NCBI GenBank assembly: GCA_963575645.1
Contig: OY754476.1
Location: forward strand, 4,464,001 to 4,528,000
Length of the DNA stretch: 64,000 nt
Direction of reading: 5' to 3'
Source of the DNA: Xanthostigma xanthostigma
Taxonomy: Eukaryota > Arthropoda > Insecta > Raphidioptera > Raphidiidae
Part shown: positions 1 through 64,000 of the stretch, in pieces
Position numbering within the stretch: position 1 is the stretch's first letter
Layout of the letters: every line of letters begins with the position of its first letter
Position numbers and translations under genes: made by a program
The notes under the pieces: generated by a model
What the model saw: the letters and a program-made list of their open reading frames with translations, nothing else
Databases searched by the model: none
What the model was told of the DNA's origin: nothing

Positions 1-299
1 TATAATATTTAGTGTATTTTAAAGGCGTCCATATATTTTTATGGCAGTCAATAATACGAAAAATTGGATTTATTTCATAATATTTTAGGAAACGTTATTT
101 GGTGACCATTTATCCATTTTGGTAACCGTTTAGAATTTTTTTGGTAGTAAAATAGGTACTTTTTTGGGCGGTGTTTAAACACAAGCCCTATAATAATCAC
201 GTTTAAGTATCGTATAGGTCTTTTTGACAAATCCCATATTGTAATAATTTTGGAACGCGGAAAGTCATAGCGATTTTTTCATAATAATTTCTATTTCAG

Positions 300-3200
300 G
301 TGGTAGTTTTTGGTATCGCTGCGTTTATATATCTCAGGAAAAAATATATTCCCAGCGTACCAAACATGAAACTAATAGCTTCCGTCAATCCGGAATATGT
401 TAGTACGTGTGCCTACGTGCCCGATGATTGGGAAGTACCGCGGAAGAAAATAGAACTATTACACGAATTGGGTCAAGGCAGTTTCGGTATGGTTTACGAA
501 GGTATCGCTCGAGATGTTGTCAAAGGAAAACCGGAAGTACGATGCGCTGTCAAAACTGTTAATGAACATGCTACGGACAGGTATTCTTTTTTTTTAATAC
601 AAATTTTTCCTGCAATCGCGTAGCACATTATTTTTCATTTGTAAAATTGTAATTACAATATTAATAATTTTATTTGTTAAATATAAAAATGCAATGTCGA
701 CACATCAAAGATGCTAAAATTACTTCAAACAATCGTTTACGGCAGTATTTCCTAAACCGAGGTCCGCGAGTATATCCGAGAGAGACCGTGGACTAATCTT
801 TCTATAATGCTCGATCAAATTGAGTACAGTAATACCCCGACTTGCGCGAACTCTGAAGTTGCACTGTTTCTGATCAGTTGCAAAGATTACTCGAAGTACG
901 CGCATCAACTTGCGCGGTAATCGTCGTTGTTTCGGGACATTTTTCTTTTCTTTTTCTCTTATAACTCTTCTTTTCTTTTTATTCACTCATCATATTTCAA
1001 CATTGCAACCAAATGACATCAGATCTCTTTTATCAATAAATACATCACTGAAGGTAATCGGCTTGAATATTAGAAGCATCAGTAAGAATTTTGATGAACT
1101 ATCATATATATTAATACGCTAAGGTTTAAGATGTTTGCCTCCCTTTTTAGAAAAAACCACACAATTTCTCCACATAAATTATATATCATTTTACAGATAA
1201 TTGCTTGCTCTACTGACATCGACAACTAAAAAATTTATTATTGCTATTGTTTTTGTAAATTAATTAAACTCTGAATAACGTCTGCCATCTGACGCCGTAA
1301 TGTTAACACTTCGATCTGTCATCTGACCTTCATATTGTAAATACTGCATACTGCCACCTGACGGGCAACGCTGAACAACGCTTTTGCTACTTGCGCCTTT
1401 ATATGACAATTTTAGCAAAATATTTCTTTTACAACAAAAAGAAGATCGTTATAAGCAGTGTGCTAAATTAGAAACGAATTGAATACCTGCAATCATATTT
1501 AAAAAATAATTTTGTAAAGTGATAATTATTATACCTATTTAGTGCGAATAATCCGCACAGGTCACGCTAGTTATTGATATTGCTATACGAGCATTGGATA
1601 TTGAATTTGATGTCATTGTTTTGTCGGAATGCTGGCTGAATGAAACATACCGAAGTAGACGACTTAAAGGCTACACCAAACAAATTTGAAACATTAGAAC
1701 TTTTAATAAAAAAATATTCAGGTGGTTATGCGACAGAAAACAGTCTGAAATCATTTATAATATCTTAAACTAATCCTCAACTATCCGCAATAACTTCTTA
1801 AATAAAAAACAAAATGTATCATTTGCTTGCTATTATTATTATTATACTAGCGTGACCTGTGCGAATTATTCGCACTAAATAAGTATAATAATTATCACTT
1901 TACAAAATTATTTTTTAAATATGATTGCAGGTATTCAATTCGTTTCTAGTTTTGCACACTGCTTATAACGTTCTTCTTTTTGTTGTATTACAATATGAAG
2001 CTCAGATGACAGATCGAAGAAATATTTTACTAAAATTGTCATATAGAGGCGCAAGTAGCAAAAGCGTTGTTTAGCGTTGCCCGTCAGATGGCAGTATACA
2101 GTATTTACAATATGAAGGTCAGATGACAGATCGAAGTGTTAACGTTACGTTGTCAGATGGCAGACGTTGTTCAGAGTTTAATTAATTTACAAAAACAATA
2201 GCAATAATACATTTTTTAGTTGTCGATGTCAGTAGAGCAAGCAATTATCTGTAAAATGATATATAATTTATGTGGAGAAATTGTGTGGTTTTTTCTAAAA
2301 AGGGAAGCAAACATCTTAAACCTTAGCGTAATAATATATATGATTTTTTTTTTATTTTTTCCTTTTTCTGTAATTTTAAGTATATACTCACTGTCGCGTA
2401 CGTCCATAATAATCCAACCTTAGCACTGGCAATAGCCGAGTAGGGTTCGAAAATTCATAATTGATTTTTTTGTACGTGATGTATTTTTTCTTTACGTGGA
2501 ATAAAATTATTATTATTATTATTACTGTACTCGGAGAAATAACCGAGTAGATCGAATAACGATCATAGCGCGAGTCCTCGACGCATTCGTAAGATTGAAA
2601 TAAAATGATTTTGTCTCTGCACTTAGGGAACGGATAGAGTTTTTGAACGAAGCGTCGGTAATGAAGGCGTTCGATACGACGCACGTGGTGAGATTGCTGG
2701 GTGTCGTATCGCAAGATCATCCGACGTTAGTCGTAATGGAACTCATGTCTTTCGGCGATTTAAAATCTTATCTTCGGTCACATCGTCCGGAAGAAAACAA
2801 TTTTAATCCCGCTATGACGCCGCCGTCTCTGAAACGTATTTTGCAAATGGCTATTGAAATAGCCGACGGAATGGCATATTTGACAGCTAAGAAATTTGTT
2901 CATCGCGATTTGGCAGCTCGCAATTGCATGGTAGCGGAAGATCTCACCGTAAAAATAGGAGACTTCGGAATGACGCGAGATATTTACGAGACCGACTATT
3001 ATCGGAAAGGAACGAAAGGACTGTTGCCGGTACGATGGATGGCGCCGGAAAGCTTAAAGGACGGCGTTTTCACGAGTGCCAGCGACGTTTGGAGTTACGG
3101 AGTAGTGTTGTGGGAAATGGCTACTTTGGCTTCGCAGCCGTACCAGGGTCTGTCCAACGACCAAGTGTTGCGTTACGTCATCGACGGAGGAGTGATGGAA

Positions 3201-3644
3201 AGGCCGGAAAACTGTCCCGATAAATTGTATGATCTGATGAGACTGACGTGGCAGCATAAACCGTCGACGAGACCTTCGTTTTTAGAGCTCGAACAGACTC
3301 TGTTAGCGGACGCGTTGCCGGACTTTTCTCGAGTGTCTTTTTATCACAGCCGAGACGGTCAAGAAGCTCTGGCGGCGACGATGACGGGCGGCGTGCCGTC
3401 GGAGGAAGCCGAAGCCACGACTCCTTTGCGCGCGGCGCAAGAAGACGATTTCTCTTTAGACGGCTGCTCAGATCTCGAGACGGGAACGGAAGTACGGGGC
3501 CGCGTAATTACGTTCCCTCAGTACCGTACGGCAACCTATCACGACGTGCCTCCCGGTCCGAGTTTACCGACGGCCAACGGATATGTGCAAAGTCAGCAAG
3601 AAAACGATATTACCGACGTCAATGTTAGAACGACAAAGTGTTAA
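300..3644 (+). CDS. InR: Insulin-like receptor, C-terminal part (last two coding exons)
   Basis: Receptor tyrosine kinase for insulin-like peptides at the plasma membrane; the extracellular part lies upstream of the window. Exons are 300-580 and 2627-3644 (acceptor AG at 298-299, donor at 581, acceptor AG at 2625-2626), giving 432 residues and a TAA stop. Seen in order: the end of the membrane helix followed by RKK, a juxtamembrane NPEY motif (about residue 30), the glycine loop GQGSFGMVY (58-66), the catalytic lysine in AVK (85), [11 protein letters not shown], and an activation loop with YETDYY, the three-tyrosine signature of insulin receptors. The kinase is intact. The tail after the kinase is only about 100 residues, with NGYVQS near the end, much shorter than the Drosophila InR tail. 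Insects may carry more than one InR; which paralogue this is cannot be told. AATAAA at 3782-3787 could serve as poly(A) signal. The 2 kb intron holds repeats. Confidence 0.95.
910..1680 (+). mobile_element. Fragments of a non-LTR retrotransposon endonuclease, split by an inserted repeat
   Basis: Two pieces inside the InR intron read like the N-terminal apurinic endonuclease of a LINE. The left piece (to about 1100) ends in [17 protein letters not shown]. The right piece (about 1588-1680) reads [19 protein letters not shown] and stops at TGA soon after. The block between them (about 1098-1570) is one arm of the inverted repeat described separately, so the reading frame was probably interrupted by insertion. 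Both pieces are dead fragments. The family match is by motif only; the LINE clade is not determined. Confidence 0.55.
1098..2345. repeat. Large inverted repeat, two arms of about 480 bp
   Basis: The stretch 1098-1570 recurs in reverse complement at about 1848-2345 with few differences. Shared landmarks include the outer edge CGCTAAGGTTTAAGATG and the inner edge CTAGCGTGACCTGTGCG. The 275 bp between the arms carries LINE endonuclease sequence, so this looks like two opposed copies of one element that landed around a LINE fragment, not one simple foldback. No coding capacity is seen in the arms. It lies wholly inside the InR intron. Confidence 0.85.
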
Positions 3645-5872
3645 TTGTAACCGAAATGGAACGTCGCAGTGTGAAGTTTGTCGTATTTTTTTTATATTAC
3701 AGTCATTGCCGTCGCTCGATGTGTCCTCGTGTCGATAGTAATACGGATAATTTGTACAGATATCATAACTCGACGTGTTTTAATAAAAATACAGACGTTT
3801 ACGTTTGGTTAGACTGCGTTTTATGAACTGATAAATAATAAAACAAAATCGCAACCCCTATTTTGCTTAAGCGGTGGTAGTAATAATCTTGCATTGCGGT
3901 GGCAAACCTAACGAATAAACATTGATTTACTTTTGTCTTAATATAGTGAATGTACTGATCAAATAAACGGTTCAGTTTGTGCAGCATAAACCAGCTAATC
4001 AAATACTATAAAATAATAAAATGTTCCATGCAATCATTAACAGCAGTATTCAATTGTGTCATAGATAAAGAAACAGAAAATATTTCCTAAACACAAGACT
4101 AAAATATGTACAGTATAACAAACTCAGTTGCATCAACACCATGTAGTAGGTACTAAATATTTGTTTGTACTCGAAACTCTCGTATATATAGTATTTATTT
4201 TATAAATTATTCGCTATCCTACATATTTTTTATTGAAATAGTTTTACTATTATTTTTATGTCTGTAGACAATCATTTCATAACCATTTAAATAATGTGAA
4301 TCTGATGTGAATTATATTTTAAGAAAATTATCATTCAAACAAAACACGCATTTACAATAAAGTTATACTCAAAACGTTTGTCTATTGTTTATGTGCGTAC
4401 AACTTACTGACATTTATGCGGGTCCTTAATATACGTGCTATTTATTATATAAGATTTTCTTTTTATTTAAGTTTTATTTAAACCGATATTTCTTACAACT
4501 TCTTTCAATAAGAATTACTGAACAGTACAAACATAGCGTATTTTTTTTTTATATATATATGTTATGAAATATGCAACTGGGGATTATTTTAACTATTATT
4601 CAATAAAACTTGTCAGCATGACAGTCCAGATGATTAATAATTTTAGTTGTATTTTCTTTTAATTTTAGTTTCTGTAGTGAAAATAATAAGAAAATTCCAT
4701 GTCAAAATTAAATAAATTGTACTGTAATTTTCTTGAAAATACACCAGTGAGTGTGTGCATGGCAGTTTTTCGCTTATAACTAAAATATAGAACGAGTTTT
4801 TTTGTAAATGAGGTCAGCCATTCAAATAATTCCGCGTTCTGTTATAAACGCCCGTTTTGGCATGTGAAATAATCAGCAGAAACACTCGCTGTCGTGCAGT
4901 ACGAAGAAGTCCGCACGGTGCATCTGTGCCGACAGCTAAATTCAAGCTCTCAGAAATTCTCCGACGAACATCAAAGTGCCGAGAGTTGAGTGACGCTGCT
5001 GATGTTTTTTTATGCTGTGGTAGAACCACGAAGTAAGATATTAGGAATTCAAAAGAAGTCTTAAAAAAGTGACTTTAATTTGATGGATACGTAAAACGGT
5101 ACGTCATCGATGCTTATGTTTTAAACTTTAGTACGTCCTAAAGTCACTTGATTTACCGAGTGCCGCCATTCATTGTACCGACACAATTTTGTATAATTCG
5201 TGCGAATTTATACATTTTTGATTATAAAAATGATTCTCAATCATCGATGTTTATTTTTTGAACTCGCTATTATTTTTCCCTTAGTTAAGAATACTTTTGT
5301 ATTTTCTGATTGGACGCCCCGAACGTCAGAGCGCCGTTAGTGTCTGAAAAATGAATTATCGGACTATCATTGTCGTGAAAATGCCTACCTATGCCGTTTG
5401 AACGCCTAATATTTACACTTCGTGGCCCGAACCTCATTTTCAATATTTCCTCCTGTATATTGTCATTTATGGAAACGAGTTGCATTATTAATTAACTTAT
5501 AAAGAAAAATCGCCTTGTGCAAAGTCGCTACGATGTAGGTAAATCATTATTCATTATAAAAATTCATAGTATTTTGAATTTTCTTGAAATGCTTTTTCTA
5601 TTTTAAATATGTTTAAAACTTTTTGCATTACGGTTTTATGTGAAATTTTATTCGACTTGTGATCATCTTCTAAAAGGACAGTTACATCAAGAAGTTATGT
5701 ACTTGTCCTTTCAAAAGACTGGCGTTTCTAAGCGTGTTTGTTGGTCAGTTCTGAACTAACAGAGCATATGTCGACAATACAGAACTAGTGTTACGCAGTT
5801 GTTTGTTTGTTTGTCGAATTTTCGTGTTCTTCGAACTGTTTGAATCCGGTCACGGCACTCCTAGGAGCCTAT

Positions 5873-6446
5873 AATAGGGTTATTGACTGTGATTAAAATT
5901 AAATATAAAACTGTGTTATAATGAAAGTTTATGGTCTAAAATATCGTTTAGAATTATTATTTTTATTAAATAAGTGCGTTAAATATATTAAAATAAATAA
6001 ATAAAATCACGATTTTTAACCTATGTGTCACGTGATTTCAAACACCAATCACAGCGCGTGACGTTATTAATCAGTCAACATGGCCGGTAGCTGAGTGCCA
6101 CTGACTGCCATGTGTATTCGTTATCTCTGTTCAGTGTATGTTCTCTGGTGTATTCATTGTACTCTGTCAATCATATTAAATGCAACACTTTGTTGGTTAT
6201 AATGCTATATGTCACATTGTACCCGCTTGCTTAGTGTTTACTGATTGCCTACTGTGACGTAGGCAATCAGTAAACATGGCTGTCAAGGTCAATTGACGTT
6301 TTGGCGCAGAATTTAAAGTCAAAATAAAAAACAACTAATAATGAGTCAAATCTGTTATATTTATGGGAAAAAATATTTTTTACGGGTACATATACCTTTA
6401 TTCTTTAATTTTAAATACTTTTTGAAATTTTGTCAATAACCCTATT
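5873..6446. mobile_element. MITE-like element with 15-bp terminal inverted repeats
   Basis: AATAGGGTTATTGAC at 5873-5887 is matched by its reverse complement at 6432-6446. An internal perfect hairpin, GTTTACTGATTGCCTAC and its complement, sits at about 6235-6277. No open frame of note. Class not identified. Confidence 0.55.
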
Positions 6447-7499
6447 GCTCGAACCGATTTCGAACAGTCTAAAATATCCGAGATGTGACTTTCTGTGTTG
6501 CCAACAGACGCTTTGGGAGCTCAGGAATAGGTTCAAAAATTACCGACAAACACATCTAATATTGCGAAATGTATCTTTTGTTAGTCTTGCCAAGCATTTG
6601 TTTTAGTTCACTTAAATGGATTTTGATTTTTTGCTGTATACTTCCTATTTTCAATTACAGTTGATTTTTTTTATTGTTATGACGTGGTTCTAAGACTGAA
6701 TTTCACACTGGTGGACTGAATTGAAGACAGTGAGAAATACTCTATCGTATTTCTTTACTTTTATAATGAGCCTACTAGATTTTAATTGTCAGGCTATTTA
6801 ATTAATGTATAACTTACTGTAGTATAGTTCAGATCGGTTCAAATATAAGATTTGTTTTATTTATTTATTTTATTTTTTTGTAAATACCTAACGTATTCAA
6901 TTTACCAGTGGATGTTTAGTTTAATTTGGAAACGTGAACGTATTGCGATATTTTGTTTTGCTCACCGTATACAGAATGTACCGTACGTGACTATCCGAGC
7001 CTGTGTCTCGATTATTCTTTAAAATAATCCCATCGAAGCCTATAATACATTCGTAAATAAGACGAAACTCTCAACGAGACGGCAATAAATCAACGATGAT
7101 ATCTCTGTATAGGTCAGAGGCAAGTGACATTCAACTTTTTCTTTTTAAATAGCACCGTAGCTATTTTTTTAGCCGTTCTGGCAGATCTTTTTTACACTTT
7201 TCAACATAAACGCCATTAGAATTTACTTCCGTACAATGTAGCGAGTAAAAAATTTTATAACGTAAAAAGCTAAAAAATTATCTATGGTATTATTTAAGAA
7301 AAACAGTTGAAAGTTGCCTCTCTAGATCCCAAGCCTACGCAGATATTAATATTATCGATAATATATCTTGTTAGTATATACGCTTTGATAAGGTTGTTTG
7401 GAAAAACAATCGAGATACAGACGTGTGGAGTCATGCCTGGGACATCCCTGTATAATTTAAAAAACAACCTAAGTAATATGTGCTTAAGTCGTGTCGGTA

Positions 7500-7684
7500 G
7501 AAGTGAAACTTCTTGACCATTTTGCCTACTCAACCGTCGTGTGGCAGTCCCAATCAACAAACTACGTGTAGTTCATAAATAGTGCGTCGTTTGTTGATTG
7601 TTTTCTCAATCTATTTCTATCGTGTGACATGTCACTTTTTTTTATCGCCTCACAAACGTACCCTCGCTATAGAAGTTTCACTTC
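7500..7684. mobile_element. Short element with GAAGTGAAACTTCT ends
   Basis: AGAAGTGAAACTTCT at the left is mirrored by AGAAGTTTCACTTC at 7671-7684. The core GTGAAACTT resembles the ends of repeat families A and C in this window, so these families may share a transposase type. Non-coding. Confidence 0.45.
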
Positions 7685-7852
7685 AATGACTATATTTGCA
7701 GATGTTTTATGGTACAAAAATAATTATATGGATCTATTTGACAATTACAGTTCTAGTTACAATATTTTGTATAAATAAAAAATGTTTGATTAAAAAAAGT
7801 CCTACGCTAACCGTGTTTTCTTTTTACTGCGTCACTTACGAGCTTTAAATTT

Positions 7853-8068
7853 TTGACGTGATAACGTCTTATAAATTGATGAAACACCAGCTGCACGCAC
7901 GAAAAAGTGTAACGTTCCGCCTGACCCTGTGCGTGCAAGCGAGAGCGCAGTATAAGCGATAGAGAGTCGGTAAAAATATAGTTTGACAGCTACTAAAATT
8001 TAGGTTATGTATTATTGAATATGATATTCGAGCGGAATACGTTATCACGTAAAACTATCGTCCGTAAT
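7853..8068 (-). mobile_element. Repeat family B, copy 1
   Basis: Bounded by TTGACGTGATAACGT on the left and ACGTTATCACGTAAAAC on the right. The body matches, in reverse orientation, copies at 18174-18362, 18541-18789 and 31824-32498. Landmarks are a GTGCGTGCAAGCGAGAGCGC block and a TTCGAGCGGAATACGTT block. Non-autonomous DNA transposon of unknown superfamily. Confidence 0.75.
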
Positions 8069-8514
8069 TTTTTTTTTATTTTGTTTCATTCGATAGATAG
8101 AGATAGATATTTAGTTGTTTTTAATTTTATTCGATCAATATTTTTATCACACATCGCTGTCCTCGCTTTGTGCCGTTTTGCGCCACTAAAATATTTGCTT
8201 ATATTAGTTCGGTGAAGTCAGATATAATATTCATTATCGTAGGGCAAAACGGGGCAGTGTCTCAAAGGTGTCATTGGAATGACTATAGATTACCAAATTT
8301 TATATTTGTAGGTCAAATAGTCTCCAAATTGCCCTCCTTGCCGGTTCCCCACGTCGCCAGAAGTATGTAAAAAGTAAAGTAACACTAGTTTTTTCAGCAG
8401 TTTTATATTATAAAAAATTATTAAATTCAATAATAATAAATTATAATTCAGTTACACAAAAAAAGGAGGAAAACTGGACAACCAAAATCCGTAAGATATA
8501 CAATTCTTCTTGAA

Positions 8515-11500
8515 TTATTTTTTCTTCGGAGCGAATTCTAATCCCTTTATTTGACGTTTAGGAATTTTGTATTGCTCTGAAAATATTTCACAATCAGTAT
8601 AATACATACATTTTTTATTTACAAAATCAAATCTAAACTTACCAATAAGAAGATTATAAATGAAGAGTATCTGATTGCCTTGTACTAATAACTGATCCGA
8701 TTTTTTTCCAGGAGGTCTACTAACACTCGTACTTGCTCCTACACCGTGTTGACATTTTTTGGCAAAATCAGATATGTTTATTTTATAATGTTCCAAATTG
8801 TCTACAAGAGTTACCTGAAATTTAATAGTTTATGTTAATGTCAAAACAAAGGCGAAACAGCTGAACCTTTTTAATTGATGACAAAAAAAGAACACGTTTT
8901 TCGTGTTTCTGATTCGATTTTGGCAAAAGCCTATTTTTTTCCAATTTCCTTCTTCACCCCTTTCATGGGTTAAATTTTCGAAATCCGTTCTCAGTGCGCG
9001 CCTACGTCGTAATAGAAAAAATTTGAAAAGAAGTTTGACCCTGCAGGCCATCCCTGTAACTTCCCGCTATTTTCGAGTTCAAAACGCTCAAAAATATATC
9101 AAATGTAGCAAGAAGTTTATTTTTTAGCTCTTCGAGCTCAAAAAAAAACACTTTGTTACGAAATTTTCGTTCACGATATCTCGTGAACAAATGAGCCGAT
9201 TTTGATGCGGTTTGCGGCGATGGACACAGTTTTTTTAACCTACGAAAGTAAATTATTACAAAAAAATCGATTTGATAAGAATTTTACGAGTAATTACAAA
9301 AAATTACTTTTTTCCTAATTTTTCGTTCACGTTATCTCATGAACAAATGAACCAATTTTGATCTGGTTTGCGGTGATCGACGCAGTTTAGCCTAAGAAAG
9401 TAATTTATTACAAAAAAATCGATCTGATAACAATTTTAAGAGTCATTTTAAAAAAACACTTTTTTACGATTTTTTCGTTCACGGTAACTCGTGAACAAAC
9501 GAACCGATTTTGATGCGGTTTGCTGAAATCGACGCAGTTTGTTAAGGAGAAGAGCTGATTAGATTTGTGGAATTAATCGGTTTAGTAGTTTAGAAAATAT
9601 TTTACAAAAACAAATTTTTGAAACTTGTTTTTTTAAGATTTCTTAAAATTTTTTGGGCCGAATCATTTCAAATTTTCAGGAAGTCTAAGTTCACCAAGAT
9701 CACGTCAGATGCCGCAAACCGCGTTTCAGTCGGGACACTCCGTTCAAAAGATATAAAAGGTTTACATACATACATACATATATATACACACACACACACA
9801 CATACAGCCCTACGGACATCATCGCCAAAATAGTTTCAATAGCTTCCTAGGACCTCAAAACGTCGAGATCTGGCGAAAACTTGATTTTCAAAAATCGGGG
9901 TGAAACCAATAACTTCCCGATTTTTGAAAAAAAAAAAAAAAATTTATTTTTATAGCGGGAAGTTAGAAAATCGTAAATTTTCAAGTTCCTACGTTTAACG
10001 GTTTCAGTCGATGAGGACAAGTTTTGTAAATAGATTGGCTAGATTACCTTTTTGTTACCACTTCTCGTTTGCACCACCATGCATACAGGTTCAAGTTTGC
10101 CTTTGTGCACTTTATCTTTTTCCCCCATTTGATAACAAGGAGTCATGGCGCGAGTGACGCAATTAAACATAGTTTCCCACGTAATTGGTTCAGCAGTATG
10201 GCATATATCTATCAAAACATTATTGGGTTTTATAAACCTATAAAATAGAACTATAGTTATAAATAATTTATATCTACGACACTGCAGTTACCGGCAAAGG
10301 TTCTTGTTCACGGGTTGATTTGGGTTAAAAATATTGAAAGCACTTTTCGATTTACACAAAAGTTAGAAGACTACGTTTTTCGTATATTAAACGAGTTGGG
10401 CACAATAAGCAGATAGCTCTATTCTGTTAGCAAACTATTTATTAAAGTGAAACTTTTATTCTATCGCCCCGAATTTTTCTGGCCGTCTGTTGCATGTCGC
10501 ATTACAGGCGGCCGCGGAGTAGGGGTAAAGTGAAAGGCGTTCGGAGTAGGCGCTCGGTAGAGCAGCCAAGGCCAATATGGCGGCGCCCATGGTTAGCATC
10601 AGCTGACCGTGTAGTATGTATAACACATAGTCAATCTGTCATGCGGGCAAGTGCTGTACAGTGTTTACATGTTTTTATTCGTGTATTCATGTGAATATTG
10701 TTGTTTATAATTAATCGTGATGGATAAGTGTCTACAATCCAACGCCTACAATCCAATAAAAGTTTCACTTGCGTCGTGGTTTCTTAAAACCACACAACTG
10801 TTTTTTAATTTATGCACTCATGCAGCGCAATTTTGATAAAAACTAGTCGTCTTGTAGATATTGAATAGCATAAATCTTTTCACTTCCGATGTGATTTCGG
10901 TTCAATGTTGACCGACTGAAATTATTCGGCCCAGATCGATCCGTGAACAGAGATCTTAATAAAGACTTACTTTTTGCCTAGATTTTCCTGTAGATTTCGT
11001 TCTTTTACATAATCGGTCAGATATTTTCGAATTTTATCTATGGCTAAATTGTCACCGCGACTGAATCCAGCCCCGGCGAACAGGGGAAATACGGCGGCGG
11101 TAATAGTAAACGTTTCGATCACCGATACTGACGAACCGCTAGCTTCCGATCTGTCATCGGTAACGGTTTTTACTTCGAACGTGTCTCCGGATTTTAAACA
11201 GAAACCGGCAATGCTCGGATGTTTCGAGTTAATAGACACTACCGTTTGTACGCCTTTAGAAGTTTCAACTTTTAAAATATCTTCTGCTTGCATACTTTCA
11301 AGGAAGGTTGATACTTTTTTGTAAGTTGTTCTTTTTATGTTTAAATTTGTGCTAGACGGACAGGCTTCGACAATATAACAACGGAAAAATGTAGAACTCA
11401 ATATGGGCAACTGCAATTTCTTGCTATTTTTATAAAGCGCTTTTAAACAACAATATCTAACGAGTTCATTCATGTCTTCAGCGCTAAAACTATCATCTAG

Positions 11501-12277
11501 AGTTAATTCTTTGAGTGATACTTCAGGCTCAGTTTCGGCCAAATTACTTTGCGGTTCGGATTCAAGGTTAATATCAGCGATTATATTTTCCATTCTTGAT
11601 TCGATTTCCTCGTTCGGTGATACAAGAAAATCTGGTATTCCCAAGTCTGGCATCGGTTGGTTACACATTTCGCTCAGTTTGTCACCGATAAAATGGACAA
11701 CACTCACGCACCGACCTTTTCCACCTGCCATGTACATATCTTGACTTGAATATGCAGTGGTTCCGACAGCTACTGCCGCTTTATTTATATCCGTATTGAT
11801 TGCTACGACATGACCTTTGTGGAAAGTACCCCACCGATGAACTCCTTGGGGTGCCGTGTTTGGCAATATTACACCCGGACACATTAAATCTGCACCGGAT
11901 ATTATTTTTGTCAAGACTGCATTATGCATTGTAAATGTTTTAATATGATTTGGAAACTTCCAAAGGCTATATACCGTTGGATAAAAGACATTGTCGATTG
12001 CAAAGAATATTGGCTTTGTTTCAACGCAGTAAACCAAAACTAGTTGATTTGTATGTGTTGTCAGTTTAATACACGATAATGCGTCTTTCTGTGGGAGAAA
12101 TTCGTTCAAACCAGCTTCGAATGACGGATAATAACTTTTTATTGTGGCAAGAAGTCCTTTTCTGCAAGTATCTTAAATGTTTAAAATTTTAAATAGTCAC
12201 ACTAAAATTTGAAATAAATACCTTTCTGAACCCCTAAGCCGGTTATTAGATTTAATTTTAAGCTCTTTACTAAACAT
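8515..12277 (-). CDS. eIF2D: Eukaryotic translation initiation factor 2D (ligatin)
   Basis: Binds the 40S ribosomal subunit and delivers or removes P-site tRNA in non-canonical initiation, reinitiation and recycling. Five exons on the minus strand: 12277-12222, 12161-10971, 10237-10048, 8814-8643 and 8576-8515. Phases close exactly to give 556 aa, close to the human 584. The ATG at 12277 begins MFSKELKIKSNNRLRGSER, matching the family's N-terminus. Seen in order: an N-terminal domain with YPTVYSLW, a PUA domain (about 108-180, SGADLMCPG just before), a winged-helix region (about 250-335), a SWIB-like region (about 345-440), and a C-terminal SUI1 domain with GVGASTSV and VQGNQI (about 460-545). 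Donor and acceptor sites are standard; the smallest intron is 66 bp. Introns 2 and 3 hold repeat elements. It is divergently transcribed from DnaJ-1. Nothing suggests a pseudogene. Confidence 0.95.
9057..9965. mobile_element. Element in eIF2D intron with three internal tandem modules
   Basis: Ends are TAACTTCCCGCTAT at 9057-9070 and its reverse complement at 9952-9965. Inside, a module of about 155 bp occurs three times (starting near 9158, 9315 and 9469). Each carries TTTTCGTTCACG, a CTCGTGAACAAA-type block and a CGATTTTGATGCGGTTTGC-type block. A (CA)n microsatellite lies at about 9770-9803. Non-coding. Confidence 0.65.
10444..10800 (+). mobile_element. Repeat family A, copy 1 (eIF2D intron 2)
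   Basis: Starts with AAAGTGAAACTTTTATT and carries its inverted match AATAAAAGTTTCACTT near the other end (about 10755-10770). After that come about 30 bp ending in a small hairpin, GTGGTTTCTTAAAACCAC, then ACAACT. It is GC-rich in the middle, unlike its surroundings. Copies at 42661-43003 and 53542-53875 are nearly identical to it. A 66-codon open frame recurs in the copies because the sequence is conserved; nothing suggests it encodes protein. Confidence 0.85.
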
Positions 12278-12489
12278 CTTTAATTGATGAAATTCAAAAC
12301 ACTTTCATGCCTTTACGAAAGCTGGTGCCCACTTTGAGGTTAGAAATTTGACATAAGAAAGTACTGTGTACGAACGAGCTGAAATCAGAGAACATACAGC
12401 TGAAATAGCAAGGATAGCAAGCGAGTCAAACTTAAAAAAAAATTCTAGATTGCCAACCTGATGAATCTAAAATGTTCTCAAATTTTATA

Positions 12490-12502
12490 GAAGCTTCTAG
12501 AA
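12490..12502 (+). promoter_or_regulatory. Heat-shock element (three perfect GAA/TTC units)
   Basis: GAAGCTTCTAGAA is three alternating five-base units with no mismatch, the standard HSF-trimer site. Weaker units flank it (TTCTAGAT at 12442-12449 and single TTC/GAA words). It ends 12 bp before the TATA box, a proximal position common in insect heat-shock promoters. Confidence 0.85.
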
Positions 12503-12514
12503 GTCAAACGTTCT

Positions 12515-12525
12515 TATATATATAG
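12515..12525 (+). promoter_or_regulatory. TATA box of DnaJ-1
   Basis: TATATATATAG just downstream of the heat-shock element. Counting about 25-30 bp puts the transcription start near 12545. The following leader is A-rich (AAGTTGAAACAAACC), as in insect heat-shock mRNAs. AT-rich surroundings lower certainty, but the position fits. Confidence 0.65.
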
Positions 12526-13301
12526 TGCTGACCTCTCTTGTTTTCTCTAGTTGAAAGTTGAAACAAACCTAAGCAGAAGCTTGTAAAGTAATTTGCGATT
12601 AAAGTGTGAGTTTTTCTTAAATATAAAAAAATACAGTGGAAGTTTGTGATTACTATTTAGTTAATACTTCATTTGGCTGCCAATATTGTCATAAATTGTA
12701 AGTCAACATTTTCCTTCTTTTTTTTCATAATTTTTATATGAACGTAAATTAATAGCCAAGGACTTTCCTATCATGTAGAAATTTTAATAGATGAATTGGA
12801 ATTATCTAGAACATTGCAGTGTACCGATTTTATCATTTTGATTATTAAAGAAATTATAATTATAATATGTGAAAAATTTAGTACACAGACAACTTATTTT
12901 TAAATATATATAGGTATTATATATGTACATATATACGTACGAATTCGTATATAGTAAATACTTGGCGTATGTTCTTTTTTTAGTTTATAATCTGTGTTAT
13001 TCCAGTCCCACCAATTTTGATATTTAAAGCATAAACTTGACCTCATTAAATTTTGTCCGATTTGTTTAACTTGCATCTAAATATGGAAAACGTAATTGGA
13101 ATGACAAACGTCAATTTGCTGAAGGTTTTGTAGTGCATATGGTAAAATCAGTTGAAAACATTTTCATATTGGGGTTTGGTTTTTGCATTATAGTGTTGAA
13201 AATGACAATAAAAACAAATAAAAAATTTTATTTGAAAATAATTTTAAAGAAAGATTACAGTCGACATCGATAAAATATTTATTCTGTATTTTCAGGCTAC
13301 A

Positions 13302-14835
13302 ATGGGCAAAGATTATTATAAAATTCTCGGTATATCGAAAGGCTCTTCGGATGATGACATCAAAAAAGCCTATAGAAAGTTAGCATTAAAATATCATCCG
13401 GACAAAAATAAAGCACCGGGCGCCGAAGAGCGTTTTAAAGAGGTTGCCGAAGCATACGAAGTGTTGAGTGATAAAAAGAAACGTGACATCTACGATTCGT
13501 ATGGCGAAGAAGGTTTGAAAGGAGGTGCTCCCGGTGGTCCGTCAGTAGGTATGTGTCACGAATGATTCAATTGACTGGTTTTCAAAAGATTTATCGAACA
13601 CGCGAGACTCATAAAACTTATTTCTTTTAGGAGGTCAAAATTTTTCATATACGTTCCACGGGGATCCAAAAGCAACATTCGCACAATTTTTCGGTTCATC
13701 GAGTCCGTTTCAAGCATTCTTTGACTTCGGCGGAAATGCAGGCGGTAATAGAATGTTTGATTTTGATCCCATGGACACAGACATGGATCCGTTTTCTCAG
13801 ATAGGTATGTGTATTGTTATGATATTTGTGTATGCGTTTTGTACTATCGAATATTGAGGTAACGAAATTTAAACGTGAATTTTTCCCGTTTTCTAAAGCT
13901 ATGCCGCTTTGTTGCAGGAATGGGACCGAGACCGGGCAATGCTTTCCGGAGTCATTCGTTTAATATTCACAGCAATTCGCCGAAAGGTAAAGACAAACAA
14001 CAAGATCCGGCAATTGAGCACGATCTGTATGTTAGTTTGGAAGATATCGCTAAAGGTTGTGTTAAAAAAATGAAAATATCAAGAAGGGTATTACAACAAG
14101 ATGGAACCACCAAAAAAGAGGACAAAGTCTTGACAATAAATGTTAAGCCGGGCTGGAAAGCAGGTACCAGGATTACGTTCCAGCGAGAAGGGGATCAGTC
14201 GAGACACAAGATTCCTGCAGATATTGTATTTACTATTAGAGATAAGCCGCACACACTTTTCAAACGTGACGGTAGCGATCTACGTTACGCTGCCAGTATA
14301 TCATTAAAACAGGTATGCTCCGACATCTTTGATAAATAATATCGAGTGTGTTTCAATTATTATTATGATTGGAAACTAGTCTCAACTTGTCTGTTGAAAA
14401 AGCCGACACAGTGTTAAAAAAGAAAACGCTAAATTAAAAAAACTTTCCTCGGACCCTCTATAATTTTATTGAATCACAACGCATTAATTAAAAATTCGCC
14501 AATCATCTGTAATCCGGGAACTTTTCTGATTGTCGGCTGACAGTTTGTAAATTGTTAAAATAACCGGACACTAAACGTGCACGTTTTTTTTTTTTTTGCA
14601 GGCGCTTTGTGGATGTGTAGTTCAAGTTCCAACTATGTCTGGAGAAAAAGTGACATTAAATTTTACAAATGATATCATTAAACCTTCGACAGTCAAACGT
14701 CTTCAGGGATATGGATTGCCACTTCCTAAAGAACCATCCAGAAAAGGAGATCTTATCGTCACTTTTGATATCAAATTTCCAGAAAAATTATCACCAAGTG
14801 TTAGAGATATTTTATACGATACTTTACCTAATTAA
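13302..14835 (+). CDS. DnaJ-1: DnaJ homologue, class B (Hsp40 co-chaperone)
   Basis: Co-chaperone that delivers clients to cytosolic or nuclear Hsp70 and stimulates its ATPase. Four coding exons: 13302-13548, 13631-13804, 13918-14312 and 14602-14835. Phases close to 349 aa, in line with DNAJB1/4/5 and fly DnaJ-1. The J domain is at about 4-68 with HPD at 32-34. A Gly/Phe-rich stretch follows (about 70-165), with no CxxCxGxG zinc fingers, so it is class B (type II). The two C-terminal client-binding domains begin near [14 protein letters not shown] and include [12 protein letters not shown]. The start codon follows the acceptor AG at 13294-13295 and gives the canonical [11 protein letters not shown]. 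Likely heat-inducible through the element at 12490. The intron count is unusual for a strictly heat-induced gene, whose introns are often few. Confidence 0.96.
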
Positions 14836-15414
14836 AAAAAGGCTTTGTTTATTGTTGTCCTTTCGAAGATTGTGTTTTTTTTTTTCTCAAGCTAAAAGGG
14901 TAGTTGGCATCAGTGCCAACTTTTCAATTAAATCAATATGTTGAGTTATTGACGGTTATTTTTTCGTAGTTTCATTACTTTTTTTAATTTTTTTTTCAGT
15001 TCGTAATTTATTGAAACAAAATTTACCCGTTAGGTAAAGTATCTAATAATAATTTTAAACTTTGTGTTTTTTTATTTTGTTTACAATGAAAAAGCTGTAC
15101 ATTTACAGAAATGCGAAATATGTTAATTTAATTGCTATAAATTCAGTTGTACAGCTTGTCATTTGTTTTAAAATCGGCTCTATTATTATTTTTATAACTG
15201 ATCGGTGAAGTGGTGGGACGTTTTATTAAAATTTTAACAGTCAAGTCACTTTGGGTTCTAAACCAATAATAATAAGAAATAGGCTTTAACATTTCAGTAG
15301 CGGGTATGTAATTGGTAGATAGCTGTTCAAATTTTAATATAAGTCCGATTATTTATACAATAATTTATTTTGTAAATTCTGTACTGTTGTTTATTGAAAG
15401 TACCGAGCCTTAGG

Positions 15415-16090
15415 CCCCGCGCACAGGGCTCGACAGTTTTGCAGTTTGAGTTTCGAACCGGTTCGAGATGCCTGTCGTCGCATAGGTGGACGAACGTGAC
15501 CGATTTAAAATTGATTTCAAATCGGTCGCCTGCGACGGTGTTTGCATAAAGAGAGATAATTTCGGTTGCGTGTCGTTGCGAAATTTTTCTTCTGTAAGGC
15601 AGGAGCAATCGTCTTTGCCAATTCAGATTCAGTCGCGCTCGTGTGGATTGTGACAAACCGTATGTATTCGTTACTGAGTAACGGGTACATCGTCTGACTC
15701 GAAGTAACGAATCGTTACTTACAAATTCATTTCGTTACTCGCATGTTTCGTATCCATGTCAGTTCGATTGGTTTGATACGGTTATACGAACACAATGTGT
15801 TATACTTATAAGTATTCATAAAGTACGAAGTCATGACTCACGTCGTATCACGTATGCGACGCGCTTTGATGCGAAGCTACATGCGCTTATTGCTTGATGC
15901 TGTTAAGTACACTATTGTATGTCGTATCAAAAGTACCGAGTAACGTAACGATACGAAAGTAACGGGTACTGGTTCTTTAAGTAACGAATACATACGGGTA
16001 CACAATTTCTCGTTACTTTTACAGCTCTAGTGGATTCAAAGAACCGATTTGAAACTCGGATTGTGAAACAGCTGGCCCGTGTGCAGAGAG
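15415..16090. mobile_element. DNA transposon remnant with a nested inverted repeat
   Basis: The left end (GCGCACAGGGCTCGACAG, about 15418) and the right end (complement of ACAGCTGGCCCGTGTGCAG, about 16066-16085) are imperfect inverted repeats. Between them a second pair, TATGTATTCGTTACT at about 15660 and AGTAACGAATACATAC at about 15980, marks another element inside. No transposase frame is visible. Confidence 0.45.
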
Positions 16091-16252
16091 CTGTATTGTT
16101 CCTCTTTTGTGCGGTCAAGATTTTTTAAGACTGATTTTTTTAATATTATGTAAAAATGTACTAATAATTTAAATGCCATTAAAATAAAGTTTTATATTTT
16201 GAATATTTCTAACTAGTAAATTACTGGCAGTTTCTTTTATAGACAATATATA

Positions 16253-16717
16253 GGTGAGTTTTAAGTTGATGCTTTTTTTTACAGCGTGTAAAAATCAAAT
16301 AGACGAGCAAATATTTCAAATAGTTTTTTTATCAAAACTCAAAAATAAGAGAGAAACAGCCTTTCGAAGTTTAAATAAGTTTTATTAAATTTTCTTTAAT
16401 TTTGAGGTCGGTCCTGGGGTTATAATATTATGTCACAATGGAAATAAGTTGTTATTATCAAGTATGTGTATTGTTCTGTTTTTGAGAGAATTGTGTGTGC
16501 CTCAATTATTTTTGAAAATAATAACATATTTCCATAGTGACATAATATAACCCCAGGACCGACCTCAAAATTAAAGAAAATTTAATAAAATTTATTTAAA
16601 CTTCGAAAGGCTGTTTCTCTCTTATTTTTGAGTTTTGATAAAAAAACTATTTGAAATATTTGCTCGTCTATTTGATTTTTACTCGCTGTAAAAAAAAGCA
16701 TCAACTTAAAACTCACC
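16253..16717. repeat. Foldback element, long inverted arms
   Basis: GGTGAGTTTTAAGTTGATGC at 16253 is matched by its complement ending at 16717. The arms stay paired nearly to the centre (GGTCGGTCCTGGGGTTATA and its complement), leaving about 80 bp of loop. Strong hairpin potential; non-coding. Confidence 0.8.
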
Positions 16718-17610
16718 CTGCATTAACAATTATAAATTCTAGACGTTTGACAACCAACCAAGCGTGTCGACAATGCTATCAGTAAATTTATTAAACTGCA
16801 AGTGCTTGAGTTACGGCGCAAGTAAAAAAATATTGGTTTAAAAAGTTACGTATTATTAATATTAAAAAAAAAACAACAAATAAGTTTCCAGACATTTGAA
16901 AACCTTGCTAAATTTAGCTTGTAAGCAATTTTTTTTTTTCAAAAAGCAATTTTGTCTAGAATGGACAATAAGTGTTTATGTCCAGTGCGCACTGTTAAAA
17001 ATGGAAGAACTTCATAAATTGTCAATAAATTCAGTTACTTATGTTTATTTTTTCAAAATAAACTCATAATCTAAGAGATCTTGACCACACAATCAATACT
17101 TGCCCTGTGTTGTATAAAAACAATGTGCATTTTATGTTGTTTCATTTACCGTATTTAAAGTACAAAATAAAGTAAGTTCTTTTTTACAATTAATTGAATT
17201 ATTTTGAAGCAATAAATAATCGTCAAATATCAATTCTAGTTAATTTAAAAAAAAAAAAAATTATTGAGAGCGATAGATTTCTATTTATTACGCTATATTT
17301 TGACCGTTGCCCAACCTGCGTGTGTTTATTGCAACTATATTTTGATGAAATTGCCTTCTCCCGAATTTATACGCACATCGAAATAAAACTTTTTTTCTTT
17401 TTTCATTTTTCACAAGGTGTTAGATAAGAATTTCAAAGTATTATGTACGTATGCGATTTACTTGTTGCTTTATCAAAAACTATTTTATATTTTTATAAAA
17501 TGAAGCTTCGCAATTCACGACTAGACCTCGGTAGGAATCGAATTAAAAAGTTTTTCAGAATCGACTCGACCGTATGACTTTGTGCACGATACACAGATAA
17601 TGCAAGTGTG

Positions 17611-17758
17611 TATATGTTACGGTTAATACAAGAAAGTAGTTAATTCGCGAATTAATCGGCTAATAACCCGAATTAACCAATCCTTGACGTTGGTAAATTC
17701 GGGTATTAGCCGGTTAATTCGCGAATAAACTACTTTCTTGTATTAACCGTAACATATA
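17611..17758. repeat. Near-perfect hairpin of about 148 bp
   Basis: TATATGTTACGGTTAATAC at 17611 is mirrored by GTATTAACCGTAACATATA ending at 17759. The arms read through AAGAAAGTAGT, an AATTCGCGAAT block and the CGGCTAATA region. It is a compact foldback element with a very small loop. Confidence 0.8.
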
Positions 17759-18173
17759 GATGTTTCGGATATTGCTGTCGCGCCTAAACACTGATTTGTA
17801 GTTATTTTTAAGCGTTTGAGCTTAAATTCAAAAATTCTATTTAATATTTTTTTTTTTTTACAAAAGGTTGGTGCTCAATTCATTTAACAACTTTACAGTA
17901 TTTACAAAAGGTTGATGATGTAATATTTTACTATAAAATCGTTACGTAACATTGTATATAATAACATAATATTGTAATCAGAGAAATATATGCTTCATTA
18001 ATGTTCTTATTTTCTAACTCAGTTACTTTTTCTTTAGAACCTTATTTCCCACCTTGTTAATGAAACAGAGTCAGGAATTACTTTCAATTATTATTAATTA
18101 GGTAGTAAGGTAGGATTATACAGACCGGGAATTAATAAACTGCTGCCTGTTACTTTTTTGATGAATAAAAAAA

Positions 18174-18362
18174 TTGGTTGTCTGTAAAGTCGGTTTACGG
18201 ACGATAGTTTTACGTGATAACGTATTCCGCTCGAATATCATATTTAATAATACATTACTGCGCTCTCGCTTGCACGCACAGGGTCAGGCGGAACAAAGCG
18301 TTACACTTTTTCGTGCGTGCAGCTGGTGTTTCATCAATTTATAAGACGTTATCACGTCAAAA
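18174..18362 (+). mobile_element. Repeat family B, copy 2
   Basis: Begins TTGGTTGTCTGTAAAGTCGG, continues GGACGATAGTTTTACGTGA, and ends GACGTTATCACGTCAAAA. The body matches the other family B copies. A third copy follows only about 180 bp downstream in the same orientation. Confidence 0.8.
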
Positions 18363-18540
18363 GTAACACGAAGCAATTTTATTAATTCCTGATCTGTACA
18401 AAACTATAAATAAATAAATCTAATTATTGATACACAGTCGGCAATCTAATTAAATTATAAAGATTACTGTTTTACTTATAGGCATAGTTGGATATTGTTT
18501 TCAAATCGGAAAATTACATACCTATTTGGACAAAAAAAAA

Positions 18541-18789
18541 ATTGGTTGTCTGTAAAGTCGGTTTACGGACGATAGTTTTACGTGATAACGTCATAGAGAA
18601 ACATTGATGAACTCTCTGACGTCACGCGAGAAGAGGGAGAAATGCGTACAAGCCGACGCTTGGGCCGATCGTGCCTCTCTATCGCTTATACCGCGCTCTC
18701 GCTTGCACGCTCAGGCTCAGGCGGAACGTGACACTTTTTCGTGCGTGCAGCCGGTGTTTCATCAATTTATAAGACGTTATCACGTCAAA
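18541..18789 (+). mobile_element. Repeat family B, copy 3
   Basis: Same ends as copy 2 (ATTGGTTGTCTGTAAAGTCG at the left, ACGTTATCACGTCAAAA at the right). It carries an extra internal stretch with CTCTGACGTCACGCGAGAAG that copy 2 lacks and the longer copy at 31824-32498 has, so copy 2 is an internally deleted version. Confidence 0.8.
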
Positions 18790-19367
18790 ATGTTATTTTT
18801 TATTTGAAATATTAATACATTTGGTATTTATTTTTATTGTGTATTTCAAAATAAAAATAAACGCCGTATATTGTTTATTTAAAAAGTAATAGCACTTGGT
18901 CGAGCGTTTCAGCTATTTTTGATTAAACAGTCAATTGAAAAAATCGATTAGGTGCAGTGAAAATAGTAAACCCCTTCAATATAGGCAACTTACAATACAA
19001 CCGTTCATTATGCAACGTGCATTGTGTCGGAAGGTTTGTCAATTCTCAAATTTGCACAAGAATAATTAAAATAATATTGGCATCGAACTGTATCTAAAAA
19101 TGTATATGTAATTTCAGTTATCTTCCTAATTAGTCATTAGAATCGTTCGGTAATTAGTTACCGACCGACAACTTTCTAATAAAACAAAGTAGTCGTTTTT
19201 TTCCCTGCATATAGCAATATAATTGCCACAATTTGTATACTCCAGTATCTTTTATTATATCAACAGACAACAGGAAAAAAAAAACAAGTTACACATATCT
19301 TTTTTCAATTCATGTTTGTTGGTTTTTTATGTCTCTTTCTTAGACATTTTAAAAAAATGTATCGTCT

Positions 19368-19376
19368 TGGGTGGTC
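19368..19376 (+). promoter_or_regulatory. Ci/Gli binding site 1, upstream of patched
   Basis: Exact TGGGTGGTC, the consensus bound by Cubitus interruptus/Gli zinc fingers, 2.5 kb before the patched ATG. Binding itself is not shown. Confidence 0.6.
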
Positions 19377-19417
19377 ACCGCTTATATCTATATGTGTGGG
19401 GCATTTTATTGAAGAGG

Positions 19418-19426
19418 GACCACCCA
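19418..19426 (-). promoter_or_regulatory. Ci/Gli binding site 2, upstream of patched
   Basis: Exact GACCACCCA, the same consensus on the other strand, 41 bp after site 1. The two form an inverted pair. Confidence 0.6.
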
Positions 19427-20390
19427 TGTAGAATAGTACCTGACTGACTTATCATGTTTGTTTTTATTTCATTTTGTAGCAATTCGCAAGCCCTAAACAC
19501 CGACGAAATAAAAAAAAAATTATAGCTACAATACCAAAATTTATTACAAAAAAATGTTTTACTTTACTCAACAATTAAGTATCTGAGTTATACCACCTTT
19601 CAAAAGTTTTTCGATGACAGTTAAATTTCTGAAGTGGAGCTTTTTTAAATAATATTGGGTACATTATAATGATAATTGAAATAAATTTTTATATAAGTAC
19701 ACCTACATTTCATACATAATATTATTTGATAACATCATTTAAATCTTTAAAGTTCGTCGCGGTTTTATAGTTTAAATTTAAACATTTTTATTTGTTGGCA
19801 AATAACTATTTTTTTTCTTAATTAAACGAACTAGTATTTTATGTGTAACGCCTACATATAAAATATGTGCGCTGTAATCATTGTACGCACAGCACTGTAA
19901 AAGTGTGTTGCTGCATTTGTTGCATTAAGTTTGCAATAAGTAATAATCACCCCGTGCGGCGTGCCCGCATACATGCATTAAATGTTATGATGAATAACAA
20001 TAATCTCAGCGTTTAATTGGGGGGGGGGGGGGATCTAATAAAAAATATGCCTATAACAATAATATTTTATTAATGCCTACATTACACGCTTTACCCACAA
20101 GTAATTACTCGGTAATATAGAAAAACTGGTTTGCGCTTTGACAAATTAACCATAATGCCGCATTATGTACAGTGGTTGATTGTAGTTTTGTAAATTTTAC
20201 AACAATAAAATCATAAATGGAAAAGTGCGCTCCACATAAACGATTTGTAATGTACTTAGGTCGGTGATGATGACAAACGTGAATGAAATGGATTAGTGAA
20301 GTAGACCTGAAAGTTCTTAAGAGACGAGTGGAGGATTTTAATTTAGCGGAGAAACATGCCGTTTACGAGATATTGACGATATCAGCAAGA

Positions 20391-20438
20391 TGGGTGGCCC
20401 ATTCATTCAAGACCACACAAGAAGTATCGTGGGTGGTC
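20391..20438 (+). promoter_or_regulatory. Ci/Gli site cluster: one exact, two near matches
   Basis: Within 48 bp are TGGGTGGCC at 20391-20399 (one mismatch), GACCACACA at 20411-20419 (one mismatch, other strand) and an exact TGGGTGGTC at 20430-20438. Clustering of strong and weak sites is typical of Hedgehog-responsive enhancers. It lies 1.4 kb before the patched ATG. Confidence 0.65.
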
Positions 20439-21042
20439 ATAGCTGACTCGCTTAGGGAGTTTTGTTTTTCTTATTTTGGCAATGAAGTGAAGTGAAATGT
20501 CAATATGTATTTGAAGATGTTTGGAGCGTTTGGAGATGACAATATTTATAACACAATGTCGATTAAATGTGTTTTATTTGATTTTTTCGTTTTCGAAAAA
20601 CGCGCAGTTACGGTACTAATAGTGCCTCGTTCAAAGACAGTGTTTTCGAAGTGTTTGTAAAAAGTCGATACAAAGTTGTGCTACCATAACCTATATTTTG
20701 CTAGAATAATTTCATATACCTATGTCATATTTTGTTTTCATGAGTGATTATATGAATAACGCATCTCTTCATTCTACTTTGGGGACACCTATTTTGATTT
20801 AATTATATTGTACTTAGTAATTACTGAGTTCAGTTACCTAATAGTATTGTTGCAAGCCAAATTCTACGTGACAGTTTGATTCAGATCTATGGAAATAAAG
20901 TAGTGTAGGTATACCAAAAATATTCTACAGATTCCCATTTCAAAATAAAGCGAAGTCTGTTTCAAATACATAACTGCTTTTAAAATCATTTCAACCCTCA
21001 AACCGATTCTATTCTTGCCTAAAAAAGTAAACAAATTCAATC

Positions 21043-21051
21043 TGGGTGGTC
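21043..21051 (+). promoter_or_regulatory. Ci/Gli binding site, 0.8 kb upstream of the patched ATG
   Basis: Exact TGGGTGGTC, 817 bp before the start codon. Known fly ptc promoters carry Ci sites at similar distances from the start. Confidence 0.6.
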
Positions 21052-21867
21052 CGTTGCGCTCGGTGTTTTTCGTTCGTATTCGTTGCTTCTGTAATTCTAC
21101 TTACAACGAATGTATTTCATGATTTCTGTTTTTAGTCTGAGAACGCAGGTTGATATGATAGTATTATCATTGTTTCAGAGTATTTATCACGTGTATCATT
21201 CACGATTGTTTTGATTTGTTACGATTATGAAACAGTTCACAAAGTGGACAATTGTTTAATATAAAGTAATAAATGAAACCTTTAAAGGTTTATAATATAA
21301 TTTTTCATTAATTAACTTTATTGTATTTGTAGTTTTCTGAGACATTTCTTTCATACAAATTTTATTATAAAAATTGTAGCAATTATTTAACAACAGTGTA
21401 TCTTTTTGTGATAGGCGCTTTCGACCAGGATATAATGGATTCACATTTATTTCAAAAGAATTTGTTTATTTTCGAGACGGAATCAGTTGCAGTGTTGTGA
21501 TTTTTTTTGTTAAAAGTTATGGTGTTTATTACAGATGAATGAAGTTTTATTAAAAGTGATTGAGTGCCTTATATGGTGTCTTTTGCCATGAAAATAGGAA
21601 TTAAAAAAGTGAATAAGAAAGTTTTTACTCCGGTATTTTTCAAAGGGTTACTACCATAGATTACAAGTACCAATGTTTGATATTTCTGTGGCATCGGTGG
21701 GTGTAATTAATAGTGTGATAACGAGCATGGCATAACTCTTCGAGGAAGCTCTCAGTGTCAGAGGAGGCTGAAGCCTGAAATTGAAGATATTATTATTATT
21801 TCTGATATGAAATATACGACGACGGATAAAGTATTTCAAGAATAGTTTAAATGGTGATCCTAAAGCA

Positions 21868-24800
21868 ATGTGTGATCATGATAGACACAATAGTGATTTG
21901 TACATTCGAACTTGTTTTGCGGACGCTTGCACGGCGCTTTCCGAGATAGAAAAAGTAAGTCAATCAATCAAGTATGCATTATTATATACCGACGTTATTT
22001 TTTTTTAAGTTTTATCAGACTCACTAACTATCAGGTGTCTGCTTAGATAGTAACTGGTAGTTGATTAGAAACTTAGAATTAGTAACAGACGACTATTGGT
22101 AATGTTCTCTAAGCAATAACACCCAGACAAGCCACATTCAAATCTATATTATTTTGTTTATAATAATATTATTAAGCTGTTTATAAGAAAAGATAATGAT
22201 TTCGCAAGTTCAAATACGATTGAGGAAAATGTGCAATAAATTGATATTTTTTACGTTCAGTTTGAAAATACTATATACCTAAATTAGTTTCGTAAGATTG
22301 GGTACAGTTACTGACTGATATGTTTTAATAATTCATTTGACAAGTGCGGAATGCAACAATCACGTGCAGACTGATAGTGGAACATCCATTAATTAATATA
22401 AACAAAAACACGTTTATTGAACTTGCTATAATATAACAATAAATAATAAAACTTACGGACTGCTTGGAAATACGGGATGTTCATCGAACATTTTTTTCCA
22501 TATTATATCATAAGTGCAGTCGCAGTGGCGTGCCCTACAATATTGAGGCTCTTGACACATTTTTATGGTGGACTCTCTAGCATGTTGAAAAATAATTTGA
22601 ACTCCCCGACAAAAAGAATTTTATTCAGGTGTCTGTGCTGGGTATGATTTACCACAAAATTTTCGCAACTTATACCTACGTTTCTCTGCGCTTTGAGGGT
22701 AATAGTACTGTGAGGTGGCGACTTCTTGGACGTGATTTTTCGACACAATGTTACCATACCTACTTCCATTTTGTTAACGACCGTGAAAACAAAAAAGGTT
22801 TATTGTGCTTTGAAGTTTAAATCATTATTAAGAGTATTTGTCCCTGCAAATACCCCCTGCACCCTTCGTCTCAAATCTTTTCCCCTCGCCTAAAAACGGT
22901 TCGCGCTCTCCCGACGCTGTTTTTAAAGCTAGAGGGTTCTGGTAAACGCCAAATGAAAGACAAAGAATCAGACTACAGATCCTTCAGGCGAATTTTTTGA
23001 AAACAAATTCCTGAAAAAACTTACAACATTTTGAAAAAAATAATAAGTTACGTAATATTTCACACGTAGGCGAAACTGTTTTTCAAAAAATTCGCCTGAA
23101 GGATCTGTAGTCTGATTCTTTGTCTTTCATTTGGCGTTTACCAGAACCCTCTAGCTTTAAAAATAGCGTCGGGAGAGCGCGAACCATTTTTAGGCGAGGG
23201 GAAAAGATTTGAGATGAAGGGTGCAGGGGGTATTTGCTGGGACGAATACTCTTAAAGTAAAACAGATTAAAAATAGTAAGTAATAGTAAATATGAATGTT
23301 TTTATGAATACATATTAAATAATTTATATTATGCCGTTTACTATGCATAATTTGTTAGCCCTTTCGTTACGTGATAATTATTTATAGAACTGTATAATAT
23401 AGACAATACTTACATTCAACTCATTGTTATTTAAACAAAGAGAGTGAAATACTACAACATTATAATGATTCAATTTCCATACGGACACCGCTTGCAAACG
23501 CATCAAGTGTTACCGAAGCCTTAGTGACCACCGATCTTCAACGTTGGTGGGCTTAATGGCTAGTGAAATGGCGCTTTGATACCAAATTTGGTTATGTAAT
23601 AACCATGATATTAAATACCCGCCATGCTTTCAGTAAGTGTCCGTTGGTTAGATTAACAGTTTGTCAAAGATGTGCTATTGCTCGGAAAGAGTGGACAATG
23701 GACATATGTATTAATTAACATAAAAGAATGCCGAGAGACCAGAATTGGATAAATTTAAATTGTTTTTAGGGTATACAATCGGAATCAGATCTATACATAC
23801 TTCCATTTCCTTACAAAACTTGGAAATAATAAAATTTCATTTTTATTCTCACGTGAGATTTATCCTATAATTTTTAAATGTTTCTGCAGTTATTATAATA
23901 CATATTCTCTGAATTAAAAAGTTGACGTGGGATTTTCATTGACCCCCTTTGATTTGGTGAGATTTTGCCAAACCCCTCCACCCTATTATGAGCCCACGTA
24001 TAATTTATGGAAGCTACCTGGGAGCGAACATTAGCGTATATATATCCCTGCAGTCACGCAAAAATGTTCTGTTCACGTGAAAACCTCATTAAAATCGGTT
24101 GAATTGTTTCCGAGTTTAACATTACATTTTATATATATAATATATTATGCAGAAATATATATGTCTGTCTGTTGAAGGTGGAAATGTTTTACGTACATTT
24201 AGTCGATTCGAAAATTGACAAATCAATAGAAATCTCTATACGATGTATGGCTATATTATATATACGACTGCAGCAATTGCTAACAATGCGTAATTTTTAA
24301 GTCGGATAAATTCGACACAGTTGATCGGTGTGAAACGGCCATAGATATCTCTTTAACTGGAAATGTGTTATTTTTCACCTTGATGTTGCCGATTGTTGAT
24401 GTCTTTATTTTGGATGCTGCCCACTGCCCTCAGTTTGCTTTACTTTTTTTCTATTGGTTTGGGTCGGTTTTGCCGCACTATTATGTTTCTGTGTGTCTGT
24501 CCACACTAGACAAAAATTAGTACGTCTTAACGGATGTTATACAGGTGGCGCGCAGAGCCGACATACGAATGTCAATTTATTTATTTTTTTTTTATTTATT
24601 TATTTCCTCAATAAAAATATACTAAATATAACTTGGGTGACCAGTGCTAGGGCAGGAGTCCAAAATTATTACTGCAGACGTACTTATTAAATAAATGAAA
24701 ATGAAAATAAAGGAAAATAATAGTTATAATAATAAATTAAACATTTTATATGTTACTAGCGGCCCTGTACGTGCTTCGCTACGTATAAAGTGAAATAATA

Positions 24801-27800
24801 AAACAATTTAATTGGAACATCTATCTAACTATCTATTTTATTAATTGCTAGCTATTTTAAAATATACATGGGCGTATATGTGTGTATGTCGAGCACTCCG
24901 GCTGCGCCGTCGTGCTCGAAAAAAAATAGCGTAAAGTATTCGTGGATAACTGGTCTTTAAAACACTTGCTCAATTTCGAGCACTCCGGCTGCGCCGTCGT
25001 GCCGAGCAGTTTTAAACGATATTCAGTTTTTTTACATCCTCGATCTAGATATATGGTTGTTAAGTTCGTTGCGCCATCTATTGAATATTCACTCAATCCA
25101 GTCAACAGGTATTGCCATCTTATATGGTTGTTAAGTTCGTTGCGCCATCTATTGAATATTCACTCAATTCAGTCAACAGGTATTGCCATCTTATATGGTT
25201 GTTAAGTTCGTTACGCCATCTATTGAATATTCACTCAATCCAGTCAACAGGTTCGCCATCTTATATGGTTGTATTATGACTGTCAAGGAATAGACAAATA
25301 ATTTGCAATAAAATAATATTGCGACTATAAATTGAAATGTAAGCTATCCTATCTTTCAAGTTGGGTCGAATTGCACACGGTTTGCAAATCAAATTTAAAA
25401 TCGGTTCAGTAGTTTAGGAGTTCATCGCGGACAAACATGTGACACGTAATTTTTATATATTAAGATAATGTGTTAATAGCCATTCAGTTAGTCCAGTCAG
25501 ATTAGTTGAGGATGTCGTATATAATTTTTGATTTCTCGTCATGGAACAGCCAGTTGACGGCAACTTTTGATAATGAAACAATGATTTGAGTAGCATCGTG
25601 TGCAAACTTTGGTTACTAACTAGTTAGTGATTTTAGTTAGTAATCAGTTTAGTTTCATTTGAGTAGCTTCGTGTAAGAAGGGCCTTAGTAGAAAGTATTA
25701 AAATGCATTGTCAGAAAGGTAGATGCTGCTTTCCTTCATATAAAATTATTGAAATCTCAAGGTAATCTTGATCTATCAGTAGAATATCTTTTTTTTTATT
25801 GTTTTCGCATCGTCAATCATTTCAATTGTTTTTATGATATATAACCAATTATAACTTAACAGTCGAGTCTTCGCCTCCTAAATGGACATCAAAAGTTTGG
25901 CTATAAACTATTTTGTCGTATAAAACATGTTGATTACAGCTTTTGAATTGAAATTATCGCGAGTTAATATTTTTATGGCCCTGAATTTTGATCTAGTTTT
26001 ACAAATATCATGAAAAGAATAAAATCAACTTTGTAGTGCCGGTTAGCAGATACGATGAATAATAAAACGGCGCTCTTTGAAATTTGACGTCCGTGACGCG
26101 TATTCCATCCTAGCTTTTAAGCCACCGAACTGTAGTTTTGGATTGACTTATATCAATCTAGTGCGAACAGGGACTTATACACGGTGTAGAAACTACAGCT
26201 GTACAGCACACACATACAAAACACCCAGGTATACCTATATATACGTACACGCGGACACATAATATAGTATAAAAGTATTCCAGGAAAGAAGCTTAATGGG
26301 TGGTCCGTACTCTGCAGGCTTGTTCATATTCTGTTGCTTCTATAATATCTTTATTAGTACTGAAACTGCTGTTAGTGGAAGCCCCCTAGTTGATGTCTTT
26401 ATTTGACTGACGTATTGCCATGCCTCGGCCGTTGTTATTAAGATACACATACGCTATATTGTACGTTCTACAGTGTGTCTCATAGAGTTCAAACCATCCA
26501 AACACGCGTTTTCAATAAGTTTGTTTGATTCGTAGACAAAATGCCCCTCTATTAAAGATGACGATTTTTGACAAAATAAAAAATCTCTCATGCCATGCCG
26601 GGCTGCAGAAACCATTGTCAGAAAATCTGATTTGGCTGCAATTACCTTAAATTGTGACTGCACATACCTATTTCTCCATTTAGAAAAGCATAGTAGAATT
26701 TTAAATCGATCCTGCTCGAAAAATAATTAATTACGTGTATTCAGCATAGTTTTTTTTAATTAATAAATTTATTAATACTATATAGCAACCGGGCCCGACT
26801 TCGACCGAATTTTCGCGGACTTTTTCAATGGAATATAGTCGTATTTTTCCGGCGTTGCCCAGGAGTAACGACACCCTGTTATGAGAGCATAATGAGAAGT
26901 CAAATACAGTGTAACCTCTTTATAACGAATCTCAAGGGACCGAGCATTTTTTTTGTTATAAAGAGTTTTCGTTATATGGAGGGAAGAAAGAAAAATAACC
27001 AAATTTCACCTAATTCGTTTATTCCAAGCACTTTGCTGACGTTTTTTGCTATGCCAATATTTGTTTTGTATTTTATTAAGTATCTTATGCATGACTTGGG
27101 ATGTGGTGGAATCATCTTCATTAAACAATAGGAATTTTTCGATAAGTTTGTCGGCATCAAGTGTTTGTTGAATGTTGCTGATTGTTCAGAATCGTCCTCT
27201 TTACGTCTGTAAATATTTGCTGACGCCTAAATATGAACATATTTCTTCGTAATAGAGAATGGCAGTTGCGCTATAAAGAGGGTATTAATATATGGGCTTT
27301 AAGGTAAACCAACCAAATTGTAAAAATTTCTACGTTATAGGGAGTTTTTCGTTATAACGAATGACGTTATAAAGAGGTTACACTGTATGTGGAAGTCAAA
27401 AAAAAAGTTTCCGGCTAGGAGCACTTGCGCACTGCACGTCGTGTGAAATCTGAAGTTGAATGACTTGTTGCGGCTTATAAATATACCTTGACAACACGTT
27501 ACGAATATATACAGTATGTAAACACGTAAGGTGCACATAGGGAAATTAACATTGGGAAAAAATGACTGGATCAGAGTGAGCCTTGAAATCTTGTTTTTCA
27601 ATTTGACAGATATTCTTGTGCAAAATGAATGTGTAGGTATACTACCGAAGAAAATATTCAAATGATTACAATATAATTCGACTTTTTTTATTAATGGGAC
27701 ATTAAATTCCCAAAAATACTTAAATATGGTGCGAGATCAAATATCTCCGCCTATTCGTGTTGAACCTAAAGATATTGGGTCACTGAATTACCAACGCGCA

Positions 27801-30800
27801 TACGTCATATACCAGTCAGACAAATGGAGTTGTTTTTTTTGTTTTATTTTTGTACAAAAAAATTAAAATAATGATTTATAAGAGCTTTTTATTATTAAAA
27901 AAGCCAAGTAAAATAAAAATAAATCAAAATAAAATAGTAATCCTAAAGATTACCACGATAATTCAATAGAAATAACAATTAATGCAGTCATGGCTAACTC
28001 TGATCCAAGTATTTTTTCCCAATGCTAATTTCCCTATGTGCACCTTACGCGTTTACATACTGTAGAAATAGGTATATTATATAATATATATTATAATACC
28101 TATATTATGTCTAAAAATTAATTAAATTAAATTAAATAATTTTGCGAAAAAATAGTGAAATCAAGCACTTCTGGAATCATAAGAAACGTTTCATCAAAAT
28201 TCGTGAAATAGTTTTTTTGAAGTGAAAACTTCTTTAGCGGCGTTGTACACTTTTTTTTGTAATGGGTAAAAAATGTTAAACTCGCGTCAGATTGAAAATT
28301 CGTAAGACCTGATCGAAAATTCGTAAGACAAAATTCGTAAGACGGAAACTTTTGTACACTTTTTTTGTAATGGGTGAAAAATGTTAAACTCGCGTCAGAT
28401 TGAAAATTCGTAAGACGAAAACTTTTGTACACTTTTTTTGTAATGGGTAAAAAATGTTAAACTTGCGTCAGGACACGTGACCTGATCGGAAAATTCGTAA
28501 GACGTTAATATTCAAGTTTTCACTTCTGCCGGCACTCCCGGAGTGCAACCCGTCTTTTTTTTTTTAGTTAAATTCGTTCAAACACACCCATATAAAGAAT
28601 TTAATATATTTTATATATAACACTCAAATAATGGGATGTTATTTAAAAATTGTCGATTGGATAACTCACAAAGGGTTAATGACCGGAATAATCTTTTTTT
28701 TTTGTACGTGACGGATACCTTGGTATGCATAATATGATACAGTTATTAGTATAATACTCCTATCTTGATTATCATAATGTGTGGATATGAAATTATAATT
28801 AATTGATTAATTAATCTATACTGGCGTTTCTTGTTAAATCATCGGATTTCGGTTTCGTATATTATTGATATGAAATTTATCTGCATTTATATATACTTAA
28901 TTACGTTAATTGTTTACCTATAAAAAATGTGAAAGAAAATACAGTGTAATACGAACGATTAATTGTCTATAATTTTACCAATACAGACATTTAAAGAAAG
29001 TTTGAATTACTCGTTGATCTATGAAATAAAAAAAATCTAAAATATTTAAAATCGTTAATGCTATAAAACATATTTTATTAATTAGGAAATCTTTGAGATA
29101 TATCTGAAATTGTTACATTTATATATACAGTAGTTCCTCGCCTATCGCGGCTTCAGTTTAAGGAGAAAAAGTTATCAGTACTTACAGTAAAAAAAAATAT
29201 ATTAATTAACGAAAGGTAATCAAAGCTCAGTATTTAAAAATACGTAGTTACACAGTTCAATGTTTTCACATTGGTTTATCACCTTTTATAAACACATAAT
29301 ATGCGGATCTCTCTCCAATCCACGGTTTCTTCACGTTTTCTAAAAGGACCTAAGCGACACGGTAGACGAGAGTCGAGAGATTACTATAATTGCTTAATAT
29401 ATTTCTTATTTCAGTGAACAGTTTTAGGACTGCCTCGAAATGAGATGAAGAAGGAGTTGAACATAATATTATTATACGCAGGATCAGTCAATTAGTTCCG
29501 ACATATTGACAGGTTCTACTGCGTGTACTTTGTCGCCCCTCAAAATTTGCAAATTGACTGCGACAATGCGTGTACTGTTGACTAATTTCATTACGGATAT
29601 GTGACGTTCCACTGTACATGTGATACACTGGCGCTAAAATAACTTCCTTGTATAAAAGCTGTATGACTAGTTTTTTTTCTATCTTTTACGTGAAGTACCT
29701 ACTTTATATATATATATGCTATAAACAAATATTGTATTTACAAGCATGCAATAAATTGTGACTTCCACAACAATCTCACCTTGAATAAATATTAATAATT
29801 ATTAATTTATTGATGTCACTGTCGATACTCAAATCCAAAACTCCCAGATAGGCGCTGCTTGAGTTCTTTGTTATTCCAAAGTGCCTTGATATCAGCGTTG
29901 CCAGACGTCCCGATTTTGGCGGGATGTCCCGATTTTTAAATCAAAATTAAATGTCCTGCGCGGGACAGGCTCAGTCCCGCTTTTCGGGGATAACTTTAAA
30001 AGAAGTTAAATCTTCACAGAAATATCATGAATAAGTAATTCTTATAAATAATTATTCTCTTATTGTAAGTTGCAATTCGTAACACTCACTCCACAGATTA
30101 TTGTTTGAAACGCCATATTTTTCTAATGAATAAAACTTTTTTGATTTTGATTTCTGTTTTTTTTTTTTTTTTTTTATTCTAAAGACGAATAAGACTCAAC
30201 TAATTAACGATAGGGTAAATCTGATTTAAAATATTATATTTTTATTAAAATACATTTTCTATGGCTATTTTTGCTATTGTCACGTAAAAGTAATTTTAAT
30301 TTAAATAAAAAGATAAATAGGTATTTGAAAACTTCTGATTATATACGTTTTTTTACTATGTCCCGCTTTCGACGAAAGAATCCCGCTGTTTTCACTCACA
30401 GAGTTCCAAAATTCCGACTTGTCAAAAAAAAAACTGACAACGCTGCTTGATATAGACATTAATTTTATTTGTGACCCAATATTGCATACTGAGCTCATAT
30501 TGAGACTGTAAATTATAGACGCTCGACAAATGACAATTGGGGTCGTTATCGTTCACTCATAGTGTATTTAAATCGCGCATTTTGATCGGTCAAAATCTGT
30601 TCGTCAACAACTGTCGCGCAGGCGTGAATGGGGAGGAATGTTGAATTCTGTATTTTTTTTTTGTTTTTTTTTTTTACTTTTTGTTTATCTACCAGACTTG
30701 CTAAGTTGTAAGTTCATTATTTATTTTTTGTATTTGTCGAAACAAATGTTCATTTGTTGGCGTGTAAAACAGCCGGCTTGTTTTAATCATCCGCGACATC

Positions 30801-33800
30801 CATGATAATAAAAAAGGTGTGCTTGATCTCGCGCTTCAGTTTAAAAAAAAGTGTCGACACTTTCGACACTATTGTGTTTGTTATACAAAAGTGTAACCAT
30901 AGATTCAGTGTAAATTTACTGAAATATCTCTACACACACGCCTACACATTATTAATATGAATGCGTTTTTTCCATAATAACATCTCTTGCTAGGCGTAGG
31001 TATATTAATAGGACAGTCTGGTGTAACGGTTAATGTTAGGGTTACCAGATTGGCGGGACTTGGCTGGATTGTCCAGCAATTTTACACTTTGTCCAGTGTC
31101 CCCGTTTTATACTAAATGTCCAGCTAAAAATAAAAAACATGCACCGCCAGAGCTAATAATTCGATTAAACTTTGAAGAAAACTACTAATTTTTAAATCTT
31201 TTCTAAATACAGAGAAAGGTTCTAAAATGATAAAGGCGGCTAAGGGAAATACTAAATATAGGTCGCAAAAAAGTGACTGTTAAATTAAGCTACCTCTGCT
31301 TTTGTACCAATTTCATCTGTTTAGCTCAATAGTTCATATTTTCGTTTTTCTTATAACAATAGTAATACCTACATAAGTAAGTACATATTACTTAATTATA
31401 TGTCGTGTTTCGGTTGATTAATGCAGATTTTTATTTTGTCCAGCCTAAAATAATGACTTTATTTGTCGAGCGTCTATAATCTATGATATGAAATCGCTTG
31501 TTTGACGTTGACTTTATTATTTTGTGATTAGATCAACCGCCGCGGTCCGGATACAGATTGGCGAACCCTGCTCTAAGTCTAGTCTGACTCTGACCGCAGT
31601 CGGACATCTTTGTCAGAAACTGACTTCGTCGGTGGTCAGTACGGAACATTTCACCTAACACTCCTTTGCTATCGGCATCAACGCTCCACATTTTATAAAT
31701 ACCTCAGCAATAATAACAAAATAATACTTACTTTCGATAAATCTTCTAAGTTCTAATCCTGCAGTTGTAACCTTTTCTATTCAATGTCGACAGTTACACG
31801 CAAATTTAATGCTGGATTTGTAAATTGGTTGTCTGTAAAGTCGGTTTACGGACGATAGTTTTACGTGATAACGTATTCCGCTCGAAAATCATATTTAATA
31901 ATGTATAACCTAAATTTTAGTAGCTGTCAAACTATATTTTTACCGACTAATAATTTGATCAACCAAAGCAAAATACATATTTTTAAGCAATTATAAAAGA
32001 CATTTAAAAGAATGTATATATATTATATATTTGTTAACAAACCGTATAATTTATCTGCTGTTATGAAATGCAGATCCATTATCGTTATACTTTGGCTTGG
32101 ATGAATCGGTAATAATTATATGACACAAAAAATATCCGTGCAAAAACGAACAAATAACGATGTATTATCTGAAAAATTGCTTTAAAAATTCGATAATTTA
32201 TGAGTTTTATTAGATATCTTGATTTTAAGTCTTAATTTCCAAGGTTTATAAAACAAAGGCCATCTGTCAGAAGTAGCTTTCGCTGGAACAGCCGAAAAAA
32301 ATGTTGAACGCACACTACTCTCTGACGTCACGCGAGAAGAGTGAAATGCGTACAAGCCGACGCCGATCGTGCTTCTCTATCGCTTATAATGCGCTTTCGC
32401 TTGCACGCACAGGGTCAGGCGGAACGTTACGGCGTTACACTTTTTCGTACGTGCAGCTGGTGTTTTCATCAATTTATAAGACGTTATCACGTCAAAAAAC
32501 CGTTCGACTTTAGATTTGACGGCTAGACTTCTATTTAAATAATTAATCATTCTTTGCATAAAGCTATTATATTTCGCACGAACTGTTAGAATTGTGTATA
32601 GGTAGTGCATTTTTTTTTCTTTATCATCTTTGGCGTCAGCGCAGCTAAGCGATGTCACGCATGCTGTTTAAATAACAGCTAATAATTAATTTTACGCTTA
32701 AACAGATCATTTAATCAAATCTTTGATTAACGTCTGATTAGAACTCTTCAATAAATTGAAACATTAATGTATTAATTATATATTTTTTTTGTTAATATAT
32801 TGTCTGAAAAATTGGTCGATAATTTTATTTATTGAACAGATCATTTAATGTTTGTCAGATTTTATAATTTGGTTCAAATTGGCTTATATGTTCGTTCTGA
32901 ATAATAAAAAACCCCTTTGCACTCAGGGAGTGCCGGCGGAAGTGAAAACTTGAATATTAACGTCTTACGAATTTTCGATCAAAATGGTTTGTATCATAGA
33001 TTGCATTTTTATGTACGATATTTCAACGCTAGATAACGTTGTATAAATAAAAGTTTTCGTCTTACGCATTTTCGATCAGGACACGTGACCCTGACGCTTG
33101 TTTAACATTTTTTACCCATTACAAAAAAAAGTGTACAACGCCGCTAAAGAAGTTTTCACTTCAAAAAAAATTCCATGAAAAGTATATCGACAGGTTTCTG
33201 TACGTAAATTTAAAATTGACAGAATAACTGAAAGAGTAAAGAAGAAACACATAGTAACATCATAACGAATCAAAAACAAAGGCATTGTCAGATTTTTTAA
33301 TCATGTATAAAAATAATTGACTTGTGCCATGTGTATCAATTATAATAAACTAGCGGCCCGGTTCGGCTTTGCCCGAATATGTGAATTGTTACCATGTTCG
33401 TTGATTTACGTTGCTAAATTGGTGATTTGCTTTTGAACTAATAGATTTGAGCAAATTTCTAACAGATATCGCTATTTGATACCAAATCAGGAAACCTAGC
33501 CTGCTATGCCTGCTGTGTTTTCTGGCGCATGCGAGATGGCGCTACTATTACTACCTGCGGTTTTTCTGTTAGATGACAGAACGATTGAGATTTTAAACAG
33601 TTGTGTGTTTGCTTCTGTGTTTATTGTTTGTCTATGAAACACATGTGACGTAGAATTAATAATACCATTGAGCAAATTGCGACTTCTAACAGATAGATGG
33701 CGCTATGTGGCTCAAAAGCAAACGAGAAGGTTTTTTGAGAAAATACCGTAATTTTGTACAAAAAATTTAATAAAAACTATCCTATAGCCCAAGTTGCACC

Positions 33801-36800
33801 AAGCCAGACACATTTACAAAATTTCATTAAAATCTGTTCAGTGGTTTCGGAGATTACCGCGACCAAAATTGTGACACGGGAATTTTATATATATAGATGA
33901 GCGTGTGTATAATTAAATAAACATTTGACAACCTTGTTCGGGCGGCCCGAACCCACCTCATAGGCGGCAAAATGCTTTCACTTCGTCCTCAACAAAGCTG
34001 GGCTCTTGGGTACGTAATAAATAATGCATTTATAAAACAGGGATGTACATTGTACGATATGCATATAAAATTATTTATAGGGCGTAAGACAGCTGTGTGA
34101 ATGAATTTTCGAATAATTTTATTTATTTCTGGCTACAACATGAGTACACTAAGGGAATAATCATCGGTTTTCGAGCGTCTATAAACTACAATATCTCTCT
34201 TAAGATTATTTTTTTGTTAGTCGTACTAAAATATGTAAAATTTTTAATAAAGGGTTAAATTTCAATTTTTAAACAATTTTTTTCGCTATTTGGGTCAAGA
34301 CACTTTTTTCAGCCCCCAAAAAGCATCTTTAAAACGGCCTTATTGGAGCATGATGACATGGATTCCAATATTTGGACCAAATTTCGTTAAAATTAACTAA
34401 CTCTTTCAAAAGCTAATTTCCGCATACAGATATATGCAGATTACAGATAATATATGCATAAAAAATTCCAAAAATGGTACCAAATCGTTCAGGAAGCTAT
34501 AAAACATCGCTAATTAAAGTTGGTTCGCCCCGTCGATCCCGCCAAAGGTATAATGTGCCATATATAGCAAATATACTAAAAACAAATCACAAAATACATA
34601 CATATGTACATACATCGACTCGAAAAACATTACCCTTCTTCTGAGGCAGTCGGGTAACAAAAACGCTGTGTGTATGATTCTTCCGACGTCTATAATCTAT
34701 TATTTTCAGAGCTTGCAGCGAAAAATGGACGCATTTATTGAGGGGTTAAAAATCGCTTTAAGAGTATTCGTCCCAGCAAACACCCCCTGCACCCTTCATC
34801 TCAAATCTTTTCCCCTCGCCTAAAAACGGTTTGCGCTCTCCCGACGCTATTTTTAAAGCTAAAGGGTTCTGGTAAACGCCAAATGAAAGACAAAGAATTA
34901 GACTACAGATCCTTCAGGCGAATTTTTTGAAAAAAAGTTTCGTCTACTTGTGAAATATTACGTAACTTATTATTTTTTTCAAAAGGTTATAAGTTTTTTC
35001 AGAATTTTTTTTACCAGAACCCTCTAGCTTTAAAAATAGCATCGGGAGAGCGCGAACCGTTTTTAGGCAAGGGGAAAAGATTTGAGATGAAGGGCGCAGG
35101 GGGTATTTGCAGGGACGAATACTCTTAACTTGAAAATCTCAATGCATTTATTGTCTATGGCAGGGGCGGGCAAATCTTTTGATCGCGCCGGGCCACATAG
35201 CTGAGGAAAATTTGACCGCGGGCCAAAAATTTGCAGAGCAAAAAAAAAGGTCCTCACAATCTATTTCCGCATTTGGAGAGCAAAAAAAAAGCTCCTTACG
35301 TCCTTTTTTTTCGTCTGTTCTGGCCCTTGCTACTTCTTTACTATTTTTCTAAAATTTTTAAAATGCTTCGTGGGCCGGACTGCGCTGCGGGCCGGATCCG
35401 GCCCACGGGCCGCCATTTGCCCAGGCCTGGTCTATGGTCATCATAATACTTAATTAATTATTATCAGTCGAATCGGTTTTACTATAGGGCATAGGTGCGT
35501 GCGTACCAAGGCAAACTCGCTATGCTATGCGATGACCGACCGCATGGCCCATAGGTACCTATCCGTTGCGTGTATTTAGGATGCGATTGGGTATAAGTAG
35601 TTAGTGGCAGGCACTGGCGTCGTTCCGTACGTAGAAATACAACTTGTTCAATGTCCATTTTTCTTATAGTTGTCAGTTGTAGTGCAGTACGCTATGCCTG
35701 GCTATGCGGTGCGCGGTTTAATATAGTGTGAACGCGAATACGCACCGGGGCGGTCATCGAGCCAACGATTCTCAATTCTGAACTGTCAAATACGGCAGGT
35801 TTTCTTCTAGGTACATGTGAACCGAAGCAAACGTCAGAACTTGAGATATGTCTTTATTATTGTAGAGAGTGTATACTGTATATAGTTAAGTCAGTTTTTA
35901 AGAAAGCCGCCCCGCCGCTTTTCGGCACAAGGAGACAGATTTAGTGAACTGTTGAGTGCGTTTGAGTGAAATAGAACATATTCTCACCATGGCTTAACGT
36001 TTTATTACTATAGGTAGTAGTGTTCGTGGTATAGAAGACTAAAATTATTTAGAATTTAGGGGACCGACCAAACCTTTTCGAACGATAAAATAACTTAATT
36101 CAAAGAATACAATTCGGAAACTGCAGTACGTTTGGTGAAGCAATTTTTTTTGGTTTCCTGTTTTTTTTTTAATGGTTTTGTGTTTTATATGTTGTATGAA
36201 TGCCAATCTTTGAAATTTTGACTTCGAAGATTCGGCAGTGAAGTAATAAAGATATGAAACCAAATTTTAAAAATCAATCTCTATTGAAGTTTGGAGCTTT
36301 ATCTAATCATGATTGTAAGTTCTTTTTTATGCCAGGATTAATTTTTTATAATAAATATTTTTACGTAATCTATTCGAATTATTTTTAAATGATGAAATTA
36401 AAAATACTCGCCACCCAAGCATTCAAGTGAACATAAGTTATATTTTATTGCATTAATACTTAGATGCGGTCATAGCTGATCATGACTGCGGAATCGAGAT
36501 TTTGAGTGTACACTGTACACATATTAAATTAAAATTGTGTTTGGTGTATTTTATTTTAATAATACATACAGTAGAACTTCGATAATCTGCACAATAATAT
36601 GCGTATATTAAACATAGTTTTTAAAAAAACGAGCCGACTGAATTTATGTAGTATAGCTTTGCAATCACACTAAAAATATAAATTCATTAGCTTTAAGTAA
36701 CCATCATTTTCCATTTTTAAAGACTCCCTAAAATTACTCCAATAATATATCATTTAATTTATTTATTTGTTACGTCTTTTCGGGAATGCTCTGCAAGAGG

Positions 36801-39800
36801 TGAAATCGTATAAAACACAGAACCCATGAATTTCACATTGAATGCTTCCATATTTGCGGACGACATAGTAACACGTTGCTTAGCGATCGCGCTTCCTTGT
36901 AGGTCGTCCGAGTACCTATATCGCCGATAAATTGCTTTCATGTTGTCACGTCGTCGGTGTGTCTTCTAGCAGCCTTTACCTCGCGTGCTGTGTCTGCATA
37001 TTTTGTTTCCTAAAGGATTCGTCTTGACTCCTTAAACAATCCAAAACGGCATATTAAAAATTTCATTCAAATCGACCCAATAGTTCATGAGATAATCTCA
37101 GATTAGCATATTATATAAACAATATATCGTTAAAAGTTCTGCAGGGGAAACGTTAAATAGTTTTGAGACATAGTGCTAGGTTAAATAATTCAAATGTTGA
37201 GATCTCATACAATCTTGATTTTATGCCTTTCAATTTTCGTTTCATTTCATTTAATTTTTATTTTATTATACTTTACTTATTTTATTTCGTGCATGGATGC
37301 TGGAGAAAAACTATATAGGAAATCCAACTAATCACAAATATCTAAGAACAATGGTCTCAGATTGTATGTTATCTATACTAATATATAAAGATGAAGAGTT
37401 TGTTTGTTTGTTTGTTTGTTTGAACGCGCTAATCTCAGGAACTACTGGTTCAAATTGAATATTTTTTTTTTGTTAGATAGCCCATTTACCGAGGAAGGCT
37501 ATAGGCTATATAATATTACGCTACGACCATTAGGAGCGGAGCTTTAATGAAAAATGTTGCAAAAAGTATCTCAAAAATAAGCTTCTATTCATGTGAAATG
37601 CACTAACTAGATATACTCATATTAGTGATGAGAGAACACAACCTCAGGTAGATCAATCGGTAGCGCATGCGACTGTCAATATCAGGGTCATGGGTTCGAG
37701 CCCCACGTTGGGTGAATATATTTTTATTTTTTACATTGCTTTCTTCTAAGGCTTACATTTAAATTTATTTTAATTTTATTTAATTCAATTAAAAAAATTA
37801 TTAGTTAAAAAAAGTTTAAATACTGCTCTTTATCGACAAAAACTTTTGAACGGTAACTCCGATCATCATGAAATTTGGACACATTCATCTCGGTAAACTA
37901 AGATAAATGTGTGTACTCATGTCCCTTCCTTCCCCATTCATTCTTTTGCACCCGGGTGAAACCGGGCGGGACCGCTATAACTTATAAGTTACAATTCAAA
38001 TTTCAAACTGACAACAAAACAAAACATTCTAAAACACATTCGCTTAGATTTTAGAATGAGTCACCGATATGGATAATAATACTACTTTGAGTTATCGAGG
38101 GCCAATGCTCAAATTATTTGTTTAAGTTATATATAGAGGTTTCGTAATTTAAGTAAGGCAAGTTTTAGACTCTGAGAGAAATGGAACACAAAATTGTATT
38201 CACTTATAGGGGTTTTGCGTTATCGAGGTTCTACTGTAATGACTTTTCGTTTACTGCTCGTCCTTTGTAGTAGCATAATAATATTAAACAGCGAAATTTT
38301 CAAATCGGTTCAGTAGTTTCTTGCGAAAACTGCAGCCATACAACAATATAATACACAGTTTGTGTCAGAATTTGTCTGATTCGAGTGGTTTCAATTATTG
38401 AAAAAAGCGTTGGAAATATTTGCGTGCTATCAGTTTGGCCTCTGAATGTGATATTTTGTTTTGTCTTGCAGGGTCGTGCTGTAGGAGGAGGACTATGTCT
38501 ACGAGAAGCGTGTCACCGACGGCTCGATATTTTAGGCCATTTTCTGCTTTCACATGCGGGCAAAGTCCTTTTCGTGTGGTTGCTAATGGTTGCTTCGTTC
38601 AGTGTCGGTCTCAAATCCAGTCAGCTAACAGCGCGCTTGGAATCTTTGTGGCTACCAGGCAAGCATTTTTATATTTTTTTTACGTTTATTCAGTGTCCGA
38701 TCGAAGGAATTTTTAAAAGCTTTTTTTGTAGTCGAAGCCGAAACCGAGCTTCTTTTTTTTCACCTTCGGCCGAAGGCAAAGGGACTAAAAAAAAATACGT
38801 GTGGCACTCGGGGACTGCCGCGGTAAAGCTATTGCAAATTCTTTTTAGGTCTTTAAGTTTTTCTTCTCTATAAAACGAAAATAGCTAGGTATAAATCATA
38901 AGGTATAAATAGTGTAATTACACACCAAAACAATCATTCATTCAAAAAATTTGAACAAAAAGAACGATATTAAGAGTTTGATCGTAGAATTTCGCGCGAT
39001 GTACATTTATATAGATATAATATCATATATACTTTCTCTGCACATAACCTAAATAATTTAGGTTATTTTTATAGCAGTATTATATATAAATTCAAAAAAA
39101 AAATACTTCATTTGTGATAATAATAAAATGTATGTATATAGAGTACTCACTCATTTTCTTTCACTATTTTTTTTATCACTTTCTTCATTAATAAATGCAC
39201 TTTGTTTATTCATATTTAAAACACTTTATACACAAATAAAGATAGAATCAGTTATGAGCAGTTAGCAGCTAGTCTACACGCATACGTCTAGTCGCACGCA
39301 CACAAACACCGTGCCGAAGTCTGCCGAACTGAAAAGACGTTAGACGATGCACGGCTTTCAACGTCGCACCGCTGTGCCGGTCGGAGTGGGGGGTGTTAGG
39401 TTTTTTCGTTACGAAATTTCTTGATTCGGTCGCCGCGCTCAAAGCCCGCGATAAAAGCTATGCAATAGCTTAAAAAAGGAAAATCACATCAGATAAAAAC
39501 AATTTTATTAGCTAAGTACAGTAATAACCCGACATACGCGAACTCGGAGTTATTCCTTATTGCCTCTCACCGTCCACTCGAAGTCAATTAGAATTCTCTG
39601 AGTTACGTGCAGGCAATAGGCATTATATCGTTCGGTCTGTTTCTGACGGTCGGACTCTGCATTTGTTGTGAAATTAATTGAAATTGACGCCCGTATTGAT
39701 TAATTAATACAATTATTTAGATACGGGCCGCATAGAACAGGAGTTGAGTTACACCATGTCATATTTAGGAGAAACAGATTCTTGGAACAACCAAATGATT

Positions 39801-42800
39801 ATCCAAGTGGCGGCAGAAGAAGGCGCGAACGTCCTACACCGGGACGCCCTACTGGCCCACCTGCAAATTGTACACAAGGCCTCCCGCGTCACCGTTCAAC
39901 TGTTTGACGTGTGCGTCTTATATTTTTTTTTACCGAATTTCATTTGAAAATCAATGCTATTTTTATTGTGTAATTTTATGCAAGCAAATAAATAATAAAT
40001 ATTATATTTCAGAGTTTGGAGATTGAAAGATCTTTGCCATTCGGCAAGTATGCCCACCACCGATTTGCATTATATAGACCAAATATTTGAAAACATATCT
40101 CCTTGTAATATTATAACGCCGTTAGATTGTTTCTGGGAAGGTTCAAAACTTCTCGGTCCGGACTATCCGGTTAGCATTCCGTAAGTATTGAGATTTAATT
40201 TTGTCGGCAGCCGGTAAGCATTTTTAATTTGGAATTGCGAACATTTAAATTTTGACGTGCACTTTTCAATTTCAGCAATTTAGGAAATCGTGTAAAATGG
40301 ACGAATCTAAATCCTAAAGATTTATTAGATAAAATGAAAAGTTACCAATTTGACTTTGAGTTTCGCATATTGGAAGAGTACCTGAATAAAGCGGGAATCA
40401 GCACTGCGTACCAAGAAAAACCTTGCTTAGATCCAACCGACCCCGAATGCCCCGAAACTGCACCCAACAAACATTCAAAAGAGGTAATTAAACGTCATAG
40501 AATCGCGCCGGTGTCTTCGACGTTCAAGAAGCATAATGCGCTGTATATTTTATCGAATGTTTTCAAACAATATATTAACAAACAATATAAAATTAATACA
40601 TTAACGTTTCAATCCGGATTTGGACCTTCTTCAGAATTGATCTAAAAATATAAAAATAATTAATATTTAAATATAATTCGCTTTTTATAGAATTTTTCAA
40701 AATTAATTATGATTGTCAAAATAATGAAAAAATAATAACAAACAATTTTTTATTAAGTACTCACAAATTATTATTTCCATGACTACTTAATAAAAAATTG
40801 TTTGTTATTATTTTTTCATTATTTTGACAATCATAATTAATTTTGAAAAATTCTATAAAAAGCGAATTATATTTAAATATTAATTATTTTTATATTTTTG
40901 TATCAATCCTGAAGAAGGTCCAAATCCGGATTGAAACGTCAATATATTAATTTTATATTGTTTGTTAATATATTGTCTGAAAAATTGGTCGATAATTGTA
41001 TTTATTGAAGAGTTCTAATCAGACGTTAATCAAAGATTTGAATATTATTTTTAGGTTCCGGATATCGGCGCATTGATGAGCGGCGGGTGTTACGGATACG
41101 CAAACAATTATATGCATTGGCCGGAACAGCTGATAGTCGGCGGGGTTGTTAGAAATAAAACGCAGCATGTTAAGAGAGCTCAGGCATTGCAAACCGTCAT
41201 ACAGGTAAATTACGCGCTTGCCGATGATATTTCAACAAGCCGATTAGCAAATTGAATTGATAAAACGTTTTTCCGTACAGCTAATGGGCGACCGCGATAT
41301 GTATGATTTTTGGCAAGATACGTATAAAGTCCACCATATCGGATGGAGTCAGGACAAAGCTAGACTTGTTATCGATACGTGGCAGAAAAGATTTGCTCAA
41401 GAAGTGAAAAAATTAGAAGCGAGCTATACTCAGTACAAAAGTTATCCGTTTTCAATGGCAACGTTAAACGAATCTCTTAAACAATACACCAACATAAATG
41501 TTGTCAAATTGGCAATCGTTATCAGCTTATTGGTAAGTGTATTTAGAAGATTTAAATTTTTAAAAACGTTTTTGATTTTATTTTTTTATTCATTTTCAAT
41601 ACGTAAGAACAACACAGTGTTTTGTTTTCGACACAAATTGGTACTTTGTTGAGCGGCACTGTTTTCTTGTAATCAAATTCGTCAGCGATACGGCAATCAG
41701 TTCGGAAACACAATAGTCTAGTTAATACAGTGTAAACTCTTTATAACGAAACTCAAGGGACCGAGCATTTTTTATCGTTATAGAGAGTTACCGTTATATG
41801 GAGTGAAGAAAGAAAAACAACCAAATTAACAACAATCTTCAATGTACTGTATAATCTCTTTATAACGAATTTTAAGGGACCGAACATTTTTTTCGTTATA
41901 AAGAATTTTCGTTATATGGAGGGAAGAAAGAAAAATAACCAATTTTCACAAAATTAATTTATTCCAAACACATATACAAACACATGTACCTATAGTTTGG
42001 CGTCAAGTGCTTGTTGAATAGATGGTGATGGTTCAGAATGGTCCTCTTTATGTCTGTAAACATTTGCTGACGCCTAAATATGAACATATTTCTTCGTAAT
42101 AGAGAATGGCTGTTGCGTTATAAAGAGGGTATTAATGTATAAGTTTTAAGGTAAACCAACCAAATCGTAAAAATTTCGACGTTATAGGGAGTTTTTCGTT
42201 ATAACGAAGGACGTTATAAAGAGTTTACACTGTATATGACAGACATCGATTCTTTACGCGCCGTTCAAATCACGTTCGTCTGAAACCACAATTTTGCTAC
42301 GTCGAAATTTTGCTATCGTCAGTCGGGTATTTCGCTAAATAGCAGACTGACTTTGCGCGGTATCAAAGAGTGACGTACAGCGGTTTTACGGTATCACTGA
42401 CGAATTGTATCGATAATTTTTATTTGCTTTACGTATTTTTTTTGTTTTGTTGTGTATTCACTTTTTTTATTTATATTTTTTTAGTTGGTGTATTGTATGT
42501 TTATGGGACAGTATATAGCTGTTTTTGGAGTTATAATGCTGATTTTGAATACAATTGCAGGCTTAGGCTTTTGTTCACTTCTAGGCATACCATTAAATGT
42601 CTTAACCATACAGGTAAATTAATAGTATATTGTGCAACTGGTGTCAAAAGTGTAGTTTTTAAAGTGAAACTTTTATTCTATCGCCCCGAATTTTTCTGGC
42701 CGTCTGTTGCATGTCGCGTTACAGGCGGCCGCGGAGTAGGGGTAAAGTGAAAGGCGTTCGGAGTAGGCGCTCGGTAGAGCAGCCGAGGCCAATATGGCGG

Positions 42801-45800
42801 CGCCCATGGTTAGCATCAGCTGACCGTGTAGTATGTATAACACATAGTCAGTCTGTCATGCGGGCAAGTGCTGTACAGTGTTTACATGTTTTTATTCGTG
42901 TATTCATGTGAATATTGTTGTTTATAATTAATCGTGATGGATAAGTGTCTACAATCCAATAAAAGTTTCACTTGCGTCGTGGTTTCTTAAAACCACACAA
43001 CTATTTTTATTAATTATATCTAATCAAATTTTTAACATACTTCTATACACAGAAGTGTTAGAAAAAAATACTTATTTTACACTAGTACCTACTACATTTC
43101 AAAATATAACGATATAAATAATTAGTGCCCTAATAAATGGTAGAGTTTTGGAATATAATGAACCTTTTTCAAAATATACTCAGTTTTAGTAAACGAATGT
43201 GGATTTAGAAATGGAATGTAACTATCGAAAGTTTGTTTATTCAACTCATGCGCGCTATTCATGTTTTATCATGCCTAAAAACCGAACCCTAAATAGCCAT
43301 TTACCGACTGGTGACAATTACTTGTCATAACTCAATGAAGATTCCTACTAGCTCGGTCATTGTGGAGTAATGAAAATAAACGTAACTATTTTCTGAGCCG
43401 TAACGAAATAGTAGGTAACAACAACTCCGTTGTTACCCATTGAGGCTAAAATTGAGAGGCCGAATGTTTTCGACATGGAGTTTATTCATAACCGGCTAAC
43501 CTCAAACCAAAACATTGAATCGTGTTGTTTGGTGCTGTTAGTATTGACAGTTTTTTTTTATAAAGAAACAAATAGATATTTAGATCATCTCATTAATAAC
43601 AATAAATAAAACATGAATAACGCGCAATTGTTGAATAAAATTATGGGCGTAACTTGTAGGCTAAGTCATGACCTGTCAGCGCGATGAATGACTTAGACTA
43701 CTAGTTACGCCAATAACTATTAGATATCAAAAAAACTGTGCTGTACTTAACCGCACAATTTTGGTAATCAATTCTTGTTTTATCGACTGAAAATAATCGG
43801 AAAAACGTATTTTTAAACGCACGTGTGGCCAGAAAATTATTCATTGCGTTCATTGGTAAAAATAGAAAAGTAAGTTTTTTTTTTTTTTTTTCATTCTAGG
43901 TGGTTCCATATTTGTGTGTCGGTCTATCGCTACGAGATATTTGGACGTTGTTGCATCATTACAAATTGACCAAAGACACCAAACAAACAATTCGCCAATG
44001 CACTCCAAATATTACCACACATAATTTGTACTTGTGTAGTGCATTTCTAGCGTGCTGTTTACTGCCAGCACCTGCAATCCTAGCAGCTGCTCTACAGTGT
44101 ACCGTACTGATAGTTTTCAATACACTAGCCGTACTTATCGTATTCCCGACAATACTGTCGATCGATCAAAGGAGAAAGCAAGCTTATAATAATATCGGTG
44201 AGTTGAATTTTTGTTTGTGCCGCACCTGCAGATTTATTTTTAGAACTTCGCGCGTACGAGCTTCAGGGCTATTCGAGCAATGCGTTTGATTTTGACAAAT
44301 ATTTTAATAAGTGTTAAATCAGTTCACAATAACTCGTATAATTGACGTTCTGTTGTTTTTATAGTGAGGAATTACATGTCGAGGCAAGCGACACTAAATA
44401 AACCGACTGGAAGAAGGCATTTTCCAAGTGCAAAAATATCAGAATGTTGTTGCGACGTGGAAGATAACAATACGGTGAGTAAACAATATAGCTGAGATTA
44501 AGGAGGTTGATCCGTTACAGTCCCAATCAAAAGTAAGTCGAATTCTAAATGGGAACTTTTCCATAATAAATTTTTACAAAAGGGTGTAAGTCAATGATAT
44601 CAATAAATTATTGTCATAATAAATAATTTTTTTTAATATTATTAATTATTTCAGTATTTTACTTAATTTGTACAAAGTTAGGTTAGAAAAATAAATTTAT
44701 GTAAATATTTGTATTTTACATATTATTTGCAGTAAATAATTTAAAAAAGAAATTAGAAATAATAAAAATTAAAATTAAATCATTAAAAAGTTGAAAATTC
44801 AGTTAAAATTGTCAAGAATAAAAGTCGATAATTGAAAAGTGCTAAGGTTTAATAATTTTTTTTATTGATTAAAAGTCTCCTAATTAAATTGGAAAAAATA
44901 TTAAAATATGCGTAAGACATCGATGCTTTACATAGTTAGTTTTCGGAACTGCTGACATTATTTGGTTATTTGCAAAAAATTTAAATGAACAATTTGCATG
45001 CTAGATTGACATATTTTCCATAAGACTACATGTAAAAGTTTTTTTTAAATTTTGACTTTATAAATCTCCTAATGATTTTGGATTTTTTACAGAAAATTTT
45101 GTTTTAAAAAGATCTATTAAAAAAACTTTATTTCAGAGTTTTTTCATTACCTTCGTAAAACGGCTCAGCCTCCTTAAAGTGTAACTTCTTTTGCCGCATC
45201 TTTCATTTGCAGTCGAGTATTTGTAAAAATGAAATTTTAACGTACGCGTGTATTGTGTTTTAGGAGTCAAAAAATAGAATAAACATATCTGAAATATTGT
45301 TAAATCGACTCGTGAGATTGTGCTGCCTTGTATGTCTTGTTTTTGGTGTCTTTTTTGGCATATACCATGCGTATCATCTGAGATTCGGTTTAAAAATGCC
45401 GGAATTTTTGCCACGTAATTGTACGGATACTAAGTATCTTACGGCACACGAGAAACATTTTGGATTTTACGGTTTTAGTACGGTAACTATGGATATTGAT
45501 TATCCGAGTAATCAAAATTTAATAAAGGAGTATCACAACACCATAGCAAATATGAAAAACGTTTTGGGAAGTGAATCGAATCCCTGGCTAGAAACGTTTC
45601 AACATTATTTAATGGTACTTCAAACTGAATTCGATGTAAATTTGAAAAGGAATTGTTTAAACAGTGAAGGATGGCATTCGAATGCATCAGAAAATGCAGT
45701 GCTCGCTTATAAATTGCTTGCAAATACGGGAAATGTGAATTTTCCCATAGAAAAATCCGAAATAACAACAAAAAGGCTGGTCGATAAAGGATTGATAGAA

Positions 45801-48264
45801 ATGGAGCCGTTTTATAATTATTTTTCTGTTTGGTTTTCAAATGATCCGATTATGTCGTTCATAAAAAATACGTTTAGACCGTTTCCAAAACATTTTTTTG
45901 GCTCGAAAAATGAATTTGACTTGAAAATACCGAAAACTAAACCGCTAAAGTATGTCGAAACGCAATTTTATGCGGAAAAATTACACGATACGGAAGAAAT
46001 CATTGAATTATTGCAAGAAATTCGTAAAACGTCGGATAGCTTTAATGAAAAAGGAATGAAGAATTATCCGAAGGGCTTAATATTTGCGTTTTACGATCAA
46101 TTTATCGATTTCTTTACGAATTTTGCTACGATATTTGGAATAAATTTCGCAGCGTGTTTCATTTTTGCATTCTTTCTATTGAATTTCAACACGAGTTTGT
46201 TTTTGGTAGCGTTTCAAATGGTGTTGATTATATTTCTGGGAATATTTTACAGTTTATTAGGAATAGAAATGAATATTTTGTTTATTCTATCGGCTAGTCT
46301 TGCAATGGCGATATTTGGGCGAAATCACATCGCTCTGATTGAGGTAAATATTTTTTTCTCCTTTTGTATTTGTGAAACATGAAAAATAAATGTAAAAACT
46401 GTAAATCTTTTAGGGTTTCGTTACGTCAATTGGAAACAGAGACAGAAGAACAAAGTTGACAATTGAACAAAATTTTTGGCCGATGTTCCAAGCAAATCTT
46501 GCCTTTATTATTTCAATTGCAGTATTTTATACATCAGACTTCGATTTCATAAAAAAATATTATTTTTATACTATTATGTCGACGATTGTTGTGGACTTCA
46601 TAAGTTCATTTGTTTTCTTTCCAATATTTTTGAGTTGTTTCGGACCGAAACCAATGGTGAGTAAAACGCAATCGGTCAAACAGTTAAACAATCTTACCGG
46701 GATTTTTATTGACGATTATGCTGTTTTTTTTACAGTTAATACCGTTAGAACATGCCGATCGCATTACAACTCCGTCACCTCAACCGTCGCCGGTGGTGGT
46801 TCGAAAACATAACAACCACCATCATCACCATAGCAACAGGTATGAGCTGTTTTATCTATTGTTGATTGCGTGTCGAAAAGTATTTTTTTTGTTTCCTTTC
46901 ATAAACTAGCTGATATTTAAATTCCAAACGACAATGCAAACAAGTAATTTATTCAATAAGCGTTTAGATTTTTCAATTAAAAATACAGGGTGTCCCATTA
47001 AGAATGGGACATAGAACAACCGCAGATTCTCCAATTCAAAATAAAACGATTAAGCGAAATATGCTTAGATAAAATGTTACTCGCTCTACCAGTGGCGTAC
47101 GGCAGGAGTAAGTAATGCTTGTACCGCTTCTAAATGTTACGCCGCTGTCTACATTTTAATTTTGACTATAATTTTAATTTTTTTGATATTTTCTAAGTCA
47201 ATAATGTACACTTGTTAGTTTGTTGTAAAGTCATTGGTTTTCGAGATATTCGCAGTTAAAGATAGATAGACATGTACTTTTTATTTGTATTATTATCAAT
47301 AATATTCATTTTTACAATTTTGTCTTAAAAAAACTGCGAATATCTCGAAAACCAATGACTTTACAACAAACTAACAAGTGTACATTATTGACTTAGAAAA
47401 TATCAAAAAAATTAAAATTATAGTCAAAATTAAAATTTAGACAGCGGCGTAACATTTAGAAGGGGTACAAGCATTACTTACTCCTGCCGTACGCCACTGG
47501 TAGAGCGTACTGAACTAATTTTTTTTATTGTTAGGTGCATTTTATGATATTTAACAAGTGTGCCGATTTGAGTAAAATTATACGGTGTATTAAAAAAATT
47601 ATGGACATTAATAGTTTTTCAGTTGTCAACTTCAACACCCTGTATTTCGGAAACGAGTAACATTTTATCTAAGCATATTTCGCTTAATCGTTTTATTTTG
47701 AATTGGAGAATCTGCGGTTGTTCTATGTCCCATTCTTAATGGGATACCCTGTATATAGTGTCTGGCTGGAACTAATTTTTTGAGCCGAGGCCAACTTCGT
47801 TTTATTTTTTCGAACTTTTTGTATATGCGTTTTCGTTTTACTAATTGCGAATTTTTGTCAAGAACCCGGAGACATCATTCGAGTAGTTCCGGAGCGAGTG
47901 ATAGCAGCGTTCCCGGCGTGACAAAACAACAAACGACACGAGAACCGAGTCTCACGACCATAACGGAAGAAAGCGGTTGCAGTATTACTGTTCAACCGGA
48001 GGTCGTCGTACAAACTACTTACAATAATCAGGTAGGTCGCATTTGTTTTAAGTTCAATTGTTATTTCCGGCTATTTACCGGCGTTAACGTTGCGAATTGT
48101 TTCCGTAGGGCGATTCGTCGAACAGTAATAATAGCAGTCAACACGTCACGACCAAAGTAACGGCCACGGCTAATATTAAAGTCGAAGTTCATTCGAGACC
48201 GAACAGTAGACGAGAAGAGAGAGACAGGGATAAGGATAGAGACAGAGATCGAGATAATTCTTGA
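21868..48264 (+). CDS. ptc: Patched, Hedgehog receptor (12-TM RND-family protein)
   Basis: Membrane receptor that binds Hedgehog and restrains Smoothened, probably by sterol transport. I joined 15 coding exons: 21868-21954, 38472-38658, 39721-39910, 40013-40180, 40276-40483, 41055-41204, 41281-41532, 42485-42613, 43900-44197, 44365-44474, 45264-46343, 46414-46656, 46736-46839, 47863-48031 and 48109-48264. All phases close, giving 1147 aa (fly about 1290). Exon 1 (MCDHD, then SDLYIRTCFADA) matches the family's N-terminus. TM1 is at about 60-78. The first ectodomain has ITPLDCFWEGS, TAPNK, SGGCYGYA and YMHWPEQLIVGG. The sterol-sensing domain is at about 376-530, ending FPTILSID. The second ectodomain is at about 601-815 with WFSNDP. 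The tail has a His run, EPSLTTITEE and TKVTATANIKVEV, but no PPxY. Exon 2 appears to use a GC donor. Oddities: Arg replaces the acidic residue in TM4 (440) and TM10 (917). The second half is much more diverged than the first. Confidence 0.93.
22828..23255. repeat. Foldback family D, copy 1 (patched intron 1)
   Basis: Begins TTAAGAGTATTTGTCCC and ends with the complement GGGACGAATACTCTTAA. The arms are about 180 bp and near-identical, with landmarks TTCAGGCGAATTTTTTGAAA and CTGGTAAACGCCAAATG. A second copy lies at 34758-35128. Both copies start and end with TTAA, which may be the target sequence. Confidence 0.85.
24756..25465 (-). mobile_element. Helitron, non-autonomous (minus strand)
   Basis: Read on the minus strand it starts TCTTAATATATAAAAATTAC followed by GTGTCAC, and ends GCACGTACAGGGCCGCTAG. 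The host base before it is A and after it is T, the usual Helitron A/T insertion. Related ends occur at 33350-33897 and 37372-37978. It contains tandem repeats (25050-25260). No Rep/helicase is encoded. Confidence 0.8.
25050..25260. repeat. Three tandem copies of a 71-bp unit inside the Helitron
   Basis: Units at 25050-25120, 25121-25191 and 25192-25260 (the last is 2 bp shorter). Each contains GTTAAGTTCGTTGCGCCATC (one copy has TACGCC) and ACTCAATCCAGTCAACAGG with one-base variation. This is a minisatellite; there are no spacers, so it is not CRISPR. Just upstream a GAGCACTCCGGCTGCGCCGT block occurs twice (about 24893 and 24978). Confidence 0.85.
26297..26305 (+). promoter_or_regulatory. Ci/Gli binding site in patched intron 1
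   Basis: Exact TGGGTGGTC, about 4.4 kb after the patched start codon. Intronic Ci sites are known in Hedgehog target genes; this one is isolated, so chance is possible. Confidence 0.45.
26907..27385. mobile_element. Pogo/Tigger-like MITE, copy 1
   Basis: CAGTGTAACCTCTTTATAAC at 26907 and its reverse complement ending at 27385, both flanked by TA. The CAGTGTAACC... start and TA target are typical of the pogo branch of Tc1/mariner. A relative with the same ends is at 41728-42232. No transposase. Confidence 0.8.
27511..28064. repeat. Inverted repeat element with about 75-bp arms
   Basis: ACAGTATGTAAACACGTAAG (27511) with GTGCACATAGGGAAATTA after it is mirrored by TAATTTCCCTATGTGCACC... up to 28064. 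The arms include AATTTCCCTATGTGCACC and a region around GATCAGAGT/ACTCTGATC. The middle is AT-rich and non-coding. Confidence 0.7.
28219..28554. mobile_element. Repeat family C, copy 1, with internal triplication
   Basis: Ends GAAGTGAAAACTTCTTTAG and AAGTTTTCACTTCTGCCGG are related inverted repeats. Inside, the block GTACACTTTTTTTGTAATGG plus GTTAAACTCGCGTCAG and ATTCGTAAGAC occurs three times in tandem (about 28240-28500). A copy with one unit, in the opposite orientation, is at 32912-33162. Confidence 0.7.
29893..30445. mobile_element. hAT-type element with intact 8-bp target duplication
   Basis: Starts CAGCGTTGCCAGACG and ends TGACAACGCTG. CTTGATAT lies directly before it (29885-29892) and directly after it (30446-30453): an exact 8-bp duplication, the hAT hallmark. 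553 bp, no transposase frame. Confidence 0.88.
30512..31480. mobile_element. DNA element with 20-bp ATTATAGACGCTCGACAAAT ends
   Basis: ATTATAGACGCTCGACAAAT at the left and its exact complement ATTTGTCGAGCGTCTATAAT at 31461-31480. The same end motif occurs singly near 34169, 34687 and 48552, so this is a dispersed family with solo or broken copies. No coding frame recognised. Confidence 0.7.
31824..32498 (+). mobile_element. Repeat family B, copy 4 (longest)
   Basis: Left end ATTGGTTGTCTGTAAAGTCG and right end ACGTTATCACGTCAAAA as in the other copies. At about 675 bp it has the most internal sequence and may be nearest to the full-length non-autonomous form. Confidence 0.75.
32912..33162. mobile_element. 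Repeat family C, copy 2
   Basis: Contains CTCAGGGAGTGCCGGCGGAAG at the left, CGTCTTACGAATTTTCGATC, GGACACGTGACC and AAGTTTTCACTTC at the right. It is the single-unit counterpart of 28219-28554 in reverse orientation. Confidence 0.6.
33350..33897 (-). mobile_element. Helitron, non-autonomous (minus strand)
   Basis: Minus-strand start TCTATATATATAAAATTCCC followed by GTGTCACAAT, and end AACCGGGCCGCTAG. The flanking bases are A before and T after. Same family type as 24756-25465. No coding frame. Confidence 0.82.
34758..35128. repeat. Foldback family D, copy 2
   Basis: Begins TTAAGAGTATTCGTCCC and ends GGGACGAATACTCTTAA. It matches copy 1 along the arms, with a deletion in the right arm just before TTTACCAGAACCCTC. 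A hAT element begins 32 bp later. Confidence 0.85.
35161..35429. mobile_element. hAT-type MITE with intact 8-bp target duplication
   Basis: Starts CAGGGGCGGGCAAATC and ends GCCATTTGCCCAGGCCTG, the classic hAT end style. GTCTATGG is present at 35153-35160 and again at 35430-35437. 269 bp, GC-rich ends with GGGCCGGATCCGGCCCACGG near the right side. Confidence 0.92.
37372..37978 (+). mobile_element. Helitron-like element containing a tRNA-like sequence
   Basis: Starts TCTATACTAATATATAAAG followed by a GTTT tandem run and the AACGCGCTAATCTCAGGAAC block that insect Helitrons often show. It ends CCGGGCGGGACCGCTA, where the CTAG end appears mutated to CTAT. The preceding host base is A. A tRNA-derived sequence sits at 37641-37713. 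Confidence 0.7.
37641..37713 (+). pseudogene. tRNA-like sequence (tRNA-Lys body, anticodon position reads GTC)
   Basis: The D-arm region ATCAATCGGTAGCGCATGCG, the T-arm GTGGGTTCGAG-type block (here ATGGGTTCGAGCCCCA) and the 3' part strongly resemble eukaryotic tRNA-Lys. The anticodon position (37675-37677) reads GTC instead of CTT, and the acceptor stem has two mismatches. It lies inside a Helitron, so it is more likely a captured tRNA pseudogene or SINE head than an active tRNA gene. Confidence 0.6.
40573..40970. repeat. Foldback element in patched intron 5, about 400 bp
   Basis: TATTAACAAACAATATAAAA at 40573 pairs with the end at 40970; CAATCCGGATTTGGACC pairs with GGTCCAAATCCGGATTG; pairing continues to a loop near 40772. 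The DNA just outside on the right (about 40965-41037) also occurs near 32730-32840 in rearranged form, so it belongs to a larger repeat. Confidence 0.85.
41728..42232. mobile_element. Pogo/Tigger-like MITE, copy 2 (patched intron 7)
   Basis: CAGTGTAAACTCTTTATAAC at 41728 and the complement ending at 42232, flanked by TA. A second start-like sequence (CTGTATAATCTCTTTATAAC near 41850) shows a nested or partly duplicated left end. The right part matches copy 1 (26907-27385). Confidence 0.8.
42661..43003 (+). mobile_element. Repeat family A, copy 2 (patched intron 8)
   Basis: AAAGTGAAACTTTTATTC start and the AAAAGTTTCACTTGCGTCG, GTGGTTTCTTAAAACCAC, ACAACT end, exactly as in copy 1. The body differs from copy 1 by only a few bases and one short deletion, implying recent movement. 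It lies 47 bp after exon 8 of patched. Confidence 0.85.
46986..47751. mobile_element. Mariner-type element with nested foldback (patched intron 13)
   Basis: CAGGGTGTCCCATTAAGAAT at 46986 and the complement ending CCCTG at 47751, both flanked by TA. The arms are about 105 bp and near-perfect. A second foldback is inserted inside (47092-47507). An extra ACACCCTGTAT at about 47634 suggests further internal rearrangement. No transposase. Confidence 0.8.
47092..47507. repeat. Foldback element with CAGTGGCGTA ends, nested
   Basis: CGCTCTACCAGTGGCGTACG at 47092 is mirrored at the right end, 47507, and the two arms of about 190 bp pair almost fully (for example CAATGACTTTACAACAAACT). It interrupts the mariner-type element around it, so it inserted later. 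Confidence 0.82.
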
Positions 48265-49560
48265 TAGCACAAAGATTTTAGTCCGATAAATACACAAATG
48301 ATTTAAATGTATACGCTTTACGAGTAGATTTCTTTATGTAAATATTTTATATTCTATATTTGTATTAAGTAATTGTTTGGCTGCTAAAACAGAAAAAAAA
48401 AAAGCTCAATCCGGATTTCTTTAAGTTCATTTTAATCTGAAAAATGACAGTTTTTAAAGTATTATTACTTTTATTTAAACGAATAGTTAGAAAGTTGTAA
48501 ATGTTTATTGTAATCAATTTATTTATTAAGTGTCGCGAGTGAGAGATTGTAGATTATAGACGCTCGACAACTGAAGTCATTAGCGTCTATATGAATTGTT
48601 GCGATGTACCTAACATGGTAAATTGCACATTGGACTGCGCACACTGCCACTAAATTATTATATGTGCAGTCTCGATACTTGGTATGCAATCTGCAATTTC
48701 GTTATTACTTGAAGCGTTTTCACATAGGTAACTTATAAAGTTATTTTTAAAAGATCTAATATACTAATTGTATAAATACAAAAAATATAATAACAAAAAA
48801 GCGAAAAAAATTGCGAGTACTAACACTGATGTAACGTAACGACAATTTATGTATAAATGTCGCGAGTGAACGAATTAATATTATTTAATGTATATTGACG
48901 ATTTCGAAGTAAAAATTACAATCGGCCAAGAGCACTGTTATCCTGTTACATCTGCAGTAACTTTCGGCAGTTTTGCAGAATCACCGACGATGTCGTTCGT
49001 ACTTACTGATTTTTCTATCGGTCACCGATCATCGGTCGCCCGTTCCGGCCCTAATGAAATCCGTTGTAAAAATGGTTTTAATAACCGTTAGTAGAAATTT
49101 CAGTGCAAACTTTTATTAGCTATGTGAAAACCAATCTGTATTGTGTATTTAAAATGTTTTTATATACATATATAAAATACTGTAAGTATTAGACAAAAGT
49201 CTGAAAAAGCCCATTCATTATTTCAAGTGAGTGTACTCATAGAAAGTACGAGGTGCTAACTTTGTAATTAGTTTGAAATATCAGATTCAGCACCGAGTTC
49301 ACATTTCATAGAGGTCATGCTTTTATTTATTAGATGCAAATCAGCACAAACTGTTATTATTACTATTAGTCCTACTTGTATTTATTTATTTTTTGAACTG
49401 ATAAATGTTTTAACACATTTTTATAAACTTTATATTTCCGTCGAATGTGAGATTTGGTTTTTAATAATACGGTACTCTCCCGTATTCGCGGGGATTTTGT
49501 TACACCACCTGTCGTCGATAATAGCGAGTCACTCGTGCATACCCCGCATTTTTGCACATA

Positions 49561-49998
49561 CACCTATCCCCCGATTTACACGGTAGATACATTCCTGAGA
49601 AAAACGTAAAATCGAAAATTAAAAATTTTCAAGTCAAAACCGTGTAAATCGACAAGCTTGCAGAAAATGCATAATTTTGCTATTTAACAGTTGTGATTTT
49701 TTTCAATATTTGTAGGTGTACACAGAAATAAAAATAAAATGCATTGACAGGTTCTGAAACTGTGAAACTTTCACTCAAATACAATTTTCCGTAGATAAAA
49801 CTTTAATTTTATGCGAAGAAATACAGACATAGTGTGCGTGTGCAGCAAGTCAGCACATAAGCTCGGGATTCCCCGTGAGATGTGTACACAGCGCACGTGT
49901 TCAATCACAGTAGCATTTAGTAGAGTGCGATAAAAACAAAAAAAAACTTATTTGAAAAACCGTGTAAAACAAGTACCGTGTAAATCGGGGGATGGGTG
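49561..49998. mobile_element. TA-flanked MITE downstream of patched
   Basis: CACCTATCCCCCGATTTACA at 49561 and the complement TGTAAATCGGGGGATGGGTG ending at 49998 form inverted repeats of about 24 bp with TA on both sides. AT-rich inside, no frame. Confidence 0.75.
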
Positions 49999-52020
49999 TA
50001 TTTCGATTCTTATTAGAATGTATCGACCGTGATCAGAACATCTCGCTGTGTTAAAAATATCTTTTTTTATTTAACTAAATTCATCTGCAGCAAATCGGTT
50101 TGAAAGAATGTGTCAGAATATTTATTTTTGTTATGAATTTTATGTGTTTGTATGTTACTAGAACAGTATTTATTATTATTCGACCTCTACTAATTTAAGA
50201 AATTATTTTCAAACAATTGAGATTAAAAGAAAAAATTACAAAAAAATACTGAGGCATTGTTCATTATAAATTAAATCAAATCATCAAAAGAAGTGACAGA
50301 CAAAACGAAGCAAAGCACGTACTTAAATTTTTTTTTTTTATCCATTAATTGTCGCATCACATTTGAAAGAAAGCAATTTGATTAGATAACTAAGTTATGC
50401 ATTGTGACTTCGTTCATAGATTGAAAAATAATATAAAAGTGTGTGAAGTGATTTTTTTTTATTTATTAATTTAGATTTATTATTGAACGTAACAAATTAT
50501 TTGATATCAAAATCTCATACTAATTGAACAATATAATTCATGTTGTGTACAAAAAACAAACTATTTTTTTAATTTTGCATTTTATAAGTGATTAGTCTAT
50601 CAAATTAAATACTGCCAAAGGATTAATAAAGCAAAACAGATGTTTTTCTCATTTTACATGTATTGCCGGAGTCATTTCATGAGGCAGTTTTTTCCAGTAA
50701 TTTTGTAGTCAACTTTACTTATGAGGTTTTTTAATGAGATTTGTATATGTATATGTTATACAATTATTTATTAAATATCTGTTTTTACTTTTCAATCAGG
50801 AAATTCATAATAGTATTAAATTTTTATATAAAATACTCCTTTAGTATTTTCTTAGTGTTACCAATATTATAATTAATTTATTGTGTATAGTACAGTTCGA
50901 AAATAATTGTCAGTGAACTCCACAGTATGAGCAGACGTGCTTTGTGTCGTTCCGTTGTTTTGCCGCTCCGTTAAGCGTAGGACTCACTGACGATCGTTTT
51001 TATATCGTACTGTAGAAATTTATAAGCTATTTAACAATACCAAATTACATCTAAAATGACAATTTTATGGTAAGAAACACAAATATAAATAATATTAACA
51101 AGGTATTTATTGTTGTCGATTGTATAGTTTTTATTTAACGTGTCAATACAAAAATATACACTCAATTAAAAAAATATTTACTCATATGAGAAGCCAGCGG
51201 CCTTTTTAATAATACTATTTTATAATTTATTATTTATCGTACTGGATAGAGTTTGAAAAGAAAGGTATTTATAACATTTTTTTTTTTTGTTCAGTTTTAA
51301 AGTAACCAGTTTTATTTGAGAGCGCGTTATTTATTATTTTTATTCTCAACTATAAATTTTATTCAAGTTTATTTTCATCGGAAGATGTTAGTTAAATGTA
51401 CAAAATTTGCATTTTAGTCTTTAGCAGTATTGAACTGAAAAATACTACGAAAAAATAATAATTTTTTTCTTTGATAAACCCGCTATTTCAACCTCAGAGC
51501 ATGAAGGCATCTTGGAAAAATATTATTGTGTATATAATTTCACTGGAATAAAATAAAAATTTTAGAATCGGTCTTTTATTTTATAAATTTTTATATACGT
51601 GGTATCTTCTAGATGAGTTTGTACAGAATTGAAATTAGAAAAATGTCAGATGTTTTTATCATTGCCGGCTCCAGGTAAATTTATTAAAGCAATATTAATG
51701 ATTTTTTCAAGTTTGGCATGTAAAATAAGCATTATTTTATTATTACTGATTTGTGAGTAATTTTTATTCTTGGCCTAAATTTTTTTATGAAAACAGAGTA
51801 TTAATAAACTAATCGCATCTATATAATTTTTTTTATTAAAAAAAACTGCTCATTAATTTTAAATTAAAGATTTTTTCATATTATGTTTAAATGACTGTAA
51901 AAATTTGTAGTATATTTTAAATAGATATTTTTTACAAAAATATTTTCTAGAAAACTTTATTGTCGAACAGATAGATTAAAATTTTTCCTATCCATAATCG
52001 ACATACTTGCTCAATTTCTC

Positions 52021-52102
52021 TCGGATAGCGCAACAGATAAGACGATCGACCGAAAACTTAAAAAAAAAAGGTCGAGCGGGAGTTCGACTCCCGTGCAGTG
52101 GA
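52021..52102 (+). other. tRNA-arm-like sequence, possible SINE or tRNA relic
   Basis: CGGGAGTTCGACTCCCG (52077-52093) forms a perfect tRNA T-arm with a TTCGA loop, and GATAGCGCAACAGATAAGACG upstream resembles an A-box region. Between them TCGACC and GGTCGA could pair around an A-rich loop. No matching acceptor stem is seen, so it is not called a tRNA gene. Confidence 0.35.
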
Positions 52103-52544
52103 TTTCGTACTTCTTCAAACCTCCTTTTCTTTTTCGAAATAGATCCGGCATACAAACATTACCAACAGACTGGACGAGAGATACAAGTACACCTAATGAT
52201 GTATTACTTGTACCTAATTTAAAGTTTCTAGGTCGTGTCGCATAGTTTCAGAGAATCGCGTACGAGATTTTCATTTCAACTATCAAAATAAATAATAGCT
52301 CTGTCCAATGTCTCTTCGAACAGTAATATAATCGTCACGGTCATGCGTAGTAGCCAAAACGTATTCGGACCGAAATTAGAACGGTTCTGGAACCGTCCTT
52401 TGAGAGTTTAAGCCGTAAAGTCGACGCATGCGCGCAAAACTGATACGAAACAATTAGCTACTGCGCGTAACTGTGACGATAACATTACTAATATTATTCA
52501 TTATGGTGCGAAAGGAGAATTTTTGAAAGGGCAGTAGTCAGTAC

Positions 52545-53071
52545 CAGTGATGTGCCGGATCGTTAAAAATGTATATCTGCGGATACGGATCTGAAAACGG
52601 ATTTTTTGTTTCAAGATCCGCGGATACGGATACGGATATTTGGTTTCAAGATCCGCGGATACGGATACGGATTCTTAGAGTACGCGGCGGTAAATATTGC
52701 ATATCGACCTTTGGAAAGAGACTATCTGTTATGGGAAAAAGTTATTGACCTCTTTAAGAGTTAACTCTCATAACAGATTGTCTCTTTCCAAAGATCGATG
52801 TGCAATATCTCATTATAAAGATAGTTTTTTAGCACCTTTGAGTTACGCACTATTGGTATGGTACTCACTACGATAAATGTTTGCAATATAAAGGTGCCAA
52901 ATACGATTTTAAAAAATAATCTGAATGGAATTTAACAGTTTTTCATTATTACCTAATCACCTATATATATAAAATTTCATTTATGAATTGAAAATTAATA
53001 AGGTAAAAGATCCGCACAAAAACTAACGGATACGGATCTTTCTTCTCCCTCGGATATCCGGCACATCAAAA
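52545..53071. mobile_element. hAT-type element with intact 8-bp target duplication
   Basis: Starts CAGTGATGTGCCGGATC and ends ATCCGGCACATCAAA (last bases mutated). GTCAGTAC occurs at 52537-52544 and 53072-53079. GCGGATACGGAT-type words repeat near the left end, and a small hairpin around GGAAAGAGACTATCTGTTATG lies at about 52710-52800. Confidence 0.85.
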
Positions 53072-53326
53072 GTCAGTACTGAAAACATAGTATAAAGGAA
53101 TTCCACATTTCAGGTGCTGTTTAGGCTATTCGAGTACGTTTAATAAATTACTAATTAAAAATAACTACAAATAGAGCGGATTTATTGTTATTATTATCAG
53201 CTTCACAGTGTCTTAAAGAAAACACACGAAATTAAAATGAATTTATAATTTCATAAACTCTTCATCACGCACAATTTTAAGACTTGAGCTAATTTAAAAT
53301 TTTAAACACACACACACACACTCACT

Positions 53327-55487
53327 TCATTTTGGATCAAATGTTGCATACAATTCAATATAGTCTTTAACTTTATTTTGAAACGAATGTTTATCTTTTT
53401 GGAACATTTTCGCAGCTTCTAAATTAAGAGGATCTTCAAAATTCAGTAAGTCCTAAAAAAAATTCAATGTTAACACAGAATAATAGATTCAAAATAATCA
53501 AAATTTAGGATTTATAAGAATACTGTAATATTTAAAAAAAAACAGTTGTGTGGTTTTAAGAAACCACGACGCAAGTGAAACTTTTATTGGATTGTAGACA
53601 CTTATCCATCACGATTAATTATAAACAACAATATTTACATGAATACACGAATAAAAACATGTAAACACTGTACAGCACTTGCCCGCATGACAGACTATGT
53701 GTTATACATACTACACGGTCAGCTGATGCTAACCATGGGCGCCGCCATATTGGCCTTGGCTGCTCTACCGAGCGCCTACTCCGAGCGCCTTTCACTTTAC
53801 CCCTACTCCGAGGGTAATGCGACATGCAACAGACGGCCAGAAAAATTCGAGGCGATAGAATAAAAGTTTCACTTTAAAAATCTAAATAAACCGAGCGTGA
53901 ACTCTAAATTTTACCGTAAAGAGTGAATCTAGTCCCCAAATGACGTCTTTTAGTCTTCGAGTAGGACACCAACCTGTTACAACAATATTTATAAAAGATT
54001 ATTCAATGTCGATAATAATTGTGGTTTTAAAAAAATATCAAATGTTCTTTGATTAGCGATTTCTTACCCGAACCATCTATACTGTGTGGCCGTAAAAGTG
54101 ATAAACAAATATTGCCGCATTCTGTTATATTTGGATGCCATAATTTTGTTAAACATTTCACTACAGGAGGCTAAAATAAGATTTTGGTTTTATCAACAAA
54201 GTTCAATATTCATAATCGATTGCCAAATATACTTACAACCATATTATATTCTTCTGTTACATATATACTAAACTGAAATATACCTCCTTTGTAGAAACCT
54301 GAAAATTAAAAAAAATGCTAAATTTAATAGAAAAAACTCAGCGTTTCTCAAATTACATAACGAGATGATATTGTAAATTAATAATACCTTCTGATGGTCG
54401 TATTGTTACTATAAAATCATGAAGACTATCGGGTGAATTAAATTTTAGTGATGCATTATTTGGTAGGACGGCTTGCATTTCTTGAATCTGAACATAAAGA
54501 GTAATAATTAGCTTAAATATATCGCCTAGCCGCTAGATCACTTCAAACCACGGTTTGTATGAGAATAAAGAATAGAAAAAAGTAATCATTAGCGTGTATT
54601 CATTAACATAGGCCGCGCGTTTGACTATTTTTATTTTAAACATCGTTACGACCTACGGGTAAATTTGTCGTTTTACCTTTACTAATTGTTAAATATTTTA
54701 TTTACCTACTATAAAGGAGGAGAGGTCTGAAATTTTGATAAAAATGCTCTGACATTGAGAACGGTGTGGTTGGAACTATAATACTGCCCTAAAAAGGCCA
54801 ACTTATGAATTTGAGTAAATCAAGATTTACTAAAAATGTCTTGACCGTCCAGAATTTTAGATCATGGAAATCAAAACATGTTTCCCCCATGTTTTGGTTT
54901 TCATAATCTAAAATTCATTTTTAGTAAATCTTGATTTACTCAAATTCATAAGTTGGTCACTTACTGCCTTTTGCCTTTTTACGGCAGAATATATTACTTT
55001 AGCATTTGCTAATGATAATCGAAACGTGACGAAATTGTTGATTTTATAACATTTAGATTTTAGATAGTTTACAATTGAATATTTATTGTTCGATATTCTT
55101 AAAATTCTAATGTCCATGCTTCAGTAAGATCAGAATTATGTATAACTTAAGCATATTTGATAACAAATTTAAGGCAAGGTGTCGTTTTAATTAACTCGGG
55201 TAACCTCCAAACGCACGTCCATAGTTGGAAGGTTTCATTTAGGAGTTTAAGAACTTATTTTTGAAGGTCCTCATTTTTCAGCAAGGCACTAAGCTGCATG
55301 TATCTCGCTTGCCTTATTTGTTTATTGGAGGTTAAGTGACGTAAACACTGAAATAATTTATTTAACCGTAACCAAAAGTACATACCTCTTTCGTTAATAA
55401 TTTATCTCTCACTGATATTCTTGTTCGATTTTGATCTATTTTTTTATGTTGTTCATTTTTCTTTAGTTTCTGAGTTAAAGTAATCAT
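53327..55487 (-). CDS. UBE2F: NEDD8-conjugating enzyme UBE2F
   Basis: E2 that receives NEDD8 from the NAE1-UBA3 E1 and, with RBX2, neddylates cullin-5. Six exons on the minus strand: 55487-55386, 54487-54388, 54298-54237, 54170-54068, 53973-53915 and 53452-53327. Phases close to 183 aa (human 185). The N-terminus [13 protein letters not shown] matches the family's E1-docking tail, followed by [12 protein letters not shown]. The UBC fold shows [19 protein letters not shown], the HPN motif in [11 protein letters not shown] and the catalytic cysteine in NICLSLL (Cys110). [14 protein letters not shown] and [14 protein letters not shown] follow, so it is intact. Length and the N-terminal motif separate it from UBE2M. 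Standard splice sites; intron 5 carries a family A element and intron 1 a foldback. Confidence 0.95.
53542..53875 (-). mobile_element. Repeat family A, copy 3 (UBE2F intron 5)
   Basis: Reverse complement of copies 1 and 2, from ACAGTTGTGTGGTTTTAAG at the left to AAAAGTTTCACTTT at 53875. Relative to the UBE2F transcript it has the same orientation as copy 2 has relative to patched. A few bases are deleted in the GC-rich part. Confidence 0.85.
54797..54958. repeat. Hairpin-forming inverted repeat in UBE2F intron 1
   Basis: CCAACTTATGAATTTGAGTA and its complement ending at about 54957 pair through AAATCAAGATTTACTAAAAA to a loop near 54885. It would form a hairpin of about 160 nt in the UBE2F pre-mRNA. 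Confidence 0.8.
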
Positions 55488-58400
55488 TATGATCAGTTTT
55501 TTGAACTATTTTTATTTTAATGAAACTTAAAATTCTATTGTAAAACTGTTTGTTATTTTAAGAACTTGTTGAGCGCATATAATCTATCTATCTTCAATGA
55601 GCTGTGTTATTCTTCGAGTAATTTTGCTAAAATATTAAAATTTTTGTCAACAAACCCATAGTTAAACCCACTACTAGGGTCTCTATGGTTAAACTGATGT
55701 CAAATTTTATATTGGCACCAATGTAAAATTTAAAACTCTGCAAAGTGTCACCAAATTAAGCTGCGTTGTCACGTAGTAGTTTTAAACGAAAAATGGATCA
55801 AATTTACATGGTGTCCATTTCTCCATATCTATAATAAAAACGAAAATAACTTGATTAAAATAATTCTACGAGAGCTAGACACTGTACATACTGTATAGTA
55901 TAGTACAACGAGATGTGCATATGGAGATTGGGGAGTTTGTGTATGCCATAGATATATATTTAATAGATTGCGGATACACTAGCGCCTCCTGTACCTTTTA
56001 GAAGCGATTTTGTACGTAGAAAACGCCGTAAAAAGCGCGCGAGATTCAAAAATATTAATTATTTTATAATATGATTTTATTGAGAAAAACGACAAAACTC
56101 ACAGTAAACAGTGATATTTCGCTCCAAAACCTATTTTTATACTGAAACGTTTCAAAAATTACAAAATTGAGCATAAATATAATGTAAAGCTAAGAACATT
56201 TTACATTGTCAATTTGGCATCAAGGTTGACAAGCATTGATGCCAATCTGATAATGTAAAATGTTCTAAGCTTTTATATTATATTTATGCTCAGTTTTGTA
56301 ATTTTTGAAACGTTTATATATAAAAATAGGTTTTGGAGCGAAATATCACTGTTTACTGCGAGTTTTATTGTTTTTCCATAAACATCATATTATAGAATGT
56401 TTAATCTTTTTGAATCCCGCGCGCTTTTTACGGCGTTTTCCACGTACAAAATGGCTTCCATATGGCTTTTAATTGGAACCATTCCGCACAATGCTCAAGG
56501 ATAGGCATCCGCTATTTATATATATCTATGGTGTATGCACATCTTTTGCTTTCTCTTTCACCTTGAAAACTAAAATCCGAAAAAATTGACATAGTCAAAT
56601 TATTTTGAAATAATTCCTCAACAACAAAATAGTCTGAAATATTAATTTTGATTGAACTTAAATGGTATATGAGCAGACCAGACTAGCAGTCTGTCTAGGT
56701 CGTTGGTATAGTATATAAAATTGATAGGTGAAATTCCAGCTGTACCAAATGTGCATATTTCAGTGTATAAAAGTTATTTTTGTTTAAAAATTATTATATT
56801 ATATTTTTTTATTTATAAATGTACAGTATACCTATAATCTACATACTTTAAGTGAAAAAAAAACAAACAAACAATATAAGGCTCTAAATATAAATTACTT
56901 TATTTTGACTTGGTTTCTCTATCACCGATTTTGAAAAACACTTTTCGATTTTTTTTTATTTTGTTTGAATAAGTGGTCAATTTATCATAACTCTTTAATA
57001 AAAAAACTTTAAAAAAATATTTTTAATTTAAAATGAAAATTATATCTATTTGTTTTTCAATTCTTCAAAATAAAAAAAAAAACTTCATTTCAAATTTCTT
57101 GACAAAAATATTATTTATATAATATTAAATATATCAACTTTGTCGTGTATAATTTTTAAGCAATAACGAAATCAGATTATTTTTTGATAAATAATTTCAT
57201 AACCGTGACCTTAATTGTGCGCGCCGCTTTTTGAATTTATAGTCTCGCAATAATGTTGCCTTTTTTCAATATTAACTACGAAAATAAAGATAAATTAAAA
57301 GAAAAAATTAAATAGTATTATAAGAAATGAAGTATTTAGTAATATTTTGAAGTTTAATTTTATACTCCGTGAATAAATTTTGCTTACAATTGAATTTCCT
57401 TTACGTAATTTTGCAAGGGTCGTGTGTTACACATTTTGTGACTAAAATCATTACGGCAGTGCGTCGCTAGGTAGTAGGGCAGTGCGAGAAAAAAAGTAGT
57501 TTTTTCGCTTTAAAGGTGAGACAGTACCAGGACAGTACAGTATTTTTATATATTTAGTAAGTGCTTCAATAATTGTGAAGGTTTTTATTATAAGTTATAC
57601 CTAGTTTTTATATAAATTGATGTAAAAAGCTATCGGCTGCAACGTGGATTTATCTCATACCAAATAATTTTGCTCTTCGGTTCTAATTATCGATTAATTG
57701 CTCTAACAGTGGTGCATTGTGTGAATTCACGGTATAAATCTTTTATTTTTTCATATAATATTTGAAATATTTCCAAGGTTAAATTATTTTTGGGTTGGGT
57801 CAGGCCGCCATTTTGTAATTTGCCGGTTTTTCTGAGACGTAGAAAGTTTCACGGTTGTCGAAGGTACGTTTTATATATTCTAAACAGAATCATAAAATTT
57901 TCGTTTTATTTGTCTGCTTAGACCTGTCTGGAGTTATTAAAGTTCAAAAGTGCGTGAGCCCGACACGGATGGTTCCATTATGGGACAGTCTGATAATGTG
58001 ACATGATTATAGGTGGTTATTTTCCGATCAGTGGAATTGATTTTTTTGTATAGCGTGAATCGCACAGTCTGTCTGCTATTCGCGTATTAAATAGCATCTA
58101 AATATTTCATTTGTAGATAAAGTTTAATGGGATCCGTGTACTAATATTGGATGTAAGTTTTAAATGTGTTATTTCTATTAAAAATAGTGAATCAAATCTA
58201 CCAAATCGGAACGACGGCGTCTGATCATCTGATGTCATATCCCAAAGTCGTGACTCATTCTTGGAATTTAGGAGTCTAGTAACAAAATTGAAAACCATTG
58301 AGTAGTATAAATGACGTTTATTTTGGCTTTTCTGTAATTCAAAAATCGAATAACATAACGACTCCATAGTCTGTTAGTGTTTTTCACATTTACTGGTTTC

Positions 58401-58880
58401 TTTTTCGTCCATTACCTGTTCTGGAACTATCCCAGTCTTCTCACGTCTGGTTCATCATTTCTTGTAAGTTGAAATTCAGTGCCGGTCGATCGTAAACCAT
58501 TCACGATAGGCGATTTGTTTGAAATAGGCTATATGGTAAATTTTGCACCTATTTTTAAATTTTTAAAACGTTTTTTTTTCTACATATGATTATTAAAAGG
58601 GTGGATACACTATGCATCACTGTACCTACTTCTTGAGCTCTTCTGATTAATTAGCATTGTTTATTGACTTTTTATGTTACTGTTTCAAAATCCATCAAAA
58701 TATATATTTTTTTTTAATTTACACGTGCGCCAAACAGATACATAATTTAGTTTTTTCGGCTGAATATTGTCTAGTGAATTGTTTTTTTTTCTTTTTTATA
58801 ATGTAATTTTTATTTTCTCGAACTATTAAATTAAAAATTCATATCATTTTTGTAGTCACATAAATAACTAAACAGAAAAA
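55488..58880. other. Shared upstream region of UBE2F and 14-3-3 zeta
   Basis: The two genes are divergent, 3.4 kb apart. A large foldback (55946-56531) fills part. No gene is recognised between. The 14-3-3 leader must splice to the acceptor AG at 58854-58855. Possible donors of an upstream leader exon are GTACGT after TTGTCGAAG near 57863 and GTGAGA near 57513, but I cannot choose between them. Confidence 0.5.
55946..56531. repeat. Large foldback element, about 585 bp
   Basis: CCATAGATATATATTTAATA at 55946 pairs with the end at 56531. The arms of about 280 bp include AAAACGCCGTAAAAAGCGCG and TTGGAGCGAAATATCACTG (right arm) with their complements, meeting near 56240 at GCATCAAGGTTGACAAGCAT. 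The right arm has one insertion (about 56456-56500). Non-coding. Confidence 0.85.
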
Positions 58881-61418
<2,538 letters not shown>

Positions 61419-64000
61419 TAAATGTTTTTAAAATCTTCAACAAAATTTTCAATTCAATATAGCTTTTTTATTGCAACGGTGTCGGAATTTATTGTAAATT
61501 TCGATATTCAAACATAACTAAATTTTGTCGTAAATATGTTGGAAATATTTTTCAGAGCTGTCTAAACCGAAATTTGTGTACTCCTTTTGCTCCCGGATTT
61601 GTGGAGCATGGGCCATTTTGTCTTCAGCGTCTTGGTATTATATGTATACGCTAGTTATGGCGAATCATTTAGGGCCCGAAGTGGCACATGTTTCTGACAA
61701 GTTTTCTTTTTTGTTTTGATAGAAGTTGAAATCTTAATTTTGTTATTGAAAATGTTTTAGAGTATTGTTTGGTAAAATGAAATATAAATTTAATAATGAA
61801 CTTTTTAAAAGTCAGTCACACTTGCTACTAAGCTAATAAATAGGTATATTCTATAAACAAAACACTATATCCACAGATGAAAACACAAAAGTTTAATTGT
61901 ACATAGAAATTTCAAGTTTATTTTCATTATTTGTTAAAACAGATTATTGTGCGAATTTTTCATCGGTACCGTTTTCATCGTGCGTCGAAACGAAGCTTTT
62001 TGCAAATTTTATTAACTACAATAATTGAAAATTATGATACATAAATTTTTTTAAGTACGAATGGTTTACTAATAGTGAATTTTGATAATGTTGTATATTT
62101 ACTGTATTAACAGACGGTTAGTGCAACTCAAATAATTATTATTAATTACTACGATTTATTCCAGTAAAAAAGAAAAAAAGAAAATCAGCTTACTGAATTC
62201 AATAATGTTTGAGAACATTAATGTTATATGCAAGTTTGATGTAAAATATTAATAATAGTTGAATATCGTGTAAAATCTCCAGAACAACAGGGCTTATTAA
62301 TTTATTAGAAGCTATACTCTTGAATGATAGTGAATAGAGATAAATTTTGAGAGAGTGGTTCAATTGTACATGGTCCCAAAAATGTTCGCCATTGCTGTTA
62401 ATACGCATAATAAAACAATTACTGATAGACGACGAGTTGTTACCACAGTGTTTTGCCAAACCGGAATGCCTTTTCCATTGACGCGAATTTGGAAAACGCG
62501 ACTTGTTCTCTGGCCCGAATAATTCCAGCCCATTATGTTTTTGTAAATTGTTTCCTTCTTTTTTTTTTATTATTTATAACAATATTTACTGGCTGTTATG
62601 ATATTCAAATAACATGTCGTCCAACTCCAGTGTTTTTTTTTTTTTTTTTTGTAAATTATTTGCCAAATTGAATTAAGTCTGTACATTTAGTCTTAGTTTA
62701 AATAATACAATCGTTTATTTTTTAACAAATTTTCTAGTTATATTGCAAAAATAATACCATATTTAATAAAAATCCATCTGATTACACACATATTCAATGT
62801 ATTGTTGTATTTATGTCAAAATATTAAATAAACAATCAAATAACATACATTATCAGCTATTTCGAACCTAAATAATTGTTCCTCTACAATCTACATAGTA
62901 AATAAAGGCGTTTAAACGGCGTAAAAATATGAAAGTAAATAATAATTTTCAGTTGTAAACACAGTATTATGATAAATATAAATTTGTTGCGTCAGTTTTT
63001 TAAATAAGCTCAGCTATTCTCTTACTATATACATCACTTGTGTATTTTCGATAGGTGTAGCTTTATTTCAGCAATAATTGATGCGTCCAATATCGAACGG
63101 TTACCAGGAATGGACGGGCCCACAGAGATTTTGGGAATTTTCCCAGTGGTCTGGGGCCCGCCGAGATCGATCTCCTATGTTTGTTTTTTTTTTTTTTTTT
63201 GTTTACTAAAATCAATCCTAGTAAACAAAAACACCAGGGGCGGGTGAGCTCATGGGGATTTCGAATGTTTTCCCGGCAGGCCAGGCCTGATCGACTATAA
63301 TCTATATTTATATCTTTTTTGTTTACTAGAATTATTTGATTTTTACTTTGCAAGATGTAGGATAGGTAAAATTAATGTTTTTTTTTTCGTCTTTGTTGCA
63401 ACAGCTCTTGCGACCGTAAGTTATAATTTTTTATTGTGGCTAGAATAGTTGAACCCATGTGTTGCATCATGTTAAGAGCTTCATCCAGTTGTCAATATTT
63501 AAGTTCTGATATCTTCCGAATTAAAGATAGCGCAGCTCTGATCTCAGGAGCGTATTTGTAAAATTTGCGTTCTGGGCAAAAACGATTTCATTTTTTCTGC
63601 CTTCTCTACATATTGCTTCTGATACTTATAACTGACGCGGTGTTTCTGCCGTTCCGGGAGCATGTGTCGTTAGCGCTTGAAAAACATGAAAGTAATAATT
63701 TTTTTCATTAGGTAGTGCTCCAAAATATTGAAGTTATGGGTATTATCTAACTTGACAGCATGTAAAATTGTCCGTACTAAAAATGCCCATTGTTCGTAGC
63801 TTTTGCGTTTTTCGAGCACTAATGACGGAATTTTGGAGTTTTGAAGCTTCAAGGATCGGCATAAAAAAATTTAAAAATGGCCAATTTAGCTTGACGTATG
63901 TAATTTCATTTTCATTATTTTTTTATTTATTGGAAAGAATCATTTTTAGGTTAACTGTTTAATCATATTCCAGAAATAAAGCTCATTTCTGAATCAAGTT
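61419..64000. other. 14-3-3 zeta 3' UTR and intergenic DNA
   Basis: Probably a long 14-3-3 3' UTR at first. The rest is AT-rich with poly-T tracts (62633-62650, 63184-63200). No gene is clear, apart from a possible degraded coding segment on the minus strand (63430-63860). Confidence 0.5.
63430..63860 (-). pseudogene. Possible degraded coding sequence, unidentified
   Basis: Minus-strand frames read like protein in pieces: YEQWAFLVRTILHAVKLDN, then after a stop PERQKHRVSYKYQKQYVEK, then after a frame change YAPEIRAALSLIRKISELKY, then LDEALNMMQHMGSTIL. Charge patterning and helix-like character suggest a real protein broken by at least two stops or frameshifts, for instance a processed pseudogene. 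I do not recognise the family. It could also be chance. Confidence 0.25.

What the first reader, a model, noticed from the sequence alone, without database searches (positions are those of the whole stretch)
19368..26305. Cluster of exact Ci/Gli sites around patched
TGGGTGGTC or its complement occurs exactly at 19368, 19418, 20430, 21043 and 26297, plus near matches at 20391 and 20411. I found no other exact copy in the 64 kb. From a rough hand estimate at about 32% G+C, the chance expectation for exact matches on both strands in 64 kb is about 0.1. All five lie within 2.5 kb upstream or in intron 1 of patched, the classic Hedgehog feedback target. This predicts a Hedgehog-response enhancer at about 19.3-21.1 kb with an intronic partner.
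Basis: partly seen in the sequence, partly recalled or inferred. Interest (0 to 1): 0.75.

Follow-up and report, generated by a model that had tools for sequence, protein, structure and literature searches.

The report
Hedgehog feedback switch beside insect patched
A tight, non-random group of perfect Ci/Gli binding sites lies just upstream of, and inside, the patched gene of an insect, which is most simply the expected on-switch by which Hedgehog signalling turns up its own receptor, as already known in fly and mouse.

Summary
TGGGTGGTC occurs exactly 5 times in the window, at the stated places. The shuffle expectation is 0.04; the genome-wide rate, 784 in 623.3 Mb, gives 0.08 per 64 kb. Four copies lie within 1.7 kb; about 1e-6 such runs are expected in the whole genome. 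The word is not enriched genome-wide (reversed control 859). The inverted pair at 19368/19418 is the only one in the genome with a 25-55 base gap in that order. Both site-bearing stretches match only themselves. The gene is patched, and the genome encodes a Ci-like protein with Gli-type fingers.

A Ci-bound Hedgehog-feedback enhancer is much the best reading. It is a new member of a known kind: fly ptc has a promoter-proximal element with three optimal sites, and mouse Ptch1 has proximal and intronic Gli modules (PMC4887206, passages). Binding and activity are untested, and no related genome was on hand.

In passing: this patched lacks two of the three acidic residues of the RND-type ion site. 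The other patched copies found, on C10, are partial; the 50 kb read there holds no exact site.

The parts
19368..19376 (+). exact Ci/Gli site TGGGTGGTC
19418..19426 (-). exact Ci/Gli site, inverted partner of 19368 (41-base gap); the only pair of this order in the genome with a 25-55 base gap
20391..20399 (+). near Ci/Gli site TGGGTGGCC (1 mismatch)
20411..20419 (-). near Ci/Gli site TGTGTGGTC (1 mismatch)
20430..20438 (+). exact Ci/Gli site TGGGTGGTC; with 20391 and 20411 three sites (one exact, two near) in 48 bp
21043..21051 (+). exact Ci/Gli site TGGGTGGTC, 825 bp upstream of the patched ATG
26297..26305 (+). exact Ci/Gli site TGGGTGGTC in intron 1 of patched
19368..21051 (.). predicted promoter-proximal Hedgehog/Ci-response element (4 exact and 2 near sites in 1,684 bp)
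   Evidence: function inferred
21868..21954 (+). patched coding exon 1 (MCDHDRHNSDLYIRT...), donor GTAAGT
38472..48189 (+). remaining patched exons found (span includes introns; several borders approximate), Hedgehog receptor with sterol-sensing domain

Best explanation
The 1.7 kb upstream of patched (19.37-21.05 kb) is a promoter-proximal Hedgehog-response element. Without Hedgehog, the Ci repressor form sits on the optimal sites and keeps the element low; with Hedgehog, full-length Ci on the same sites activates patched. More Patched then binds ligand and restrains Smoothened, closing a negative feedback loop. The single intronic site at 26297 may add a second, weaker module. Shown here: the sites, their clustering, that the DNA matches nothing else in the genome, the identity of the gene, and the presence of a Ci-like protein with Gli-type fingers. 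Inferred from Drosophila and mouse: Ci binding, Hh-dependent activity and the feedback.
For: Five exact sites against 0.04-0.08 expected; run of 4 in 1,684 bp expected about 1e-6 times per genome; word not enriched genome-wide (784 against 859 reversed); on C1, 91 listed sites and no run of three within 2.5 kb; in 19 arbitrarily placed 10-kb loci (16 on C1, 3 on C2) 0 exact sites and at most 3 sites of up to one mismatch per 2.5 kb, against 6 here (L010, fetched because it holds the C1 pair, is not among the 19); only inverted pair of its order and gap range in the genome; both stretches match only themselves; flanks differ beyond about 18 bases, so the sites are not one duplicated repeat. The gene is patched: PTCH1 structures match at E 2.5e-49 and 5.3e-63. 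Ci-like fingers match 2GLI at 3.1e-79, finger 5 with one change. Same architecture in fly ptc and mouse Ptch1 (PMC4887206, passages).
Against: No binding, expression or reporter data, and no related genome, so conservation is untested. One-mismatch sites over the whole window are only mildly in excess. The joined Patched protein matched Pfam's sterol-sensing domain but not the Pfam family named Patched (PF02460) at E 0.001, and the window is not among the 10 PF02460 places in the genome; identity as patched rests. Clusters alone often fail as enhancers (4 of 17 worked in Drosophila, PMC4692483). In fly, the proximal cluster gives a minor though significant part of the wing response and does not respond to Hh in embryonic ectoderm (PMC4887206, passages).
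Confidence: 0.88

Rival explanations
1. The sites serve other Gli/Zic-type zinc-finger proteins (Zic/Opa, GLIS/Sugarbabe, Lame duck), whose motifs overlap the Gli motif, rather than Ci.
For: The genome holds other Gli/Zic-like finger genes, such as C3:45787292 (60% identity over query 24-150). That these families bind overlapping motifs is recalled, not tested.
Against: All five are the full optimal Ci word, at the classic Ci target gene, with the same kind of layout as fly ptc.
Confidence: 0.06
2. The cluster is a chance or repeat-derived accumulation without function.
For: One-mismatch sites are only mildly enriched over the whole window; single words can be spread by transposons.
Against: Expected run of 4 about 1e-6 per genome; both stretches match only themselves in the genome; only 1 of 504 same-composition words reaches 5.
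Confidence: 0.03
3. The sites are bound by Ci mainly as repressor platforms (high-affinity sites under Ci-R), setting the off-state rather than the Hh response. This shares Ci binding with the best explanation, so the odds overlap.
For: [quoted passage not shown]
Against: The Gli sites of ptc-prox are required for its activity in Hh-responsive wing cells (PMC4887206, passage).
Confidence: 0.1

Closest known systems
Drosophila ptc-prox (promoter-proximal Ci/Gli element of patched; Alexandre et al. 1996, as described in PMC4887206)
   Same: Same gene, close to the promoter or coding start, same 9-mer GACCACCCA/TGGGTGGTC, several optimal sites close together; further Hh-responsive modules in introns.
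   Different: Three optimal sites in the fly element against four exact and two near sites over 1.7 kb here; activity not tested here; the fly DNA was not compared, so descent is untested.
Mouse Ptch1 Gli modules (promoter-proximal neural tube and intronic limb modules; PMC4887206)
   Same: Promoter-proximal high-affinity module plus intronic Gli input at the orthologous gene.
   Different: Mouse modules rest on Gli binding and transgenic reporters; here only sequence, and the intronic part is one site.

Membership tests
Ci/Gli-responsive feedback enhancer of patched/Ptch1 | Lies at a patched orthologue | tested here: met
   Patched exons between 21868 and 48189; PTCH1 matches E 2.5e-49 and 5.3e-63; sterol-sensing domain found, Pfam PF02460 not
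Ci/Gli-responsive feedback enhancer of patched/Ptch1 | Homotypic cluster of optimal GACCACCCA sites, upstream or intronic, beyond chance | tested here: met
Ci/Gli-responsive feedback enhancer of patched/Ptch1 | Published cluster rule: 3-10 sites within 1,000 bp (PMC4692483) | tested here: inconclusive
   Met at 20391-21051 (2 exact and 2 near sites in 661 bp) if near sites count; exact sites alone give at most 2 per 1,000 bp. The paper's weight-matrix score was not computed
Ci/Gli-responsive feedback enhancer of patched/Ptch1 | Not in repeat or exon | tested here: met
   Only self-matches in the genome, by a search that skips very common words; outside coding exons found; 5' UTR extent unknown
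Ci/Gli-responsive feedback enhancer of patched/Ptch1 | The organism has a Ci/Gli factor with the DNA-reading fingers | tested here: met
   C6:5749341 on, fingers match 2GLI; the rest of that protein was not examined
Ci/Gli-responsive feedback enhancer of patched/Ptch1 | Site conservation in related species | not testable with these tools
   The tool states that the genome has no relatives here
Ci/Gli-responsive feedback enhancer of patched/Ptch1 | Ci occupancy and Hh-dependent activity that needs the sites | not testable with these tools
   needs ChIP/CUT&RUN and reporters

The most novel reading that the evidence does not exclude
The only patched found with both halves in this insect keeps the standard Ci feedback wiring while its protein has lost two of the three acidic residues (PTCH1 D513 and E1095 positions; Arg and Phe here) of the RND-type cation site thought to drive Patched. 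This lineage's Hedgehog receptor would then repress Smoothened with an altered or absent ion coupling.
Probability: 0.3. Interest if true: 0.6.

Novelty: new member of a known kind. Interest (0 to 1): 0.33.

Why it matters
It shows, with a genome-wide null, that a proximal Ci-site cluster of patched can be recognised from sequence alone outside Drosophila, and it names a compact stretch for reporter tests. The mechanism itself is textbook. The unexpected part is the receptor: human PTCH1 D513Y does not block HH signalling (PMC9949057, passages), yet this gene, with Arg at that place, is the only patched with both halves found in its genome. That would make the debated ion-coupling model of Patched testable by a natural variant.

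Tried and rejected
Repeat or transposon origin of the sites: rejected, both stretches match only themselves (this search skips very common words). A genome-wide abundance of the word: rejected.

A second functional patched elsewhere: the fly-Ptc search (29 matches; 36 of 40 candidates scored) found Patched-type exons only in the window and on C10, and on C10 none beyond fly residue 592, while the window's second half is its best match. Other, weaker matches (C2, C3, C9, C13:16.78 Mb; 21-30% identity) look like related Patched-domain genes and were not examined. In the 50 kb of C10 read, DNA homology in matches of 150 bases or more covers window 38249-45396 only (which printed matches ending beyond window 17000), the protein comparison found no exon 1, several pieces carry stops or frame breaks, and there are 0 exact sites. 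Exon 1 is too short for to find (it did not list the window's own), and intron 1 is 16.5 kb long here, so an exon 1 farther off on C10 is not excluded; the upstream site cluster itself is not duplicated.

Shared module: 21043 and 26297 share about 55 bp downstream of the site, including GTTGCTTCTRTAAT, which occurs only there in the window. The anchored null gives 0.004-0.005 for one pair, but it was the best of 21 pairs looked at, apart from one pair whose windows are the same DNA (10 pairs are among exact sites), so it is kept only as a lead. A first control based on naturally shared 9-mers did not support it (31% of 1,004 pairs score as high), though transposon copies fill its top.

Full list of all 784 sites: not obtained, as listings stop at 100. 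Of the 186 copies of TGGGTGGTCC, 100 were listed (C1-C7); closest pair, read by eye, 23.3 kb. Pairs of the opposite order or the same orientation were not searched genome-wide. Presence of hedgehog itself (PF01085) and the copy number of a patched fragment were asked but not answered. Literature: the first search (20 of 56 listed) gave the fly and mouse papers; searches for butterfly patched (11 of 11 listed), Bombyx patched (10 of 19), the TM4 change (6 of 7, 2 of 2) and GACCACCCA with patched and Zic (12 of 503) listed no paper that I recognised as covering a lepidopteran ptc cluster or the TM4 change. I saw listings and abstract starts only, plus passages of PMC4887206, PMC4692483, PMC9949057 and PMC3515442.

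Full report
Observation. Shuffles give 0.04, and none of 100 reaches five. In the whole genome (623.3 Mb, 28 contigs) there are 784 copies, 0.08 per 64 kb, against 859 for the word read backwards, so the word as such is not enriched. About 1.2e-6 runs of four copies in 1,684 bp would be expected per genome. This Poisson figure ignores local base composition, but the window's G+C (29-38% in 4-kb windows) is close to that of the 19 background loci (32-41%), and of 504 equal-composition words only this one reaches five copies.

Controls. One search listed 100 places, 91 on C1 (84.2 Mb) before passing to C2, so C1 appears complete: one pair closer than 2.5 kb (699 bp), no triplet. In 19 arbitrarily placed 10-kb loci (16 on C1, 3 on C2) there are 0 exact sites, 19 one-mismatch sites, and at most 3 per 2.5 kb; the patched stretch has 6. 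L010 was fetched because it holds the C1 pair and is left out of that count. A site followed by an inverted one 25-55 bases on exists once in the genome, here (the second row is the same place on the other strand); other orders were not searched. Against the finding: allowing one mismatch over the whole window gives 10 matches against 3.68 by chance, which 2 of 100 shuffles also reach. The excess therefore sits in the perfect words and in their clustering.

Not a repeat. 19300-21250 and 26150-26450 each match only themselves in the genome. Site flanks are alike over no more than about 18 bases, apart from a suggestive 55-bp similarity after 21043 and 26297.

The gene. A recalled Drosophila Ptc aligns exon by exon from 21892 to 48189; the joined protein has a sterol-sensing domain and its two halves match PTCH1 structures. 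It does not match Pfam PF02460 at E 0.001, and the window is not among the 10 PF02460 places in the genome; whether fly Ptc would match that model was not tested. Coding exon 1 is 21868-21954 and intron 1 is 21955-38471. Upstream neighbours are a tyrosine-kinase gene, an eIF2D-like gene on the minus strand and a DnaJ gene whose last matched frame ends at 14,336; frames between 14.3 and 21.8 kb were not examined for genes.

The factor. A Ci-like gene lies on C6 from 5,749,341, with fingers split over exons; joined, they match the GLI-DNA structure 2GLI at 3.1e-79, fingers 4-5 with few changes. It is taken as Ci from its fingers alone. That search had 4,522 candidates, of which 150 were scored. 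Other Gli/Zic-like genes exist and are a weak rival. Whether hedgehog is present was asked but not answered.

Mechanism. Ci acting on optimal sites next to patched is the established Hh feedback in fly and mouse: ptc-prox has three optimal sites needed in the wing, and intronic modules exist in both animals (PMC4887206, passages). Clusters at known or suspected Hh targets gave a working enhancer in 4 of 5 cases, top clusters alone in 4 of 17 (PMC4692483, passages). In fly the proximal cluster is only one of many modules, so the stretch here need not carry the whole response. [quoted passage not shown] That this genome is lepidopteran is my inference (size, G+C, a frame that looks like a gustatory receptor by eye), not tested.

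In passing. In the alignment, TM4 GVGVDD of PTCH1 pairs with GLSLRD, the TM10 Glu of GVEF pairs with Phe. PMC9949057 (passages of a preprint) describes D513, D514 and E1095 as an anionic triad in highly conserved motifs, and D513Y as inactive. Only the D514 place is acidic here. Drosophila (sequence recalled) keeps the first Asp and lacks the other two, so partial loss is not unheard of; Arg at the D513 place is the unusual part. Three of three C10 loci that cover TM4 (L030, L033, L034) also read GLSLRD, so it is not a sequencing error of one place. The C10 pieces are 76-97% alike to parts of window 38249-45396 in matches of 150 bases or more and include intron DNA.

Verdict. Observation confirmed; reading supported; a new member of a known kind, of modest interest as regulation. 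The receptor change deserves its own look.

Noticed in passing
43921-43944 and 46296-46328: Patched TM4 reads GLSLRD where PTCH1 has GVGVDD, and TM10 has Phe at the conserved Glu: two of three residues of the RND-type cation site are gone.
   Followed up: partly
L030, L032, L033, L034 (G000:C10, 16.09 Mb and 0.32-0.34 Mb): Partial, in places rearranged and frame-broken copies of patched, intron DNA included, 76-97% alike to parts of window 38249-45396; no exon 1 match and no exact Ci site in the 50 kb read.
   Followed up: partly
21043-21098 and 26297-26350: The upstream and intronic sites share about 55 bp, including GTTGCTTCTRTAAT 36-39 bp after the site start; P about 0.004 for a single pair, not corrected for the 21 pairs looked at.
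   Followed up: partly
21868-48189: This Patched does not match Pfam PF02460 (Patched) at E 0.001, although 10 other places in the genome do.
   Followed up: no
22820-23255: A long inverted repeat in intron 1 (about 22820-23005 against 23075-23255), seen by eye; probably a mobile element.
   Followed up: no
25050-25270: Three tandem copies of a unit with about TTAAGTTCGTTGCGCCATCTATTGAATATTCACTCAAT in intron 1, seen by eye.
   Followed up: no
10586 and 42803: A repeat of about 300 bp or more shared by 10.6 kb and 42.8 kb, a by-product of the alignment control; likely a transposon.
   Followed up: no
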